Of a stretch of DNA of 64,000 nt, positions 1 to 64,000 are shown one piece after another. Origin of the DNA: Paracoccus aerius. GTDB lineage: Bacteria; Pseudomonadota; Alphaproteobacteria; Rhodobacterales; Rhodobacteraceae. The DNA is taken from NCBI RefSeq assembly GCF_014656455.1, contig NZ_BNCL01000008.1, forward strand, positions 62,001-126,000, given 5' to 3'. Position numbers and translations under genes: made by a program. The notes under the pieces were generated by a model. The model saw only the letters and a program-made list of their open reading frames with translations, ran no database searches and was not told where the DNA came from. Numbering within the stretch: the first letter of the stretch is position 1; each line of letters starts with the position of its first letter.

Positions 1-665
1 CTGTCGGACCGGAACAGATAGGTGGCCTTTTCGACCTGCGGCTGGGCGCCCCAGTAATCGGGATTGCGGGTCAGCGTGATCGATTGCCCGTTCTGCCAGT
101 CGCTGAAGACATAGGGCCCGGTGCCGGTCGGCTTTCGGTCGAATTCGGCGGCGGGCGTGGTTGCGGCGGACTGGACCGGCATTACCGACATCAGCAGGGG
201 CAGGATTGGCTGCGGCGGGCTGGTGGTGATGCGGATGGTGTTGTCGTCAGGGGATTCGAAGCTGAACTCCATGCCGCCGAAATACTTGCCGCCGGTTTCG
301 CACGACAGATCCGCGTTCTTGTTCCGCTCGATGCTGAACTGCACGTCCTTGGCGGTGAAGGGGCTGCCGTCGTGCCATTTGACGCCGGGACGCAGCTTGA
401 ATTCCCAGGTGTCGTCATCGACCTGGCTCCATTCGGTCGCCAGGCGCGGCTTCAGCCCTCCGTTCACATAGTCGAACTCGATCAGCATCTCGTTGACGTT
501 TTCCGAGATGACGCGCCCCACGTCCTGGCGCGCGGCCATGCAGGGCTCGACCACGCTGACGGTTTCCGACAGGACCACCGTCACGTCGCGGCTGGCGTCC
601 TGTGCATGGGCCATACCACCGGCCAGGACGGCGCCCGACAGGAACAATGCTGCCTTGATCTTCAT
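1..665 (-). CDS. ABC transporter substrate-binding protein, family 5 (peptide/solute type), partial
   Basis: This is the N-terminal part of a periplasmic binding protein of the SBP_bac_5 (DppA/OppA) family; the C-terminus lies beyond the left edge. The start at 665 gives a signal peptide (MKIKAALFLSGAVLAGGMAHA) with AHA as a likely cleavage site, and an AGGGGAGG-like ribosome site lies just upstream. The mature part shows family hallmarks: a tract resembling ENVNEMLIEFD, then LATEWSQVDDDTWEFKLRPG, then KWHDGSPFTAKDV, which is the typical WHDG motif. It lies 70 bp downstream of the sugar-acid catabolic genes on the same strand, so it is probably the first gene of an importer for that pathway's substrate. 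Family 5 proteins bind peptides but also nickel, opines and oligosaccharides, so the ligand cannot be fixed from sequence. Confidence 0.88.
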   Translation of the reverse strand, partial: MKIKAALFLSGAVLAGGMAHAQDASRDVTVVLSETVSVVEPCMAARQDVGRVISENVNEMLIEFDYVNGGLKPRLATEWSQVDDDTWEFKLRPGVKWHDGSPFTAKDVQFSIERNKNADLSCETGGKYFGGMEFSFESPDDNTIRITTSPPQPILPLLMSVMPVQSAATTPAAEFDRKPTGTGPYVFSDWQNGQSITLTRNPDYWGAQPQVEKATYLFRSD

Positions 666-735
666 CTGTTTTCCTCCCCTTTTGTCCGGCGCTGCCGGGC
701 TTTGATTGCCGCCCGGCCTCCCGCCGGGACGGTGG

Positions 736-1632
736 TCAGTGCAGAAGTCCGTTTTGCTTAAGGAAGCCTGCCATCTTGCGCTGCTGCGCGTCCGTCAGCG
801 GCCAGGCGGCGGGCGGGCGAGTCGGGCCACAGTCCCGGCCCATGGCTCGCAGCGCGGCCTTGACGCCGGTGACGTTGGTGCCGTTCAGCTCCTGCGCGCG
901 AACCTCCTCGAAGGCCGCCATTCCGGCGATCAGGTCGCGCGCCCTGGCATAGTCGCCCGTCTCCAGCGCAGCATGGATTGCCAAGGACCGTTCCGGCCAG
1001 ATGTTGATCAGCCCCGAGGTGAAGCCCCGCGCGCCGACCGCATAAAGCGCGGGCGCCCAGACCTCGGCCAGGCCGCCGACCCAGATGATGCCGGGATCGC
1101 AGGCGCCGATGGCCTCGGCCAGCTTCAGCGGGTTCGGCGTGGCCCACTTGACGCCGATCACGCCGGGAATGGCGCAGAGATCCGCGATGGCCGCCGTGCC
1201 GATGGCGTCGTTCCGCAGATACAGCATCAAGGGCAAACCGCCGCCCGCATCGGCCACCCGGCGGACGTAGTCGACCACCCCGCGCGGTGCGGCGAAGGGA
1301 TCGGGCGGCTGGTGGACCATCAGCCCCGCCGCACCGGCCCCGGCAGCCGCGGCGGCCAGGCGGCAGGCGTCCTTGACAGACCGCCCCACCCCGGCCAGCA
1401 CCGGCGCGCGGCCCGCCACCATCCCGCAGACCTCGGCACGCATGGCCTCGGCCTCGTCCACGGTCAGGCTGTAGAACTCGCCCGTGTTGCCGTTCACGAC
1501 GGGGATGTGCAGCCCCGCAGCAAGCGCGCGGTCGATGATCGGGACCAGCCGGGCGGGGGCGATCCGGTCCTCGGCATCGAAGGGCGTGACCAGGATTCCC
1601 GAGATTCCGGTCAGTGCGTCTCGCAGCGTCAT
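736..1632 (-). CDS. DapA/dihydrodipicolinate synthase family lyase or dehydratase
   Basis: This 298-residue TIM-barrel protein belongs to the DapA family (class I, Schiff-base lysine). Visible motifs are GNTGEFYSLT, equivalent to the family's GxTGE loop, the catalytic tyrosine in LPLMLYLRND and the Schiff-base lysine in GVIGVKWATP. The start ATG at 1632 overlaps the stop of the KdgD-like gene (ATGA at 1629-1632), which indicates translational coupling. It is a distant paralogue of that neighbour. In a cluster with a pentonate-type dehydratase and a semialdehyde dehydrogenase, it may be a 2-keto-3-deoxypentonate dehydratase or aldolase. The exact substrate is inference; a hydroxyproline-pathway deaminase is the other family option, but no hydroxyproline epimerase or oxidase is present. 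Confidence 0.85.
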   Translation of the reverse strand: MTLRDALTGISGILVTPFDAEDRIAPARLVPIIDRALAAGLHIPVVNGNTGEFYSLTVDEAEAMRAEVCGMVAGRAPVLAGVGRSVKDACRLAAAAAGAGAAGLMVHQPPDPFAAPRGVVDYVRRVADAGGGLPLMLYLRNDAIGTAAIADLCAIPGVIGVKWATPNPLKLAEAIGACDPGIIWVGGLAEVWAPALYAVGARGFTSGLINIWPERSLAIHAALETGDYARARDLIAGMAAFEEVRAQELNGTNVTGVKAALRAMGRDCGPTRPPAAWPLTDAQQRKMAGFLKQNGLLH

Positions 1633-2549
1633 TGGACGCTGTCGATCAGGGCCTGCATCATGCCCATCTCTTCCTCGGTCAGATCGGTCAGGGGCGCGCG
1701 GACATGGCCGGCGTCGAAACCGCGCAGGCGCACGCCCGCCTTGACGGCCGAGACCGCGTAGCCTGCCTTGCGGTCGCGGATCTTGGCGAAGGGATAATAG
1801 AACTCCCGCAGCATCCGTTCGCAGGTGGCGTCGTCGCCCGCCGTAAAGGCCGCGTGGAACTTCAGCGCGGTTTCTGGGACGAAGTTGAACGCGGCGGACG
1901 AATAGGTGGGCATCCCCGCACCCTTGTAGGCCTGGGCGAACAGTTCGTGCGTGGGCATCCCGCCGATATAGGACAACCGGTCGCCCAGCATCACGGTGAC
2001 GCGGCGCACCGTGTCGATGTCGCCGGTGCCGTCCTTGAAGCCGATCAGGTTCGGGCATTCGTCGGCCAGTTGCGCCAGCTGTTCCGCGCTGACCCGCGCC
2101 TGGCCCCGGTTATAGACGATCACGCCCATGTTGGTGGCCTGGCAGACCGCGCGGATGCGGTTGGCGACGCCGTCGGCGGGCGCCTCGGTCAGATAGTGCG
2201 GCAAGAGCAGGATCCCGTCGCCGCCCGCGGCCTCGATCTCTCGCGCCATGTCGCAGGCGATGCGGGTGCCGTATCCGCAGCCCGCGATGACCGGCTGGCC
2301 GCCCGAAACCTGCCGCGCGGTCCTGACGACGTCCACCACCTCGCCGGGGGTCAGCGAGAACAGCTCGCCCGTGCCGCCGGCGACGATCAGCCCGGCGACC
2401 GGATAGGAGGACAGCCATTCCAGATGGGCCGCGAAGGGCTTGGGGTTGAAGCGGTCCCCATCGTCGAAGGGCGTCACCGGGAAGGACAGCAGGCCGGTGC
2501 GGATGATCTCTCGCAGGTGGTCGGGGGCGATCATGGTGGCGTCCTTCAT
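1629..2549 (-). CDS. kdgD: 5-dehydro-4-deoxyglucarate dehydratase-like protein
   Basis: This 306-residue DapA-family enzyme closely resembles KdgD, which decarboxylates and dehydrates 5-dehydro-4-deoxy-D-glucarate to alpha-ketoglutarate semialdehyde. Supporting motifs are the N-terminal LLSFPVTPFDDGDRFNP, the GGTGELFSLTPGEV loop, the tyrosine in GVIVYNRGQA and the Schiff-base lysine in LIGFKDGTGDID. The start at 2549 overlaps the stop of the aldehyde dehydrogenase gene upstream by ATGA, and the next gene starts within its own stop. Its presumed product is exactly the substrate of the upstream semialdehyde dehydrogenase, so the two enzymes act in series. The dehydratase at the head of the operon is of pentonate type, so the enzyme may instead act on 2-keto-3-deoxypentonate. 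Confidence 0.88.
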   Translation of the reverse strand: MKDATMIAPDHLREIIRTGLLSFPVTPFDDGDRFNPKPFAAHLEWLSSYPVAGLIVAGGTGELFSLTPGEVVDVVRTARQVSGGQPVIAGCGYGTRIACDMAREIEAAGGDGILLLPHYLTEAPADGVANRIRAVCQATNMGVIVYNRGQARVSAEQLAQLADECPNLIGFKDGTGDIDTVRRVTVMLGDRLSYIGGMPTHELFAQAYKGAGMPTYSSAAFNFVPETALKFHAAFTAGDDATCERMLREFYYPFAKIRDRKAGYAVSAVKAGVRLRGFDAGHVRAPLTDLTEEEMGMMQALIDSVQ

Positions 2550-4060
2550 TGCAGATCCTCGGGCAAGAGTTCTTGGGGAAAATTCTGGTAGCTGACGGGC
2601 CGCAGGAAGCGGCGGATCGAGAGGGTGCCGACCGAAGTGGCGCCGAAGTTGGTCGATGCCGGATAGGGTCCGCCATGGACCATGCTGTCCACCACCTCGA
2701 CACCGGTCGGAAAGCCGTTGACCAGCACCCGCCCCGCCTTGCGCTCCAGCACCGGGCGCAGCTTTTGCGCGGCCTCCAGGTCGGCAGGATCCATGTGGAT
2801 CGTCGCGGTCAGCTGGCCCTCGAAGCCGCGGGCCAGGCGAACCATCTCGTCGGTGTCGCGGACCCGCACGACCAGGCCCAGCGGGCCGAAGACCTCCTCG
2901 CCAAGCGCGTGGTCCTGCAGGTAAGCCTCGGCCGTGGTTTCATACAGGTTCGGACTGGCCTGCCGGTCGTGGCTGTCGGTCGAGACGACCGGCGTGACCG
3001 AGTTGCGGGCCTCGAAGCGTTCCTTCCCCTCGCGGTAGGCCCGGGCGATGCCATCGGTCAGCATGGTCTGCGGACCCACCGCCTCAAGCCCCGTCTTGGT
3101 CGCAGTGACAAAGCGATCGGCGTCCGCGCCGTCGATGACAACCGCGATGCCGGGATTGGTGCAGAACTGGCCCGCGCCCATGGTCAGGCTGCCCGCCCAG
3201 CCTTTGCCCAGATCCTCGGCCCGGGCGCAGGTGGCCCCAGGCAGCAGGAACATCGGGTTGACGCTGCCGAGTTCGCCAAAGAATGGGATCGGCTCAGGCC
3301 GTTGCGCGCACAGGTCGAAAAGCGCCCGTCCCCCTGCCAGGCTGCCGGTGAAGCCCACGGCCTTGATCAGCGGGTGCTGGACCAGGGCAGTGCCCACATC
3401 GCGGCGCCCACCCTGGATCAGGCTGTAGACGCCGGGATGGATGCCGCAGGTCTTGATGGCCGCATGGACGGCATCGGCCACGATCTCGCCGGTGCCGGGA
3501 TGGGCGCTGTGGCCCTTGACCACCACCGGACAGCCTGCGGCCAAGGCGGCGGCGGTGTCGCCGCCCGCAGTCGAAAAGGCCAGCGGGAAGTTAGAGGCGC
3601 CGAAGACCGCGACCGGGCCGACGGGGCGCTGGACCATGCGGATGTCGGGACGCGGGGCGGGCTGGCGGTCGGGCATGGCCGGATCGTGGCGGCGGTCCAG
3701 GAAGTCGCCCTTGCGGATATGTTCCGCAAACAGGCGCAACTGGCCAGTCGTCCGTCCCCGTTCGCCGTTGAGCCGCGCCTCGGGCAGGCCGGTTTCCCGG
3801 GTGCCGATTTCCGTGATGGCCTCGGCGCGCGCCTCGATCTCGTCGGCGATGGCGTCCAGAAAAGCGGCACGCGTTTCGCGGCTGGCCTCGCCATAGGACC
3901 AGAACGCCTCCTCGGCGGCCTCACAGGCGCGGTTAACCAGTTCCACCGTGCCCATGCTGAACTCGTGGACGGGGCCAAAGGCCGGCTCGTTCGGGAAGCG
4001 CGTCTCGGTCCCGACCCAGTCACCCGCGATCAGGTGCTTGCCGTGAGGGGTGAAGGTCAT
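2546..4060 (-). CDS. Alpha-ketoglutarate semialdehyde (2,5-dioxovalerate) dehydrogenase
   Basis: This is a 504-residue NAD(P)-dependent aldehyde dehydrogenase that would oxidise 2,5-dioxopentanoate to 2-oxoglutarate, the last step before the TCA cycle. The Rossmann-like coenzyme domain contains PVGPVAVFGASNFPLAFS and GFTGSLAGG. The catalytic glutamate sits in FFGELGSVNP and the catalytic cysteine in GAGQFCTNPG. The FGASNFPLA motif and lack of the usual FNxWN stretch are typical of the KGSADH group. I place the start at 4060 rather than at the in-frame ATG at 4078: AAAGGA lies six bases before 4060, while the upstream ATG has no suitable ribosome site. The gene overlaps kdgD by four bases. Confidence 0.9.
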   Translation of the reverse strand: MTFTPHGKHLIAGDWVGTETRFPNEPAFGPVHEFSMGTVELVNRACEAAEEAFWSYGEASRETRAAFLDAIADEIEARAEAITEIGTRETGLPEARLNGERGRTTGQLRLFAEHIRKGDFLDRRHDPAMPDRQPAPRPDIRMVQRPVGPVAVFGASNFPLAFSTAGGDTAAALAAGCPVVVKGHSAHPGTGEIVADAVHAAIKTCGIHPGVYSLIQGGRRDVGTALVQHPLIKAVGFTGSLAGGRALFDLCAQRPEPIPFFGELGSVNPMFLLPGATCARAEDLGKGWAGSLTMGAGQFCTNPGIAVVIDGADADRFVTATKTGLEAVGPQTMLTDGIARAYREGKERFEARNSVTPVVSTDSHDRQASPNLYETTAEAYLQDHALGEEVFGPLGLVVRVRDTDEMVRLARGFEGQLTATIHMDPADLEAAQKLRPVLERKAGRVLVNGFPTGVEVVDSMVHGGPYPASTNFGATSVGTLSIRRFLRPVSYQNFPQELLPEDLQ

Positions 4061-4105
4061 CGGAAATCCTTTCGTCATGGCAGACCGGAGGCCCGGCCCC
4101 AGGTT

Positions 4106-4831
4106 TCAGCGGCCGGTGCGGGCGCGCCATTCCTCGTATTTCTTCTGGTTCTCGTCCTTGGTGCAGGGGTATAGGCCGATGATGGCCGCGCCCTCCTTGA
4201 CCTGCTCCAGCACGAAATCCTCGAAACTTTCCATGCCGGTGCATTCGTCCGCGATCTCGTCGGCCAGATGCGCCGGGATCACCATCACTCCGTCCTTGTC
4301 GCCCACCAGGATGTCGCCCGGAAAAACCGGCGCATCGCCGCAGGAAATCGGCACGTTGATGTCCAGTGCCTCGTGCAGGGTCAGGTTCGTGGGCGCGCTT
4401 GACTTGGCGAAATAGGCCGGCATGTCCAGCTTGCCGATGCCTTCGGCGTCGCGCATCCCGGCATCGGTCACGACACCCGCCGCGCCACGAATTGCAAGCC
4501 GGGTGATCAGGATAGACCCCGCCGTCGCGGCGCGGGCATCCTTGCGCCCGTCCATGACCAGCACATGCCCGGCAGGGCAGGTTTCGATGGCGACGCGCTG
4601 CGGGTGGTCGGCATTGCGGAAGACGGTGATCGGGTTGCGGTCTTCCCGCGCGGGGATGTAGCGCAGGGTGAAGGCCGGGCCGACCATGTTCTCGTCCTTC
4701 GGCGCCACCGGCACCACGCCTTGGATGAACTGGTTGCGCAAACCGCGCTTGTACAGCGCCGTGGCGACGGACGCGGTCGAGACCTTCTTCAGCTTGGCGC
4801 GGGTTTCGTCCGAAAGGGTGTATTCGGTCAT
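4106..4831 (-). CDS. RraA family protein (dimethylmenaquinone methyltransferase-like fold)
   Basis: This 241-residue protein belongs to the RraA/HMG-aldolase-like family. It carries the arginine-aspartate metal/substrate motif in GVVTDAGMRDAEGI and the C-terminal GDILVGDKDGVMVIPA segment. Members annotated RraA are often metal-dependent decarboxylases or aldolases (4-hydroxy-4-methyl-2-oxoglutarate or oxaloacetate) rather than RNase E inhibitors. It is longer than E. coli RraA (about 160 residues), with an extra C-terminal helical tail, which fits the catabolic subgroup found next to KdgD and sugar-acid dehydratases. The start at 4831 has GAGGAACGACC before it. Its exact reaction here is unknown. 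Confidence 0.85.
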   Translation of the reverse strand: MTEYTLSDETRAKLKKVSTASVATALYKRGLRNQFIQGVVPVAPKDENMVGPAFTLRYIPAREDRNPITVFRNADHPQRVAIETCPAGHVLVMDGRKDARAATAGSILITRLAIRGAAGVVTDAGMRDAEGIGKLDMPAYFAKSSAPTNLTLHEALDINVPISCGDAPVFPGDILVGDKDGVMVIPAHLADEIADECTGMESFEDFVLEQVKEGAAIIGLYPCTKDENQKKYEEWRARTGR

Positions 4832-4857
4832 GGTCGTTCCTCGAAAAAGGTCTGGCC

Positions 4858-6594
<1,737 letters not shown>

Positions 6595-6665
6595 GATCCC
6601 TCCTCCACGCCGGAATCACTCAGCGCGTCTCAAACATACTAATATTTCAGTTTAACAGGTATATC

Positions 6666-6677
6666 AATAGCGCTATT
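6666..6677. promoter_or_regulatory. Palindromic operator candidate AATAGCGCTATT
   Basis: This perfect 12-bp palindrome (AATAGCGCTATT) lies in the AT-rich 139-bp interval between the dehydratase gene on the minus strand and the GntR regulator on the plus strand. It sits about 60 bp before the regulator start and about 70 bp from the dehydratase start. The position suits a shared operator for the divergent GntR protein. No binding data exist in the sequence itself. Confidence 0.45.
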
Positions 6678-6733
6678 ATCCTTGTTGATCGGAGGGCCTG
6701 ACCCTAGGTTCGGCCTGATTGAGGGAGAATGTC

Positions 6734-7444
6734 ATGGCCATATCGCTTGCCGCCAGTTTTGGGCTTTCTGCCATGCAGGTGCAGGCCGGTGGCGGGACCG
6801 TGCAGCGCGTCTACGAAAGCCTGCGCAAGCGAATTATCACACTGGAATTGCCACCCGACACCACGCTGTCGCGGACCGACCTGACCGAAACCTATGGGGT
6901 CAGCCAGACCCCGATCCGAGAGGCCCTTCAACTGCTGAAGCAGGAAGGGCTGGTCCACATCTTTCCCCAATCGAAGACGGTGGTGACGCGCATCGACGTG
7001 CCGCAAACCTACGAGGCGCATTTCCTGCGCGTCGCCCTGGAAACCGAGGTCTGCCGCAGGCTGGCCACCGAGGCGCCGGCCGACGTGCTGACCCGCGCCC
7101 GATCGATCATCCGGATGCAGGAAGCCATCGCCGAGGACACCAGTCAGATCGCCGTCTTTCAGGAACTGGACGAGTTGTTCCACCAGACCCTGTTCGCGGG
7201 CCTGCGGCAGTCAGGACTGCACCAGTTGGTGCGCGAACGGTCGGGCCATCTGGAGCGCATCCGTCGCCTGCACCTGCCGGAACAGGGCAAGGTGCTCAAC
7301 ATCTTGTCTGGCCATCGGTCCATCGTGGACGGCATCGCATCAGGCGACCCGGATGCTGCGATCGCGGCAATCCGGGGCCATCTGAGCCAGACGGTGTCCA
7401 GGGTGGAGGCCCTGCGTGAGGAATTTCCGCAGTATTTTGCCTAA
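6734..7444 (+). CDS. GntR family regulator, FadR (FCD) subgroup
   Basis: This 236-residue repressor-type protein has an N-terminal winged helix-turn-helix at about residues 27-85 (ESLRKRIITLEL, then LSRTDLTETYGVSQTPIREA, the typical GntR SxxPIREAL signature). The C-terminal FCD ligand-binding domain contains the histidine/aspartate positions expected for metal-bound carboxylate ligands (LDELFHQTLF, SGHRSIVDGI). The ATG at 6734 is preceded by GAGGGAGA; an in-frame TTG at 6719 lies upstream but overlaps that ribosome site. It is divergent from the sugar-acid operon and most likely controls it, with a sugar acid or keto acid as effector. Confidence 0.92.
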   Translation: MAISLAASFGLSAMQVQAGGGTVQRVYESLRKRIITLELPPDTTLSRTDLTETYGVSQTPIREALQLLKQEGLVHIFPQSKTVVTRIDVPQTYEAHFLRVALETEVCRRLATEAPADVLTRARSIIRMQEAIAEDTSQIAVFQELDELFHQTLFAGLRQSGLHQLVRERSGHLERIRRLHLPEQGKVLNILSGHRSIVDGIASGDPDAAIAAIRGHLSQTVSRVEALREEFPQYFA

Positions 7445-7475
7445 GGCCGCCGTGTTGCCAGTGCCTTGAGACCAT

Positions 7476-7494
7476 GCAGGGTTCATCACCCTGC
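7476..7494 (+). terminator. Rho-independent terminator after the GntR gene
   Basis: A 7-bp perfect stem (GCAGGGT/ACCCTGC) with a 5-base loop is followed by a T-rich stretch, TTGGTTTGTTG. It lies 32 bases after the GntR stop codon. Confidence 0.7.
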
Positions 7495-7568
7495 TTGGTT
7501 TGTTGTCGCGCGGCGCGCTTGCTAGGACGTCTGGATCGGACTCCGACGATTTTTCCGAAACCTTCAAG

Positions 7569-8003
7569 TTAAGCCATAGGCCGAAAGACGCGCTCAGGAA
7601 GCCGGGTTCTGGAATGGTGGACATCGTCGGGCTTGATCGCGGCCTCGATGGCGACCAGGGCGATGGTGCCGTCGGGCTCGTTCGGCAAGGGCTGGGGCTG
7701 GATCGATCCCAGCACCGCCGCGCCGCCCCCTTCGTACAGAAAGGTATGGGCCGTGTGCCCGACCAGGTATTCGTCCCCGCGACCGCAATGGGCCATCAGC
7801 GCGGCCAGGTTCGACTGCGTTCCGGTGGGAAAGAACAGCGCCGCCTCTTTGCCAAGGCGTTCCGCCGCCATCGCTTCCAGCCTGCGGGTGGTCGGGCAAT
7901 CCTCGTAGACCGCATCGCCCACCTCGGCCGAAGCCATTGCCGCCCGCATCGCCGCATCCGGCCGCGTCACCGTGTCCGAGCGGAAATCGTCCTGGCCCGT
8001 CAT
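7569..8003 (-). pseudogene. ltaE: Truncated low-specificity L-threonine aldolase
   Basis: The first 135 or so residues match L-threonine aldolase (PLP-dependent, threonine to glycine plus acetaldehyde): FRSDTVTRPDAAMRAAM, FPTGTQSNLAALMAHC, GGGAAVLGSIQPQP and IKPDDVHHSRTRL. Homology then stops abruptly; nine unrelated residues precede a TAA at 7569. Full-length enzymes have about 330-345 residues, so the PLP-binding lysine and the whole C-terminal domain are missing. No remainder is found in another frame downstream, which argues for a deletion or rearrangement rather than a simple frameshift. The start at 8003 still has a good ribosome site (AAAGGA). It is probably a non-functional remnant. 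Confidence 0.85.
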
Positions 8004-8105
8004 GTCCCCGTTCCTTTCGCCGGGCACGATCACGGCCCGAGGGCGCAGGAAAGCCGCCGCAGCGCAAAAGTGCAAGCCGCCGTCTTTCTGCGTCGGGCCG
8101 GCCGG

Positions 8106-8543
8106 TCAACTCCATCTCGAGGAGGCGCGGCGCGATGCCAGAAGCAGGTTCGTCTCGGAGGTGACGACCCCTTCCAGGTTGCGGATGCGGCGCAGGACCT
8201 CGTCCAGTTCGGCCAGGGATTGCGTCGAAACCTCGACCACCAGATCCCACTTGCCGTTGGTGGAATGAACGGCGGTGACCTCTGCCATGCCCGACAGGCG
8301 CGCCATGATGCGGTCGCCGCCACGGCCCTCGATCCCGATCAGCACAAGGCCTCGCACCGGCGCGTCCGAGACATCGCCCCGGGTGACGGCCGTATAGCCC
8401 AGGACCTCGCCCTTCTGCTGCAGCCGCGCCATCCGCAGCCGCACGGTCGCGCGGGTGACGCCCAGGCGGTCCGCCAGATGCTGGACCGAGGCGCGCCCGT
8501 CCCGGCGCAGCTCGGCGATCAGCCTTTGGTCGAGTTCATCCAT
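8106..8543 (-). CDS. Lrp/AsnC family transcriptional regulator
   Basis: This 145-residue regulator has an N-terminal helix-turn-helix (LDQRLIAELRRDGRASVQHL, then LGVTRATVRLRMARL) and a C-terminal RAM domain that binds amino acids (VRGLVLIGIEGRGG to LEGVVTSETNLLLA). It is divergent from the arginase gene, as the arginine- or ornithine-responsive activators of such catabolic operons usually are, so control of arginase and ornithine cyclodeaminase is likely. The start at 8543 follows AGAAGGA. The leader holds a striking inverted repeat, listed separately. Confidence 0.92.
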   Translation of the reverse strand: MDELDQRLIAELRRDGRASVQHLADRLGVTRATVRLRMARLQQKGEVLGYTAVTRGDVSDAPVRGLVLIGIEGRGGDRIMARLSGMAEVTAVHSTNGKWDLVVEVSTQSLAELDEVLRRIRNLEGVVTSETNLLLASRRASSRWS

Positions 8544-8587
8544 TTCGGCAGGTCCTTCTGGCCACTTCGCGCAGTTTGCCTGCCGAA
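8544..8587 (-). promoter_or_regulatory. Perfect 9-bp inverted repeat enclosing the Lrp ribosome site
   Basis: TTCGGCAGG (8544-8552) and CCTGCCGAA (8579-8587) form perfect 9-bp arms separated by 26 bases. In the minus-strand leader RNA the arms could pair into a hairpin whose loop carries the AGAAGGA ribosome site and whose 3' arm ends directly at the ATG of the Lrp gene. Alternatively, the arms are two Lrp half sites on DNA in the divergent promoter region. Confidence 0.5.
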
Positions 8588-8656
8588 CCTGCGGATTGTC
8601 CAGTTGAGACCCGCCTGTTTCGCGCAGCATCCTGTCCGAAACCACCCGAGGTGACG

Positions 8657-9586
8657 ATGACACGAACCATCCTGATCGGCGCGCCCGTCGACAGCGGCCA
8701 GCGGCAGCCGGGATGCCTGATGGGCCCGGCCGCCTATCGCGTGGCGGGACTGCGGCCGCTTTTGGAAGGCCTTGGCCTGGCCGTGGCGGACCGGGGCGAT
8801 CTTGCGCTGCCCCAGGTGCTGCCGCGGCGGCATTGCGCGAATGGCGCGGTGGACCAGTTGCCCGCGACGGTTGCCTGGACCGGGCTGATCCGCGACGCGG
8901 TGCGCGACGCCTTGCGCCAGGGGGGCATACCCATCGTGCTGGGCGGGGATCATTCGCTGGCGCTTGGATCCGTGGCCGGCGCGGCCGAGGACGCCGCCGC
9001 CCAAGGGCGCCCGCTGTTCCTGTTGTGGATGGATGCGCATAGCGATTTCCACACGCCCCTCAGCACGACAACGGGGAACCTGCACGGCACGCCGGTGGCC
9101 TATGCGGCGGGCCGGCCGGGCTTTGACGCCTTTGGGCCTTTCCCCACGCCGATCCCGGCCGAGCGCATCTGCCTGTTCGGCATCCGCAGCGTCGACCCGG
9201 CCGAGCATCGCGCCCTGCAGGACTGCGCCATCGGGGTCAACGACATGCGCGTGCTGGACGAACAGGGCATCACCGCCCCCCTTGGCGCGTTCCTGGACCG
9301 GGTGCGCGCGGCCCAGGGCAAGCTGCATGTCAGCCTGGACGTGGATTTCCTCGACCCCTCCATCGCGCCCGCGGTGGGCACCACCGTTCCCGGCGGCGCC
9401 ACCTTCCGGGAAGCGCATCTGGCCTGCGAACTGATCCACGAGACGGGGCTGATGACCTCGCTGGACCTGGTCGAGCTGAACCCGTTCCTGGACGACCGCG
9501 GCCGCACCGCCAAGCTGATGGTCGACCTGGTGGGCAGCCTGATGGGCCGCAAGGTCTTCGACCGCCCCACACGTTCATTCACCTGA
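8657..9586 (+). CDS. Arginase (ureohydrolase family)
   Basis: This 309-residue protein hydrolyses arginine to ornithine and urea, using two manganese ions in the cytoplasm. All metal-ligand motifs are present: GGDHSLALGS, WMDAHSDFHTP and SLDVDFLDPSIAP, together with the substrate-related NLHGTPVAYA and the late glutamate in LDLVELNPFLDD. The length is normal for arginases. The ATG at 8657 is preceded by GAGGTGACG. It lies 11 bases upstream of the ornithine cyclodeaminase gene, so the pair converts arginine to proline. Its regulator is probably the divergent Lrp protein. Guanidinobutyrase or other ureohydrolase activity is possible, but the neighbour favours arginase. Confidence 0.9.
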   Translation: MTRTILIGAPVDSGQRQPGCLMGPAAYRVAGLRPLLEGLGLAVADRGDLALPQVLPRRHCANGAVDQLPATVAWTGLIRDAVRDALRQGGIPIVLGGDHSLALGSVAGAAEDAAAQGRPLFLLWMDAHSDFHTPLSTTTGNLHGTPVAYAAGRPGFDAFGPFPTPIPAERICLFGIRSVDPAEHRALQDCAIGVNDMRVLDEQGITAPLGAFLDRVRAAQGKLHVSLDVDFLDPSIAPAVGTTVPGGATFREAHLACELIHETGLMTSLDLVELNPFLDDRGRTAKLMVDLVGSLMGRKVFDRPTRSFT

Positions 9587-9597
9587 AGGAGATGCCC

Positions 9598-10656
9598 ATG
9601 ACCCCGCCCTCGCGCCAGGCGCTTGTTCCCTTTGTCAGCGTCGACCACATGATGCGCCTAGTCCTGCATGTCGGGATCGAACGCATGATGGTTGAACTGA
9701 CGGATGCGATCGAGGCCGACTTCCGCCGCTGGCCCCAGTTCGACAAGACCCCGCGCGTCGCCAGCCATTCCGATATCGGCGTGATCGAGCTGATGCCCAC
9801 CTCGGACGGGCAGCAATACGGCTTCAAGTATGTGAACGGCCATCCGGGCAACATGCGGCGCGGCCTGCAGACCGTGACGGCCTTCGGCGTCCTGGCGGAC
9901 GTGGCGACGGGCTATCCGGTGATGCTGTCGGAAATGACCATCCTGACGGCGCTGCGCACGGCGGCGACAAGCGCGATGGCCGCGAAATGGCTGGCCCCGC
10001 GCGATGCGCGCGCCATGGCGATGATAGGCAATGGCGCCCAGGCCGAGTTCCAAGCCCTTGCCATGAAGGCCGTCTGCGGGATTGAGGAGGTGCGCCTTTA
10101 CGACATCGACCCGGCGGCCACCCGCAAATGCGCGGCGAACCTTGCCGGGCGCGGCCTGCGGGTGGTGCCCTGCAACAGCGCCGAGGACGCGATCCTGGGC
10201 GCGCAGATCATCACGACCTGCACCGCGGACAAGCAATACGCCACCATCCTGACCGACAACATGGTCGGCGGCGGGGTCCACATCAACGCGGTGGGCGGCG
10301 ACTGCCCCGGCAAGACGGAACTGGCCCCCGCCATCCTGCACCGCGCCGGGATCTTCGTGGAATACCCGCCCCAGACCCGGATCGAGGGCGAGATCCAGCA
10401 ACTGGACCCCGACCATCCGGTGACCGAATTGTGGCAGGTCATCGCAGGCCAGGCGCCCGGCCGGACCGGCCCGTCCCAGGTGACGCTGTTCGACAGCGTG
10501 GGCTTTGCCATCGAGGATTTCAGCGCGCTGCGCCACATCCACGCCCGCCTGCGCGGAACGGGCTTTTTCCAGGACCTGGACATGATCGCCGATCCGGACG
10601 ATCCCCGCGACCTGTTCGGGATGATCTGCCGGGCCGAGGCTGTCGGCGCGGCCTGA
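9598..10656 (+). CDS. Ornithine cyclodeaminase
   Basis: This 352-residue protein of the OCD/mu-crystallin family converts L-ornithine to L-proline and ammonia with NAD+ as internal redox cofactor. Visible features are the N-terminal substrate segment (FDKTPRVASHSDIGVIELMP, GFKYVNGHPGN), the arginine in ALRTAATSAMAAKWLA, the Rossmann loop MIGNGAQAEFQ and the catalytic aspartate region VGGDCPGKTEL. I chose ATG 9598 because AAGGAG (9586-9591) is six bases before it; the in-frame ATG at 9592 abuts the ribosome site. Together with arginase it forms the arginine-ornithine-proline route. Confidence 0.9.
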   Translation: MTPPSRQALVPFVSVDHMMRLVLHVGIERMMVELTDAIEADFRRWPQFDKTPRVASHSDIGVIELMPTSDGQQYGFKYVNGHPGNMRRGLQTVTAFGVLADVATGYPVMLSEMTILTALRTAATSAMAAKWLAPRDARAMAMIGNGAQAEFQALAMKAVCGIEEVRLYDIDPAATRKCAANLAGRGLRVVPCNSAEDAILGAQIITTCTADKQYATILTDNMVGGGVHINAVGGDCPGKTELAPAILHRAGIFVEYPPQTRIEGEIQQLDPDHPVTELWQVIAGQAPGRTGPSQVTLFDSVGFAIEDFSALRHIHARLRGTGFFQDLDMIADPDDPRDLFGMICRAEAVGAA

Positions 10657-10665
10657 AAAGCCTAG

Positions 10666-10687
10666 GCCGCCCCTGGCCGGGGGCGGC
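10666..10687. terminator. Bidirectional terminator hairpin
   Basis: An 8-bp GC stem (GCCGCCCC/GGGGCGGC) with a 6-base loop lies between the convergent ornithine cyclodeaminase and ABC ATPase genes, 9 bases from one stop and 7 bases from the other. The U-tract is weak. Confidence 0.6.
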
Positions 10688-10694
10688 GCTTCGA

Positions 10695-11459
10695 TCAAGC
10701 GGCCTGTGCGGCCAGGAAGCCCTGAAGGCGTTCGGTCTGCGGGCGGCTCAGCACCTCGCGCGGGCAGCCCTGTTCTGCAATGACGCCCTGGTCCAGGAAG
10801 ACCACGCGGTTGGCCACGTCGCGGGCGAAGTTCATCTCGTGCGTGACGACGATCATGGTGCGGCCTTCCTCGGCCAGGCTGCGCATGACGCGCAGGACCT
10901 CGCCCACCAGTTCGGGATCAAGCGCACTGGTGGGTTCGTCGAACAGCATCAGGTCGGGCTCCATCGCAAGCGCGCGGGCGATGGCCACGCGCTGCTGCTC
11001 GCCCCCGGACAGGAAGCCTGGATAGGCGTCCTTCCGATGCGCCACGCCCACGCGTGACAGATAATGATCGGCCCGTTCGCCTGCCTCGGCGCGGCTCAGG
11101 CCGTGGACGCGGATTGGCCCCAGCATGACATTGTCCCGCGCGGTCATGTGGGACCACAGGTTGAACTGCTGGAAGACCATCGTCACCCGCGCGCGGAAGG
11201 CCCGCAACTGCGCCGGATCGGCCACCGTCTGGTCGCCGTTGCGGTCGCGCTTGCAGGCCAGGACCTGTCCGCCAAGCGCGATCTGGCCCTGGGTGGGATG
11301 TTCAAGGAAGTTCAGGCAGCGCAGGAAGGTGCTTTTCCCCGATCCCGAGGATCCGATCATCGAGATCACGTCGCCCTTCGCGGCGGAAAGGCTGATCCCG
11401 CGCAGCACTTCCCGGGTGCCGAAGCTTTTGCGGATGTCGGTGGCGTTCAGCATGGTCAT
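10695..11459 (-). CDS. Polar amino acid ABC transporter ATP-binding protein (HisP/GlnQ type)
   Basis: This 254-residue ATPase energises the amino-acid importer encoded upstream. It shows Walker [11 protein letters not shown]-loop [13 protein letters not shown], signature [15 protein letters not shown], Walker [15 protein letters not shown] and the H-loop histidine in VVTHEM. The insertion [18 protein letters not shown] is typical of the HisP subgroup. It is the last gene of the operon and is separated from the transporter permeases by the deacylase gene. The start at 11459 follows GAGGGACC. Confidence 0.92.
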
Positions 11460-11469
11460 GGCAGGTCCC

Positions 11470-12582
11470 TCAGGGGCTGAGCAGCGGGCCGTCGCGGAAG
11501 GGCCGGTCGCCGGCGATCTTGCCCAGGCGTTTTCCGGCCTCCGCGATGCGGGTGGCGGGGCGGGCATAGAAGACGCCCGTGGTGCTGGCGCGGACGGGGA
11601 TCATTGCGCCGGTCTCCAGGTCGGTGATCTCGGCCACGGTCTGGCCCGCCTGCACAAGGCTTCCCAGCGGCACGGCATAGGACAGCAGCCCGGCCGCGGG
11701 CGCGGTCAGCGCCTCGGATCCCGCAAGGGGCGTGGGGCTGCAGGCGGCGGGGGGCAAGTCGACGCTGCCCGACAGGACGCCCAGATGCACCAGGTAATCC
11801 CTGATCGCCCCGGCATCGCGCAGCCCCTGGGTCCGGCAGACGTCGGATCGTCCGCGCAATTCGACGGTGGTGCTGGCGCAGCCCAGGGGGACCGGGTGGT
11901 CAGGAAAGCGCGCGGCAATCGCGGTCCAGGGACCGGACAGGGCCTCGTCAAAGGGATGGCCGCCCGACACCTCGGCCAGCAGCACGGCACGGCAGGCGGT
12001 CAGGGTCGCCAGGGGGGCCAGCCGGTCCCAGGCGGCAGGCTGGGTGTAAAGGTGCATCTCGGCTTCGCCATCGCAGTGCAGATCCAGCACCACGTCGGCA
12101 TCCAGGGCCAGGCCCATCAGGTGATGTCGCAGCGCCTCGGCCGGCCCTACGGGCTGGCGTTCCTGCAAGGCCGCCCGCAGGGCGGCCCGGACCAAAGCCA
12201 CATTGCGCTGCGGGTCACCGGTCAGCCGGCCTTCCAGCCCGGCTGCGGCGTCATCGGACAGGTCGGGATAATCGCGGTTGAAGTTGCGCCCGTCGTAAAG
12301 ATCGAAGCGCCCCGAATGATCGCCGTGAAGCACCTGCCCCAGCCCCAGCGGATTGGCAAAGGGCACCACGGTCACATGGCCCCGCAGCCGGCCTGCCGCC
12401 TCGGCCTGGGCCAGAAGATCCGCCAGCAGCCGGGCGACCATCATGCCGGGGCCTTCGTCGGCATGAAGCCCCCCCTGCACATGGACATGCGGCCGCGCGT
12501 CGGGATCGCCGAAGGACAGGGTCAGGACCTGGTGGCGGGTGCCGGGACCGCGCCCGGGAAAGGAAAAGCAGCGTTCACGCAT
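11470..12582 (-). CDS. Succinylglutamate desuccinylase/aspartoacylase (AstE/AspA) family deacylase
   Basis: This 370-residue zinc hydrolase of the M14-like AstE/AspA family would cleave N-acyl groups from amino acids. Likely zinc ligands are in [12 protein letters not shown] (His, Glu) and [14 protein letters not shown] (His); [11 protein letters not shown] is the substrate arginine/asparagine loop. The C-terminal beta domain ([20 protein letters not shown]) resembles the biotinyl-like fold common in this family. It overlaps the permease gene by 8 bases and ends 10 bases before the ATPase gene, so it is embedded in the importer operon. This suggests the imported solute is an N-acylated amino acid or similar conjugate. 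A doeB/eutE role in ectoine breakdown was considered, but partner genes are absent. Confidence 0.85.
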
Positions 12583-13312
12583 GGGCAGAGGCTTTCACGG
12601 GTTCGGGCATGGGGGTCGCGCTTGCGCGTGGGTCGAGATGGCGCAGGAAATGGCGCTCCAGAAGCCGGAACAGCCCGGCCAGGACAAGGGTCAGCCCCAG
12701 ATAGAAGACCGCCGCCATGCCGAAGCTTTCGGGGATCTTCAGGTAGTTGGTGTAGACATCGCGGCCGACGCGCAGGATCTCGACAATGGTGACGGTGCTG
12801 GCCAGGGCGGTGGCGTGCATCAGCTGGATGATCTCGTTGCCGTATTGGGGCAAGGCGCGGCGCCAGGCGCCGGGCCAGAACACGTCGCGAAAGACCTGGG
12901 CGCGGGTCAGGCCCATCGCCCGTGCGGCCTCGATCTCTCCGGCGGGGGTGGTGCGGATGGCGCCCGCGAAGATCTCGGTCGTGTAGGCGGTGGTGTTCAG
13001 CGTGAAGGCTGCCCAAGCGCAGAACCACGGGTCGCGGAGCAGTGGCCACAGGGTGCTGTTGCGGATCACCCCGAATTGCGGCAGCCCGTAATACAGGATG
13101 AACAACTGCACCAGAAGCGGCGTCCCCCGGATCACGAAGGTAAAGCCGAAGACCGGCCAGCGAGCCCAGGGGCTGCGGGCCGAGCGCGCCACCGAAAGCG
13201 GCACCGACAGCAGCAGCCCCGCCACCGCCGAAGTCACCAGCAGCAGCAGCGTCATCTGCAGCCCGTGCCAGAAGGCGGGCAGCATCTCGCGTACGATGGT
13301 CCAGTCGATCAT
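12575..13312 (-). CDS. Amino acid ABC transporter permease (HisM type)
   Basis: This 245-residue inner-membrane protein has about five hydrophobic helices. The EAA loop for ATPase contact reads GEIEAARAMGLTRAQVFRDV, followed by the ALPQYGNEII helix; both are typical of the HisMQ family. It follows the second permease with an ATGA overlap (13309-13312), and its own stop overlaps the deacylase start. It forms the translocation pore with its partner. Confidence 0.9.
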   Translation of the reverse strand: MIDWTIVREMLPAFWHGLQMTLLLLVTSAVAGLLLSVPLSVARSARSPWARWPVFGFTFVIRGTPLLVQLFILYYGLPQFGVIRNSTLWPLLRDPWFCAWAAFTLNTTAYTTEIFAGAIRTTPAGEIEAARAMGLTRAQVFRDVFWPGAWRRALPQYGNEIIQLMHATALASTVTIVEILRVGRDVYTNYLKIPESFGMAAVFYLGLTLVLAGLFRLLERHFLRHLDPRASATPMPEPVKASAHA

Positions 13313-13998
13313 GCCCTGGCCTCCGACCGAATGCCGCGCGACATGCGGCGGTTCAGCGCGCCAAGCACCAGGATCGAGACGGTGGTCACCGCCAGGTAGA
13401 TGGCCCCGATCAGCGCGTAGAAGGTAAACGGCTCGCGCGTCGCGGCGGATGCCAGCGATGCGCGGTGGACCATGTCGTCCAGCCCGATGATCGACACAAG
13501 CGCGGTCGCCTTCAGCATCACCAGCCAGTTGTTGGTAAAGCCCGGGATGGCGTGGCGGACCATCTGCGGAATGACGATGTCGCGCATCACCTGGCCGCGC
13601 GACAGGCCCATCGCGTGCCCGGCCTCGATCTGGCCGCGCGGGATGGCCAATATCGCGCCCCGGAAGGTTTCGGTCAGATAGGCGCCGAAGACGAAGCCCA
13701 GGGTGATGGTGCCCGCCGCGAAGGCGTTCACGTCCATGTATCCCCAGCCCTGCGCGGTCGCCACGCGGTTCAGCAGGATCTGCCCGCCATAAAAGACGAT
13801 CAGCATCAGAAGCAGGTCGGGCAGCGCCCGGATGACCGTGGTATAAAGCCCCGCCAGCCCGCGCAGGACGGGCGAATGGGACAGCTTGGCGCTTGCCCCC
13901 GCCAGGCCGAAGACGCAGGCCACTGCCAGCGACACCACCGCCACCGACAGCGTCACCCGCAGCCCGTCCAGGATCATCGGCAGATAGCCGTGGAACAT
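13309..13998 (-). CDS. Amino acid ABC transporter permease (HisQ type)
   Basis: This 229-residue inner-membrane permease has an EAA loop, GQIEAGHAMGLSRGQVMRDI, and the IPQMVRHAIPGFTNN segment typical of the HisMQ family. The start at 13998 is preceded by GGGAAGA and lies beyond a strong hairpin that separates it from the binding-protein gene, so its expression may be lower than that of the binding protein. It pairs with the next permease. Confidence 0.9.
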   Translation of the reverse strand: MFHGYLPMILDGLRVTLSVAVVSLAVACVFGLAGASAKLSHSPVLRGLAGLYTTVIRALPDLLLMLIVFYGGQILLNRVATAQGWGYMDVNAFAAGTITLGFVFGAYLTETFRGAILAIPRGQIEAGHAMGLSRGQVMRDIVIPQMVRHAIPGFTNNWLVMLKATALVSIIGLDDMVHRASLASAATREPFTFYALIGAIYLAVTTVSILVLGALNRRMSRGIRSEARA

Positions 13999-14022
13999 CG
14001 TTTGTCTTCCCTTTGGATCGGA

Positions 14023-14043
14023 CGCCCCCCCGGCGGGGGGGCG
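14023..14043 (-). terminator. Intra-operon hairpin between binding protein and permease genes
   Basis: A perfect 9-bp GC stem (CGCCCCCCC/GGGGGGGCG) with a 3-base loop lies 7 bases after the stop of the binding-protein gene and 25 bases before the permease start. With no U-tract, it is more likely a partial terminator or an mRNA-stabilising element that keeps binding protein in excess over permease, as in his and mal operons. Confidence 0.55.
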
Positions 14044-14050
14044 CGTCGGG

Positions 14051-14824
14051 TCACTTGCGGGCGTGGGGCGGGGTGATGTCGAAGTCGAAATACTGCGCGG
14101 CCATCTTGGCATAGCTGCCGTCTTGCATGATCGCGGCCAGGGCCTCGTTCACGCGGGTCTTCAGCGCCTCGTCGCCCTTGCGCATGGCGATGCCCACGCC
14201 GCCATCCACGCTGTCGGTCAGAGTCAGCGTTTCGCCGACCTGCTCAAAGCCCTCGCCCTCGGGCTGCTTCAGGAAGGCCTCGGCCGAGACGACCGATGAT
14301 CCGAAGGCGATGTCGCCCCGGCCGGCCGCCAGTTCCAGATAAACCGCCGGCTCGCGATCCACCGCCAGGATGCGGCTGTCGGGATAGGTCGCTTCCAGGT
14401 ACTGGGCGCGGGGGCTGTTGCGCAGCACGATGATCGTCTTGCCAGCCAGTTCCTCGGGGCTGTAGCCTCCAAAGGCGCCCTCGGCCGCGATGAAGCGCGA
14501 GGGGACGTCGTAATAGGGATCGGAAAAATCGACCACTTTCTTGCGTTCGTCGGTGATCGTCATGGATGCCACGATCATGTCGAACTTGTTGGCCGCCAGG
14601 GCGGGGATCATCCCGTCCCATTCCTGCTGCACCAGCGTGCAGTCCGCCTTCATCTGCGCGCAGACGGCATTGGCGATGTCGATGTCGAAGCCCGAAAGCG
14701 TGCCGTCAGGGGACACCTGGCTGAAGGGCGGATAGTTGCCTTCGACGCCGATGCGGACCTGATCCTGGGCGAAGGCGGGAAGGGCCAGGGCGAAAACGGA
14801 CAGCGCGGCAAGGGTCTTGCGCAT
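14051..14824 (-). CDS. Amino acid ABC transporter substrate-binding protein, family 3
   Basis: This 257-residue periplasmic protein has a clear signal peptide (MRKTLAALSVFALALPAFA, then QDQVRIGVEG). Family 3 marks are GVEGNYPPFSQVSPDG, GFDIDIANAVCAQM, WDGMIPALAANKFDMIVASM and the SMTITDERKKVVDFSDPYY signature. Such proteins bind lysine/arginine/ornithine, histidine, glutamine or opines; the acidic GFDIDI and the nearby arginase suggest a cationic ligand, but this is inference. AGGAG lies before the start. It is the first gene of the importer operon and is divergent from an RpiR regulator. Confidence 0.92.
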   Translation of the reverse strand: MRKTLAALSVFALALPAFAQDQVRIGVEGNYPPFSQVSPDGTLSGFDIDIANAVCAQMKADCTLVQQEWDGMIPALAANKFDMIVASMTITDERKKVVDFSDPYYDVPSRFIAAEGAFGGYSPEELAGKTIIVLRNSPRAQYLEATYPDSRILAVDREPAVYLELAAGRGDIAFGSSVVSAEAFLKQPEGEGFEQVGETLTLTDSVDGGVGIAMRKGDEALKTRVNEALAAIMQDGSYAKMAAQYFDFDITPPHARK

Positions 14825-14866
14825 GATGGGAACTCCTGTCGGGATGGATTGTTGTGATTGTTTTTC

Positions 14867-14889
14867 TTTCATATGATTGAGAAATGAAA
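14867..14889. promoter_or_regulatory. Inverted repeat in the SBP/RpiR divergent promoter
   Basis: TTTCAT (14867-14872) and ATGAAA (14884-14889) form perfect 6-bp arms 11 bases apart, in the 59-bp AT-rich interval between the binding-protein gene and the RpiR gene. The right arm includes the regulator's own start codon. It is a plausible RpiR operator for autoregulation, but the arms are short. Confidence 0.35.
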
Positions 14890-15801
14890 ATCGATCCGTC
14901 AACAGAAATTTCGGGCTGGAGCGCGGGCGCCACGCGCCATTTTGCGGAAAGCCAGCTTGGTCAACAGGTTGTGGCGCGTCTTCAGGCGGGATCCAGGTCG
15001 CAGCGCGCCTTGTCCGACCTGATCCTGCGCGATCCCGTCTTTATCGCCACCCATGGAATAGAGGATGTTTCGCGCGCCTCGGGAATCTCGGCCAGCACGA
15101 TCAGCCGCTATGTCCGCGATCTGGGAATCGACAGCTATGCGGCCTTCCGCGCTGATGTGGCCGACCGTGTCCACGCGCTGATCGCCCCCGTCACCAAGCT
15201 GGAAAACCGCCTGGCCGAGGCTGCGGGGTCATCCTCCCCGGCCGAGGCATCGCTGGCGACCGCGCAGTCGCATCTGGGGGCCTTGGCGGACCGCGAAACA
15301 GCCGCAGCCCTGCGCCAGGCGTCCGAGATGCTGCGCCAGGCGCGGCATGTCTGGATCATGGGCTTCGGTTTGTCAGCCCATCTGGCGGCGATCCTTGCGC
15401 TTGGCCTTGAACCCTATCGCGACGGGATCCTGAACGTCGTGCAGTATGGCGGGACCGAGGTTGCGGCAGGCCGCGTGATGGCGGCTGGCGAAGGCGACGT
15501 GGTCATTGCGATCTCATTCCCGCGCTATTCCAGCGACGTGGTCCAACTGGCCCGCATGGCCCGTGGCACGGGCGCCCGGCTGATCGCCCTGACCGATTCC
15601 CCGGCCGCGCCCCTGGCCCAGGCCTGCGACCACCTTCTGATCGCCCCCGCCCAGCATCCGGTCCTGTCGTCGTCCTGCCTGCCGGGCCTGGCCATCATCG
15701 AGGCGCTCGTGTCGCAATTCCTCATGTCCGACCCCGCCCATGTCGAGCGCGCGAAACGCCTGGCAGCCAGCATGGCGGCCTATCTGTCGGACCAGGGATA
15801 A
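14884..15801 (+). CDS. RpiR/MurR family transcriptional regulator
   Basis: This 305-residue protein has an N-terminal HTH_6 domain (LSDLILRDPVFIATHG, then VSRASGISASTISRYVRDLG) and a C-terminal SIS sugar-isomerase-type ligand domain (VWIMGFGLSAHLAAILALGL, GDVVIAISFPRYSSD, LIALTDSPAAPLA). RpiR regulators often sense phosphosugars, yet several sit beside amino-acid importers and hydrolases in alphaproteobacteria. It is divergent from the importer/deacylase operon with only 59 bp between them, so local control is very likely. Confidence 0.9.
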   Translation: MKIDPSTEISGWSAGATRHFAESQLGQQVVARLQAGSRSQRALSDLILRDPVFIATHGIEDVSRASGISASTISRYVRDLGIDSYAAFRADVADRVHALIAPVTKLENRLAEAAGSSSPAEASLATAQSHLGALADRETAAALRQASEMLRQARHVWIMGFGLSAHLAAILALGLEPYRDGILNVVQYGGTEVAAGRVMAAGEGDVVIAISFPRYSSDVVQLARMARGTGARLIALTDSPAAPLAQACDHLLIAPAQHPVLSSSCLPGLAIIEALVSQFLMSDPAHVERAKRLAASMAAYLSDQG

Positions 15802-15805
15802 GGCC

Positions 15806-15838
15806 GGGGCTTCCTTCCGCCCGAAGGTTCCGGGCCCC
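15806..15838. terminator. Two-part hairpin between convergent RpiR and GntR genes
   Basis: An inner stem (CCTTC/GAAGG, 15813-15827) is nested in an outer GGGGC/GCCCC stem (15806-15810 and 15834-15838). It fills the 38-bp gap between the two convergent genes, so it probably ends both transcripts. No long U-tract is seen. Confidence 0.45.
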
Positions 15839-15839
15839 T

Positions 15840-16508
15840 CTACCCGCCGAGGATCTGGCGCAGGTCGCTTGCCTCGGCCGGCGCATCGAAGACCAGTTGC
15901 GCCTCGATATGGCGCAGATGCGCTTCCAGCAGGTCGCCAGCCCTTGTCCCGTCGCCGCTTCGGATGGCCGAGGCGATCTCGCCATGCTCCTCATCCTGGC
16001 AAAGAACGTGGCTCGAGCCTGCAAACAGGCCGATGATAAGGGAACTGCGCATGATCAGTTCATGCAGGAACTCGGCCAGGACGTCGTTCTGCCCGATCTT
16101 AGCCAGGACCATGTGAAACTCGCCTGACAGGCGGATGGCCTTGGCGCGGTCTCCGTTCTTGCGTGCCAGGATCTCGGCCCCCACGACATGGTCCAGTTCC
16201 GCAAGGTCGGCCCCTGTCGCGTGCTGCGCCGCGTTTCGCGCCAGGGTCTTCTCGATGGCGCGGCGGGCCTGGAAGACGTTGTGGGCCTCGGGCTGGCTTG
16301 GCACGCGCACGAAGGCACCCCGGTTGGGCCGCAGCTCGACCGTCTTTCGGGTGGCGAGAATGACAAGCGCGCGACGCACATCGGTCCGGCCGCAATCATA
16401 GATCTCGCACAGCTCCGGCTCGCTCAGCTTGGTGCCGGAGCGCAGGCGCCGTTCAAGAATGGCCTCGACCACGCCGTCGACGATCCGGCTTTCTGCATTC
16501 ACTGCCAT
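15840..16508 (-). CDS. GntR family regulator, FCD subgroup
   Basis: This 222-residue regulator has an N-terminal winged helix (SRIVDGVVEAILERRLRSG, TKLSEPELCEIYDCGRTDVR; the usual S-x-PIREAL is replaced by TDVRRAL) and a C-terminal FCD all-helical ligand domain (AGADLAELDHVVG-like region, ending LEAHLRHIEAQL). It is divergent from the racemase/NCS1 pair with a 148-bp gap containing repeated GAATCGTyGAC elements, so it likely controls them. The family member HpxS regulates purine/allantoin genes, which fits the context. Confidence 0.9.
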   Translation of the reverse strand: MAVNAESRIVDGVVEAILERRLRSGTKLSEPELCEIYDCGRTDVRRALVILATRKTVELRPNRGAFVRVPSQPEAHNVFQARRAIEKTLARNAAQHATGADLAELDHVVGAEILARKNGDRAKAIRLSGEFHMVLAKIGQNDVLAEFLHELIMRSSLIIGLFAGSSHVLCQDEEHGEIASAIRSGDGTRAGDLLEAHLRHIEAQLVFDAPAEASDLRQILGG

Positions 16509-16591
16509 GGGACTGCGTTTCTCCTGCCTGCCCGGGGGAAATTATGCCGCCGATCCGGGCAGCACAAGAAGCCCCGCGCCATCTTCGATAT

Positions 16592-16627
16592 GAATCGTTG
16601 ACACATCACATGCGAATCGTCGACGAT
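16592..16627. promoter_or_regulatory. Direct repeats and palindrome upstream of the racemase operon
   Basis: GAATCGTTGAC (16592-16602) and GAATCGTCGAC (16614-16624) are direct repeats exactly 22 bp apart, about two helical turns. The second is part of a perfect 12-bp palindrome, ATCGTCGACGAT (16616-16627). A TTGACA (-35-like, 16598-16603) overlaps the first repeat, and a weak -10 would fall on the second. A protein bound here would block RNA polymerase, as expected for a GntR repressor. Confidence 0.55.
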
Positions 16628-16656
16628 CCAGAAACAGAAGCAAGCCGGAGGCGCCC

Positions 16657-17355
16657 ATGAAAATCCTTCTCGTCAATCCCAACGCGACGGCCTCGATGAC
16701 CGACAAGATTGCCGAAAGCGCGCGGCGCGTGGCAGGCCCGGGGGTCGAGATCATTGCCCGAACCGGCGAAGGATCGCCCGCCAGCATCGAAGGCCACTAT
16801 GACGAGGCGATGTCGGTGCCCGCGCTCCTGCGCCATGTCCGTGAGGCCGAGCAGCAGGGCGTGGCCGGCGTCGTGGTGGCCTGCTTCGACGACCCGGGCA
16901 TCGGCGCCTGCCGGGAACTGGCAAGCGGGCCGGTGATCGGCATCGCCGAGGCCGCGATGAAGGCCGCCACCATGCTGGCCACCAGCTTTTCCGTGGTCAC
17001 CACCCTGCCCCGGTCCGTTCCGGTGATCGAGGAACTGGCCCGCCGCTATGGCGTGGACCACCAGTGCCGCAAGGTCCGCTCGGCCAGCATTCCCGTGCTC
17101 GCGCTCGAGGAGGAAGGCTCGGGCGCCCGCGAAAAGGTGCGCGACGAAATCCTGCGCGCCATCCGCGAGGACAATTGCGAGGCGATCGTCCTGGGCTGCG
17201 CGGGCATGGCCGACCTGACCGACTGGCTGTCGCGCGAAACCGGGGTGCCTGTCATCGACGGCGTCACGGTCGCGGTCAAGTTCGTCGAAGGGCTGGCGGC
17301 CGTGGGCCTGGGGACCAGCAAGATCTGCGCCTATGCGCAGCCGAACCAGAAATAG
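16657..17355 (+). CDS. Asp/Glu/hydantoin racemase family protein (hydantoin or allantoin racemase type)
   Basis: This 232-residue cofactor-independent racemase has the two catalytic cysteines in VVVACFDDPGI (about residue 72) and AIVLGCAGMADLTD (about residue 188). The N-terminal ILLVNPNATASMT is the signature of the HyuA/HyuE hydantoin racemase and allantoin racemase group. A ribosome site (GCCGGAGGCG) precedes ATG 16657. It is followed after 31 bases by an NCS1 symporter that could import the substrate. No hydantoinase or carbamoylase gene is in the window, so the product must be processed by enzymes encoded elsewhere. Confidence 0.88.
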   Translation: MKILLVNPNATASMTDKIAESARRVAGPGVEIIARTGEGSPASIEGHYDEAMSVPALLRHVREAEQQGVAGVVVACFDDPGIGACRELASGPVIGIAEAAMKAATMLATSFSVVTTLPRSVPVIEELARRYGVDHQCRKVRSASIPVLALEEEGSGAREKVRDEILRAIREDNCEAIVLGCAGMADLTDWLSRETGVPVIDGVTVAVKFVEGLAAVGLGTSKICAYAQPNQK

Positions 17356-17386
17356 GACAAGATCAACAACAGGGAAGGACAAGACG

Positions 17387-18745
17387 ATGACCTCGATCGA
17401 AAACATGGCCGAATGCCCAATCACCGAGGCGGGCCACAAGAAGGTGGGCGAGGAAACGCTTGCCCCGCAGCGCCACCGGATCATGGATCCCTGGTCCTAT
17501 CTGTTCGCCTGGCTGGGTGGCTGCGTATCCATCGGGACCTTCACCGTCGGGTCGGGCCTGGCGGGGACGCTGAACCTTTTGCAGGTGTTCCTTGCCATCG
17601 CCATCGGCTGCACCGTGATCGGCGTCGCCTTGGCGATCAACGGCGCGGCGGGCCACAAATACGGCATTCCCTTCATGGTGCAGGCGCGGTCGTCTTTCGG
17701 CTTTGCCGGCACGCGGCTGCCCGCCCTGGTCCGGTCGGTGCCCGCCATCGTCTGGTTCGGCTTCCAAAGCTGGATCGGCGCGGGCGCGCTGAACCTGGTG
17801 TCGGTGACGCTGTTCGGGTTCGACAGCATCGTCTTCTGGTTCGTAGCCTTCCAGTTCCTGCAGATCGGCCTGTCGGTCCTGGGCTTCAGCGGCATCAAGT
17901 GGCTGGAAAACATCGGCTCGGTCTTCATCATCGGCGCGCTGATCTACATGTTCTTCAGCGTGATCGGCAAATACGGCGACCAGATCTCGACCAACCTGCT
18001 GCAGGCCGAAGGCACCTGGGGCGCGCCCTTCTGGGGGGCCACCATGCTGTTCCTGGGCGTCTACAGCACGATGATGCTGAACGTGTCGGATTATTCGCGC
18101 GAGCTGAAGGAAAGCGTCTCGCCGCTGCGCCAGGTGGTGATCTATGCCAATTCGATCCTGCCCGCGACGCTGTTCATGGGCCTGATCGGGCTGATGGTGT
18201 CCAGTGCCACGGGCGAGGTCGATCCGATCAAGGTCTTTTCCAGCGCGGTGGACAACAAGGTGCTGCTGATCATCACGCTGCTGTTCATCGTCTTCGCGCA
18301 GGTCACGACCAACGTGCTGAACAACGTGATCCCGCCCGCCTATGCGCTGATGGACATCTTCAAGCTGAACTTCAAGACCTCGGCGGTCCTGGTGGGCCTG
18401 CTGGCCTTCGCGACCTTTCCCTGGGAACTGGTCAAGGACGAATCCGCCGCCGGGCTGAACCTGTTCATCCAGACCTATTCGGCCTTCCTGGGACCGATCT
18501 TCGCGGTGCTGGTGGTGGACTATTACATCCTGCGCAAGCGCCAGCTGAACCTGGATCTGCTTTATGACGAGGAAGGCCCCTACAAGGGCGTCAACTGGGC
18601 CGCGATCATCGCCACGGCAGTCGGGATCGTCTTCGCGCTGATCTTTTCCAGCATCTCGTGGTATGCCAGCCTGATCCCTGCGGGCGTGGCCTATTACGTG
18701 CTGATGAAGTCCATGCCCTCGGCTCGCCGCTTCCTGTCGAACTGA
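17387..18745 (+). CDS. NCS1 family nucleobase/allantoin/hydantoin:cation symporter
   Basis: This 452-residue integral membrane protein has about 12 helices. It starts with the cytoplasmic RIMDPWSYLFAWLGGCVSIG stretch, where NCS1 carriers bind substrate (helix 1), and contains GIPFMVQARSSFGFAGTRLP and WFGFQSWIGAGALN, the hallmark helix-3 motif of Mhp1 and purine/allantoin permeases. The NVSDYSRELKES and NVIPPAYALMDI segments match helices 6 and 8. The start at 17387 follows GGGAAGGAC. Pairing with the racemase points to hydantoins or allantoin as cargo, but cytosine, uracil and thiamine carriers share this fold. Confidence 0.9.
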   Translation: MTSIENMAECPITEAGHKKVGEETLAPQRHRIMDPWSYLFAWLGGCVSIGTFTVGSGLAGTLNLLQVFLAIAIGCTVIGVALAINGAAGHKYGIPFMVQARSSFGFAGTRLPALVRSVPAIVWFGFQSWIGAGALNLVSVTLFGFDSIVFWFVAFQFLQIGLSVLGFSGIKWLENIGSVFIIGALIYMFFSVIGKYGDQISTNLLQAEGTWGAPFWGATMLFLGVYSTMMLNVSDYSRELKESVSPLRQVVIYANSILPATLFMGLIGLMVSSATGEVDPIKVFSSAVDNKVLLIITLLFIVFAQVTTNVLNNVIPPAYALMDIFKLNFKTSAVLVGLLAFATFPWELVKDESAAGLNLFIQTYSAFLGPIFAVLVVDYYILRKRQLNLDLLYDEEGPYKGVNWAAIIATAVGIVFALIFSSISWYASLIPAGVAYYVLMKSMPSARRFLSN

Positions 18746-18758
18746 CCCAAAATCGGCA

Positions 18759-18784
18759 GCCCGGCCCTTTCCAGGGGGCCGGGC
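18759..18784. terminator. Terminator hairpin between NCS1 and ChrA genes
   Basis: A perfect 9-bp GC stem (GCCCGGCCC/GGGCCGGGC) with an 8-base loop lies 13 bases after the NCS1 stop and before the convergent chrA stop. It is probably shared by both convergent transcripts. Confidence 0.65.
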
Positions 18785-18827
18785 GATCGTCTGCTGACTT
18801 GGGCAAGTTGCAAGGCGGAACCCGGCC

Positions 18828-20255
18828 TCAGGCCACCACCCCCGCCGCATGAAGCAGGATGCCCAGGCCGGCCGCACCCGCCAGGACGGTCGTCATGCCC
18901 AGCCTGAACCGGAACACCGCAACAAGGGCCAGAACGGAAAGCGCGGCGGCGATCCAGTCGATGGAACCTGGGACGGGCAGTTCCAGCGACAGCGGCCCAG
19001 CCTCGATCCGCCGCACCTCGTGCCAGATCACGTGGATGGCGAACCAGATCGCCAGGTTGACGATCACCCCCACGACCGAGGCCGTGACGGCCGTCAAGGC
19101 GGCGGACAGGGCCCGGTTGTTCCGAAGCCGCTCCATGTAGGGGGCGCCCAGGAAGATGAAGGCGAAGCAGGGCGCAAAGGTGACCCAGGTCGTCAAAAGC
19201 CCGCCCAGCGTCCCCGCCAGAAGCGCGCTGTCCCATCCCCCGTCGCGGAAGGCACCAAGAAAGCCCACGAACTGCAGGACCATGATCAGCGGTCCCGGCG
19301 TGGTCTCGGCCATGCCGAGGCCGTCCAGCATCTCGCCGGGGCGGAGCCAGCCATAGGTTCCGACGGCCTCTTGCGCGACATAGGCCAGGACCGCATAGGC
19401 GCCGCCGAAAGTCACAACGGCCATCTTGGAAAAGAACAGCGCGATTTCCGCAAAGACATTGCCGCGACCCAAGGTCAGGACCAGCAGCGCCACGGGCACC
19501 AGCCACAGGATCAGCGCCGCAGCCCCGGCCCCAAGCGCGCGGCGCCGCGCCCTTGGCGGCATCCGGGCCATCTCCTCGCCCAGAAGCGTTTCGGCATCGT
19601 CCACATGAACCCCGCCGACCGCCCCATGGCCGCCGGTCGCGGCGAAGGCGGGAAGGCCGGCCCGTGCCCCCAGATAGCCGATCAGCCCCGCCGTCAGCAC
19701 GATCAGGGGGAAAGGCGCGTCGAAGGCGAAGATCGCCACGAAGGACAGCACCGCCAGCAGGCGCATCGCGTCGTTCCTCAGCGCCCGGCGGCCGATGCGG
19801 ACCACCGCCTGCAGCACGATGGCCAGGATCGCGGCCTTGAGGCCGAAGAACAGCGCCTCGACCACGCCCACATCGCCGAACAGCACGTAAAGCCAGCTGA
19901 GCGCCATGATCGCCACCGCGCCGGGCAGCACGAACAGGACACCCGCGATCAGGCCGCCGCGCGTCCCGTGCAGAAGCCAGCCGACATAGGTGGCAAGCTG
20001 CTGCGCCTCGGGCCCGGGAAGCAACATGCAGAAGTTCAGGGCGTGCAGGAACCGGCCGTCGCCGATCCACCGCTTTTCCTCGACTAGAATGCGGTGCATG
20101 ACGGCGATCTGCCCCGCCGGGCCGCCAAAGGACAAAAGCGCGATCCGCGCCCAGGTCCGCGTGGCCTCGGCAAGCGAGGGATAGGCGGGACGCGCGGCTG
20201 GGCCCGATGGGCTGCCCGGTTGTTCCGGCGCGGGGGCAATACGGGCGTCGGTCAT
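18828..20255 (-). CDS. chrA: Chromate transporter ChrA
   Basis: This 475-residue inner-membrane protein has two homologous CHR domains. The first carries FGGPAGQIAVMHR and LLPGPEAQQLATYVGWLLHG; the second carries FSKMAVVTFGGAYAVLAYVA and ETTPGPLIMVLQFVGFLGAF. The FGG and PGP repeats are the family signature. ChrA exports chromate and gives resistance. The start at 20255 overlaps the stop of the rhodanese-ChrB gene by ATGA (20252-20255). Long ChrA members of this kind are usual in alphaproteobacteria with ChrB. Confidence 0.95.
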   Translation of the reverse strand: MTDARIAPAPEQPGSPSGPAARPAYPSLAEATRTWARIALLSFGGPAGQIAVMHRILVEEKRWIGDGRFLHALNFCMLLPGPEAQQLATYVGWLLHGTRGGLIAGVLFVLPGAVAIMALSWLYVLFGDVGVVEALFFGLKAAILAIVLQAVVRIGRRALRNDAMRLLAVLSFVAIFAFDAPFPLIVLTAGLIGYLGARAGLPAFAATGGHGAVGGVHVDDAETLLGEEMARMPPRARRRALGAGAAALILWLVPVALLVLTLGRGNVFAEIALFFSKMAVVTFGGAYAVLAYVAQEAVGTYGWLRPGEMLDGLGMAETTPGPLIMVLQFVGFLGAFRDGGWDSALLAGTLGGLLTTWVTFAPCFAFIFLGAPYMERLRNNRALSAALTAVTASVVGVIVNLAIWFAIHVIWHEVRRIEAGPLSLELPVPGSIDWIAAALSVLALVAVFRFRLGMTTVLAGAAGLGILLHAAGVVA

Positions 20256-21103
20256 CGCGCCGCCCCCGCCTTGGCGCCGGGCCAGTTATGGGTTTCGTTC
20301 GTGGCGTCCCGCGCCCAGCGGTAAAAGGCGTCGTAAAGGACCATTCCGGCCTCCAGTTGCTCAAGATCGTCGGAATGGATGCGCGACAGTCCCAGCGACG
20401 CGGCCAGAAGGCCCGCGGCCTCGGGCGCCAAGTCCAGCCGGGCGGTGTCGGCCCCCCGCACGATGGTCGTCAGCCGGTCCAGGGCCGGGACGGACAGGCC
20501 CAGTTCGGCCAGCAGGACATCGAAGGTGCAAAGATCGCCCCGGTGGCTGAAGAACACGCCCTCGATGTCCAATGGCGCGGCGTCATGACGCTCGGCCACG
20601 GCTTCGACCTCGGCGGGTGCGACGAAAAGGATCACGGCGCGGGGATCGACAAAGCGGCGGATCAGCCACGGGCAGGCGATGCGGTCGATCTTGGGCCGCG
20701 CCCGCGTCACCCAGACCGTGCGCCCGCGCCGGTCCCGCGGCGGCAAGGCGTCCGGGCGGATCAACGGCCAGCCCGCATCACGCCAGGCCGCAGAACCGCC
20801 TTCAAGATATTCGGCCGGCCGACCCTCGGCCCGCAGCCAGGCGGCTGCGCCCTGGCTGCGGCGATGGCCGCCCTGGCACAGCACGACAATGGGCCCGGCC
20901 GGAAGCTGCGGCAGGTCGGCAAGCGCGCGGTCATCGGCGCGGATCGTGCCCGGCAGCATCCGGGGATCGGCGGCAAGGTCCGCATCCGAGCGGACATCCA
21001 GGATGGCCGGCGCCCTTGCCGTCCCGATCAGCCGCGAAAGCTTGTCTGGCGATATCGCATTGGGTGCCGGCACGGGCGCTCCTCCCCCTTGAAGGTTGAT
21101 CAT
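20252..21103 (-). CDS. Rhodanese-ChrB fusion protein, chromate resistance
   Basis: This 283-residue protein has two parts. Residues about 15-115 form a rhodanese domain with the active-site cysteine loop VVLCQGGHRRS and the AAAWLRAEG helix. The remaining part is the ChrB C-terminal chromate-resistance domain (WVTRARPKIDRIACPWLIRR, then FVDPRAVILFV and the acidic, histidine-bearing MVLYDAFYRWARDAT region). The winged-helix N-terminal domain of true ChrB regulators is missing, so it is not a DNA-binding regulator but more likely an enzyme or chromate sensor. It is translationally coupled to chrA. The start at 21103 has only a weak ribosome site. Confidence 0.88.
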   Translation of the reverse strand: MINLQGGGAPVPAPNAISPDKLSRLIGTARAPAILDVRSDADLAADPRMLPGTIRADDRALADLPQLPAGPIVVLCQGGHRRSQGAAAWLRAEGRPAEYLEGGSAAWRDAGWPLIRPDALPPRDRRGRTVWVTRARPKIDRIACPWLIRRFVDPRAVILFVAPAEVEAVAERHDAAPLDIEGVFFSHRGDLCTFDVLLAELGLSVPALDRLTTIVRGADTARLDLAPEAAGLLAASLGLSRIHSDDLEQLEAGMVLYDAFYRWARDATNETHNWPGAKAGAAR

Positions 21104-21326
21104 GATCGATCCGGAACGCGAACTTCGGCTGGCGCCTCGTGGGGCGTCGCAGGCCCCATGCGGTTGAGTTACCTTTGACAGGCCGCAGACGTCAAGACAC
21201 CAGGCGGGGGACGGCGCGGCCAGGGAACAGAGACGGGCTTCACCGGTTTGGTGGCGGTCGCACAAGCCGTTGGCAGGCCTGCCCCCGGATGCGGGATCAC
21301 CATGCCTGAACCCTCGGCGGAGAACG

Positions 21327-22670
21327 ATGAACATGACCCAACCGCGGCATTACCTGTCCAACGGCAACGCGTCCCGCGCGCTGTGGGATTCGGTCCGCAC
21401 CAGCCTGTGGTTTCTTCCCGCGATCATGGGCGTTCTTGCCCTTGGCCTGACCGCGGGCGCCCTGGCCCTGGATGAAGGGCTGGGCCAGGGATCGGACAAA
21501 AGCTTCCCCCGGATCATCTATGTCAGCGCGCCGGACCAGGCACGAGAGCTTCTGGCGACCGTGCTGACCTCGATGATCACAATGGCAAGCCTTGTCTTCT
21601 CGATCACGATGGTGGTGCTGACGCTTGCCGCCGGGCAGTTCGGCCCCCGCCTGATCCGGAACTTCATGGGCCGCCTGCAGACGCAGTTCGTCCTGGGCAC
21701 CTTCGTGCTGACGATCATCTATTGCCTGCTGCTGCTTGCGTCCATCGGGCCAGGCGACGCGGGCGGATCCAACGCTTATCTGTCCGTCACCGTCGCCATA
21801 GGCCTGGCCTTGTTCAGCGTGGCGCTGCTGGTGCTGTATATCCATGACCTGGCGACCTCGATCATGTCGGAAACGCTGATCGAAACGGTCGGCCGCGAGC
21901 TGGATCAAGGTGTGCGGGACTTGCGGCCCCTAGGCCAGACGGATGACCCCGAACAGGCGCTGCCCGAAGACTTTGCCGAACGGGCCGCCCTGGCGGGGGT
22001 CCAGGCTTCCGGCTATGTCCAGGCGATCGAGTTCGGGCGCATCGTCGAGGCCGCCCGGTCGGCCGATGTGCTGGTCGGCCTTTATCTTCGGGCCGGCGAC
22101 TTCGCCATCCGCAACGGCCGCGCCTTCGGCATCTATCCGGCGGAACGCGTTACCCCCCAACTGACGAAGATCATCGGCGACGCGATTACCCTGGGCGTCC
22201 ACCGGACCCCGGTCCAGGACATCGAGTTCTCGATCCGCCATCTGGTCGAGGTCGCGGTCCGGGCACTGTCGCCCGGCATCAACGACCCCTATACGGCGGT
22301 CTCGGCCATCCACCGCCTTTCGGCGGTCTGGCCTGACCTGATGGGTCGCGCGGTTCCGCAAGGAGTTTTCCCCGACGACCAGGGCCAGGTGCGGGTCATC
22401 TGCCCGGTTCCGACCTATGCCACCCTGCTGAACGCCTCCTTCAGCCAGATCCGCCAAAGCGGGACCGGAAAGCCGCTTATCCTGATCCACCTGCTCAAGG
22501 CCTTTGCCGCCATGGCCCCTTGCGCGCGGACCGAGGAACAAAGGTCGGCCCTGCGGGACCAGGTCCACGCCGTCCTCGAAGACGCCAGGCGGGCCATCCC
22601 CAACCGCGCCGATCTGGAAGATGTCGAGCAGCATGGACTTTTGGCCCTGCACGACCTTAAGGCAAGGTGA
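21327..22670 (+). CDS. DUF2254 membrane protein
   Basis: This 447-residue protein begins with four or so hydrophobic helices (LWFLPAIMGVLALGLTAGAL; VLTSMITMASLVFSITMVVL; FVLGTFVLTIIYCLLLLAS; YLSVTVAIGLALFSVALLVL) followed by a soluble domain of about 260 residues. It matches the DUF2254 family: SALISPARAREL-like PDQARELLATVLTSMI and the later VRALSPGINDPYTAVSAIHRL. The family's function is unknown; an ion-channel or mechanosensing role is only speculated. ATG 21327 follows GGCGGAGAACG. It stands alone, divergent from the chromate genes. Confidence 0.85.
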   Translation: MNMTQPRHYLSNGNASRALWDSVRTSLWFLPAIMGVLALGLTAGALALDEGLGQGSDKSFPRIIYVSAPDQARELLATVLTSMITMASLVFSITMVVLTLAAGQFGPRLIRNFMGRLQTQFVLGTFVLTIIYCLLLLASIGPGDAGGSNAYLSVTVAIGLALFSVALLVLYIHDLATSIMSETLIETVGRELDQGVRDLRPLGQTDDPEQALPEDFAERAALAGVQASGYVQAIEFGRIVEAARSADVLVGLYLRAGDFAIRNGRAFGIYPAERVTPQLTKIIGDAITLGVHRTPVQDIEFSIRHLVEVAVRALSPGINDPYTAVSAIHRLSAVWPDLMGRAVPQGVFPDDQGQVRVICPVPTYATLLNASFSQIRQSGTGKPLILIHLLKAFAAMAPCARTEEQRSALRDQVHAVLEDARRAIPNRADLEDVEQHGLLALHDLKAR

Positions 22671-22778
22671 ACTGGTGCCCGGGCTGCAATCCTGCCCAAA
22701 AAATAACCTGTCGCGCCCGGCATTTCTGACATACGTTGCCCAGTATCCTGTTCATTCGCCGTACGGACATGTTGCCCG

Positions 22779-23804
22779 ATGACCCGCCCCACGATCCATG
22801 ACGTCGCCCGCGCCGCCGGCGTCAGCCTTTCGACCGTCGACCGGGTGCTGAACGACCGCGTGGGGGTCCGGCACGCGACCCAGATCCGCGTGGCCCAGGC
22901 GATGCGCGAACTGGGTTTCGAACGGAACGCGGCGGCGGCGAACCTGGCGCGGCGGCGGCAGGACCGGCTGCTGTTCATCCTTCCGGCCGGATCGAACAGC
23001 TTCATGCGCGGGCTGGAACGCGAACTGGCCCAGCGGTCCGAGGCGTGGGAGTTCACGTCAATCGCCGTGCAGGTCGTGCCGGCCTTTGACGACGTGGCCC
23101 TGGCCCGGACCCTGCAGGCCGTCGATCCCGGCGCGACCGACGGCGTGGCCGTGGTGGCGACCGACAGCCCCGTGGTGCGCGCGGCACTGGCCGAATTGCG
23201 CGAACGCGGCGTGGCCGTGGTGACGCTGGTATCCGACCTGCCATCGTCCCGGCGCCAGCATTTCGTGGGGATCGACAACGTGCAGGCCGGGCGCACGGCG
23301 GCTAGCCTGCTGGGCCGGTTCTGCCGCGGCCGGTCCGGCAAGATCGTCATCGTCGCAGGGTCCATGCTGGTGCGCGACCATGCCGAGCGCCGCCTGGGGT
23401 TCGAGCAGGTCCTGCGGGCCGAGTTTCCCGACCAGCAGATCCTGCCGCCGCTGGAAGGCCGGGACGACCGCGACATCGTGGAAGCCGAACTGGATCGCGT
23501 CCTGCGCCAGCAGCCCGATGTGACCGGCATCTATAGCCTGGGCGCGGGCACCAGGGGCGTTGCCCGGGCCTTGGCGGGACATGCGGCGGGCGCGCCACGC
23601 CCGTCCGTGGTGGTTCACGACCTGACGCCCCATTCGCGGCAGGCGCTTCTGGACGGAAGCTTCGATGCCGTCATCCACCAGGATCCGGTCCGGGAAATCT
23701 CGGCCGCCGTGTCCCTCCTGCAATCGCTGGTGCGCGGCCAGCCGGTGGATCCCGATGCCGGCCGGATCGGGATCGAGGTTTTCCTGCGCGACAACCTGCC
23801 CTGA
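22779..23804 (+). CDS. LacI family transcriptional regulator
   Basis: This 341-residue repressor has the LacI helix-turn-helix at the N-terminus (TIHDVARAAGVSLSTVDRVL, hinge AAAANLARRRQDRLL) and a periplasmic-binding-protein-like sugar domain (FILPAGSNSFMRGL, VTLVSDLPSSRRQHFVGIDN). It lies directly upstream of the xyloside ABC operon, with a 28-bp palindrome in the 109-bp gap between them. It therefore likely represses that operon until a xylose-type inducer is present. Confidence 0.92.
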   Translation: MTRPTIHDVARAAGVSLSTVDRVLNDRVGVRHATQIRVAQAMRELGFERNAAAANLARRRQDRLLFILPAGSNSFMRGLERELAQRSEAWEFTSIAVQVVPAFDDVALARTLQAVDPGATDGVAVVATDSPVVRAALAELRERGVAVVTLVSDLPSSRRQHFVGIDNVQAGRTAASLLGRFCRGRSGKIVIVAGSMLVRDHAERRLGFEQVLRAEFPDQQILPPLEGRDDRDIVEAELDRVLRQQPDVTGIYSLGAGTRGVARALAGHAAGAPRPSVVVHDLTPHSRQALLDGSFDAVIHQDPVREISAAVSLLQSLVRGQPVDPDAGRIGIEVFLRDNLP

Positions 23805-23812
23805 CAACCTGT

Positions 23813-23840
23813 ACCAGAATCGGTTGCAGCCGGTTCTGGT
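23813..23840. promoter_or_regulatory. 28-bp near-perfect palindrome, likely LacI operator
   Basis: The palindrome has arms ACCAGAA...TTCTGGT and an inner CGGTTG/CAGCCG core, with 12 of 14 base pairs symmetric about position 23826/23827. It sits 9 bases after the LacI stop and about 75 bases before the binding-protein start. Its size and symmetry suit a LacI-family dimer, probably the regulator encoded just upstream. Confidence 0.7.
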
Positions 23841-23841
23841 T

Positions 23842-23857
23842 TGACGTACGTAAGTCA
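23842..23857. promoter_or_regulatory. Second palindrome TGACGTACGTAAGTCA with promoter-like TTGACG
   Basis: A 16-bp palindrome with one mismatched pair and a central CG begins one base after the 28-bp palindrome. It overlaps TTGACG (23841-23846), which resembles a -35 element, and is followed by CATAAT (23856-23861). It may be a second operator half for tandem repressor binding or a site for another regulator such as XylR. The promoter spacing is not standard. Confidence 0.4.
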
Positions 23858-23913
23858 TAATCTGAAGGCAGACTTCGGATGGCCGGTAGAGGAACCGGCG
23901 CAGGGAGGACAAC

Positions 23914-25176
23914 ATGAAGTATTCCGCCGCGGCCCTTGCCGCTGCCATTGCCGCCGTCAGCGGCCATGCCGCCTTGGCGCAGACCCAGATCAACGTGCTG
24001 CGCGTGGCGGTGAACCCCGAGCAGGAACAGTATCTCGAAAAGATCGCGACCGACTTCGAAGCCCAGAACGAGGGCGTCGACGTGATCTTCGAATATGTCG
24101 CGAACGAGGCCTACAAGGCCCGCCTGCCGACCCTGCTGCAATCGGACGCGCGGCCCGACATCTTCTACAGCTGGGGCGGCCAGACCGTGGTCGAGCAGGT
24201 CGAGGCCGGCTTTCTTCAGCCCATCGGCGACCTTCTGCCCCAGGGCTTCCGCGAGACTCTGCCCCAGGCCGGGCTTCAGGCCTACGAGGTCGAGGGCCAG
24301 CTTTACGGCCTGCCGCAATACGCGACCGAGGTGGTCTTCTGGGCCAACAAGGCCCTGACCGACCAGGCCGGCATCGACCTGGATGCCATCAAGACCTGGG
24401 ACGACTTCCTCCAGGCGGTGCAGACCGCCAAGGACGCGGGCGTCACCCCGATCATCGCCGGCGGGCAGGACAAATGGCCGCTGCATTTCTACTGGAGCTA
24501 TCTGGCCCTGCGCCACGGCGGCCCGACGGTCGTGACCGACGCCATGTCCGGCGAGAATGGCGGCTTCACGGCCGAACCCTTTGTCGCCGCGGGCCGCGAC
24601 TTCCAGCGCCTGACCGAGCTCGAGCCGTTCCAGCCCGGCTACATCAGCACCACCTATGAAACCGCCAGCGGCATGTTCGCGGACGGTGCCGGCGCCTTCC
24701 ACCTGATGGGGGACTGGGACTATCTGCCCATGCGCGAGCGTTCGACCAGCGGCCAGGGCCTGCCCGACGACCAGCTTGCGATCATCAGCTTTCCCGCCGT
24801 CGCCGACCCGGTGGCCGAGGGCGGCAATGACGCGACGCTGGGCGGCATCAACGGCTGGGCCGTCACCAACAGCGCCGAGCCGGAAGCCGTCGCCTTCCTG
24901 GCCTTCATGATGAACGCCGAAAACCAACGCGAGGCTGGCCGGCAACAGCTGTTCATCCCGATCGCCGAGGGCACGTCGGACGGCATGGACAACCCCTTCT
25001 TCATCCAGGTGGCCCAGAACATCGCCGACAGCAGCTTCCACCAGATCTTCCTGGACCAGTTCCTGGGGGCCTCGGTGGGCGCGACGATCAACGACATCTC
25101 GGCCGATCTTGCCCAGGATGCCATCACGCCCGAGGACGCCGCGGCGCAGGTCCAGGAGGCCTGGGACTTCCGCTGA
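23914..25176 (+). CDS. Carbohydrate ABC transporter substrate-binding protein, family 1
   Basis: This 420-residue periplasmic binding protein has a signal peptide (MKYSAAALAAAIAAVSGHAALAQ, cleavage after ALA). SBP_bac_1 features include YLEKIATDFEAQNEGVDVIF, PDIFYSWGGQTVVEQVEAG and LPQYATEVVFWANKAL. Aromatic residues typical of oligosaccharide binding are in WPLHFYWSYLAL and MGDWDYLP. GGGAGG lies before ATG 23914. It leads the xyloside operon of two permeases, GH43 enzyme, ATPase, dehydrogenase, ThuA and XylA, so xylobiose or a longer xylo-oligosaccharide is the likely ligand. Confidence 0.92.
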   Translation: MKYSAAALAAAIAAVSGHAALAQTQINVLRVAVNPEQEQYLEKIATDFEAQNEGVDVIFEYVANEAYKARLPTLLQSDARPDIFYSWGGQTVVEQVEAGFLQPIGDLLPQGFRETLPQAGLQAYEVEGQLYGLPQYATEVVFWANKALTDQAGIDLDAIKTWDDFLQAVQTAKDAGVTPIIAGGQDKWPLHFYWSYLALRHGGPTVVTDAMSGENGGFTAEPFVAAGRDFQRLTELEPFQPGYISTTYETASGMFADGAGAFHLMGDWDYLPMRERSTSGQGLPDDQLAIISFPAVADPVAEGGNDATLGGINGWAVTNSAEPEAVAFLAFMMNAENQREAGRQQLFIPIAEGTSDGMDNPFFIQVAQNIADSSFHQIFLDQFLGASVGATINDISADLAQDAITPEDAAAQVQEAWDFR

Positions 25177-25261
25177 TCCCTCCCCGGCGGAACGGCGGGG
25201 GCGGCGCTTGCTGCCCCCGCCCATTCGGCCGCCTTCTTTCCCCAACCCATGAGGAGCCGGA

Positions 25262-26188
25262 ATGACCCTCGCTGACGCCGACAGGCGGCTGCCTGCCTCT
25301 GCCCGCTGGCGGCGCGCCGTCTCGAACGGGCGCATCACCGCGGTGCTGATCCTGCTGCCGCCCGCGCTGATCCTGTTCACGCTGTTCGTGACGCTGCCCC
25401 TTGGGGAATCCGCCTGGTTTTCCTTCTTCAACTGGAACGGCTACGGCACGCCGTCGGACTTCGTCGGCACGTCCAACTACGAACGGATCCTGGGCCATTC
25501 GATCTTCCATACGGCGGTCGGCAACACCCTGAAGATCGTCGCCGTGTCGCTCTTGGTGCAGATGCCGCTGGCCTTGTTCCTGGCGCTGCTGATCCACAGG
25601 AAGACGCCCACCAATGCCGTTTTCCGGCTGGTCTTCTTCCTGCCCTATATCCTGGCCGAGGTCGCGGCGGGCCTGATCTGGTCCTTCGTCTTCGACGGAA
25701 ACTACGGCGTCACCGCCTCCATCGCCCAGGGCTTTGGATTGGGCGAGGTGTTCATCCTGTCGAACCCCGACTGGGCCTTCATGGCCATCATGACGGTGAT
25801 CGTCTGGAAGTATTTCGGCTTCCACATGATGATCTATATCGCCGCGCTGCAAAGCGTGCCGCAGGACCAGATCGAGGCCGCCCGGATCGAGGGCGCGTCC
25901 CGCCTTCAGGTGGTCCGCTATGTCCAGGTCCCCCATATCCGGCCCGCCATCGCGGTCAGCGCCTTTTTCGCCATCATCGGCGCGCTTCAGGTTTTCGACG
26001 TTATCATTCCGCTGACCAACGGCGGGCCGTCGAACCAGACCCATACCATCGTGACCTATCTTTATACCTTCGGCCTGACGCGGCTGAACATCGGCTTCGG
26101 CTCGGCGGTCGGCGTGATCCTGTTCGTCGGCGCGGTGACGGTTGCGGTCTTCTATCAGCGCATCTTCATGAAAAGGGCCGAGGCATGA
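25262..26188 (+). CDS. Sugar ABC transporter permease (MalF/UgpA type)
   Basis: This 308-residue inner-membrane permease has about six helices. Its EAA loop for ATPase contact is QIEAARIEGASRLQVVRYVQ, followed by VPHIRPAIAVSAFFAIIGA and the MalF-type NGGPSNQTHTIVTYLYTFG. The end overlaps the next permease start by ATGA (26185-26188). It would form the translocation pore for the sugar bound by the preceding binding protein. Confidence 0.92.
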   Translation: MTLADADRRLPASARWRRAVSNGRITAVLILLPPALILFTLFVTLPLGESAWFSFFNWNGYGTPSDFVGTSNYERILGHSIFHTAVGNTLKIVAVSLLVQMPLALFLALLIHRKTPTNAVFRLVFFLPYILAEVAAGLIWSFVFDGNYGVTASIAQGFGLGEVFILSNPDWAFMAIMTVIVWKYFGFHMMIYIAALQSVPQDQIEAARIEGASRLQVVRYVQVPHIRPAIAVSAFFAIIGALQVFDVIIPLTNGGPSNQTHTIVTYLYTFGLTRLNIGFGSAVGVILFVGAVTVAVFYQRIFMKRAEA

Positions 26189-27015
26189 CAAGCGGCCACC
26201 TGACCCGCAACATCCTGCGCGTGGCGTTCTTGTGCATCGTCGCCAGCTTCGTGCTGGCCCCGATGCTGGCCACCATCCTGGGCGGCTTCAAGACCAACGC
26301 CGAGATCCGCACCAACGCGCTTGGCCTGCCTGCCATGTGGAACACGGAGTTCTACGGCCAGATCATCAGCGACCCGGCCTTCTGGCGCTACCTGCGCAAC
26401 TCGCTGATCATCTCGGTCGGATCGGTGGTGCTGACGCTGATCGTGGGGGCGGCTGCGGCCTATGTCTTCGCCCAGATCCGGTTCTTCGGCTCGCGGATGC
26501 TGTTCTCCTACATCCTGCTGGGGCTGATGTTCCCCTTCGCCACGGCGATCCTGCCGCTGTTCATTAAGGTCCGCGACATCGGCTTGCTGGACACCTGGTG
26601 GGCGGTGATCCTGCCGCAGACCGCCTTCAGCCTGTCGCTGGCGATCCTGCTGTTCCGCACCTTCTTTTCCCAATTGCCCAAGGAACTGTTCGAGGCCGCC
26701 TATATCGACGGCTGCGGCTATGTGCGCTTCTTCTGGCGCTTCACCCTGCCGCTGTCCGCACCGATCCTGGCGACCGTGGGCGTCTTCGTCTTCGTGCAAA
26801 GCTGGAACAACTTCCTTCTGCCGCTGGTGGTGCTGAACTCGCGCGAGGTCTTCACCTGGCCGCTGGGGATGATGCAGTTCCGCGGCGAATACGTCACCCA
26901 GTGGAACCTGACGCTGGCCTTCGTCACGCTGACCATCGTGCCGGCCATCGTCTTCTTCCTTGCTGCCCAGAAATACATCGTCGCCGGCCTGACGGGCGGC
27001 GCCGTCAAAGGATGA
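26185..27015 (+). CDS. Sugar ABC transporter permease (MalG/UgpE type)
   Basis: This 276-residue partner permease has the EAA loop LPKELFEAAYIDGCGYVRFF and the conserved QSWNNFLLPLVVLNS segment of the MalG group, ending LTGGAVKG as such permeases do. It is translationally coupled to the first permease, and its stop lies five bases before the beta-xylosidase start. Confidence 0.92.
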   Translation: MTSGHLTRNILRVAFLCIVASFVLAPMLATILGGFKTNAEIRTNALGLPAMWNTEFYGQIISDPAFWRYLRNSLIISVGSVVLTLIVGAAAAYVFAQIRFFGSRMLFSYILLGLMFPFATAILPLFIKVRDIGLLDTWWAVILPQTAFSLSLAILLFRTFFSQLPKELFEAAYIDGCGYVRFFWRFTLPLSAPILATVGVFVFVQSWNNFLLPLVVLNSREVFTWPLGMMQFRGEYVTQWNLTLAFVTLTIVPAIVFFLAAQKYIVAGLTGGAVKG

Positions 27016-27020
27016 CGCAT

Positions 27021-28676
27021 ATGAACACGATCCAGAACCCGATCCTGCCGGGCTTCAACCCCGATCCATCCATCGTGCGGGTGGGCGCGGACTATTATAT
27101 CGCCACCTCGACCTTCGAATGGTATCCGGGCGTGCAGATCCACCATTCGCGCGACCTTGCGAACTGGCGGCTGGTCACGCGCCCGCTGGCCCGCGCGGCG
27201 CAACTGGACATGCGCGGCAATCCCGACAGCGGCGGAATCTGGGCGCCCTGCCTGACCTACGCCGACGGGCTGTTCTGGCTGATCTACACCGACGTCAAGC
27301 GCCGGGACGGGGCGTGGAAGGACAGCCACAACTATCTGGTCACCGCCCCCGGCATCGAGGGGCCGTGGTCGGACCCGGTCTATCTCAACTCCTCGGGCTT
27401 CGATCCTTCGCTGTTCCACGACGCGGACGGGCGCAAGTGGCTGCTGAACATGATCTGGGACCACAACCAGACCGGCGGCGACCGCTTCGGCGGGATCGTG
27501 ATGCAGGAATACTCGCCCGAGGATCGCAAGCTCGTCGGCCCGGTCCGCAACATCTATCGCGGCACCGACCTGAAGCTGACCGAAGGCCCGCATCTTTATC
27601 GCAAGGACGGCTTCTACTACCTGCTGACGGCCGAGGGCGGCACGGGCTATGACCATGCCGTCACCATGGCCCGGTCGCGCGACCTGTTCGGCCCCTACGA
27701 GACCGACCCCGCCAAGCACGTCCTGACTGCCCGCGGCACCGACGGGCTGCTGCAACGCTGCGGCCATGCCGACATCGTGCAAACGCAGGACGGACAGTTC
27801 TACATGGTCCACCTGTGTTCTCGCCCGCTGGACGAGACGCGCAGCCTGCCGGTGGGCAATGGCGGCATCCACGCCGACGACGTGCGCCGCTCGCCCCTAG
27901 GGCGCGAGACGGCGATCCAGAAGCTGGTCTGGGAGGCGGGGCAGTTCCCCCGCATGGCCCATGGCGGCAACGCCCCCGCCGACACCGCGCCCTGTGACCT
28001 CCCCCCGCATCCCTTCCTGGGCGACGAGGCGCGCACCACCTTCGCCCCCGGCGCCCTGCCCCTGGCCTTCCAATGGCTGCGGACGCCCGATGCGGATCGC
28101 CTGTTCAGCCTGACCGAACGGCCTGGCGCCCTGCGCATCTTCGGCCGGGAATCCCCCGGTTCGGCCTTCGAGAACGCGATGCTGGCCCGCCGCCAGACGG
28201 CGCTGTCCTTCCGCGCCGAAACGACGCTTGAGATCGAGCCGGGCGATTACCAGCATTTCGCGGGCCTCATCGCCTGGTATGGCCGCTTCAAGTTCCATTA
28301 CCTGGCCGTCACGGCGAACGAACAGGGGCAGCGCGTCCTGACCGTCTACAGTTGCGCCGCCGATTGGCCGGATGCGCGCGTGACCTATCCCATCGCGCCG
28401 GTCCCGCTGCCGGACGGCCCGGTGCAGCTAGGCTGCGACGTGGACGGCATGACGCTGCGCTTCCGCTACAAGACGGATGGCGACTGGACCGACCTCGGGA
28501 TCACGCTGGACCAGTCCGCCATATCGGACGAGGCCGGGAACGGGCCGGGCAACAACTTCACCGGCGCCTTTATCGGCATGGGCGCGCATGACACGTCGGG
28601 CCGGGGGCGTCACGCCGATTTCCTGGACTTCACCTATCAGCCGATCAACGCAGGCCCGCAGGTAAGCCATGTCTGA
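27021..28676 (+). CDS. GH43 beta-xylosidase/alpha-arabinofuranosidase
   Basis: This 551-residue cytoplasmic glycoside hydrolase (no signal peptide) has an N-terminal five-bladed propeller and a C-terminal beta-sandwich. The general base aspartate is in [15 protein letters not shown], the pKa-modulating aspartate in [11 protein letters not shown] and the acid glutamate in [32 protein letters not shown] is typical of the SXA-like beta-xylosidases, and the second domain ([36 protein letters not shown]) matches the beta-xylosidase C-terminal concanavalin-like family. I chose ATG 27021 because AAAGGA is eight bases upstream; an ATG at 27012 overlaps the permease stop. It splits imported xylo-oligosaccharides to xylose for XylA. 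Confidence 0.93.
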
Positions 28677-29679
28677 GGTCCGTCTGCAGAACATCACCAA
28701 GTCCTTTGGCGGCCATACGGTGCTGCCCGACCTGAACCTGACGGTGCCGAACGGGTCCTTCACCGTTCTGGTCGGCCCCTCGGGCTGTGGCAAGTCCACG
28801 CTTCTGCGCATCATCTCGGGGCTGGAGGAGCCGACCTCGGGCGCCGTGGTGATCGGCGGGCAGGACGTGACGCTGGACGAGCCGTCCCGGCGCGGCATCT
28901 CGATGGTCTTCCAGTCCTATGCGCTTTACCCGCACATGACCGTCGCGCAGAACATCGACTTCGGCCTGCGGTTGGCCAAGATGCCTGCCGCAGAACGCCA
29001 GGCACGCGTGGCCGAGGCCGCGCGGATCCTGGCGCTTGAACCCTATCTGGACCGCAAGCCCGCGCAGTTGTCCGGCGGACAGCGTCAGCGCGTCGCCATC
29101 GGCCGGTCGATCGTGCGCCAGCCCAAGGTGTTCCTGTTCGACGAGCCGCTGTCGAACCTCGACGCGGCGCTGCGCACCCAGATGCGGGTCGAGCTGGCGC
29201 AGCTGCACCAGTCGCTGGACGCCACGATGATCTACGTCACCCACGACCAGGTCGAGGCGATGACCCTGGCCGACCAGATCGTCGTGATGAATGCGGGCCG
29301 GATCGAGCAGGTCGGCGCCCCGATGGAGCTGTATGACCGCCCGCAGACCGTCTTCGTGGCGGGCTTCATCGGCTCGCCCAAGATGAACCTGATGCCGGGC
29401 GCCGCCGTTGGCCAGCCGCAGGCCGAGACCGCGGGCATCCGCCCCGAGCATCTGGTGATCGCGCCCGAGGGCCAGGGCTGGTCCGCCCGCGCGCAGGTGG
29501 TCGAAACCCTTGGCGCGGACACCATCGTCTATGCCGATGTCGAGCGGATCGGCCCCATGACCATCCGCCTGGCGGGCAACAACCGCCTGCGGGCCGGCGA
29601 AGCCCTGCGGATCGCACCCGAACCGGGGCACCTGCACCTTTTCGACGCAAACGGACGACGCATGGAGGACGCGGCATGA
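28669..29679 (+). CDS. Sugar ABC transporter ATP-binding protein (UgpC/MsmK/MalK type)
   Basis: This 336-residue ATPase has Walker [11 protein letters not shown]-loop [13 protein letters not shown], signature [16 protein letters not shown], Walker [14 protein letters not shown] and H-loop [11 protein letters not shown]. The C-terminal TOBE/OB domain ([10 protein letters not shown]) identifies the CUT1 subgroup. The start overlaps the GH43 gene by 8 bases and the stop overlaps the dehydrogenase start by ATGA. A close paralogue serves the second sugar transporter at 36954-38066. Confidence 0.93.
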
Positions 29680-30785
29680 GCGCGCTTGGACTTGGCATCA
29701 TCGGCTGCGGCTTCATCAGCGAAATCTATCTGAAGAACGCCCGGCTTTTCCCGCAGCTTGACCTGCGCGCGGTCGCGGACCTGAACGCGGATGCCGCCGG
29801 TGCCAAGGCCGCCGCGCATGGCACCACGGCGCTGACGCCCGAGGCGCTGCTGGCGCGGGACGACATCGACATCGTGCTGAACCTGACCGTGCCCGCCGCG
29901 CATCTGTCGGTGGGACTTGCCGCGCTGCAGGCGGGCAAGCACGTCTTTTCGGAAAAGCCGCTGGCCGTCAGCCTGGACGACGGCAAGCGCCTGGCCGAGG
30001 CTGCCGACAAGGGGGGCCTCCGCATCGGCTGCGCGCCCGACACCTTCCTGGGGGCCTCGCACCAGACCTCGCGGGCGGTGCTTGACGCGGGCCGGATCGG
30101 CCAGCCGGTGGCGGGCACGGCGATGATGATGGTCGCCGGCCATGAACGCTGGCACCCGAACCCGGACTTCTACTATGCCGGGCCGGGCGCCGGGCCGCTT
30201 TACGACATGGGGCCCTACTACATCACCGCGATGGTGAACCTGCTGGGGCCGGTCCGCGCGGTCAGCGGCATGGCCTCGCGCCTGCGGGCCAGCCGCACCA
30301 TCGCCTCGGGTCCGCGCGCAGGGGAAAGCATCCCGGTCGATGCCCGGACCCATGTGGCGGGCGTGATGGAGTTCGAAAACGACGCCCTGATCCAGATCGC
30401 CACCAGCTTCGACGTGCCCGCCCACGGCCACACGCCGCTGGAACTTTACGGCACCACGGCATCGATGAAGATCCCCGACCCGAACCGCTTCGACGGGCAG
30501 GTCATGCTCTCCGGCCCCGATGGTTGGCAGGCCGTGCCATCCGACCACGACTTCGGCGGCGACAACCACCGCGCGCTTGGCCTGGCCGACATGGCCGACG
30601 CCATCCTGACCGGCCGGCCGCACCGCGCCAGCGGCGACCTGGCGTTGCACGTGCTGGACGTGATCGCCTCGCTTCTGCAGTCGGCCCGGACGGGCCGCAC
30701 CGTCACCCTCACCTCGACCTGCGCGCGGCCCGAGCCGATGCGCGCCGGCGCCCTGACCCACCTGACCGCCCCGGAGGCCGCATGA
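29676..30785 (+). CDS. Gfo/Idh/MocA family oxidoreductase
   Basis: This 369-residue NAD(P)-dependent dehydrogenase has the Rossmann loop [13 protein letters not shown] and the catalytic EKP motif in [11 protein letters not shown]. The second domain ends with a histidine-rich [14 protein letters not shown]. It is a paralogue of the protein at 35026-36174: both share LxVNLTIPAAH-like and WHPNPDF tracts. It lies between an ABC ATPase and a ThuA gene with ATGA overlaps on both sides. This resembles the ThuA/ThuB pair of rhizobia, where ThuB-type enzymes oxidise a disaccharide to a 3-keto form. A xyloside or xylose dehydrogenase role is therefore likely, but the substrate is inferred. Confidence 0.88.
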
Positions 30786-31426
30786 CCAAATCCGCACTGA
30801 TCTTCTGGGGTGGCTGGGACGGCCACGAGCCCGAGGCCTGCACGCGGCGCCTTGCCGCGATGCTGGCCGAGGACGGCTTCGAGGTCGAGACCCACCCCGG
30901 CACCGACATCCTGGCCGCCACCGACCTGACGCGCTTCGACCTGATCGTGCCGATGATGACACAGGTCCAGGTCGCGCCCGAGGGGCTGAAGGCGCTGATC
31001 GCGGCGGTGGCCGCAGGCACCGGCCTCGGCGGCTTTCACGGCGGCATGGGCGACACCTTCCGGGCCGAGCCGTCCTATCAGTACATGACCGGCGGCCAAT
31101 GGGTCGCCCATCCGGGCAACGTCATCGACTATCGCGTGACCGTCACGCGCGGGGACGATCCGATCATGGCCGGGATCGAGGATTTCGACTACCGCTCGGA
31201 ACAGTATTACCTCCATGTCGATCCGGCGAACGAGGTGCTGGCCACGACGACCTTCGAGGGCGCGCATGATCCCTGGACGAAGGGGGCGGTGATGCCCGTG
31301 GTCTGGAAGAAACGCTACGGCGCGGCGCGTGTCTTCTATTCCGCCCTCGGTCACAAGGCGTCCGAGCTTGACCATCCGCAGATGCAGACCATCCTGCGCC
31401 GGGGCCTCGCCTGGGCCGCGCGCTGA
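30782..31426 (+). CDS. ThuA domain protein
   Basis: This 214-residue protein has a ThuA (glutamine-amidotransferase-like) fold with FWGGWDGHEPEACTRRL at the N-terminus, GTGLGGFHGGMGDTFR in the middle and the RVFYSALGHKASEL motif near the end. ThuA-type proteins act with Gfo/Idh oxidoreductases in rhizobial trehalose and maltitol use, likely on 3-keto glycosides. The start overlaps the dehydrogenase stop by ATGA (30782-30785), which couples translation of the pair. Location inside a xyloside operon suggests a 3-keto-xyloside step. Confidence 0.87.
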   Translation: MTKSALIFWGGWDGHEPEACTRRLAAMLAEDGFEVETHPGTDILAATDLTRFDLIVPMMTQVQVAPEGLKALIAAVAAGTGLGGFHGGMGDTFRAEPSYQYMTGGQWVAHPGNVIDYRVTVTRGDDPIMAGIEDFDYRSEQYYLHVDPANEVLATTTFEGAHDPWTKGAVMPVVWKKRYGAARVFYSALGHKASELDHPQMQTILRRGLAWAAR

Positions 31427-31453
31427 ACAGATCATCGATAAAGGGACAGAAGC

Positions 31454-32755
31454 ATGAGCTATTTCAAGGATATCCCCCCGATCCAGTACGAGGGGCCGGA
31501 CAGCGACAACGAATTCGCCTATCGCCATTACGACCCGAACGAGGTCGTGATGGGCAAGCGGATGGAAGATCACCTGCGCCTGGCCGTCGCCTATTGGCAT
31601 TCGCTGGCCTATGAGGGCGGCGATCCTTTCGGGGGGCGCACCTTTGAACGGCCCTGGTATGGCGACGACATGGCCGCCGCGCGCGTTAAGGCCGATGCGG
31701 CCTTTGACATGTTCGGCGTGCTGAACGTGCCCTTCTTCTGCTTCCATGACGCCGACGTCCGCCCCGAAGGCGACAGCTTCGCCGAAAGCCGCCGCAACCT
31801 CGAGGAAATCTGCGACGTCTTCGCCGACAAGATGCAGCAGACGGGCACCAAGCTTCTGTGGGGCACGGCCAACATGTTCACGCATCGCCGCTGGATGGCG
31901 GGCGCGGCGACGAACCCCGACCCCGAGATCTTCGCCTATGCCGCCGCCACCGTGAAGGCCTGCATGGACGTCACCCACAGGCTTGGCGGCGAGAACTATG
32001 TCCTGTGGGGCGGGCGCGAAGGCTATGAAAGCCTGCTGAACACCGATCTGACGCGCGAGGCGGAACAGGCCGGCGCCTTCCTGACCAAGGTCGTGGACTA
32101 CAAGCACAAGATCGGCTTCAAGGGCACCATCCTGATCGAGCCGAAGCCGCAGGAGCCGTCCAAGCACCAGTACGACTTCGATGTCGGCACGATCTACGGC
32201 TTCCTCAAGCGGTTCGGCCTGGAAAACGAGGTCAAGCTGAACATCGAGCAGGGCCATGCCATCCTGGCCGGCCACAGCTTCGAACATGAGCTGGCGCTTG
32301 CAGGCTCGCTGGGGCTGCTTGGCTCCATCGACATGAACCGCAACGACTACCAGTCGGGCTGGGACACGGACCAGTTCCCCAACAACGTCCCCGAGGTAGC
32401 CCTTGCCTATTACGAGGTGCTGCGCGCGGGCGGCTTTACCACGGGCGGCACGAACTTCGACGCACGGGTGCGCCGCCAATCGCTGGACCCCGAGGATCTG
32501 GTGCTGTCCCATGTCGGCGCCATCGACATCTGCGCGCGCGGGCTGAAGGCCGCCGCCGCCATGCTGGAGAACGGCGGGCTGGAGAAGATGCGGGCCGAGC
32601 GTTACGCGGGCTGGGACAACGAGGCGTCGCAGGCGATGCTGAAGTCCGAGTCGCTGGACCAGATCGCCGCGCGGGTCGAGGAAACGAACCTGAACCCCCA
32701 GCCCCGCTCGGGCCGGCAGGAACGTCTGGAAAACTGGGTCAGCCGCTTCGTCTGA
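31454..32755 (+). CDS. xylA: Xylose isomerase
   Basis: This 433-residue metal-dependent enzyme converts D-xylose to D-xylulose. The catalytic His-Asp pair is in [15 protein letters not shown]. Metal ligands are in [19 protein letters not shown] and [20 protein letters not shown], and later [20 protein letters not shown]. The length is right for class II (433-440 residues). GGGACAG lies before ATG 31454. It ends the left-arm operon, so its substrate comes from the GH43 enzyme. No xylulokinase gene is present in the window. Confidence 0.96.
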
Positions 32756-32765
32756 CACAGCAAGG

Positions 32766-32790
32766 CCGGGGCGCGGTCAGCGCGCCCCGG
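32766..32790. terminator. Bidirectional terminator between convergent sugar operons
   Basis: A perfect 10-bp GC stem (CCGGGGCGCG/CGCGCCCCGG) with a 5-base loop, GTCAG, lies in the 68-bp gap between xylA and the convergent Gfo/Idh gene. It separates the two roughly 10-kb ABC clusters. Confidence 0.75.
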
Positions 32791-32823
32791 TTCACCGCGA
32801 TGCAGCACCGGGCCGGTGCAGTG

Positions 32824-33927
32824 TCAGGCAGCGGCCAGCGGCTGCCACGCCCCGTCGGCCCGGCTTGACCGGATGCAGGCGGCGACGAAGCGCATCCCGT
32901 CAAGGCCGTCCTGGATCCCCGGCAGGCCCGGCGGCACCTTCCCTGCCCAGATGGCGTCGGCCGCATCCGTGTAGATCGAGGCGAAGGCTTCGAGGTAGCC
33001 CTCGGCATGGCCCGAAGGCAGGCGCGCGCTGCCCATGAAGTCGGGTCCGCCGCGCGTCAATGTCTGCGACGGCTCGCCCAGACGGGTCAGGCGCAGGCGG
33101 TTCGGGTCGGCATGGGTCCAGTCCAGCCCCGCCTTGTCGCCCATCACGCGCAGACGCACCTCGTTGTCGGACCCCGCCGCGACCTGGCTGGTCCACAGCA
33201 TCCCCCGCGCCCCTTGGGCAAGGCGCAGCATCGCATGGGCGTTGTCGTCGATCTGCCGGCCCGGCAGGAAGGCGGTCAGTTCGGCCGCGACCGCCTCGAT
33301 CGGCAGGCCCGAAACAAAGGTGGCCAGATGCGCCGCATGGGTGCCGATGTCGGCGATCGCGCCGCCTTCTCCGCCAAGGGCGGGATCGGCGCGCCAACCC
33401 TGCTGTTCGGCGCGGCCCGGCCGGGCCAGCCAGTCCGAGACGAACTCGGCATGGACCAGCCGGATGCGGCCCAACTGCCCCTCGGCCACCAGACGGCGCG
33501 CCTCGCGGATCATCGGATAGCCGGAATAGCTGTAGGTCAGGATCAGCAGCGCCCTGCTGGCCGCGGATATGCGGGCCAGATCCTCGGCCTCGGGCAGGGT
33601 CGCGGTCAGGGGCTTGTCCAGGATCACGTGGATGCCCGCTTCCAGAAAGGCGCGGGCGACCGGCAGGTGCAGGTGGTTGGGCGTCACGACCGAAACGGCG
33701 CGGATGCCGTCCGGCCGCGCCGCCTCGGCCCGCGCCATCTCGCGCCAATCGTGATAGCTGCGCTCAAGCCCAATGTCCTCGGCCGAGGCCGCCGCGCGGC
33801 CGGCGTCCGAGGACAGCGCCCCGGCCACCAGCGTGAAGCGGTCGTCGATGCGCGCCGCGATGCGGTGCACGGCGCCGATAAAGGCGCCCTGCCCGCCGCC
33901 CACCATGCCCAGGGGAATGCGCTGCAC
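32824..33927 (-). CDS. Gfo/Idh/MocA family oxidoreductase
   Basis: This 367-residue NAD(P)-dependent dehydrogenase has the nucleotide loop GMVGGGQGAFIGAVHR and the catalytic lysine in HVILDKPLTAT (DKP rather than EKP). The substrate-side histidine is in IADIGTHAAHLATF. It is only distantly related to the two other Gfo/Idh proteins in the island and starts two bases before the stop of the isomerase gene upstream, so it lies in the same operon. Members with this GGGQGAFIG start include inositol and sugar-alcohol oxidoreductases; the exact substrate is not evident. Confidence 0.88.
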   Translation of the reverse strand: MQRIPLGMVGGGQGAFIGAVHRIAARIDDRFTLVAGALSSDAGRAAASAEDIGLERSYHDWREMARAEAARPDGIRAVSVVTPNHLHLPVARAFLEAGIHVILDKPLTATLPEAEDLARISAASRALLILTYSYSGYPMIREARRLVAEGQLGRIRLVHAEFVSDWLARPGRAEQQGWRADPALGGEGGAIADIGTHAAHLATFVSGLPIEAVAAELTAFLPGRQIDDNAHAMLRLAQGARGMLWTSQVAAGSDNEVRLRVMGDKAGLDWTHADPNRLRLTRLGEPSQTLTRGGPDFMGSARLPSGHAEGYLEAFASIYTDAADAIWAGKVPPGLPGIQDGLDGMRFVAACIRSSRADGAWQPLAAA

Positions 33928-33928
33928 G

Positions 33929-34999
33929 TCAGCCCAGCCCCAGCATCGCCCGCAGCGCGGCCCGGTCGGGTGCCTTGCCGCCGGCGAAGTCGTCGAAGGC
34001 GGTCTCGGTCGGCTGGATCAGATGCGCCTCTATGAAAGGGGCGCCCTCGGCTGCGCCCTGGGCCGACGACTTGACGCAGCATTCCCATTCCAGCACCGCC
34101 CAACCGCGATAGCCGGCAAGCGTCAGGCGCGAAAAGACGCCCGCGAAATCCACCTGCCCGTCGCCCAGGCTGCGGAAGCGCCCCGCCCGGTCCGTCCAGC
34201 CGGAAAAGCCAGAATAGACCCCCTGCCGGGCCGAGGGTAGGAACTCGGCATCCTTGACGTGGAAGGCGCGGATCCGGCTGGCGTAGTGGTCGATGAAGCC
34301 CAGGTAGTCCAGTTGCTGCAGCACGAAATGCGACGGGTCATAGTTGATCGCGGCGCGGGGATGGTTGCCGCTGGCCTCCAGGAACCGCTCAAAGCTGGTG
34401 CCGTCCATCAGATCCTCGCCCGGATGCAGCTCATAGGCGTAATCCACGCCCTGCTCCTCGTGCGCGTCCAGGATCGGCTTCCAGCGGCGGGCGAGTTCGG
34501 CGAAGGCTTCCTCGACCAGACCCGCCGGGCGCTGCGGCCAGGGATAGAGATAGGGCCAGGCTAGCGCGCCGGAAAAGCCCACCTGCACGTCCAGACCCAG
34601 ATGGCGGGACGCGCGGGCGGCCTTGATGACCTGCCCCGCCGCCCATTCCGACTGCTCGCGCGGCTTGCCGCGCAGCGCCTCGGGCGCGAAGCCGTCGAAC
34701 TGCGCGGCATAGGCCGGATGGACCGCGACAAGCTGGCCCTGCATATGGGTCGAAAGCTCGGTGATCTCGACGCCCGCCTCGCGGCAGGTGCCCGCGATCT
34801 CGTCGCAATAGTCCTTGGATTCGGCCGCGCGATCCAGGTCGATGAAGCGAGGATCGACCGGCACCTGGATGCCGCGATAGCCAAGGTCCGCCGCCCATCG
34901 GGCAATGTTCGGCAGGGTGTCGAAGGGCGCGGCGTCGCCCGCGAACTGCGCCAGGAAGATCGCGGGGCCCTTGATGCCCCGCTGCGTGTCATTTGCCAT
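33929..34999 (-). CDS. Sugar phosphate isomerase/epimerase family protein
   Basis: This 356-residue TIM-barrel protein of the AP endonuclease 2-like family binds divalent metal. Visible ligand motifs are YAYELHPGEDLMDG (glutamate, histidine), AINYDPSHFVLQQLDY (aspartate, histidine), IRAFHVKDAEF (histidine) and WAVLEWECCVKS (glutamate). It is longer than usual for the family (about 280). AAGGAG precedes ATG 34999. Next to Gfo/Idh dehydrogenases, such proteins are often isomerases or lyases for keto sugars, including 3-keto-glycoside lyases; that role is inferred. Confidence 0.87.
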   Translation of the reverse strand: MANDTQRGIKGPAIFLAQFAGDAAPFDTLPNIARWAADLGYRGIQVPVDPRFIDLDRAAESKDYCDEIAGTCREAGVEITELSTHMQGQLVAVHPAYAAQFDGFAPEALRGKPREQSEWAAGQVIKAARASRHLGLDVQVGFSGALAWPYLYPWPQRPAGLVEEAFAELARRWKPILDAHEEQGVDYAYELHPGEDLMDGTSFERFLEASGNHPRAAINYDPSHFVLQQLDYLGFIDHYASRIRAFHVKDAEFLPSARQGVYSGFSGWTDRAGRFRSLGDGQVDFAGVFSRLTLAGYRGWAVLEWECCVKSSAQGAAEGAPFIEAHLIQPTETAFDDFAGGKAPDRAALRAMLGLG

Positions 35000-35025
35000 G
35001 ATGGCTCCTTTTCTTGGGCCGGGTT

Positions 35026-36174
35026 TCAGGCCGGGACGGTCTGGCTTGCCAGAAGCTGCGCCGCGGCCGCGGGATCCAGGGCCTCGGGGCGGGCGCAGGT
35101 GGTGGTCATGGGCACGAAGCGCCCTTCCTCGCCCGATTGCAGGATCGCGGTCATCACCTCGACCACGTGCAGCGCCAATTCGTCGTTGCAGCGGTGCGGG
35201 CGGCCTTCGGCGATGGCAAGCGCCATGTCCGCAAGGCCCGACGCGCGATAGTCGGCGACGCTCTTGCCGTTGTTCGTCTCGCGGTTCGGCGGTCCCAGCG
35301 GATGATCCCATGCGGGCAGGTCCGCCGCCTCGGCGCGGCGCGTCACGCGGACCTCGCCGTCGAAGAAGTTGGGGTCGGGGATGTGCAGCGTGCCTTCCGT
35401 CCCGTAAAGCGCCATCGGCTTCAGGTCGTGCTGGTGGACGTCCCAGCTGGACTGGAAGCTGATGACCGCGCCGCCTTCGAATTCCAGCAGGGCGTGGATC
35501 GTGGTCGGCGTCTCGACCGGGATCTGCTCGCCCTTGCGGGCGGCCGATCCGATGGTCCGGGTCGGGCTGGGGGTGGAGGCAAGCGCCGCGACGCGGGCCA
35601 CCGGCCCCAGAAGCTGCACCAGGTTCGAGATGTAGTAGGGCCCCAGATCCAGCACCGGCCCGCCGCCCTTGAGGAAGAAGAAGTCGGGGTTGGGATGCCA
35701 GTTTTCCATGCCGCTGGACATGACCGCGCAGGTGCCCGAGGTGACGCGGCCAATGGCGCCGCTGTCGACGATATGCCGGGCAAGCTGGTGGCTGGTGCCC
35801 AGGAAGGTGTCGGGCGCCGATCCGATCCGCAGCCCGCGTTCGGCGGCGATCCGGGCCAGTTCGCGCCCTTCCTCCAGCGTCAGCACATAGGGCTTTTCGG
35901 AATAGACATGCTTGCCCGCCTCAAGCGCGCGTTTCGAGATGTCGAAATGCGCGGCCGGGATGGTCAGGTTCACGATCAGGTCGATGTCGGGGCTTGCCAG
36001 CAGCGCGTCCACGCTGCGGGCCTCAATCCCGTATTCGGTGGCCCGCGCCTCGGCCGCGGCATGGTTCATGTCGGCCACGGCGACAAAGCGGATGCCCGCG
36101 AAATGCGGCGCACGGCCCAGATAGGATGCCGAAATGTTGCCGGCCCCGATCAGGCCCAGTTTCAGGTCGCTCAT
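35026..36174 (-). CDS. Gfo/Idh/MocA family oxidoreductase
   Basis: This 382-residue dehydrogenase has the Rossmann loop GLIGAGNISASYLG and the catalytic lysine in HVYSEKPYVLTLEEG. It is a paralogue of the protein at 29676-30785: both carry [40 protein letters not shown] and GPYYIS/GPYYIT. It lies 5 bases downstream of the isomerase gene at 36180-36935. The paralogue pair, one in each arm of the island, suggests duplication with the ABC ATPases. The substrate is probably a glycoside or its keto derivative. Confidence 0.88.
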   Translation of the reverse strand: MSDLKLGLIGAGNISASYLGRAPHFAGIRFVAVADMNHAAAEARATEYGIEARSVDALLASPDIDLIVNLTIPAAHFDISKRALEAGKHVYSEKPYVLTLEEGRELARIAAERGLRIGSAPDTFLGTSHQLARHIVDSGAIGRVTSGTCAVMSSGMENWHPNPDFFFLKGGGPVLDLGPYYISNLVQLLGPVARVAALASTPSPTRTIGSAARKGEQIPVETPTTIHALLEFEGGAVISFQSSWDVHQHDLKPMALYGTEGTLHIPDPNFFDGEVRVTRRAEAADLPAWDHPLGPPNRETNNGKSVADYRASGLADMALAIAEGRPHRCNDELALHVVEVMTAILQSGEEGRFVPMTTTCARPEALDPAAAAQLLASQTVPA

Positions 36175-36179
36175 GAGGT

Positions 36180-36935
36180 TCAGCCTTTCAGGGTCTGCCA
36201 GGCCTTCGCGGCCTGGGTCGCAAAACGGTCGAAGTCCGAGGGCTTGTCATGTTCGGCCACCAGAACCTCGACGCGGGCCTGGGCGCGCAGGGCATCCAGG
36301 ATCGCGGGCCAGTCCATCGTGCCGGTGCCGGGATCGGCCCAGCCGTCCTCGTCGGTCTTCTCGCCCGCAGGCGCGATGTCCTTGAAATGGGCGGCGGTGA
36401 TGCGCGGGCCGTACTGGGCGATCCAGTCCAGCGGGTCCCCGCCGCCGCGCACGATCCAGGCGATGTCGGCTTCCCAGTCGATCATCGGTGCCTCGTCCAG
36501 GATGATCTTCATGGGCGTCCGGCCGTCGGGCAGGGCGTGGAATTCGAAGTCGTGGTTGTGCCAGCCGAAGGTCAGGCCCCGTTGGGCCATCGCCCCATGC
36601 GCGGCGGCAAGGCGGGCGGCAAAGGCCTGCCATCCTGCGGCATCCGCGGGACGCTGGTCGGGGCCGATATGGGGGGCGAAGATCATGGTGGCGCCGACCT
36701 GGCCCGCGATCTGGGCCACGCGCTCGGGGTTTTCCTCGATCAGGTCCAGCGAGACATGCAGCGACGGCATGGTCATGCCCGCGGCCGACAGGGCCTCGGC
36801 GATGGCGGGCAGGTCGTCGAAGACGCCGCCATAGCCCTCGGCCGCGTCATAGCCAAGCGCGCCGAGACGGCGGATCACGTCGGCATAGGGCGTGGCGAAG
36901 CGGGCCGAATAGAGTTGCAGGGACAGTTTCATCAT
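36180..36935 (-). CDS. Sugar phosphate isomerase/epimerase family protein (short form)
   Basis: This 251-residue TIM-barrel protein belongs to the AP endonuclease 2-like family. Metal ligands are likely in LTFGWHNHDFEFH, MIDWEADIAWIVRGG, ITAAHFKDIAPAGE and VEVLVAEHDKPSD. It starts with SLQLYSAR, typical of this group. It lies between the ABC ATPase and Gfo/Idh genes (gap 18 bases; 5 bases). A function as isomerase, epimerase or 3-keto-glycoside processing enzyme in the right-arm pathway is likely, but the substrate is unknown. Confidence 0.87.
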   Translation of the reverse strand: MMKLSLQLYSARFATPYADVIRRLGALGYDAAEGYGGVFDDLPAIAEALSAAGMTMPSLHVSLDLIEENPERVAQIAGQVGATMIFAPHIGPDQRPADAAGWQAFAARLAAAHGAMAQRGLTFGWHNHDFEFHALPDGRTPMKIILDEAPMIDWEADIAWIVRGGGDPLDWIAQYGPRITAAHFKDIAPAGEKTDEDGWADPGTGTMDWPAILDALRAQARVEVLVAEHDKPSDFDRFATQAAKAWQTLKG

Positions 36936-36953
36936 CTTCTCCGTGGGAAAGTC

Positions 36954-38066
36954 TCAGATCCGCGTCTCGGTCGCGGCGTCGAACAGCGACAGGCTGGCGG
37001 GGTCGAAGCCGATGGACAGCATCTGGCCCGCGCGCACGCGGTCCTCGCCGTCCAGGCGGACGCGGAAGGGGGTGTCGCCAAGCCGCGTCCAGACCAGGGT
37101 GTCGGCGCCCATCGGCTCGACCACCTCGACAAGGGCCTGGGCCTGGATGGGCAGGGCGGCGGCCGCCTCGCCGGTGCGGACATGTTCGGGGCGGATGCCC
37201 AGCACGATATCGCCGCCACGCGGGCGGGTGGTGAAGTCATAGCCCGTCACGTCGGCCACCAGCGGGCCGCGGAAGGTGCTGCCATCCAGCCGCCCCGGCA
37301 AGAGGTTCATGGGCGGCGACCCGATGAAGCCCGCCACGTAAAGATTCGCGGGCCGGCGATAGATGTCGTCGGGGGTGGCAAGCTGCTGGATCTTGCCGCC
37401 GCGCATGATGGCGATGCGGTCGGCCAGGGTCATCGCCTCGATCTGGTCATGGGTGACATAGATCATGGTGTTGCCAAGGCTCTGGTGCAGGCGCTTCAGT
37501 TCCACGCGCAACTCGGCCCGCAGCTTGGCGTCCAGGTTCGACAAGGGCTCGTCGAACAGGAACACGTCCACGTCGCGCACCAGGGCGCGGCCGATGGCCA
37601 CCCGCTGGCGCTGACCGCCCGACAGGGCGGCGGGCTTGCGCTTCAGCAGCGGTTCAAGCTGCAGCGTTGACGCGGCGCGCGCGATGCGGCGCGCGATCTC
37701 GCCCTTGGGCACCTGGGCGTTCTTCAGGCCGAAGGACAGGTTCCCCTCGACCGTCATCTGCGGGTAAAGCGCATAGGACTGGAACACCATGCCGATGCCG
37801 CGTTCCGAGGGTTCCGCCCAGGTGACGTTCTTCCCCGAGATGAAGATCTGGCCCTCGGTCGCCGGTTGCAGGCCGGCGATGCAGTTCAGCAGCGTTGACT
37901 TGCCGCAGCCCGAGGCGCCCAGCAGCACCAGGAACTCGCCATCGTTCACGTCCAGGTTCAGGTCGCCCAGAACCTCGACCGCGCCATAGGACAGGCTGAG
38001 GTCGCGGATCGAGACGGAGATGCCGTCCAGTTCGGATCGGGTTTCGGCGCGGAGTGCTTGTGCCAT
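36954..38066 (-). CDS. Sugar ABC transporter ATP-binding protein (UgpC/MalK type)
   Basis: This 370-residue ATPase has Walker A GASGCGKST, Q-loop [13 protein letters not shown], signature [15 protein letters not shown], Walker [16 protein letters not shown] and H-loop YVTHDQIEAMT, with a TOBE domain (LGIRPEHVRTG). It has an N-terminal extension of about 15 residues before SVSIRDLSLSYG compared with its paralogue at 28669-29679. It ends three bases after the permease stop and powers the right-arm importer. Confidence 0.93.
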   Translation of the reverse strand: MAQALRAETRSELDGISVSIRDLSLSYGAVEVLGDLNLDVNDGEFLVLLGASGCGKSTLLNCIAGLQPATEGQIFISGKNVTWAEPSERGIGMVFQSYALYPQMTVEGNLSFGLKNAQVPKGEIARRIARAASTLQLEPLLKRKPAALSGGQRQRVAIGRALVRDVDVFLFDEPLSNLDAKLRAELRVELKRLHQSLGNTMIYVTHDQIEAMTLADRIAIMRGGKIQQLATPDDIYRRPANLYVAGFIGSPPMNLLPGRLDGSTFRGPLVADVTGYDFTTRPRGGDIVLGIRPEHVRTGEAAAALPIQAQALVEVVEPMGADTLVWTRLGDTPFRVRLDGEDRVRAGQMLSIGFDPASLSLFDAATETRI

Positions 38067-38069
38067 GGG

Positions 38070-39020
38070 TCAGCCTTTCACGGCGCCTGCGGCGATGCCG
38101 CGGACGAAAAGTTTGCCAGAGAGGAAGTAGATCGTCAGCGGAACAAGGCCGGTCAGCAGGGTCGCGGCCATGTTGACGTTGTATTCGCGCACGCCTTGGA
38201 CCGAGTTGACGATGTTGTTCAGCTGCACCGTCATCGGATAGCTTTCGGGCCGGGTATAGATCACGCCGAACAGGAAGTCGTTCCAGATCCCCGTGACCTG
38301 CAGGATCACCGCGACCGTGAAGATCGGCAGCGACATCGGCACCAGCACGCGCAGGAAGATGCCCCAGAAGCCTGCGCCGTCCACGCGGGCGGCCTTGAAC
38401 AGTTCCGGCGGCAGCGAGGAGAAGTAGTTGCGGAACAGAAGCGTGATGATCGGCATCCCGAAGACCACATGGACCAGGACCAGGCCCCAGACCGACCCCA
38501 TCAGCCCGATTTCGCGCAGGATGATGACGATCGGATAGATCATCACCTGGTATGGGATGAAGGCGCCGAAGATCAGGATGGTGAAGAACACCTCGGACCC
38601 CTTGAAGCGCCAGTTGACCAGGGCATAGCCGTTCACCGCCGCCACCGCGATCGACAGGATCGTCGCCGGTATGACGATCGCGACCGAGTTCCAGAAGCCG
38701 CGCGACAGCCCGTCGCAGTTCAGCCCGGTGCAGGCCTCGGACCAGGCCTTGACCCAGGGCTCAAAGGTGATCTCGACCGGCGGGGCGAAGATGTTGCCCA
38801 TGCGGATCTCGGGCATCCCCTTCAGCGAGGTCATGACCATCACCCACAGCGGCAGCAGGTAATAGGCCGAAAAGATCAGAAGCCCGCCATAGATCATGAT
38901 GCGCTTGCCCGACAGGCGGCGCGTGGGGGCAAGGCCTGCCGGTCCGTCCAGCAGCCTGCCGCGAGGGGCGGCGCTGCGGGACCGGGCACCGGCGGCCGCG
39001 GGATATGCCGCGTCAGACAT
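38070..39020 (-). CDS. Sugar ABC transporter permease (MalG type)
   Basis: This 316-residue inner-membrane permease has the EAA loop SLPPELFKAARVDGAGFWGI and the VTGIWNDFLFGVIYT segment, ending GIAAGAVKG. The first 37 residues are a charged, proline- and alanine-rich cytoplasmic extension before the first helix (IMIYGGLLIFSAYYLLPLWV). It overlaps the partner permease by 8 bases at 39013-39020. Confidence 0.92.
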   Translation of the reverse strand: MSDAAYPAAAGARSRSAAPRGRLLDGPAGLAPTRRLSGKRIMIYGGLLIFSAYYLLPLWVMVMTSLKGMPEIRMGNIFAPPVEITFEPWVKAWSEACTGLNCDGLSRGFWNSVAIVIPATILSIAVAAVNGYALVNWRFKGSEVFFTILIFGAFIPYQVMIYPIVIILREIGLMGSVWGLVLVHVVFGMPIITLLFRNYFSSLPPELFKAARVDGAGFWGIFLRVLVPMSLPIFTVAVILQVTGIWNDFLFGVIYTRPESYPMTVQLNNIVNSVQGVREYNVNMAATLLTGLVPLTIYFLSGKLFVRGIAAGAVKG

Positions 39021-39906
39021 GGCGTTTCCTTCCCATGCGGAACAGCGCGAAGGGGATGATGATCGCCAGCACCGCGGCCAGCATCATGGTCGAGGCCGCG
39101 AAGCCCTGCCCCAGGTTCTGGTTGCCGAACATGTAGTCATAGACGTATTTTGCGGGCACTTCGGACGCGATGCCCGGCCCCCCGCGCGTCAGCGCGACGA
39201 CAAGGTCGTAAAGCTTGATGATCCCGGCCGAGATCAGCACGATGCAGGTCGCGAAGACCGGCTTCATCATCGGCAGGATGATGAACAGATAGGTCTTCCA
39301 GGCGGGGATGCCGTCCACCCGGCTGGCCTTCCAGACGTCCTCGTCGATGCCGCGCAGTCCGGCCAGCATGATGACCGTGGTCAGCCCCGCGCCCTGCCAG
39401 ATGCCCGCCGCCAGAAGCGCCACGATGACAAGATCGGGATTGTTCAGCGGATCGAAGGTGAAGCCGGAAAAGCCCATGCCGCGGATGATGTGCTGCAACC
39501 CGAAGTCCGGGTTCAGAATCCACTGCCAGACGACGCCCGTGACGATGAAGCTGAGGGCATAGGGGAACAGGATGATGGTGCGGAACCCGTCCTCGAACCG
39601 GATCTTCTGGTCCAGAAGCACGGCCAGCAGAAAGCCGATCGCCAGCGTCAGCACCAGTGCCAGGATGCCATAGATCGCCAGGTTCTCGATGGACACCTGC
39701 CAGCGGGGCGTGGACCACAGCCGCTCGTATTGCGCCAGGCCCACGAAATCCAGGCGGGGCAGCAGGCGCGAATTGGTGAAGGAATAGACCACCGTCCAGA
39801 GCGAGCAGCCGATGAAGACCACCAGGGCCGTCAGGATCATCGGGGTCGCGGCCAGCTTGGCGGACCAGTTCTGGAACAGTCGGATGGGAGGGCCGGAATG
39901 GGCCAT
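39013..39906 (-). CDS. Sugar ABC transporter permease (MalF/UgpA type)
   Basis: This 297-residue permease has about six helices and an EAA loop, GIDEDVWKASRVDGIPAWKT, followed by IILPMMKPVFATCIVL and the VVALTRGGPGIASEVPAKYV segment. It starts 60 bases after the binding-protein stop, in the order binding protein, MalF-type, MalG-type, ATPase. Confidence 0.92.
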   Translation of the reverse strand: MAHSGPPIRLFQNWSAKLAATPMILTALVVFIGCSLWTVVYSFTNSRLLPRLDFVGLAQYERLWSTPRWQVSIENLAIYGILALVLTLAIGFLLAVLLDQKIRFEDGFRTIILFPYALSFIVTGVVWQWILNPDFGLQHIIRGMGFSGFTFDPLNNPDLVIVALLAAGIWQGAGLTTVIMLAGLRGIDEDVWKASRVDGIPAWKTYLFIILPMMKPVFATCIVLISAGIIKLYDLVVALTRGGPGIASEVPAKYVYDYMFGNQNLGQGFAASTMMLAAVLAIIIPFALFRMGRKRHV

Positions 39907-39965
39907 CGCAGGTACCTCCGGTCAAGGGCGGGGGTCCGGCCCAGGGCGGGCCGGACCGCGATGCA

Positions 39966-41204
39966 TCACATTTCCGACTGGACGATCTGGACGAAGCGCG
40001 CGTGCGCGTCCTCGGCGCTGAGGCTTGATCCGAAGAACTCGGCCGTCAGATCCTCGATCTGGCCGCGCGAATCCGACGACATCACCAGGTCGATGGTCGG
40101 GATGGTGTTGCCGGCCTTCAGCGTTTCCAGCCCGGCCTGGGTGCATTCGTTCACTTCGGCCAGGTCGATGTCGCCGCGCACCGGCAGCGAACCCTTGGCG
40201 GCGTTGAAGGCGACCTGCGCTTCTTCGGACAGGATCACCTGGGCCAAGGCGCGCTGCGCCTCGGTCACGGCCTCGTCGTCGTTCACCGGGAAATAGATCG
40301 CGTCGCCGCCCGTGGCGATGACGGGTTCGCCCCCAAGGCCGATATGGCAGCCGTAATCCGTGCCCGCGGTCTTGCCGGCCAGGGCGAACTCGCCCTGCGC
40401 CCAGTCCCCCATGACCTGGGCCGCGGCCGTGCCCTCGATGATGCGGTTGGTGGCCATGTTCCAGTCGCTGAGATTGCCGCCCGAGGCCAGGTCGCGGGCA
40501 ATGGCATATTCAGCGAAGATGTTCTTCAGCGTGTCGCTGTTCAGCGCGTCCTCGTTCCGCTCGGCGAAGACCTGGTTGTAGAAGTCGGCCCCGCCGATCC
40601 CCGAGATCATCGCGTAAAGCAGCAGCGCCGTCTGCCAGCCCTGCATCCCCTGCGCCAGGGGCAGGATGCCCGCCTCGCGCAGCGCGGGGGCGGCCGCCTT
40701 CAGTTCTTCCCAGTTGGTCGCAGGCTCGATCCCCGCCTTTTCAAAGGCGGCCAGCGAGGTCCACATCCATTGCGGCGAATGGATGTTCAAGGGCGCGCAA
40801 TACACGCGGCCCTCGAAGGTGCAGGCGTCCAGCAGCGAGACCGGGTTGATCGAGTCGCGCCAGCCGTTCGCCTCGGCCACCTCGGTCAGGTCCTGCATCA
40901 GCCCGGCCTCGACCAGTTCCTGCGCTTGCAGGCCGTGGTTGAACTGCGTTGCGCCCATCGGGTCGCCGCCGATGATGCGCGACACCATGATCGGCCTTGC
41001 GGTCGAACCCGATCCGGCGATGGCGCCGTCGACCCAGCTATGCTCGGTCTGTTCCTCGAAGATGCGGGCCAGTTCCTGCACGGCGGCGGCCTCGCCGCCC
41101 GAGGTCCACCAATGGGTCACCTCCAGGTCGGCAGCCATCGCGCCAAAGGGCAAAATTGTCAGTGCAGCGCCCGCCAGCAGGCGGCGCATCGAAATGTTCT
41201 GCAT
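39966..41204 (-). CDS. Carbohydrate ABC transporter substrate-binding protein, family 1
   Basis: This 412-residue periplasmic protein has a signal peptide (MQNISMRRLLAGAALTILPF, cleavage after AMA). SBP_bac_1 features are ADLEVTHWWTSGGEAAAVQE, the tryptophans in IHSPQWMWTSLAAF and the ATGGDAIYFPVNDDEAV region. I chose ATG 41204 because GGGAGG is six bases before it; the ATG at 41210 abuts that site. The HWWTSGGE start is typical of glucose/mannose-type binding proteins (GlcE-like), but a polyol or glycoside ligand is possible. Confidence 0.92.
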   Translation of the reverse strand: MQNISMRRLLAGAALTILPFGAMAADLEVTHWWTSGGEAAAVQELARIFEEQTEHSWVDGAIAGSGSTARPIMVSRIIGGDPMGATQFNHGLQAQELVEAGLMQDLTEVAEANGWRDSINPVSLLDACTFEGRVYCAPLNIHSPQWMWTSLAAFEKAGIEPATNWEELKAAAPALREAGILPLAQGMQGWQTALLLYAMISGIGGADFYNQVFAERNEDALNSDTLKNIFAEYAIARDLASGGNLSDWNMATNRIIEGTAAAQVMGDWAQGEFALAGKTAGTDYGCHIGLGGEPVIATGGDAIYFPVNDDEAVTEAQRALAQVILSEEAQVAFNAAKGSLPVRGDIDLAEVNECTQAGLETLKAGNTIPTIDLVMSSDSRGQIEDLTAEFFGSSLSAEDAHARFVQIVQSEM

Positions 41205-41271
41205 TGTCATCCTCCCGTTTGTCCGGCGCAGCATGGCGCCGGCAGCATCGGTTCAGCCTCTCCCAGGCCGA

Positions 41272-41286
41272 TGTAAACGATTGCTA
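41272..41286. promoter_or_regulatory. LacI-type operator candidate TGTAAACGATTGCTA
   Basis: This AT-rich sequence with a central AAACGATT matches the general LacI/GalR half-site pattern. It lies 68 bases upstream of the binding-protein start and 80 bases from the LacI start in the divergent 161-bp interval. The symmetry is only partial. Confidence 0.4.
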
Positions 41287-41328
41287 CCAAATTCATCTCA
41301 TAGCCATTGCCATCCCGTCAACAAAAAA

Positions 41329-41342
41329 TGTAATCCATTACA
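41329..41342. promoter_or_regulatory. LacI-type operator TGTAATCCATTACA
   Basis: A perfect inverted repeat, TGTAAT/ATTACA with a two-base centre, lies 23 bases before the LacI start codon. The position suits autorepression and, with the site at 41272-41286, looping over both divergent promoters. The two sites are 57 bp apart from start to start. Confidence 0.6.
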
Positions 41343-41365
41343 AAAGCGGAACGCGGCGGGAAATC

Positions 41366-42388
41366 ATGGCCATTGGGATCAAGGACATTGCTCGGCTGGC
41401 GGGGGTCTCGACCGCGACCGTCAGCCGCGCCTTGTCGCAGCCCGCGCGGGTGTCGCCCGAAACGCGCGCGCAGGTGATGGCGGTGGTCCAGGAACACGAC
41501 TATCGCGTGAACTCCTTCGCCCGATCCCTGCGCGTCAGGCGGGCGGACGCGGTGCTTGCCCTTGTGCCGAACCTGGGCAACCCGTTCTTTTCGGAAATCA
41601 TCGCAGGGATCCAGGATGGCCTGACCCCTGCTGGCCTGGATCTGCTGGTCACTGATACCCTGTCCCAGCAGGAACGGCGGCAATCCCCCGTCACGCATCT
41701 TCAGGCGGCAAGGGCCGACGGGCTGATCTGCCTGGATGGGGCGCTGCCGCCCGATATCCTGGACGAACTGGCCGCGCCCGATGTGGCGGGCCGCGTGGTC
41801 TTCGCCTGCGAATGGCCCGAAGGACGCGGCTTCCCGGCCGTGCGCAGCGACAACCGCGCGGGCATGGCCCTGGCCGTGCAGCACCTGGTCGGGCTGGGCC
41901 ACCGCGACTTCGCGCTGCTGACGGGGCCCGCGGGCAACATCCTGACCGAGGAACGGCGCGAAGGCGCCGAGGAGGCCTTGCGTCAGGCGGGGCTGACCCT
42001 TCCCCCCTCGCGCATCGCCGGCGGCAGCTTCGAGATTCGCGACGGCTTTCGCGCGGCAGGCGACCTGATGCGGATGCCGTCCCGGCCCACGGCGATCCTG
42101 TGCAGTTCGGACCAGCTTGCGATCGGCTGCATTTCCGGCCTGTCGGAACTGGGCGTCCGCGTCCCCCAGGACGTGTCGGTCGTGGGCTTCGACGACATTG
42201 CGCTTGCAGCCTATTCCCGCCCGCCCTTGACCACGATCCGGCAGGATCGCCGCCGCCTTGGCCGCATCGCGGCGCAGCGCCTGCTGTCCAGCCTGTCCGG
42301 CAAGCCCCCGGCCGAAACGCTGACCACCCTGCCGGTCGAGATCGTCGTGCGCCGGTCGACAGCGCCCGGCCCCAAGGCCGCGAACTAG
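41366..42388 (+). CDS. LacI family transcriptional regulator
   Basis: This 340-residue repressor has the helix-turn-helix IKDIARLAGVSTATVSRALS, the hinge FARSLRVRRADAVLALVPNL and a sugar-binding domain with NPFFSEIIAGIQDGL, FAGENRAG-like FPAVRSDNRAGMALAV and CSSDQLAIGCI, ending with the family's VVGFDDIALAAYSRPPLTTI. It is divergent from the right-arm ABC operon and probably controls it together with itself, using the two operators in the gap. The ligand is unknown. Confidence 0.93.
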   Translation: MAIGIKDIARLAGVSTATVSRALSQPARVSPETRAQVMAVVQEHDYRVNSFARSLRVRRADAVLALVPNLGNPFFSEIIAGIQDGLTPAGLDLLVTDTLSQQERRQSPVTHLQAARADGLICLDGALPPDILDELAAPDVAGRVVFACEWPEGRGFPAVRSDNRAGMALAVQHLVGLGHRDFALLTGPAGNILTEERREGAEEALRQAGLTLPPSRIAGGSFEIRDGFRAAGDLMRMPSRPTAILCSSDQLAIGCISGLSELGVRVPQDVSVVGFDDIALAAYSRPPLTTIRQDRRRLGRIAAQRLLSSLSGKPPAETLTTLPVEIVVRRSTAPGPKAAN

Positions 42389-42483
42389 GCCGCAGGTTGC
42401 CGGCCGGAACCGATGCCGGGGCCGCCGAATTGATCCGACGACGCGGGCAGATCCCCTGACCCAATCGGCGATCAGAGGTGCAG

Positions 42484-45400
42484 ATGTCCGACCCCCTCCC
42501 CCCCTCCGTCGAGGCGCTGACCCTTCTGCGCGAGGCAGGCCCCGCCGACCGCATCCTGCACGTGGCCCGCGACGAACGGACGGCCGAGGCGCTGGCCGCC
42601 TTCCTGGGGCGCGTGCTGCCCGACCGCCGGGTCCTGTTCATGCCGCCCTGGGATTGCCTGCCCTTCGACAGCGCCTCGCCCACGCCCGATGCGATGGGCC
42701 GCCGCATGGCCGTCCTGCACCAGTTGCAGGATCCACAGGCGGGCGACATCGTCGTGGCGCCGCTTTCGGTGCTTCTGCAACGCCTGCCGCCGCATGACGC
42801 CCTGCGCAGCCTGTCCATCGGGACGGGCGATCCCCTGGACACGGCAGCCCTTGAGGCCTTTGCACGGCGCGCGGGATATACCGCCGACGACCGCATCGAC
42901 GAGCCGGGCGAAATCGCCATCCGCGGCGGCACGGTCGAGATTTTCGCCGCCGGCAACGCCCTGCCCTGCCGGATCGAACTGTCGGACGGCGTCGTGACCG
43001 CGCTGCGCTGCTTCGATCCCGTGACCCAGCGGTCCACCGGAGAGGTCGACCGGCTGGACATCGTCCCCGTGACGGAACTGCCACCGGCCGAGGATCCGGC
43101 CGAACGCGGGGCGGAACATCGCCTGCCCAAGGCATGGCAATTCCTGGCGACGCTGCCCGACCACATGGGTGATGCCCGGATCATCGCCCTGCCCGCGACC
43201 CTAGCCCTGGCGGAACGGCGGCTGGCCCGCCTTGAAGAAGCCCGCGCCGAGGCCGAGGCCGACGGGGGCCATCCCCTGCCCGTCGATGCCCTGTATCTGG
43301 GGGCGTCGGAATGGGCGGATCTTGCGGCCCGCATCCAGGCGCCGGACCCCGGCGACTGGACCTCCGTTCCCGCCTTTGCCGCCGCCGCCCGGCCGCGCGC
43401 ACGGCTGGCCCAGTATCTGGCTAGTGACGCCGTGGCGGGACGGCCCGTGGTGTTTGTCGCCGGATCCGAATCGGAACGGGCGCGCATCACCCGGATGCTC
43501 GCGCAGGCCGCGGGCGATCCGCCCGCGCGGGCCGCCACCTGGGCCGAAGCCATGGGCCGGGACCGTGCCATCCTTCTGGCCGATCTGGCCGAAGGCGCGG
43601 TCGCCCCCGACGTGGCCCTTGTCACCGGCCAGGATCTGCTGGGCAGCCGCGCCGGATCAAGCCCCCGCCAGGCCTCGCTGCAGGCGCTGCCCTCGGCCGG
43701 GCTGGAACTGGGCGATATCGTCGTCCACCAGGATCACGGCCTTGCGCGGCTCGAAGGGCTGGAGCCGCTGGACGCGTCCGATCCCGGCACCGAGGCGATC
43801 CGCCTGACCTTTGCCCGCGAAGAACGGCTGATGGTGCCGACCCATGACGCGGGCCGGATCTGGCGCTATGGCAGCGGCGATGCGGGGGTCAAGCTGGACC
43901 GCCTGCGCGGCACGGCCTGGCCCCGGCGCCGCCAGGCCACGGCCGATGCCCTGGACCGGCTGGCCGATCAGCTTGTGGCGCTTGCCCGCGAACGGGATGC
44001 GGCGAAGGCACCGGAACTGGTGCCCCCTGCCCGCGACTATGAACGCTTCATTGCGCGCTTTCCGTTCCAGCCCACCCCCGACCAGGCGGCGGCGGTGCGC
44101 GCGGTGCTGGCCGACATGGCATCGGGACGCCCGATGGACCGGCTGGTGATCGGCGACGTCGGCTTCGGCAAGACGGAGATCGCCCTGCGCGCGGCAGCGG
44201 CGGCCGCGCTTGGCGGCCGGCAGGTGGCTGTCTGCGCCCCGACCACCGTGCTGGCGCGGCAGCATTACGATACCTTCCGCCGCCGCTTCGCCCCCTTCGG
44301 GATCACCGTGGGCCACCTGTCGCGCCTTGTCACGGGCAAGCCCGCCGCAGCGGTCCGCGAGGGATTGGCCGACGGTTCGGTCCGCATTGCCGTCGGCACC
44401 CATGCCCTGCTGGGCAAGGGCGTGACCTTTGCCGATCTGGGCCTGCTGGTCATCGACGAGGAACAGCGCTTCGGCGCCGCCCAGAAGGAAAAGCTGCGCG
44501 ACCTGGGCCAGGGCCTGCACGTCCTGTCGATGAGCGCGACCCCCATCCCCCGGACCTTGCAGACGGCCCTTGTCGGGTTGCAGGATCTCAGCATCCTCCA
44601 CACGCCCCCTGCCCGCCGCCGCCCGATCCGCACCCTGCTGGCCGATGACGGGGATGCAACGCTGCGCCAGGCCCTGCTGCGCGAACACCGCCGCGGCGGG
44701 CAAAGCTTCGTGGTCGTGCCGCGGGTCGAGGATATCGCGCCCGTGGCCGAACGCCTCGAACGCCTGCTGCCCGCCCTGCGGCTGCGCGTCGCCCATGGCA
44801 GCCTGTCGGCGCGAGAGATCGACGAGGTGATGGTGGGCTTCGCCGGGGGCGATGGCGATGTCCTTCTGGCGACCGGGATCATCGAAAGCGGGCTGGACGT
44901 GGCGCGGGCCAACAGCATGGTTATCCTGCGCCCGGCGCTGTTCGGCCTGGCACAGTTGCACCAGTTGCGCGGCCGGGTGGGGCGCGGCCCGGTGCAGGCC
45001 TATTGCCACCTTCTGACGGCGGAGGGCGAGGACCTGTCCGAGGATGCGCAGAAACGCCTGGGAACCCTGCAGGCCATGGACCGGCTGGGCGCGGGAATGG
45101 CGATCAGCGCGGCCGACCTCGACCGGCGCGGTTCGGGCGACCTGCTGGGGGAACGGCAGGCGGGCCATGTGCAGCGGGTGGGGCTGGGGCTTTACCAGCA
45201 GATGCTGGCGCAGGCCCTGCGGCGCGCAAAGGGGCTGGCCGAGGTTCCGCCTCCGCCGCAGGTGCCGGGCGAACCGGGCCACTTCCCCGCGGATTATGTC
45301 CCCGAACCGGAGAACCGGCTGGACCTGTATCATCGCATCGCCCGCGCCTCGGACGCGGCCGAGGTCGCGCGCCTTGCGGACGAGATCGCGGACCGCTTCG

Positions 45401-45663
45401 GCCCCCTGCCCGAACCCACCGTCACGCTGCTGCGCGCGGCAGGCCTGCGCGCGCTTGGCGCGGTGCTGGGTGTCGAGACCCTCAGCCTCGGCCCCGAAGG
45501 GGTGGCGCTGTGCTTCCGCGACGGGGTGGACATGGAAGACCGCGCGCCCCTGGCCCTCGACCTGGACGGCGTCGCGATCGAAGACCGCCGCCTGACGCTG
45601 CACCACCCCGGCCCCGAGGACCGCCTGGACGTGGCAAGCGACCTGCTGGAACGGATGGCCTGA
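42484..45663 (+). CDS. Mfd-like transcription-repair coupling helicase, short form
   Basis: This 1059-residue superfamily 2 helicase has the Mfd domain order: an N-terminal UvrB-like region (LHVARDERTAEALAAFLG, FMPPWDCLPFDSASPTPDAM), an RNA polymerase interaction CarD-like domain (LGDIVVHQDHGLARLEGLE, about residue 407), the translocase (Walker A GDVGFGKTEIALRAA at about residue 556, DEEQRFGAAQKEKLR, SMSATPIPRTLQTALVG, FGLAQLHQLRGRVGRGPVQA) and a C-terminal TRCF domain (YVPEPENRLDLYHRIAR, ADRFGPLP). It is about 100 residues shorter than typical alphaproteobacterial Mfd (about 1150), and motifs diverge in places, so it may be a paralogue. ATG 42484 follows AGAGGTG; a GTG at 42478 also exists. 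Confidence 0.85.
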   Translation: MSDPLPPSVEALTLLREAGPADRILHVARDERTAEALAAFLGRVLPDRRVLFMPPWDCLPFDSASPTPDAMGRRMAVLHQLQDPQAGDIVVAPLSVLLQRLPPHDALRSLSIGTGDPLDTAALEAFARRAGYTADDRIDEPGEIAIRGGTVEIFAAGNALPCRIELSDGVVTALRCFDPVTQRSTGEVDRLDIVPVTELPPAEDPAERGAEHRLPKAWQFLATLPDHMGDARIIALPATLALAERRLARLEEARAEAEADGGHPLPVDALYLGASEWADLAARIQAPDPGDWTSVPAFAAAARPRARLAQYLASDAVAGRPVVFVAGSESERARITRMLAQAAGDPPARAATWAEAMGRDRAILLADLAEGAVAPDVALVTGQDLLGSRAGSSPRQASLQALPSAGLELGDIVVHQDHGLARLEGLEPLDASDPGTEAIRLTFAREERLMVPTHDAGRIWRYGSGDAGVKLDRLRGTAWPRRRQATADALDRLADQLVALARERDAAKAPELVPPARDYERFIARFPFQPTPDQAAAVRAVLADMASGRPMDRLVIGDVGFGKTEIALRAAAAAALGGRQVAVCAPTTVLARQHYDTFRRRFAPFGITVGHLSRLVTGKPAAAVREGLADGSVRIAVGTHALLGKGVTFADLGLLVIDEEQRFGAAQKEKLRDLGQGLHVLSMSATPIPRTLQTALVGLQDLSILHTPPARRRPIRTLLADDGDATLRQALLREHRRGGQSFVVVPRVEDIAPVAERLERLLPALRLRVAHGSLSAREIDEVMVGFAGGDGDVLLATGIIESGLDVARANSMVILRPALFGLAQLHQLRGRVGRGPVQAYCHLLTAEGEDLSEDAQKRLGTLQAMDRLGAGMAISAADLDRRGSGDLLGERQAGHVQRVGLGLYQQMLAQALRRAKGLAEVPPPPQVPGEPGHFPADYVPEPENRLDLYHRIARASDAAEVARLADEIADRFGPLPEPTVTLLRAAGLRALGAVLGVETLSLGPEGVALCFRDGVDMEDRAPLALDLDGVAIEDRRLTLHHPGPEDRLDVASDLLERMA

Positions 45664-45968
45664 CGGGTCAGCCGGATGAACCTTCGTCTGGCATGGTAAG
45701 ACGGGTTCCAGATCAGAATTGACATGTCAGTTAAGCATGTGGGCGGCCCAAACGAACCGGACGGGACGTTCAGCCCCTGCCGATGAACTTCAAACCCTGA
45801 GACAATCATGACCTTGCGAGGGATTTAACAAGGCAATTACAGTAGGTTGAAAGCGCCTGCCGCCGCACCCCCTTGCATTCCCGCATTTCCCGAGTCTTTT
45901 ACTTGCCAATCCCGGCCGGCGGCGAGGCTTGTCGTCAGCGCCGTGCCCGCATCTTGAAAGGCAGCGTC
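45664..45968 (+). other. Intergenic region upstream of the siderophore importer operon
   Basis: I see no gene in these 305 bases. The interval contains a 16-bp near-perfect palindrome at 45717-45732 (core TGACATGTCA at 45720-45729) and an AT-rich stretch, GGGATTTAACAAGGCAATTACAG (45817-45839 in part), about 130 bases before the GTG start. These are candidates for the promoter and iron-dependent operator of the importer operon. No clear terminator for the helicase gene is visible. Confidence 0.4.
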
Positions 45969-46880
45969 GTGAAGAACCTGATACTTGCCCTTGCCATGGC
46001 CGTTCCGGCAAGCGCCTTGGCGGACATCGTGACCGAAACCGTAACGGTCCGGACAGCCGTCGGCGAGGTCGCGGCGCCGGTCGCGCCGGAAACGGTCGTG
46101 GCCCTGGATTTGGCGGCACTCGACAGCCTGGCCGCGCTTGGCGTGCCGGTGGCGGGTCGTCCCGACATGACGCCGCCCGCCTATCTTGCCAAAGCCGTTG
46201 AGGGCGTGCCCACCGTCGGCACCTTGTTCGAGCCGGATTTCGAGGCCCTGGCCGTCATGGCCCCGGACCTGATCGTCGCGGGCGGCCGGTCGCAGCCGCA
46301 GGTGGCGGCGCTGTCGCGGATCGCGCCGACGCTGGACATGACGGTCGGGGCCGAGGATCTTGTCGAGGAAGCCAAGGCCCGGCTGGACGCCTATGGCGCC
46401 ATCTTCGACCGCGCCGAACAGGCACGGGACCTGAAGGACGACCTTGATGCGGCGCTTGATGAAACGCGGACGGCGGTGGGGGGCAAGGGGAACGCCCTCA
46501 TCCTGCTGGTCAGCGGCACCAAGATTTCGGCCTATGGCGCCGGGTCGCGCTTTGGCTGGCTGCACGACCGGCTGGACCTGCCCCAGGCGGTTCCCGATCT
46601 TCGCGAAGGCAATCACGGCGAAGCGGTGTCCTTCGAGTTCCTGGCCAAGGCCGACCCGGACTGGCTGCTGGTGATCGACCGGGGCGCGGCCATCGGCCAG
46701 GGCGGCGAAGCGGCCGCGGCGACGCTGGACAATCCCCTTGTCGCTGGCACCAAGGCCGGAAAGGCCGGCCAGATCCTGTATCTGGACGGCGCGGCCATGT
46801 ATCTGGCCGCGGGCGGGGTCCAGTCGCTGATGCTGACCCTGGAACAGCTGCGCCAATCCTTCGCAAACGCCGGCGCCTGA
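45969..46880 (+). CDS. Siderophore ABC transporter substrate-binding protein (FatB/CeuE type)
   Basis: This 303-residue periplasmic protein has a signal peptide (VKNLILALAMAVPASALA) and a helical-backbone cluster A-II fold with DIVTETVTVRTAVGEVAAPV, ETVVALDLAALDSLAALGV, FEPDFEALAVMAPDLIVAGG and the conserved LFILVSGTKISAYG-like LILLVSGTKISAYGAGSRFG. These features match FatB/CeuE-like proteins (COG4607), which bind catecholate or Fe-siderophore. GTG 45969 is preceded by GAAAGG; an upstream frame start at 45873 lacks one. The stop overlaps the permease ATG by one base. Confidence 0.88.
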   Translation: MKNLILALAMAVPASALADIVTETVTVRTAVGEVAAPVAPETVVALDLAALDSLAALGVPVAGRPDMTPPAYLAKAVEGVPTVGTLFEPDFEALAVMAPDLIVAGGRSQPQVAALSRIAPTLDMTVGAEDLVEEAKARLDAYGAIFDRAEQARDLKDDLDAALDETRTAVGGKGNALILLVSGTKISAYGAGSRFGWLHDRLDLPQAVPDLREGNHGEAVSFEFLAKADPDWLLVIDRGAAIGQGGEAAAATLDNPLVAGTKAGKAGQILYLDGAAMYLAAGGVQSLMLTLEQLRQSFANAGA

Positions 46881-47824
46881 TGAGGGGATGGACCGCCGCA
46901 GGGCTGGCGCTTGGGGTTCTCGTGGCGGCAAGCCTCGGGATCGGCGCGGGCGATCTGTCGGGGGCCGACGGGGGGCAGCTGTTCCTGGCCAGCAGGATGC
47001 CGCGCACGGCCGCCGCGCTTCTGGCGGGCGCGGGACTGGCGCTTGCCGGGGCCGTGGTGCAGATGGCGGTGCAGAACCGCCTGGTCGAGCCCGGCCTGAC
47101 CGGCACCCCCGAATCCGCGATGGCGGGTCTGCTGGCGGTGACGCTGATCGCGCCCGGCACGCCGCTGCTGGGCAGGATGATCGTGGCCTCGGTCGCGGCG
47201 CTTGCGGGGACGGCGGGCTTTCTGCTGCTGGCGCGGCACATCCCGCGCGAGGATCCGATCCTGCTGCCGCTGGTGGGGCTGGTCTATGGCGGCATCCTGG
47301 GATCGGCCGTCACCTGGGTCGGCTGGACGACGGACCTGATGCAGCTTCTGTCCAGTTGGCAACTGGGAGAGTTCTCGGGCGTCCTGCAGGGCCGTTATGA
47401 GCTGCTGTGGCTGATCGCGGGGCTTGCGGCGCTGCTTTATGCCATCGCCGACCGGATCACGATGCTGAGCCTGGGCGAGGACCGCGCCCGGAGCCTTGGC
47501 CTCGACTATCGCGGGACGCTTTTGTCGGGGCTGGTCGTGGTGGCGGTGATCGTTGCGGCGGTGGTGGTCACGGTGGGGGTGCTGCCTTTCGTGGGGCTGA
47601 TCGTTCCCAACCTCGTGTCCCGCTGGCGGGGCGACAACCTGCGCGCCAACCTGCCGATGATCGCGGCGGCGGGCGGCGGGGCGGTGCTGGCGTCCGATGT
47701 CCTTGGCCGCGTCATCCGCTGGCCCTACGAGATACCGGCGGGCACGATTTTCGCCGTTGCGGGGGCTGTCCTGTTCCTGTGGCTGCTTTATGCCCCCGGC
47801 AAGGCGCCGCGCCGCCATGGCTGA
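46880..47824 (+). CDS. Iron-siderophore ABC transporter permease (FecCD family)
   Basis: This 314-residue inner-membrane protein has about nine or ten helices. FecCD motifs are SRMPRTAAALLAGAGLALAG, VQNRLVEPGLTGTPESA and GVLPFVGLIVPNLVSRWRGD. The start overlaps the binding-protein stop by one base, and its end overlaps the second permease by 8 bases. Low similarity to BtuC-type permeases is usual for the FatD subgroup. Confidence 0.9.
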   Translation: MRGWTAAGLALGVLVAASLGIGAGDLSGADGGQLFLASRMPRTAAALLAGAGLALAGAVVQMAVQNRLVEPGLTGTPESAMAGLLAVTLIAPGTPLLGRMIVASVAALAGTAGFLLLARHIPREDPILLPLVGLVYGGILGSAVTWVGWTTDLMQLLSSWQLGEFSGVLQGRYELLWLIAGLAALLYAIADRITMLSLGEDRARSLGLDYRGTLLSGLVVVAVIVAAVVVTVGVLPFVGLIVPNLVSRWRGDNLRANLPMIAAAGGGAVLASDVLGRVIRWPYEIPAGTIFAVAGAVLFLWLLYAPGKAPRRHG

Positions 47825-48761
47825 CCGGTCCCTGCTGATCCTCGCCGCGGCCTGCGCGGGCGCCGCGGCCGTCTATGTGGCCTGGGGGCTGCAAGGCCCC
47901 TACGGCTTCATCCTGTCGCTGCGCGCGACAAGGCTGGCCGCGCTTGCCATCGTGGGCGCCTCGGTCGGTGCGGCGACGGTGATCTTCCAGACCATCACCG
48001 CGAACCGCCTGCTGACCCCCGGCATCGTCGGCTTCGATTCGCTGTTCGTGCTGATCCAGACCCTGCTGGTGCTTGGCCTTGGCGGCATGGGCTATGCCGC
48101 CCTTCCCGCCTTTCCCAAGTTCCTGGTGGAGATCCTGTGCCTGTGCGCCGTCGCGGTCGCCCTGTTCGCCAGCGTGCTGCGGGCCGGATCGTCGGACATG
48201 ACCCGGCTGGTCCTGACCGGGGTGATCCTGGGCGTGCTGATGCGCGGCCTGACAGGCTTCGTGCAGCGGCTGCTTGACCCGACCGAGTTCGCCCTGGCCC
48301 AGGCCGCCACCTTCGCCAGCTTCAATTCGATTGACCCGGTCCAGGTGGCCTTCGCGGCGCCCATCCTGATCCTGGCCCTGCTTCTGGCCTGGCGCCTTTC
48401 GCCCGTGCTGGACGTCGCGCTTCTGGGCCGGGACGGCGCGCGGTCGCTGGGGGTCGATCACGAGCGGCTGACGATGGCGGCGCTTGCGGTGGTGGCGATG
48501 CTGGTCGCGACCTCGACCGCCGTGGCGGGGCCGGTGACCTTCCTGGGCCTTCTGGCGGCAAGCCTTGCGGCCGCCGCGCTGCCGCACTGGCGCCACGCGG
48601 TGCTGATCCCGGGGGCGGCGCTGACGGGCGCGCTGATCCTGATCGTCGGGCAGTTCCTGTTCGAAAGGCTGCTGGGCCTGCAATCCACCCTGCCCGCCAT
48701 TGTCGAATCCCTGGGCGGGCTGGTGTTTCTGGTGATGGTCCTGAAAAGGCGGACGGCATGA
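47817..48761 (+). CDS. Iron-siderophore ABC transporter permease (FecCD family, second subunit)
   Basis: This 314-residue permease shows LRATRLAALAIVGASVGAAT, the family's ITANRLLTPGIVGFDSLFVL and the cytoplasmic loop ARSLGVDHERLTMAALAVVA, then VAGPVTFLGLLAASLA. It forms a heterodimeric pore with the preceding permease. Start ATG 47817 lies within that gene; the stop overlaps the ATPase start by ATGA (48758-48761). Confidence 0.9.
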   Translation: MADRSLLILAAACAGAAAVYVAWGLQGPYGFILSLRATRLAALAIVGASVGAATVIFQTITANRLLTPGIVGFDSLFVLIQTLLVLGLGGMGYAALPAFPKFLVEILCLCAVAVALFASVLRAGSSDMTRLVLTGVILGVLMRGLTGFVQRLLDPTEFALAQAATFASFNSIDPVQVAFAAPILILALLLAWRLSPVLDVALLGRDGARSLGVDHERLTMAALAVVAMLVATSTAVAGPVTFLGLLAASLAAAALPHWRHAVLIPGAALTGALILIVGQFLFERLLGLQSTLPAIVESLGGLVFLVMVLKRRTA

Positions 48762-49516
48762 TACGGGTAACGAACCTTGGCCTGGCCATTGACGGCAAGA
48801 CGATCCTCCACGACATCAGCGCCCGGATCCCGCCGCAAGGCCTGACGGCGGTGATCGGCCCCAACGGCGCGGGCAAGTCCAGCCTGCTTTACTGCCTGTC
48901 GGGCCTGACCCGGCCGACATCCGGCCAGGTCAGCATCGACGGCGCCGACATCACGGCGGCGCGGACGACGGATCGCGCCAGGATGCTGGCGCTGCTGCCG
49001 CAGGTGACGCCTGCCCTGCCCCGGCTGACAGTGGCCGACCTTGTGGCCTTTGGCCGCTGGCCCCACCACAGGGGCCGTCCCAACGACACGGACCGCCGCA
49101 TCGTCGCACAGGCAATCCGGGACCTGGATCTGGACGACCTGCTGGACCGCCGCCTCGATACCCTGTCGGGCGGGCAGAGGCAGCGGGCCTTCATCGCCAT
49201 GAACCACGCCCAATCCACGCCCTGGATGCTGCTGGACGAACCGCTGTCCGCCCTTGATCCGCGCTACGCGTCCGACATCATGGCCCGGCTGGTCGAGCTG
49301 TCGCGTCCCGGCACGGGCCGCGCGATCGTGGTGGTGATGCACGACCTGGCGATGGCCGTGCGCCATGCCGACTGGGTGATCTGCCTGAAGGCGGGCCGCC
49401 TGTTCCGGTCCGGCCCCCCGTCCGAGACGCTGACGGGCGCCGGCCTGTCCGCGCTGTTCGACACCCCCATCCATGTCGAGCATCTGCGCGGCCGCCCGGT
49501 GGTGATCATCGACTAG
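48758..49516 (+). CDS. Iron-siderophore ABC transporter ATP-binding protein
   Basis: This 252-residue ATPase has Walker A GPNGAGKSSLLY, signature [14 protein letters not shown], Walker B PWMLLDEPLSALDP and H-loop VVVMHDLAMA, as in the FepC/FecE group. It ends the importer operon; its TAG overlaps the convergent stop of the DUF2218 gene. Confidence 0.92.
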   Translation: MIRVTNLGLAIDGKTILHDISARIPPQGLTAVIGPNGAGKSSLLYCLSGLTRPTSGQVSIDGADITAARTTDRARMLALLPQVTPALPRLTVADLVAFGRWPHHRGRPNDTDRRIVAQAIRDLDLDDLLDRRLDTLSGGQRQRAFIAMNHAQSTPWMLLDEPLSALDPRYASDIMARLVELSRPGTGRAIVVVMHDLAMAVRHADWVICLKAGRLFRSGPPSETLTGAGLSALFDTPIHVEHLRGRPVVIID

Positions 49517-49821
49517 CCGGTCGCCTGCCCGGCGCCGTCGCGTTTCCAGTCGAAAACCAGTTCCTCGCGGAAGGCGAAGCGCCGCAGGTGGTCGGCCACC
49601 ACCCCCTCCAGCCGGTCCAGCCCCTCGGCCGTGGCGTCGGCGATCTGGACATCCAGCCCGGCCTCGCTGGCCGACAGGGTCACGACCTGGCCGTCGCCGA
49701 ATGCGATGCGCCCGGAACGGTCGTCGAACTCGACCGCGAAGCGGTGGCTCCAATGCTTGCAAAGCTGCTGCAGATAACGGCTGGCATGGCCGGTGGCCGC
49801 ATGGGCACGGGATGTCGTCAT
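49513..49821 (-). CDS. DUF2218 family protein
   Basis: This 102-residue protein matches DUF2218: SRAHAATGHASRYLQQLCKH, FAVEFDDRSGRIAFGDG, LDRLEGVVADHLRRFAFREE and a final FDW. The family is small, cytoplasmic, of unknown function, and often found near siderophore or iron-uptake genes. Here it lies between the importer ATPase (stops overlapping, convergent) and the TonB receptor gene on its own strand. It is 85 bases downstream of that receptor and may be in its operon. No catalytic residues are evident. Confidence 0.85.
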   Translation of the reverse strand: MTTSRAHAATGHASRYLQQLCKHWSHRFAVEFDDRSGRIAFGDGQVVTLSASEAGLDVQIADATAEGLDRLEGVVADHLRRFAFREELVFDWKRDGAGQATG

Positions 49822-49906
49822 GGCTTGTCCTTCGAATGGCGGGCTTGCTGCCCCGGTGGAACGGCCGGACGGGGCGATCCGCGCCCGGCCTTGTGCTGTC
49901 CTTGCG

Positions 49907-52135
49907 CTAGAACCTGATCGACGCCGAGAGGGAATAGGTGCGCGGCGCGCCCGCGGACAGGAAGCCCCGCGCCGACGTTGCCCAATAGTTCTCGTCCAGG
50001 ACGTTCTCGACCTGGGCGCGGAGCTGGATGTCCCGGCCGTCGGCCCGTGCCACCGCATAGCGCACCCCCAAGTCGAGCCGGGTCCAGCCGTCCACCTTCT
50101 GGGTGTTGGCCTGGTCGTACCAGGTCGATCCGCCATGCATCAGGCGGCCGGTCAGCGTCAGGTCGCGGATCCCGGGCGTGTCGTATTCGGCGTAAAGGCT
50201 GACCGCCGTGTCGGGAATGCCGGGGGCGTCCTTGCCGTCGAACGCGCCATCCTGGGTGCGAACCAGCGTGGCGTCCAGAAAGGTCACGCCGCCCAGCAGG
50301 CGAAAGCCCTCCATCGGCTCGCCCGCGACCGACAGCTCCAGCCCCCGGTTGCGCTGCTGGCCCCCGACCGAAAAGACGTTCGTGGCCGGATCGGTGATGC
50401 CGTTCGGCTGGCGGATCTCGAACAAGGCCGCGCCAAGGGCCACGGTGCCGGTGTCGTATTTCAGCCCGACCTCGCGCTGCCGGTTGACGGTGGCGGGGAA
50501 GATCTCGCCCCCGTTCACGGCGGCGGTCGGCGCAATCGGTCCCTCGGTCAGCGCCTCGACATAGTTGGCGTAGACCGACAATCCGTCCGTGATCCGATAG
50601 GACGCGGCGACGGCCGGAGTGAAGGCCTCGTCCTCGTAAAGATAGTTCCGCTCGCCCACCGGGGCCTCGGGGATGCCGGGGCGGGTGTTGAAGCCGCGCG
50701 ACCGGATGGTCTGGTAGCGCCCGCCGATGGTCAGTTGCAGCCGGTCCTGGTCAAAGGACAGCGTGTCGGACAGGGCGATGCTGGTCGCCGTGAGATCGGC
50801 GAAGGGGATCAGGTCGCCGGACCGGGGAAGGCCCGTCGTGTCCACCGAACCGTCCGGCAGATAGACCGGGTCATAGATGTTGGTGGGGTTTTCCGGGAAG
50901 ACCAGAAGGCGCGGGTTGAAGCGGCCCCGGTCGTTCTCGTTCACCGAACGCGCCGCCGACAGGCTGAGCGCATGGCCGACGCTGCCCGTCATGAACTGCG
51001 ACCGCAGCCCCACCTCGCCCGAGAAGCCCCGGATCTGCTGCGGGTTATAGCCGAAGGTGTTCAGCGCATCGCCATCCGCGTCCTGGATCACATAGTTCGA
51101 GGTCAGGAAATCCTCGCGGTACCGGCTGGCCCCCGCGGCAGCGTAGATCGTCGTGTCGGGACGGATGTCGTATTCCAGCCGCCCCGCGATCATGCGATGG
51201 CTGCTGTCGTGGTATTCGAAGGGATTGGCGGTGTTCACCTTGCCGTCGGGCGCATCGGGGATGTCGATACCTGGCAGGGCCGCGTTGAACAGCGAGGTCG
51301 GCGCGTCGAGGTTCTGGTTGGACAAGCTCGCATCAAGCGAGGCGCGCAGCCGGTCGCCGCGGTAGTCCAGCCCCAGCGTCGCCACGCCGACCTCGACGCT
51401 GTTGTTGTCAAGCGCGCTGTCGCCCGCCCGCCAGGACCCGTTGGCGCGCAGGCCCCATCCCCCGCCGGTGCCGAAGCGCCGCCCCACGTCCAGATGCGTC
51501 CACACTTGCGAATCCGACAGGATGCTGGTGGTCAGTTGCGTCAGGGCCTGATCGCCCGCCCGCTTGGGCACCAGGTTGATCGTCCCGCCGACGCGACCGA
51601 CCCCGCCATTGGCAAGGGCGGTCGGTCCCATCAGGACATCGACCTGCGCGATGCCTTCAAGCGCGCTGCGGCGGGGGTTGGCCAGATAGGGCAGCCCGTC
51701 GAACAACGTGTCCAGGTTGGTGACGGAAAAGCCACGGATGAAGAAGGAATCGCGCTCGCTGAAGGTGGGGGCGTCCTGACGGACCGAAGGGTCGTTCGAC
51801 ACCAGATCGCCAAGGCTGATCGCCTGCTGGTCCTGGATCAGGGCCTCGGTAAAGCCCGTGACGCGGAACGGTGCCGATTGCGCGTCGCGGTTCCCAAGCG
51901 CGCCAAGCCGGACCTGGGTCGATACCTGGCCGCCTGCATAGGGCGCGGCGGGCGCGTCGATGGTCCCGGTGAGCAGGCCAGCCGCGTCCAGCGTGATCGG
52001 CGCCAGGACCGTGGGTTGGGCCGGATCGGCAACCGGTTGGGCCAGGGCCAGGGCCGGACCAAGCGCGGCCATCGAGACGCCCAGAAGCAACTGCGGAACA
52101 TGTCTGACGAAGTAACGGCTTGCGGGGCGATGCAT
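49907..52135 (-). CDS. TonB-dependent siderophore receptor
   Basis: This 742-residue outer-membrane receptor has a signal peptide (about residues 1-32, ending LALAQP). The plug domain lies at about residues 80-200 (VTGFTEALIQDQQAISLGDL, FFIRGFSVTNLDTLFDGLPY, VLMGPTALANGGVGRVGGTI), and a 22-strand barrel ends in FLSAGAPRTYSLSASIRF with a terminal phenylalanine needed for insertion. Repeated signatures such as LTIGGRYQTIRSRGFN and RNRGLELSVAGEP are typical of FhuA/FpvA-like ferrisiderophore receptors. It likely delivers the siderophore to the FatB-type importer beside it. No receptor N-terminal signalling domain is present. Confidence 0.93.
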   Translation of the reverse strand: MHRPASRYFVRHVPQLLLGVSMAALGPALALAQPVADPAQPTVLAPITLDAAGLLTGTIDAPAAPYAGGQVSTQVRLGALGNRDAQSAPFRVTGFTEALIQDQQAISLGDLVSNDPSVRQDAPTFSERDSFFIRGFSVTNLDTLFDGLPYLANPRRSALEGIAQVDVLMGPTALANGGVGRVGGTINLVPKRAGDQALTQLTTSILSDSQVWTHLDVGRRFGTGGGWGLRANGSWRAGDSALDNNSVEVGVATLGLDYRGDRLRASLDASLSNQNLDAPTSLFNAALPGIDIPDAPDGKVNTANPFEYHDSSHRMIAGRLEYDIRPDTTIYAAAGASRYREDFLTSNYVIQDADGDALNTFGYNPQQIRGFSGEVGLRSQFMTGSVGHALSLSAARSVNENDRGRFNPRLLVFPENPTNIYDPVYLPDGSVDTTGLPRSGDLIPFADLTATSIALSDTLSFDQDRLQLTIGGRYQTIRSRGFNTRPGIPEAPVGERNYLYEDEAFTPAVAASYRITDGLSVYANYVEALTEGPIAPTAAVNGGEIFPATVNRQREVGLKYDTGTVALGAALFEIRQPNGITDPATNVFSVGGQQRNRGLELSVAGEPMEGFRLLGGVTFLDATLVRTQDGAFDGKDAPGIPDTAVSLYAEYDTPGIRDLTLTGRLMHGGSTWYDQANTQKVDGWTRLDLGVRYAVARADGRDIQLRAQVENVLDENYWATSARGFLSAGAPRTYSLSASIRF

Positions 52136-52202
52136 CGGTCCATCCTGAGGTTGAAGAAGACGCGCCAGATCCTGTCACATCGGTCGGCGCTGATTCTTTA
52201 CA

Positions 52203-52208
52203 ATTATA
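52203..52208 (-). promoter_or_regulatory. Promoter -10 candidate TATAAT for the TonB receptor
   Basis: On the minus strand the sequence reads TTGACTATAATTG, with a perfect TATAAT 68 bases before the receptor start. It is flanked by near-matching inverted arms GATTGTT and AAGAATC (6 of 7 bases), a plausible iron-responsive operator. No good -35 is seen at 17 bp. Confidence 0.45.
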
Positions 52209-52363
52209 GTCAACAATCGTGGAAGGGGAAAAAGAACCCGACGGCGCAAGCCGATCTTGCTGGTCTTTCACGGCTTCCTGTTGCGGATCTGCATCTCGTA
52301 GCGCGGCACAGCCGGCAGCGCGGCGCGACTTTACCGAGCCCCGCCTCTGGCCAGCACCCGATG

Positions 52364-52383
52364 CTTTCCGCCTGACCGGAAAG
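52364..52383 (-). terminator. Hairpin after the DUF1513 gene
   Basis: A perfect 7-bp stem (CTTTCCG/CGGAAAG) with a 6-base loop lies 8 bases downstream of the DUF1513 stop on the minus strand, at the end of the imelysin operon. It lacks a U-tract, so termination may need Rho. Confidence 0.45.
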
Positions 52384-52391
52384 GCTGGCGC

Positions 52392-53450
52392 CTAGCCGAT
52401 GCGGACCAGATGGTTGTCCCAGGCCAGGTCGTGGCGGGCGCGCAGGCGCAGGCCGGCTTCATCGGCAGACCAGATCGCGCCGCCGCCATCGGTGAAGGTG
52501 AAGGGGGCGTCGGCTGCGGGGGCCACGCCGCAGATGTCGGCGCGGCGCAGGGTGGCGCGGTGGGCGCCCCCCTCATCATGGATCATCGCCACCCCGCCGC
52601 GGGGCGAGGTCACGGCGATCAGCCCCCCATTGGCCGCGATCGATCCGGCATAGCCGCGCATGGCCGCGGCCTGATCCTCGGGCGGGGTGGCCAGGGCCAG
52701 CGCGGACCCAAGGATGCCCAGCAGCGGGACCGTCTCGGCCGGGTCGCCCTGCCATTGCATGGCAAAGGCAACACCGTCCCGCAGCAGCGCCAGGTGCCTG
52801 ATCGAGTTCTGGTGCAGGCCCAGATCCAGTTCGGTCAGGGACAGAAGCCCGCCCGTCGGCGACAGGACGGCAAGGTTCGGGCGCATCCTGTCCAGGTTCA
52901 GGGGCGTGCGGTCCAGCGGGTCGGTCTCGATCCCGCCATTGGCCTGGATGATCGCCCCGTCCGCGCGGGTTCGCACTTCGTGCGGGCCGATGCCGTGGCT
53001 GTCCATCTGGCCCAGCCGGGCATAGTCCTGCGCGGCGTCCCAGATGCCGATCCGGCCCGCCGATCCCTGCGCCACCACCTCGGAGGTGTAGAGAAGCCGG
53101 CCATCGGGCGAAAAAGCGCCGTGGCCGTTGAACTGCAGGCCCGGCGGCGGCGCAAGGCGGTGCAGGACGGCGCCCGTCCGGCAGTCCAGCACCAAGGCGA
53201 ACAGGCCAGGGCGGCGGGCAAAGGCCACGGCCTCGGCCCGGCCGGGATGGGCGGCTGCGGCATGGCCGCGACCGGGCAGCGGGACCGCGAAGACCAGCCC
53301 GCCGCCGGCGTCGATCCCGTAAAGCGCGTGGCTGTCGTCCGGCGACCGCGCTGCGGCGACCCAGGCGGGCGATCCTGCCGCGGCCCAGCCCCGGCGGGGC
53401 AGGATCGCCGCCGCCGCAAACCCCTTTATCACCATGCGCCGGTTGGCCAT
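52392..53450 (-). CDS. DUF1513 family protein, exported, beta-propeller-like
   Basis: This 352-residue protein begins with NRRMVIKGFAAAAIL, a twin-arginine-like signal (RRMVIKGFA). The rest is a set of repeats that look like propeller blades (GHGAFSPDGRLLYTSEVVA, GIGPHEVRTRADG, ANGGIETDPLDRTPLNLDRM). It matches DUF1513, found at the end of imelysin/di-heme operons. The gene start overlaps the imelysin stop by one base. The function is unknown; a periplasmic role in iron handling with its neighbours is inferred. Confidence 0.85.
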   Translation of the reverse strand: MANRRMVIKGFAAAAILPRRGWAAAGSPAWVAAARSPDDSHALYGIDAGGGLVFAVPLPGRGHAAAAHPGRAEAVAFARRPGLFALVLDCRTGAVLHRLAPPPGLQFNGHGAFSPDGRLLYTSEVVAQGSAGRIGIWDAAQDYARLGQMDSHGIGPHEVRTRADGAIIQANGGIETDPLDRTPLNLDRMRPNLAVLSPTGGLLSLTELDLGLHQNSIRHLALLRDGVAFAMQWQGDPAETVPLLGILGSALALATPPEDQAAAMRGYAGSIAANGGLIAVTSPRGGVAMIHDEGGAHRATLRRADICGVAPAADAPFTFTDGGGAIWSADEAGLRLRARHDLAWDNHLVRIG

Positions 53451-54445
53451 CAGTCACCATCCTTTGCGTTGAACCCGGTCGAGACGCCAAGCGCCGCCCC
53501 GATCTCGGTCTCGACGGCCGCCTGGGCGGATTGCACCGCCTGCTGGAGGATCTCGACCTTCAGCCGCCCTTGGGGCGTTGAAACACCTGCCAGGACCGGG
53601 TCTTCCAGGTCCTGGGCAAGCGCCAGCGCGCGGTCGAAGGCGGCCTTGGTCAGGGGCGCGTCGGGATGCAGCGCCAGGGCCAGATCCCGCAGACCTTCCA
53701 GCGAAAGGCGGATGTTGCGCAGGCTGCGGCCGGACGCCACCGCCTCGGCCCGTTCCGGCCGAGGCTTCTGGAACGTGCCCAGGGGCCGGCCAAGCCGCCC
53801 GTCGGACAATGATGCCAGCCCCGTCACCAGTTGCGTGAACAGCGCCTGCCGCGCCTCGTCCGTGGTCAGGTAGCTGGTGTTCGCGTCGCCGGGCGTCGTC
53901 AGCAGCGCCGCATGGGCCGGCCATTCGGCAGCGATCTCGGCCGTCATCCGCGCCAGATCCGCCGCCGTGGCCCGGCGCAGGGCGCAAAGCCTGTCTTCGG
54001 CACCCGTCAGGGCCGAGGGGTAGAGCAGCCGCTCCAGCCCCGAAAGCCCGCGCGCCGCGACCGAGACCTGGGCAAAGAGGGCGGGATCCGCGATCACCTG
54101 CGGATCGCCCGCGACAAGCGCCTGCTGCGCCCGCAGGCCCGACGATTTCGGATCGGGCCAAAAGGCGATTGCAAGCGACCGCCCCTGTTCCTCGACGGGG
54201 CCGAGGCGCAGGAAATCGATCCGCGCCCAGGCGTCCCAGGCCTGCTGGAACGGCGCCCGCATCGCCGCGGGGGCGCAATCCTGCCGGGCGGCGTCGTCCA
54301 GGTCTGCCGCGGCATCGGCCAGCCCGGCATAGGCGGGCGTGATGACCTGATCCACGGCCTCGGCCAGGTCCGCCGTCGCGGGCGTTCCCAGCAGCGCCGC
54401 AAGGGCTGCAAGGGCCGCCATGCGGGTCAAAGCGATCGGAGCCAT
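53450..54445 (-). CDS. Imelysin family protein, second, lacking the GxHxxE histidine
   Basis: This 331-residue exported protein (signal peptide MAPIALTRMAALAALAALLG, ending ATA) matches the imelysin/peptidase M75 fold: DQVITPAYAGLADAAADLDD, AWDAWARIDFLRLGPVEE and RRPLGTFQKP-like RLGRPLGTFQKPRPERAEAV. In the position of the family's GxHxxE motif it reads ARGLSGLERLLYP, so the histidine is replaced by serine while the glutamate remains. The start at 54445 overlaps the di-heme gene by 19 bases, though a later ATG at 54421 is possible. Its paralogue is at 56032-57282. Confidence 0.85.
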   Translation of the reverse strand: MAPIALTRMAALAALAALLGTPATADLAEAVDQVITPAYAGLADAAADLDDAARQDCAPAAMRAPFQQAWDAWARIDFLRLGPVEEQGRSLAIAFWPDPKSSGLRAQQALVAGDPQVIADPALFAQVSVAARGLSGLERLLYPSALTGAEDRLCALRRATAADLARMTAEIAAEWPAHAALLTTPGDANTSYLTTDEARQALFTQLVTGLASLSDGRLGRPLGTFQKPRPERAEAVASGRSLRNIRLSLEGLRDLALALHPDAPLTKAAFDRALALAQDLEDPVLAGVSTPQGRLKVEILQQAVQSAQAAVETEIGAALGVSTGFNAKDGD

Positions 54446-56019
54446 GCGATCAACGCCTTTCGGTCAGGGGTGGGCAGGGCGACGACCGCGTCGCGGGCGG
54501 GCTGGGCTTCGCCCCCATGCCACAGGATCGCCTCGATCAGGGATCGGGCGCGGCCGTCATGCAGGTAGCTTTCGACGCCCGTGACGGTGCCGTTCAGCGA
54601 GATGCCCCATAAGGGCGCGGTGCGCCATTCGCGACCCGTCGCGCGGCTTTCGGGCCGGTTGTCGGCCAGCCCCTCGCCCATGTCGTGCAGCAGCATGTCG
54701 GAATGGGGCCAGATCAGCTGGAAGCTTTGTTCGGGCCGGCCGTCCAGCCGATGCGTCACGAACTTGGGATTGTGGCAACTGGTGCAGCCGATGTCATGCG
54801 CGATCTTCTTGCCCCGCAGGACCTGCGGATCATCCAGGTCGCGCCGGGCCGGCACCGCCAGGTTGCGGCTGTAGAAGGTCACCAGGTCCAGGCCCAGGCC
54901 GTCCACCTCCAGCCCCTCGCGGACGTCCGGTTCCTGCCCGGCCGGCGCGGCGCGGCAGGCGGCCTGCGCTTCGCTGCATTCGCCGAAGGGAAAGGGGAAC
55001 AGCGGGTTCGACAGGCCCATGTCGCCCAGAAAGGCACTTGCCGATTGTTCGCGGATCGTCGCGTTGCCGGCCTTGTGGCCGAAGCGGCCCAGCATCGGGC
55101 GGTCGAATTCGCTGGACCAGACGATCTGCGGCCTGCCGGATATGCCATCCCCGTCCCGGTCGTCGGCATCGGCCAGGGCCAGGATGTCTGCCACCGGCAC
55201 CGCCTCGAGCAGGCCAAGGCCGATCATCTGCGGGGCGACGCGGGCCGAGATCTGCAGGTCTGGATGCGGCGCGCCATGCACAGGGTCTTCCACCGCAAAG
55301 GACGGGCGGCGCAGTGTGACGACCGTGCCGTCGGCCAGGGTCACGGGTTCCTCGGCCCAGGCGACGCCCATCCGCGCCTCGGCCAGGAAACCCGCCAGGG
55401 CCAGGTCCTGCAACTGCGCCCCATAGACCGGATCGGGGCTGGTGGCGATATAGTCCGGGATCTCGGGCCGGGCAGGTCCGCCGGGGACCGACAGGCGCAG
55501 GAAGGCGGAAACGCGGCTGTCGTCCGGCCCCTGTGGCAGATGCCCGCGCCCGTCCTTGATGTGGCAGTTCTGGCAGGCGCGGGCGTTGTAGAGCGGCCCC
55601 AGCCCGTCGCTGCCTTTGGTCGAGGATGGCGCGCCGACCCAGAGCTTGCGGAAGATGGCGTTGCCCAGCTTGAAATCCATCTCGCGCGCGCGGGGCAGGT
55701 TGGGCGGGAAATGCGAAAAGGCATCCGCGTTCGGGACGAAGCGCGCCGTGGCGGCCCCGGCGGGCTTGTCCTCGAAGGGTTCGGGACGGGTGAAGTCGGC
55801 GGGTGGCGCCAGCACCGCCGCGATGCGCGCGGCCTCGGCCCTTGTGCGGGGGGTGATGGGCAGATGGGGTTCCGCCTGCCAGTCCGTGGCCGTGGCCGGG
55901 CCGGGCGCCACCGGCACCGCCCGCAGCGCATCGGAGGGGGTGTCGGACAGCCCCGGCGCGACGGCCGCGCCAAGGCTGGCCGCCAGGGCCGCAGCCATTC
56001 CGGCCAGGGCGCGCGCCAC
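54427..56019 (-). CDS. Di-heme oxidoreductase family protein (DUF1111)
   Basis: This 530-residue exported c-type cytochrome has two CxxCH heme-binding motifs, ACQNCHIKDG (about residue 150) and GCTSCHNPKF (about residue 403). The N-terminal MARALAGMAAALAASLGAAV resembles a signal peptide. It matches the DUF1111 di-heme (thiol oxidoreductase-like) family: GLGPLYNARACQNCHIKDGR, RFGHKAGNATIREQSASAF and LHDMGEGLADNRPES. It lies between two imelysin genes, an arrangement typical of iron-regulated operons. A role in periplasmic redox or iron release is inferred. Confidence 0.9.
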   Translation of the reverse strand: MARALAGMAAALAASLGAAVAPGLSDTPSDALRAVPVAPGPATATDWQAEPHLPITPRTRAEAARIAAVLAPPADFTRPEPFEDKPAGAATARFVPNADAFSHFPPNLPRAREMDFKLGNAIFRKLWVGAPSSTKGSDGLGPLYNARACQNCHIKDGRGHLPQGPDDSRVSAFLRLSVPGGPARPEIPDYIATSPDPVYGAQLQDLALAGFLAEARMGVAWAEEPVTLADGTVVTLRRPSFAVEDPVHGAPHPDLQISARVAPQMIGLGLLEAVPVADILALADADDRDGDGISGRPQIVWSSEFDRPMLGRFGHKAGNATIREQSASAFLGDMGLSNPLFPFPFGECSEAQAACRAAPAGQEPDVREGLEVDGLGLDLVTFYSRNLAVPARRDLDDPQVLRGKKIAHDIGCTSCHNPKFVTHRLDGRPEQSFQLIWPHSDMLLHDMGEGLADNRPESRATGREWRTAPLWGISLNGTVTGVESYLHDGRARSLIEAILWHGGEAQPARDAVVALPTPDRKALIAWLRSL

Positions 56020-56031
56020 CGCAGGACCGCC

Positions 56032-57282
56032 TTACTGGAAGACCGCGTTCGGATCGTCGAGGCTGTCGGACCCTTCGAAGGCGATGCCATCCAGGCCAAG
56101 GGCCGCGACCGCGCGTTCGATGGATTTCGCCTGTTTCACCAGCCCGTCCACGCCCGCCTGGATGATCGCCGCGCCTTCCTGGTTGCCCGGCGCCAGCATC
56201 TGGTCATAGGCCATCCCCGCTTCGGCCTTGTCGCGCAGCGCGGTCAGCGCCACCATCGTGGCGGCAAGATCGGCCTGCAGCGCCTGATCCACGCCCGCAT
56301 CGGCTTCGGCCACCAGGCCCGACAGGGACGGGCCCGCGACTTCGCTGCCATCCACCCGCACATAGCGGCCCAGATAGACGTTCTGGATGCCAAGCCCGTC
56401 ATGGTAGTGGCTGAGATGGGTCTGGTCCGAGAAGCAGTCATGTTCTTCCTCGGGGTCGTTCAGCATCAGGCCCAGCTTCATCCGCTCTCCGGCCTGCTCG
56501 CCATAGGACAGGCTGCCCATTCCGGTCAGCATGGCGCGCAGCCCGGCCTGCGGATCGGCCGTGACCGCCGCGCGGGCGGGGCCGTCCGTTTCCCAGTTGT
56601 CGGTCATTTCCCACAGGTCGGACACCAGCAGATCGGTCGCCGCGACAAGGTATTGGGCGCGGCGGTCGCAATTGCCGTTGGTGCAGCCCGCGCCCGCCAT
56701 GAAATCCGTATGGGGGCGGCTACCCGCGCCCGGCCCCGTTCCGTTCAGATCCTGCCCCCACAGCAAAAACTCGATCGCGTGATAGCCCGAGGCGACATTG
56801 GCCTCAATCCCGCCGGCCTCGTGCAGCGCGCGGATGATGTGGGGGGTGATGGTCGCCGCATCCACCGTCTCGGATCCCAGTTCAAGGACGGGGTTGGCGA
56901 TCACGTTCAACTGCGCCAGCTCGTTATCCTCGGTCGAGGGGGTGCCTTCGGCGACATAGTCGATCAGCCCCTCGTCCAACGGCCAGGCGTTCACCCGCCC
57001 TTCCCAGTCGTCGACGATGGGGTTGCCGAAGCGGAACACCTCGGACTGCTGATAAGGGACGCGCGCGGCCGTCCAGGCCTGACGCGCGGCGGCCAGGGTT
57101 TCGGGCGAGGGATCTGCCACCAGGTCGCCCACCGCCCGTCGCAGGGCCTGGGCCGTGGACAGGCTGTCCCCATAGGTCGCAAGCGCAATATCCGCATAGG
57201 TGGTCACGACCTCGGGCGGGCCGGCCAGGACAGGGGCGGGAAGCAGGCACAGGACCAGCGGGAATCGACGGCGCAGCGACAT
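56032..57282 (-). CDS. Imelysin family protein (peptidase M75-like)
   Basis: This 416-residue exported protein has a signal peptide (MSLRRRFPLVLCLLPAPVLA) and the complete imelysin motif GYHAIEFLLWGQDLNG (GxHxxE) in the first half; the second half has MKLGLMLNDPEEEHDCFSDQ and SHYHDGLGIQNVYLGRY. Imelysins are periplasmic or outer-membrane proteins linked to iron uptake (IrpA, EfeO-like). I placed the start at 57282 because AAGGA is seven bases before it; the ATG at 57288 abuts that site. It is the first gene of the operon imelysin, di-heme protein, imelysin, DUF1513. Confidence 0.9.
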   Translation of the reverse strand: MSLRRRFPLVLCLLPAPVLAGPPEVVTTYADIALATYGDSLSTAQALRRAVGDLVADPSPETLAAARQAWTAARVPYQQSEVFRFGNPIVDDWEGRVNAWPLDEGLIDYVAEGTPSTEDNELAQLNVIANPVLELGSETVDAATITPHIIRALHEAGGIEANVASGYHAIEFLLWGQDLNGTGPGAGSRPHTDFMAGAGCTNGNCDRRAQYLVAATDLLVSDLWEMTDNWETDGPARAAVTADPQAGLRAMLTGMGSLSYGEQAGERMKLGLMLNDPEEEHDCFSDQTHLSHYHDGLGIQNVYLGRYVRVDGSEVAGPSLSGLVAEADAGVDQALQADLAATMVALTALRDKAEAGMAYDQMLAPGNQEGAAIIQAGVDGLVKQAKSIERAVAALGLDGIAFEGSDSLDDPNAVFQ

Positions 57283-57516
57283 GGTCATTTCCTTGAGGAA
57301 GGCGGGATCAGGGACAGGCACTGCCGGTCCACCCAAGTCTTTTTGTCGGATTTTGTTGCAAGTCAATCGGAATATGCGGCGGCGGGGTTTGCCGGGCTTT
57401 GTGCCCGCCTGCCGTCGCGCCGCGATCACGTTCCCGCGGGCTGCCACCTGCCGGCGGAACGGCCGCCCCCACACTGCGTTGGTCCTGCGAAATGTGACAA
57501 ACAAAGGAGCACCGAA

Positions 57517-57699
57517 ATGGGCGAGATGACCGACAAGCTGAAAGCGGCGGCGAACAAGACGGCAGGCAGCGTGAAGGACGGCATCGGCAAGATGACCGAC
57601 GATCAGTCCCTGCAGGCCGAAGGCAAGGCCCAGAAGACCAAGGGTTCCGTGCAGGACGTGTCGGGCACCGTCAAGGGCAAGCTCGGCAACGACATCTGA
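57517..57699 (+). CDS. CsbD family protein
   Basis: This 60-residue, highly charged protein (MTDKLKAAANKTAGSVKDGI then SLQAEGKAQKTKGSVQDVSG) matches the CsbD-like family, small stress proteins with an internal repeat of K/Q-rich amphipathic segments. AAAGGAG lies 7 bases before ATG 57517. It stands alone with its own terminator. Its molecular role is unknown; general stress induction is expected from the family. Confidence 0.9.
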   Translation: MGEMTDKLKAAANKTAGSVKDGIGKMTDDQSLQAEGKAQKTKGSVQDVSGTVKGKLGNDI

Positions 57700-57722
57700 A
57701 CCAGGGTCCAGTCCCTGCCCAA

Positions 57723-57742
57723 GACCCCGCTTCTGCGGGGTC
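57723..57742 (+). terminator. Strong rho-independent terminator after csbD
   Basis: A perfect 8-bp stem (GACCCCGC/GCGGGGTC) with a TTCT loop is preceded by AA and followed by TCTTG. It lies 23 bases after the CsbD stop. Confidence 0.75.
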
Positions 57743-57931
57743 TCTTGCGTGGCGGGACCGCAAAAATGGCCTTTCCGCGCCATCCGGGCTGAACTTTCAG
57801 CGCCCCGGGGTGTTTGGCTTCACAATCGCCGCCGGTAACGGGACCGAGAGCAGCCTGCGCATCATGACCTGTGGGCCGTTCCCGCATCCTTTTTCCGGCA
57901 GAAGCCATGCGACACGGAAAAGGACCCGCAT

Positions 57932-59590
57932 TTGCCCGATCAAGCCGTCCCCCTCGACCCGCAGACGCCCGATGCCATTCCCGCCCCCGAGGGCGCGACC
58001 CAGGTGATCCAGACGGATTACGAGGTGGGCCAGGACAACATCAACTATCGACGCCGGTTCGTGTTCGAGCTTGATATCCACAACATCGTCTTCAGCATCT
58101 CGGCCCTGGGGGTGGTCGCCTTCACCCTCTTGACGCTGATGTTCCAGAACACGCTGGATCCGCTGTTCGCGGGCTTGCGGGATTTCCTGACGGCGAACCT
58201 CGACTGGTTCTTCATCGTGGTGGGCAACCTGTTCGTGCTGCTGTGCCTGGCGCTGATCGTGCTACCGCTTGGCCGCATCAGGCTGGGCGGGCCGGATGCA
58301 ACGCCCGACTACAGCTATCTGTCCTGGTTCTCGATGCTGTTCGCGGCCGGCATGGGCATCGGGCTGATGTTCTATGGCGTGTCCGAGCCCTTGGGCAACT
58401 ACACCGCCGCCTTCGACGGGCCGGTCACGGGACCGGATGGGGTGCGCACGGACTGGGCGCCCCTGGACGGGGTGCCGGGCGATGCGGAAGGCGCGCGGCG
58501 GCTGGCCATGGCCGCCACGATCTTCCATTGGGCGCTGCATCCCTGGTCGATCTATGCCATCGTCGCGCTGTCCTTGGCGCTGTTCTCGTTCAACAAGGGC
58601 CTGCCGATGACCCTGCGGTCGATCCTGTACCCGATCTTCGGGGAACGGGTCTGGGGCTGGCCGGGCCATGTGGTCGACATCCTGGCCGTCTTCGCGACGA
58701 TCTTCGGGCTGTCCACCTCGCTCGGGCTGGGCGCGCAGCAGGCAAGCGCGGGACTGAACTTCCTGTTCGGGCTGCCCGCCACCACCGGCGCGATGATCTT
58801 CCTGATCATCATCATCACCGGGATCGCCACCGCATCGGTCGTCGCCGGGATGGACAAGGGCGTCAAACGCCTGTCCGAGATCAACATGGGCCTTGCGGTC
58901 CTGCTGCTGTTCTTCGTGATCGCCGCAGGCCCGACGATGCAGATCGCCACTGGCTTCTTCAAGAACCTGCAGGCCTATGCCCAATACCTGCCGGCGCTGT
59001 CGAACCCGGTCGGCCGCGACGACGACAACTTCCGCCAGGGCTGGACCGCCTTCTACTGGGCCTGGTGGATCAGCTGGTCGCCCTTCGTGGGCATGTTCAT
59101 CGCCCGCGTCAGCCGCGGCCGCACCGTGCGCGAGTTCCTGATCGCGGTGCTGCTGATCCCCTCGCTGGTCTCGACCCTGTGGATGACGGCGCTTGGGGGC
59201 ACGGCGATCAGCCAGGTGGTGAACCAGGGGCTGGTCTCGGTCCAGGACGCCGCGCTTGAACTGCAGCTGTTCGAGATGCTGGCCCATCTGCCGCTGACGG
59301 GGATCACGTCGCTGGTGGGGATCGTGCTGGTCATCGTGTTCTTCGTCACCTCGTCGGATTCCGGGTCGCTGGTCATCGACACGATCAGCGCGGGCGGCAA
59401 GATGAACGCGCCGACCCCGCAGCGCGTGTTCTGGGCCACCGTTGAAGGGCTGATCGCGATCGCCCTGCTGCTGGGCGGCGGGCTGGCCGCGCTGCAGGCG
59501 ATGGCAGTATCGACCGGATTTCCCTTTGCCATCGTCCTGCTGGGCGCAAGCTTCGCGCTTGTGAAGGGGCTGATGGCCGAGCCGCGATGA
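57932..59590 (+). CDS. BCCT family osmolyte transporter (choline/glycine betaine/carnitine)
   Basis: This 552-residue membrane protein has about 12 helices. The BCCT signature is in MGIGLMFYGVSEPLGNY, and the substrate-binding aromatic box is in FYWAWWISWSPFVGMFIARV, followed by SRGRTVREFL. No ATG fits the family start; TTG 57932 gives a 36-residue cytoplasmic N-terminus and has AAAAGGA at good spacing, so it is the likely start. The 232-bp gap before it holds the csbD terminator. It presumably imports an osmolyte such as glycine betaine. Confidence 0.9.
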   Translation: MPDQAVPLDPQTPDAIPAPEGATQVIQTDYEVGQDNINYRRRFVFELDIHNIVFSISALGVVAFTLLTLMFQNTLDPLFAGLRDFLTANLDWFFIVVGNLFVLLCLALIVLPLGRIRLGGPDATPDYSYLSWFSMLFAAGMGIGLMFYGVSEPLGNYTAAFDGPVTGPDGVRTDWAPLDGVPGDAEGARRLAMAATIFHWALHPWSIYAIVALSLALFSFNKGLPMTLRSILYPIFGERVWGWPGHVVDILAVFATIFGLSTSLGLGAQQASAGLNFLFGLPATTGAMIFLIIIITGIATASVVAGMDKGVKRLSEINMGLAVLLLFFVIAAGPTMQIATGFFKNLQAYAQYLPALSNPVGRDDDNFRQGWTAFYWAWWISWSPFVGMFIARVSRGRTVREFLIAVLLIPSLVSTLWMTALGGTAISQVVNQGLVSVQDAALELQLFEMLAHLPLTGITSLVGIVLVIVFFVTSSDSGSLVIDTISAGGKMNAPTPQRVFWATVEGLIAIALLLGGGLAALQAMAVSTGFPFAIVLLGASFALVKGLMAEPR

Positions 59591-59607
59591 CGACCCTCGG
59601 GCGGGCG

Positions 59608-59626
59608 TGCCGGATCAGGACCGGCA
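59608..59626 (+). terminator. Weak hairpin after the BCCT gene
   Basis: A 6-bp stem (TGCCGG/CCGGCA) with a 7-base loop lies 17 bases after the BCCT stop, followed by more GC-rich self-complementary sequence but no U-tract. It may be a terminator shared with the convergent small gene. Confidence 0.35.
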
Positions 59627-59657
59627 GGCCCCTGGCCGGCGGGGGCGACGCGCTGCC

Positions 59658-59918
59658 CTAGCCGGTGCGGAAGGCGACATAGCCTGTCATGCTGTCGTCG
59701 AACTGCTGGCGATAGCCGCCGTCGGTCGTGATCCTGACCACCGTTGCCTCGAACGCGGGGCCATCCTCGGGCGCGATCCTGATGGTCCTGGCCCCGGTGA
59801 ACTGGGTCGCGCGGACGGGGATGGCGGTGAAGGCGATCTCGCCCTCGGTCAGGTTTCCGTATCTGATCGACCCGTCGAACGGGCCCAGATCGTCGATGCT
59901 GAATGTCACACGGGTCAT
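59658..59918 (-). CDS. Small hypothetical protein, 86 residues
   Basis: I do not recognise this protein. It is 86 residues, has no cysteine or signal peptide, and looks all-beta (TRVTFSIDDLGPFDGSIRYG; EGEIAFTAIPVRATQF; RTIRIAPEDGPAFEATVVRI). The start at 59918 has GGAGGAT about 9 bases upstream. It is convergent with the BCCT gene (67 bases between stops) and codon use is like its neighbours, so it is probably real. A strong hairpin lies 57-99 bases upstream of the start in its leader region. Confidence 0.6.
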   Translation of the reverse strand: MTRVTFSIDDLGPFDGSIRYGNLTEGEIAFTAIPVRATQFTGARTIRIAPEDGPAFEATVVRITTDGGYRQQFDDSMTGYVAFRTG

Positions 59919-59974
59919 GGCTGATTGATCCTCCTGCCGCTGCAAACCCAACAACCTGCTGCGGGACCTGTTCC

Positions 59975-60017
59975 ATCGCCCCGGGCGGGCCGGATCCCGC
60001 CACCCGCGCGGGGCGAT
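59975..60017. repeat. Long nested hairpin in the 551-bp interval
   Basis: A perfect 8-bp outer stem (ATCGCCCC at 59975-59982, GGGGCGAT at 60010-60017) encloses a further GCGGG/CCCGC stem. It lies upstream of the small hypothetical gene and is followed on the plus strand by TAACCTTTGTTCC. It could be a regulatory leader structure or terminator for an unseen transcript. The rest of 59919-60469 holds only two small open frames. Confidence 0.45.
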
Positions 60018-60129
60018 TAACCTTTGTTCCATGCGGCCGGTGGAACAGATGCCCCCCCTGGCGGTTCATCCTGCGTGATCGGCCAGGGACGGGTCTCTTG
60101 CGAGGCGGTTCCACAACAAGAGACAGGCA

Positions 60130-60264
60130 ATGAGCATTCCCGCCCCCGACGCCCTGCCCAAGGGTCTGCGTGCTGCCCCTTCCCTGGAACGGCGCGATCC
60201 GGCGCGCAGACGGATGCGCAGGCCTTGGCCGGGCGCGGAACAACCCTTTCATTGCCCCGCCTGA
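60130..60264 (+). CDS. Possible small ORF, 44 residues
   Basis: ATG 60130 opens a 44-codon frame (MSIPAPDALPKGLRAAPSLE, then an arginine-rich tract and PFHCPA). Upstream is GAGACAGG, a modest ribosome site. It ends 14 bases before a second small frame. I do not recognise it, and it may be chance in a GC-rich gap. Confidence 0.25.
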   Translation: MSIPAPDALPKGLRAAPSLERRDPARRRMRRPWPGAEQPFHCPA

Positions 60265-60278
60265 AGAAGGAGCGCGAG

Positions 60279-60380
60279 ATGGCGACCCAACCCAGTGAAC
60301 GGGCTTGCACGGGTCGTTCGCAACCACCGCAGCCATCTGCCCGCGACCGGCGGGCCGGATGGGCCCCGCGACGAACGTGA
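60279..60380 (+). CDS. Possible small ORF, 33 residues
   Basis: ATG 60279 opens a 33-codon frame (MATQPSERACTGRSQPPQPS to GWAPRRT) with an excellent ribosome site, AAGGAG (60267-60272), six bases upstream. It lies 89 bases before the HAD-UbiA gene and could be a leader peptide. The product has no recognisable domain. Confidence 0.35.
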   Translation: MATQPSERACTGRSQPPQPSARDRRAGWAPRRT

Positions 60381-60469
60381 TGACATCCGGCGGCCCCTGA
60401 CAGGCGGGGTCCGCGCCGCAGCACATGCCCACCGTCCCCCGACGATGCGCCCGAACAGAAGCGAGCAAG

Positions 60470-62026
60470 ATGAAAGTAACGGATACCAAACACGAATCTG
60501 TTGCGCTGTTTCCAGGCCATCCCCGGGCTCGGCACGACGAGGATCACCGCCGCCATCTGAACGATCCGGGCGGTCGCGCCCTGGCCATTGCCCGGCGGCA
60601 GGAACAGCCCGCCACGGGGCGGCCGCTGGCCGTCGACCTGGACGGGACGCTGATCCGGTCGGACCTGCTGATCGAGACGGCCTTCGCCGAACTGGGCCGG
60701 CAGCCCCTGTCGCTGGTCGGCATGGTCGGCGCCCTGGCCGGCGGCAAGGCCGCGCTGAAGCACAAGCTGGCAGAAAACGCCGATTTCGACCCGTCCACCC
60801 TGCCCTATGATCCCGTGGTGCTGGATTACATCCGGGCGGCGCGCGCGCAGGGGCGGCAGGTCTATCTGGCATCGGCCAGCCATGAACGGCTGGTCAAGGC
60901 CGTCGCGGACCACCTGGGCCTGTTCGCGGGCTGGTTCGCGTCCAATGCCGAAACGAATTGCGGCGGCAGGGTCAAGGCGCAGAAGCTGGTCGCGGCCTTT
61001 GGCGAAGGCGGCTTCGACTATATCGGCAACGACGCGGCGGATCTGCGGGTTTGGGACAAGGCCGGCAAGGCCATCGCGATCCGCACATCCGGGCGCGTGA
61101 ACCAGGATCTGAAACGGGCGCATCGCGATGTCGAGGTGCTGTCCTGGGAAAGGCCGACCTGGCGCAGCTGGGCCAAGCTGGCGCGCACCCACCAGTATTC
61201 CAAGAACGCCCTGCTGTTCGTGCCGCTGATCACCGCCCATGCCTTCGAGCTGGTGGCCTTTCTGCAGGTCTTCCTGGCCTTCGTGGCCTTTTCGCTCTGC
61301 GCGTCCAGCGTCTATATCCTGAACGACCTTGTCGATCTGCAGGATGACCGCAAGCACCGGACGAAATGCAACCGCCCCCTGGCCAAGGGGACGATCCCGC
61401 TGGCGCAGGCGCTTGTGGCGATGCCGGTCCTGCTGGCCCTGTCGATGGGTCTGGCGGCAGCCATCTCGTTGCCGTTCCTGGGCATCCTGGTGATCTATTG
61501 CGTTCTGACCACCACCTATTCCTTCTTGCTGAAGCGCAAGGCGCTGCTTGATGTCCTGTCGCTTGCGGGCCTTTACACCCTGCGCGTCATCGGCGGCGCG
61601 GTGGTGCTGGGCGTGACCGTGTCGGCCTGGCTTCTGGCCTTTTCGATGGCGCTGTTCCTTTCGCTGGCGCTGATCAAGCGGTTCGTCGAACTGGCCGCGC
61701 GGCTGGATGCCCACCTGCCCGACAGCAGCAGCCGCGGCTATCGCAACACCGACGCAGACCTGGTGATGATGCTGGCGGCCGCGTCCGGCTTCAACGCGGT
61801 CACCGTGTTCATCCTTTATGTCTCGAACGAAAGCATGACGCTGCTCTACAGCACGCCGCAGATCCTGTGGCTGGCGGCACCGATCCTGACCTACTGGATT
61901 GCGCGGATGCTGATGCTTGCGCATCGTAGGGTCATGGATGACGATCCGGTGGCATTCGCGACGCGGGACAGGGCCAGCATGATCTGCGGCGCCCTGATCG
62001 GTCTGGTGATGTTCGCAGGGGCGTGA
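60470..62026 (+). CDS. HAD-UbiA fusion, polyprenyl-phosphate phosphoribosyltransferase-like
   Basis: This 518-residue protein has an N-terminal HAD phosphatase domain with PLAVDLDGTLIRSDLLIE at about residue 55 (DxDGT, nucleophile aspartate) and VYLASASHERLVKAVADHLG, then a UbiA-type membrane domain with the prenyl-diphosphate motif SVYILNDLVDLQDDRKHRTK and NRPLAKGTIP, plus the second motif YSFLLKRKALLDVLSLAGLY. Fusions of this kind are predicted decaprenyl-phosphate phosphoribose (DPPR) synthase/phosphatase pairs, which make polyprenyl-phosphoryl ribose after dephosphorylation. The downstream DprE1- and DprE2-like genes would turn it into the arabinose form. The N-terminal 45 residues before the HAD domain are poorly conserved and the ribosome site is weak. 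Confidence 0.85.
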   Translation: MKVTDTKHESVALFPGHPRARHDEDHRRHLNDPGGRALAIARRQEQPATGRPLAVDLDGTLIRSDLLIETAFAELGRQPLSLVGMVGALAGGKAALKHKLAENADFDPSTLPYDPVVLDYIRAARAQGRQVYLASASHERLVKAVADHLGLFAGWFASNAETNCGGRVKAQKLVAAFGEGGFDYIGNDAADLRVWDKAGKAIAIRTSGRVNQDLKRAHRDVEVLSWERPTWRSWAKLARTHQYSKNALLFVPLITAHAFELVAFLQVFLAFVAFSLCASSVYILNDLVDLQDDRKHRTKCNRPLAKGTIPLAQALVAMPVLLALSMGLAAAISLPFLGILVIYCVLTTTYSFLLKRKALLDVLSLAGLYTLRVIGGAVVLGVTVSAWLLAFSMALFLSLALIKRFVELAARLDAHLPDSSSRGYRNTDADLVMMLAAASGFNAVTVFILYVSNESMTLLYSTPQILWLAAPILTYWIARMLMLAHRRVMDDDPVAFATRDRASMICGALIGLVMFAGA

Positions 62027-62088
62027 TCCATGGTGGCAAGCAGCGCCGCCTGCGCAGGGCCGCGGTTCTTTCGGTGGAGCAGTGTCGT

Positions 62089-62478
62089 ATGACCATCGCC
62101 ATTCGCTATGTCCTTTTCGCGATCGTTTCGACGCTGGTGAACTTCGCGACGCAGGAAGCCGTTATCCGCGTGGCGCCGCTGGGCCTGTCCATCCTGGCAG
62201 GCACGGCGGCGGGTTTTGCGGTCAAATATGTGCTGGACAAGAAATGGGTCTTCTATGACGGCTATACCAGCCACGGCGACGAGGCCCGAAAGGTGACGCT
62301 TTATGCCGCCTTCAGCGTGCTGACGACCATGGTGTTCTGGGGGTTCGAGATCGCGTTTTGGATTATCTGGCAGACCGACCTTGCCAAATACGCGGGCGGC
62401 GCGATCGGGCTTGCCATCGGCTATGCCGCGAAATTCGCGCTTGATCGCCGCTTCGTCTTCCAGGCGGCTGCCGCCTGA
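62089..62478 (+). CDS. GtrA family membrane protein
   Basis: This 129-residue protein with four helices matches GtrA: MTIAIRYVLFAIVSTLVNFA, AAGFAVKYVLDKKWVFYD and GYAAKFALDRRFVFQAAAA. GtrA-like proteins help move lipid-linked sugars across the inner membrane. A GTG at 62023 overlaps the HAD-UbiA stop but would add a hydrophilic leader; ATG 62089 with GGTGGAG upstream fits the family better. Placed between DPPR-synthase-like and DprE1-like genes, it probably flips the polyprenyl-phosphoryl sugar. Its stop shares one base with the next start. Confidence 0.85.
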   Translation: MTIAIRYVLFAIVSTLVNFATQEAVIRVAPLGLSILAGTAAGFAVKYVLDKKWVFYDGYTSHGDEARKVTLYAAFSVLTTMVFWGFEIAFWIIWQTDLAKYAGGAIGLAIGYAAKFALDRRFVFQAAAA

Positions 62479-63809
62479 TGTTGCTGGAGGGTTGGGGAAG
62501 GTATCCGCGTTTCGAAAGCGAAGCCCTTGGCCTGGGCGACCCCCTTGCGGTGCCCGGCCTTGTGGCGTCAAGCCGCGGCATCATCGCGCGCGGCAACGGG
62601 CGCGCCTATGGGGACGCGGCCATCGGGACAAGGCGGACGCTTGGCGCGCTTGGGCTTGACCGGATGAAGGCCTTCGATCCGCAAAGCGGGCGCCTGACGG
62701 TCGAGGCGGGCATGCTGCTGTCCGACATCCTGGCGGCCTTCCTGCCGCGCGGCTTCTTTCCGCCCGTCGTGCCGGGGACGAAGCTGGTCACCGTGGGCGG
62801 GATGATCGCGGCCGATGTCCACGGCAAGAACCACCACCGCGACGGCAGCTTCGGCGATCATCTGGAACAACTGACCCTTGTCCTGCCATCCGGGCAGGCG
62901 GTCGCCTGCGGGCCGTCCGAGAATGCCGACCTGTTCCGCGCCACCGTCGGCGGCATGGGACTGACAGGCATCATCACCGGGGCGACCTTCCGCATGAAGC
63001 CCGTCGAGACCGGCTGGATCCGGCAACGCACGATCGTCGCCAAGGATCTTGCCGGCGCGCTGAAGGCCCTGGATGACAGCGACGCGGCCACCTATTCCGT
63101 GGCCTGGATCGACTGCGTGGCACGGGGCGCGGGGCTGGGGCGGTCGCTTATCTTCGCGGGCGAGCATGCCACCCGGCAAGAGGTTTCATCCGAACGCCCC
63201 GACGCCCCGCTGCTGCCCCTGGCCAGCCCCGGCCGGCTGGGCGTTCCCTTCGACCTGCCCGCCATGACCTTGAACAAGGCCTCGGTCGCGGCCTTCAACG
63301 AACTTTACTTCCGGCGCGGCGCCCGAAACGGCGACAAGCCCTTCCTGACCCACTGGCATCCCTATTTCTTCCCACTGGACGGGGTGGACCGGTGGAACCG
63401 GATCTATGGCCGCCGGGGCTTTTTGCAGCATCAATGCGTGGTGCCGCCCGCCACTGCCCATGCGGCCCTGGCCGAGATCCTGGACCGCATCACCCGGTCG
63501 GGAAAGGCCTCGTTCCTGGCGGTGCTCAAGAAGATGGGGGCGGGGGGCAGCCTGATGTCCTTTCCCATGCCGGGATATACGCTGGCGCTTGACCTGCGCG
63601 TCACGGACGAAACCTTCGCTCTTCTGGACCAGATCGACCGGATCGTCGTCGCGGCAGGCGGGCGGCTTTATCTGGCGAAGGATGCAAGGCAGTCCCGCCA
63701 AACCTTCGAGGCGGGCTATCCTACCTTGGGACGCTTCAACGACCTCCGCAGCGCCATCGGCGCCCCCGGCCACATGGCCTCTCATCTTTCAAGCAGGCTT
63801 GGCATATGA
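62478..63809 (+). CDS. DprE1-like FAD-binding oxidoreductase
   Basis: This 443-residue protein aligns well with mycobacterial DprE1, the FAD oxidase half of decaprenylphosphoryl-ribose 2'-epimerase. FAD-domain motifs are IIARGNGRAYGDAAIG and VTVGGMIAADVHGKNHHRDG, with the histidine HGKNHH conserved, and FRATVGGMGLTGIITGATF. The catalytic region has FLQHQCVVPP, SFPMPGYTLALDL and RLYLAKDAR (lysine conserved, equivalent to K418). Where M. tuberculosis has C387 in PGWNICVDF, this protein has alanine in PGYTLALDL. The enzyme would oxidise polyprenyl-phosphoryl ribose at C2'. It is one base into GtrA and overlaps the SDR start by ATGA. Confidence 0.88.
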   Translation: MLLEGWGRYPRFESEALGLGDPLAVPGLVASSRGIIARGNGRAYGDAAIGTRRTLGALGLDRMKAFDPQSGRLTVEAGMLLSDILAAFLPRGFFPPVVPGTKLVTVGGMIAADVHGKNHHRDGSFGDHLEQLTLVLPSGQAVACGPSENADLFRATVGGMGLTGIITGATFRMKPVETGWIRQRTIVAKDLAGALKALDDSDAATYSVAWIDCVARGAGLGRSLIFAGEHATRQEVSSERPDAPLLPLASPGRLGVPFDLPAMTLNKASVAAFNELYFRRGARNGDKPFLTHWHPYFFPLDGVDRWNRIYGRRGFLQHQCVVPPATAHAALAEILDRITRSGKASFLAVLKKMGAGGSLMSFPMPGYTLALDLRVTDETFALLDQIDRIVVAAGGRLYLAKDARQSRQTFEAGYPTLGRFNDLRSAIGAPGHMASHLSSRLGI

Positions 63810-64000
63810 CAGAGAACCGCAAGACGATGCTGCTGATCGGCGCCACCTCGGATATCGGGCGCGCGACGGCTATGGCCTATGCCGAGGCGGGGTGGCAGGT
63901 GCTTCTGGCCGCCCGCAACGTGCAATCGGCCCAACGCAATGCAGACGACATCGCCACGCGCACCGGCGCAGGCGTCGGGGTCCATGCGCTTGACATCCTG
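63806..64000 (+). CDS. SDR family oxidoreductase (DprE2-like), partial
   Basis: The first 65 residues of a short-chain dehydrogenase are visible, cut by the right edge. The NAD(P)-binding motif is LLIGATSDIGRATAMAYAEA (GxxxGIG-like GATSDIG), and the arginine of WQVLLAARNVQ suggests NADP or NAD selectivity. ATG 63806 overlaps the DprE1-like stop (63807-63809). By position it should be the DprE2 partner that reduces the keto intermediate to arabinose; that assignment rests on synteny. Confidence 0.75.
   Translation, partial: MTENRKTMLLIGATSDIGRATAMAYAEAGWQVLLAARNVQSAQRNADDIATRTGAGVGVHALDIL

Follow-up and report, generated by a model that had tools for sequence, protein, structure and literature searches.

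A conserved imelysin, di-heme protein and DUF1513 operon in Paracoccus aerius, with a possible role in the periplasmic release and holding of iron

The window analysed here, a stretch of 64,000 nucleotides from Paracoccus aerius, carries a run of four abutting genes which encode, in order of reading, an imelysin (IM1), a di-heme c-type protein (DHOR), a second imelysin (IM2) and a DUF1513 protein (Table 1). Open reading frames and Pfam place these genes, with their coordinates, their order and their junctions (a gap of 12 bases between IM1 and DHOR, an overlap of 19 bases between DHOR and IM2, and one of a single base between IM2 and DUF1513), exactly where a first-pass annotation of this DNA had put them. 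The same annotation had described an exported-type protein with two CxxCH motifs, a Tat-like DUF1513 as last gene, and an adjoining TonB receptor and FatBCDE-type importer, and all of these are present: the motifs at residues 149-153 and 412-416 of DHOR (C149/C152/H153 and C412/C415/H416), a twin arginine (R4, R5) near the start of DUF1513, and the two neighbours by Pfam and TIGR01783, the importer being made up, according to Pfam, of a periplasmic binding protein, two FecCD proteins and an ATPase. Structured RNA gave no Rfam match at the gathering threshold between 44000 and 60000, and a scan for promoter and terminator consensus sequences between 49000 and 58000 found sites in numbers no higher than in shuffled sequence.

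Table 1. Features of the operon and its surroundings, in positions of the window
Feature	Position	Strand	Remarks
Imelysin 1 (IM1; ICMP/IrpA type, M75)	56032..57282	-	PF09375 E 4.6e-84; signal peptide
DHOR, di-heme c-type protein	54427..56019	-	PF06537 E 3e-87; GTG start
Imelysin 2 (IM2; IPPA/PA4372 type)	53450..54445	-	PF09375 E 2.8e-40
DUF1513	52392..53450	-	PF07433 E 5.8e-98
TonB-dependent siderophore receptor, neighbour	49907..52135	-	PF00593, PF07715; TIGR01783 over cut-off
DUF2218 protein, downstream of receptor	49513..49878	-	PF09981 E 1.1e-31
Fe-siderophore-type ABC importer, neighbour	45873..49516	+	PF01497, PF01032 twice, PF00005
Weak iron-box-like palindrome upstream of IM1	57344..57362		9.1 bits
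Weak iron-box-like palindrome upstream of receptor	52194..52212		6.4 bits
Weak iron-box-like palindrome upstream of importer	45887..45905		9.8 bits

The order IM1-DHOR-IM2-DUF1513, on one strand, is found in 55 of 60 loci of the same family and in all 40 loci from other families, the latter picked because DUF1513 is present in them, and since the same arrangement recurs in related and distant loci alike, the set cannot be ascribed to chance; the conserved order in proteobacteria that had been proposed for it is borne out. DHOR, an M75 protein and DUF1513 are all present in 66 of 149 genomes, the IM1-DHOR pair is separated from IM2-DUF1513 in 4 of 80 named loci, and hemP and bfd are recurrent neighbours in the family (24/60 loci each). 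The operon is an alphaproteobacterial counterpart of PA4370-PA4373, the iron-starvation imelysin operon of Pseudomonas aeruginosa. With this and with VC1264-VC1267 of Vibrio cholerae, as presented by Xu et al. (2011; PMC3143127), it shares a first imelysin with GxHxxE, a second with GxxxxE, and a DUF1111 protein (now DHOR) between them, as well as, in the case of P. aeruginosa, the number of four genes; it differs in that an IscR-type box (weak in the window) is expected instead of Fur, and in the siderophore locus alongside. With the Rhodobacter sphaeroides operon hemP-irpA-bfd-bfr-RSP_1545-1544-1543, described as cotranscribed and regulated by IscR and iron (PMC4618611), it has in common irpA, a di-heme "thiol oxidoreductase" and two more genes, but no hemP, bfd or bfr lies within the four-gene run. 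This type of operon is, in other words, already known, and published as iron-regulated with no function assigned to it (PA4370-PA4373; R. sphaeroides hemP-irpA); what is added here are the counts of gene order, the rate of linkage, the fold and axial histidine of DHOR, the propeller and five histidines of DUF1513, and the metal sites of IM1 as against those of IM2.

That the operon is iron-linked, as had been supposed, is upheld by observations in several organisms. Fur is reported to control the genes in P. aeruginosa and V. cholerae (Xu et al., 2011; PMC3143127), and in R. sphaeroides iron limitation raised irpA 19.7-fold and hemP 34.7-fold (PMC3413700), the hemP-irpA operon forms part of the IscR regulon (PMC4618611), and irpA is given as 5.40 in oxic and 0.78 in anoxic conditions, with an oxic induction that is weaker in an oxyR mutant (PMC4176601); these last values point to ferric iron or oxygen. 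The Iron-Rhodo-box has its origin in Rodionov et al. (2006, via PMC4618611), and an iron-box-like palindrome, detected with a palindromic sampler and a position weight matrix (PWM), precedes the operon in most relatives; it occurs in 51 of another 59 loci of Rhodobacterales type as against 1 of 18 Hyphomicrobiales/Achromobacter loci. A dyad count, superseded by the sampler, had given one enriched spacing, CCGA-N9-TCAG, in 18/57. With the matrix trained on the relatives, the window left out (leave-one-out median 14.3 bits), the three sites of the window, whose promoters were also assessed in a joint test, are weak against that median; the one before the importer lies ahead of an in-frame GTG at 45969 that may be a start.

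The tie to the iron uptake genes beside the operon held in one part and not in another. A TonB receptor is found within 13 kb of the operon in at least 9 of 70 DUF1513 genomes (Pfam Plug search), some nine times as often as chance would give, and TonB receptors as such are present in 50 of the 70 against 36 of 79 others (p 0.0016, uncorrected for phylogeny or genome size), so that these genes are not consistently unlinked from iron uptake, which the first-pass annotation had named as one finding that would refute it. Receptor and importer do not, however, belong to the conserved unit: linkage to the receptor is a minority arrangement, and in a second genome of the same genus (G023, locus L083) there are two receptors, neither linked to the operon. 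When the receptor and importer of the window were searched for by tblastn in 60 loci, the receptor was found in 1, FatB in 1, FatD in 2 and FatC in 5, a search that, using the window's own proteins, undercounts divergent receptors; on these counts and those of the Plug search, the siderophore locus as an obligate partner was rejected. PepSY_TM proteins, for their part, occur in 41/66 operon genomes and 24/83 others (p 6e-5, likewise uncorrected for phylogeny or genome size).

As regards the inner membrane, EfeU is rare where the operon is present: FTR1 (PF03239) exceeds the cut-off in 3 of the 66 genomes that carry the operon, and a profile search of the genome of P. aerius itself gave no match. 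Neither FeoB (4/66 operon genomes vs 3/83) nor Nramp (15/66 vs 12/83) is associated with the operon, and a dependence on either was rejected for want of co-occurrence. In 49 of the 66 operon genomes nothing passes the cut-off for FTR1, FeoB_C or Nramp, the three families that the test covers, and this argues against Fe2+ as the product, as a ferrous permease would then be expected. One genome (G052, locus L227) contains in a row a cupredoxin, FTR1, an imelysin, DHOR and an IM2-like gene, and this row connects an imelysin-DHOR pair with the passing of iron to a permease of the inner membrane; it contains no DUF1513, its DHOR has no H[DNS]G motif, and the existence of such a set lacking the propeller argues against an obligate DHOR-DUF1513 complex.

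The two imelysins, both with PF09375 as their sole Pfam domain, differ in what they have kept. IM1, whose closest solved structure is 7xrx (ICMP), and in which no lipobox was seen by eye, has its GxHxxE motif at G166-H168-E171 (179/179, 179/179 and 178/179 sequences) and an acidic cluster, D91, E94, E104 and D108, each in 179/179; by their spacing, HxxE and the cluster match sites III and IV of EfeM (positions from PMC9174327), a protein that on incubation was reported to take up Fe2+, Fe3+ and Cu2+ (PMC9174327). On the evidence of these alignments IM1 keeps the published M75 metal sites. In IM2, closest to 3pf0 (IPPA), the GxxxxE motif is retained (G133 170/176, E138 161/176), together with a C-terminal DGD, and there is no conserved histidine; judging from conservation and from hhalign against IM1, its metal sites are lost.

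DHOR has the fold of the bacterial cytochrome c peroxidases and MauG (bCcP/MauG), as far as its AF2 model (pLDDT 86.7) can be followed. VIA-align matches the model to bCcP/MauG entries with Z of 11-16 (2vhd: Z 15.6, rmsd 3.9 over 254 residues; MauG: 14.6; 6e1c, a MauG-like copper-homeostasis protein: 14.9), and the next row, TsdA, falls to 4.4. Pfam reports PF06537 alone and not PF03150, while hhalign with PF03150 relatives gives a probability of 97.5 and E 8.3e-12, and a sequence search against solved structures gave cytochrome-c matches (best E 3.9e-9) and one bCcP (E 0.0064). With that superfamily DHOR shares the fold over some 250 residues, the C-terminal H[DNS]G motif and the two CxxCH, present in 180/180 sequences, and it differs from it in a beta-rich stretch inserted between the hemes in the model, and in the residue at the axial position. 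His487-x13-His501 is found in all 180 DHORs, with His501 placed by its spacing at the axial position, 14 residues past the last H[DNS]G histidine, where the PF03150 relatives have Met (7/14) or Tyr (6/14), as in bCcP and MauG respectively, one (L220) not being assignable; the own genome also encodes a bCcP-type protein with axial Met (L219). An invariant histidine where Met or Tyr ligates leads us to predict that the C-terminal heme is bis-His (His416 and His501). The label "oxidase" given in the first-pass annotation is not established by the bCcP/MauG fold, and the predicted bis-His heme would be at least equally suited to electron transfer. DHOR may still act as a peroxidase, since a Tyr-to-His change of the axial ligand in BthA abolished the near-infrared feature, as reported for MauG, and kept the reduction of peroxide (PMC6405878).

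DUF1513, a name absent from all of the 5.39 million papers searched, is modelled by AF2 as a seven-bladed beta-propeller (pLDDT 94.8), and its twin arginine (R4 172/176, R5 174/176) predicts export by Tat. It has five invariant histidines and no others (H63, H110, H157, H219 and H347, kept in 175-176 of 176 sequences), which in the model and alignment are situated one in or at each of five inner strands. Poly-histidine metal sites in propellers are known in NosZ and the carotenoid oxygenases, and with these DUF1513 shares several invariant histidines on or at the inner strands. Searched by sequence against solved structures, it gave scattered weak matches (best E 0.0012), and its structural matches to propellers are unspecific, as 971 of 971 aligned chains reach Z >=8, so that the rank of hydrazine synthase beta among them carries little weight. 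The comparison with this enzyme comes from DHOR, whose best Foldseek match is the gamma subunit (E 2.9e-4); in the structural alignment to gamma the rmsd is poor (12.1 A). Hydrazine synthase gamma is described as having a bis-His heme and forming a complex with a beta-propeller subunit that has no cofactor (5C2V; PMC12607021). What the two may share is a bCcP/MauG-like di-heme protein with a bis-His heme, bound to a propeller, the operon showing a His at the axial position (by spacing) and a predicted propeller; what differs is that DUF1513 matches that beta propeller no better than other propellers, and that no alpha-like subunit was found among the products of the four genes.

If these elements are brought together, the reading we prefer, tentatively and at less than even chances, is that the operon provides for the redox release of iron in the periplasm and for holding it for importers. 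The periplasm would be the site of a redox station for iron arriving through the outer membrane. Electrons would enter DHOR at the C-terminal heme (His416 and the predicted His501) and pass to the other, and ferric iron would be loosened from its chelate at this second heme or at a docked DUF1513, most simply by a one-electron reduction, with DUF1513 supplying in its central channel a five-histidine pocket for a metal or metal chelate. IM1 would then collect the iron at its acidic site (D91, E94, E104, D108) and at HxxE (H168, E171), and pass it on to importers, whose genes would lie at other loci or, in this genome, alongside the operon, delivery to some permease other than FTR1 being part of this reading; IM2, having lost both metal sites, may be a structural or docking partner. 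A more far-reaching proposal, which is speculative and slightly less probable again, is that DUF1513 would be a metalloprotein of a new class, namely a seven-bladed propeller exported by Tat, with a ring of five histidines in its channel binding iron, another metal or heme, paired as in hydrazine synthase with a bis-His DHOR of MauG fold, and that both together would constitute a periplasmic iron-releasing oxidoreductase serving IM1 across proteobacteria with no dedicated inner-membrane permease.

Other explanations start from the same proteins. DHOR could be a maturation enzyme like MauG or MbnH, which with peroxide would oxidize aromatic side chains in an imelysin or in DUF1513 and so make or repair the iron site of that partner. 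The fold matches to MauG and 6e1c, the encoding of DHOR together with possible partners, and the five Trp and seven Tyr of IM1 conserved in at least 93% of 179 sequences would suit this idea, and the substrate of MauG includes a seven-bladed propeller subunit; MauG, however, uses a high-valent state whose spectroscopic mark is lost on the axial change to His in BthA and, by the same report, in MauG (PMC6405878), and His is the residue at this position in all 180 DHORs; we consider the proposal unlikely. Hardly more probable, and if anything slightly less so, is a peroxidase that breaks down heme or siderophore oxidatively, the freed iron being caught by IM1: Pfam calls the DHOR family a putative peroxidase, the hemP of 24/60 loci is a hemin uptake protein, and EfeB/FepB heme peroxidases are reported to act together with M75 partners when heme serves as iron source (PMC3577903), but these are DyP enzymes, of another fold than DHOR, and the receptor of the window passes the siderophore model cut-off and fails those of the heme models.

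We regard as distinctly improbable a guard against oxidative stress, in which DHOR would clear periplasmic peroxide and the imelysins would hold loose iron against Fenton chemistry during iron uptake; the bCcP fold and the oxic, oxyR-influenced induction of irpA in R. sphaeroides (PMC4176601) are in keeping with it, but the near-constant propeller and IM2 would be left unexplained, and the genome already has the bCcP-type protein with axial Met. Least credible of all, with very little probability left to it, is an EfeUOB-type importer whose permease gene was lost from the operon, FTR1 being encoded elsewhere. EfeO and the imelysins have the M75 domain in common, both systems combine it with a heme protein and a link to iron, and Xu et al. 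(2011; PMC3143127) compare the operons and name PA4371 an EfeB homologue, a label that needs correction, as EfeB is a DyP peroxidase and DHOR a di-heme protein of MauG fold. The lack of a cupredoxin domain in IM1 would not alone exclude EfeUOB, since M75-only forms of EfeM/EfeO exist (PMC9174327, PMC3577903); membership was rejected on this together with the distribution of FTR1 and the fold of DHOR, while the mixed locus L227, where FTR1 and cupredoxin stand with imelysin and DHOR, points the other way.

In summary, this iron-starvation set, versions of which occur in P. aeruginosa and V. cholerae, is very stable in its order among proteobacteria, and no biochemical function is assigned to it in the papers found. 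The comparison turns this into specific questions, namely whether DHOR has a bis-His heme, whether a metal is bound at H63/H110/H157/H219/H347, whether DHOR and DUF1513 form a complex, and which molecule receives the iron; and the pattern of five histidines on the inner strands of DUF1513 gives a definite starting point for finding out what the set does.

The four genes described in the first-pass annotation, joined by a 12-base gap and by overlaps of 19 and 1 bases, are confirmed in their coordinates and junctions, each being a strong match to its named Pfam family (PF09375 for both imelysins, PF06537, and PF07433), and they are transcribed in the order imelysin 1 (IM1), di-heme protein (DHOR), imelysin 2 (IM2), and DUF1513. 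A CsbD-like gene diverges from the operon across a common promoter region of about 230 bases. On its 3′ side, the operon is followed by a TonB receptor of siderophore type, a gene for a DUF2218 protein, and an ABC importer in convergent orientation. The closest named IM1 among the matches listed, from which very near records were possibly left out, is that of an uncultured Paracoccus (L133, 80% identity). Elsewhere in the window, positions 60425-63809 carry consecutive genes for a UbiA prenyltransferase that has a HAD domain at its N-terminus, for a GtrA-like protein, and for a FAD_binding_4 oxidase, which would resemble sugar-lipid genes of the decaprenyl-phosphoryl-arabinose type (DprE1-like), and a reading frame of 124 residues (59658-60032, minus) has no Pfam match.

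Features of the window and of the locus L227 of the relative G052
Feature	Position	Strand	Score (bits)	Rank in 64 kb	Remark
DUF1513	52392-53450	minus
IM2	53450-54445	minus
DHOR	54427-56019	minus
IM1	56032-57282	minus
CsbD-like gene	57517-57699	plus			60 residues
Best motif site, operon promoter	57344		9.1	5
Best motif site, importer promoter	45887		9.8	4
Best motif site, receptor promoter	52194		6.4	15
L227 cupredoxin	4221-4664
L227 FTR1	4661-5524
L227 M75 imelysin	5607-6953				with GYHAIE
L227 DHOR	7032-8411
L227 IM2-like protein	8315-9436				weak IM2 HMM match (E 7.6e-7), no Pfam match; same C-terminal DGD

Earlier reports on P. aeruginosa, V. cholerae, and R. sphaeroides make the imelysin-DHOR-DUF1513 system one of a known kind, to which the literature found gives no biochemical function, and the term "DUF1513" has no occurrence in the literature searched. 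Xu et al. 2011 (PMC3143127) report Fur regulation of PA4370-PA4373, an operon that encodes two imelysins, distinguished by GxHxxE versus GxxxxE, together with an "EfeB homologue" (DUF1111), and they give reasons against a peptidase function. VC1264, VC1265, and VC1266-7 figure in the expression table of a paper on the regulation of iron uptake in V. cholerae (PMC7600106), and the orthologues of VC1264 and VC1265 are among the up-regulated transcripts common to V. cholerae and A. salmonicida in studies of iron limitation (PMC4324432). Papers on R. sphaeroides report an operon hemP-irpA-bfd-bfr-RSP_1545-1543, cotranscribed, under IscR, and with an Iron-Rhodo-box (PMC4618611), a 19.7-fold rise of irpA under iron limitation (PMC3413700), and an iron response of irpA of 5.40 in oxic versus 0.78 in anoxic conditions (PMC4176601).

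The claim that this gene order is conserved was borne out both within the family and beyond it. Among 149 family genomes, DUF1513 is found in 70, DHOR in 73, and M75 in 73, with all three together in 66; in 60 loci of 10-18 kb taken from the 70 DUF1513 genomes, DHOR and DUF1513 are always present, IM2 in 59 and IM1 in 58, and the complete order stands on a single strand in 55. The exceptions have IM1 on another contig (L046, L051) or on the opposite strand (L043, L068), or else, in G007 (L089), a DHOR that adjoins DUF1513 without an IM2 between them, the second imelysin (M75) being on that contig at a distance of about 80 kb; the IM1-DHOR spacing ranges from 67 to 2195 bases. A search of 398 genomes of the phylum gave DUF1513 matches in 86, over the cut-off in 80. 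Outside the family, 65 genomes had a full-length match (7 weak ones excluded), and all 40 loci fetched from them, chosen for DUF1513 and with extra IM2 hits overlapping DHOR ignored, keep the four genes in order on a single strand. When loci were chosen by IM1 (at least 590 matches, of which the 80 best were used, overlapping extra hits ignored), 74/80 had the complete order; of the rest, four (L133, L142, L162, and L163) have IM1-DHOR without IM2 and DUF1513, the last three genes of L155 are inverted, and L168 ends early. In the three of these four genomes that were searched, DUF1513 occurs elsewhere, and thus IM1-DHOR and IM2-DUF1513 can part. Two loci carry a tandem DHOR pair between IM1 and IM2 (L109:5232-8435, L125:4711-7841), the first copy of which matches PF06537 in two stretches, the best of them reaching as far as position 420-421 in a profile of 499. 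Additional genes also occur in the family loci: a protein without an assigned family and at most 180 residues long, located in most cases between hemP and IM1, in 18/60 (L036:3908-4447 and homologues), and a 339-residue exported protein, a porin by its look, between IM1 and DHOR in 11/60 (L034:4713-5729 and homologues).

A 19-bp palindromic motif was found 5′ of the operon without prior knowledge of its sequence, in 57 sequences (56 loci and the window), the total scores of three runs being 473-562, whereas 12 dinucleotide-shuffled sets gave no more than 374. When 77 named loci, sorted by record titles, were scored with a matrix built without the window (3 more being dropped as the same DNA as the training set), 51/59 loci of Rhodobacterales type were above the 95% shuffle threshold, versus 1/18 from Hyphomicrobiales/Achromobacter. 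In length and palindromy the motif is consistent with the published Iron-Rhodo-box. The three window sites are jointly unusual (4/20,000 random placements, 95/20,000 GC-matched placements) and individually weak.

DHOR matches cytochromes c among solved structures by sequence, with one weak bCcP match (3o5c, E 0.0064). For its AF2 model (pLDDT 86.7, below 50 at residues 22-37 and 132-137), the sole Foldseek match under 0.001 is hydrazine synthase gamma (5c2v_C, E 2.9e-4), with a poor alignment rmsd of 12.1 Å; in structural alignment, Z is 15.6 with CcpA of P. aeruginosa (254 residues, 3.9 Å), 14.9 with the MauG-like 6e1c, and 14.6 with MauG, the next best beyond this superfamily being TsdA at 4.4. 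The second heme is ligated by Met-His in bCcP and by Tyr-His in MauG and BthA (PMC6405878). Of 14 PF03150 relatives, seven (L213-L219) have Met and six (L221-L226) have Tyr at the position 14 residues past the final H[DNS]G histidine, L220 not being assignable; the same position in DHOR, 14 after His487, is His501 in 180/180 sequences, and the two groups align over 107 C-terminal columns (hhalign probability 97.5, E 8.3e-12). The fold matches together with the invariant His501 make DHOR a protein of the bCcP/MauG fold with a third axial type. Its second heme would thus be bis-His, a prediction from sequence spacing; that of hydrazine synthase gamma is bis-His (PMC12607021). H445, W127, W465, W500, C348, and C355 are equally invariant (180/180). 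The lone DHORs of G108, G113, and G146 (L228-L230) have His at the axial position in 3/3, and the H[DNS]G motif is absent from the DHOR of L227. In L230 the lone DHOR gene, without imelysins, is convergent with a small exported protein, cupredoxin-like by eye (6614-8631), with a PepSY_TM gene at a distance of about 4 kb.

DUF1513 gave no clear homologue in a sequence search of solved structures; its AF2 model (pLDDT 94.8) is a seven-bladed propeller. Five of its 13 histidines, H63, H110, H157, H219, and H347, are kept in 175-176 of the 176 sequences, and exactly these lie within the inner strands, one per blade in five blades, with a chance of 0.0008 for this set among the 13, the strands having been assigned from the DSSP string and extended by up to 3 residues (55/352 residues) within limits set after the histidines were seen. 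Since the histidine precedes the glycine in the turn from the first to the second strand by seven residues in blades 1, 2, and 4 and by eight in blade 3, those of blades 1-4 occupy matching positions; blade 7 has no comparable turn, and H347 stands between two short bridges, outside any regular strand. Y267, D345, R61, R218, and S216, in the inner-strand stretches, are at least 97% conserved. In the model, the five histidines may converge in a pocket. Propellers that bear metal include NosZ (7 His) and the carotenoid oxygenases (4 His). The Tat motif (R4 172/176, R5 174/176) is compatible with folding around a cofactor, and is not proof of one.

The closest solved relatives of the imelysins are ICMP 7xrx (E 8.4e-188) for IM1 and IPPA 3pf0 for IM2. 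EfeM acquired about 1.3-1.4 Fe per molecule on incubation (PMC9174327). At the spacing of its acidic site IV and HxxE site III, IM1 keeps counterparts that are invariant or nearly so in 179 sequences. The two imelysins align with each other (hhalign E 8.6e-11), IM2 having Q87, S90, K100, and L104 for the D91, E94, E104, and D108 of IM1; there is no conserved His in the 176 IM2 sequences, and D329, G330, and D331 of the C-terminal GFNxxDGD (window 53453-53476) are kept in 172-173/176.

As regards other iron systems, hemP and bfd are each present in 24 of the 60 family loci. A TonB receptor (Plug) is encoded in 50/70 DUF1513 genomes versus 36/79 others (Fisher p 0.0016, kinship ignored). With a limit of 13 kb, picked afterwards, a receptor lies near DUF1513 in at least nine genomes, a lower bound that counts the P. 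aerius receptor from the window (G000, G008, G035, G063, G083, G092, G118, G134, G137; 1.02 expected), or in at least eight versus 0.98 with P. aerius excluded. PepSY_TM, a family that includes reductases of the FsrB/FoxB type, is present in 41/66 operon genomes versus 24/83 others (p 6e-5, kinship ignored). Over the cut-off, FTR1 occurs in 3/66 versus 5/83, FeoB_C in 4/66 versus 3/83, and Nramp in 15/66 versus 12/83, and none of the three in 49/66 operon genomes (kinship again ignored). The four genomes with M75 and no DUF1513 (G052, G077, G085, G131) all have FTR1. In G052, five consecutive genes on a single strand (L227:4221-9436) form an apparent hybrid of the Efe and imelysin-DHOR operons; this row counts in favor of a tie of imelysin-DHOR pairs to iron delivery to a permease, and its lack of DUF1513 against an obligate DHOR-DUF1513 partnership.

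The simplest account using all the parts would be a periplasmic redox station that releases and holds iron and feeds importers, in which (i) DHOR would be the electron carrier and enzyme, (ii) DUF1513 a partner binding metal or chelate, (iii) IM1 the holder of iron, and (iv) IM2 a docking partner. In R. sphaeroides induction is stronger under oxic conditions, which, together with the absence of the three ferrous-permease families from 49/66 operon genomes, suggests that iron exits mostly to ABC importers and not to Feo or EfeU; here, too, a purely reductive station is at its weakest. The rivals of this account are a MauG-like maturation role of DHOR, the oxidative breakdown of chelates, and defense against peroxide.

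The earlier interpretation of the operon as a periplasmic module for iron capture or reduction is supported in part. The observation itself stands; the parts, their order, the motifs, and the predicted folds are shown, while the contacts, metal, direction of electrons, substrate, and importer are inferred. New here, and open to test, are the axial histidine of DHOR and the pattern of five histidines in DUF1513.
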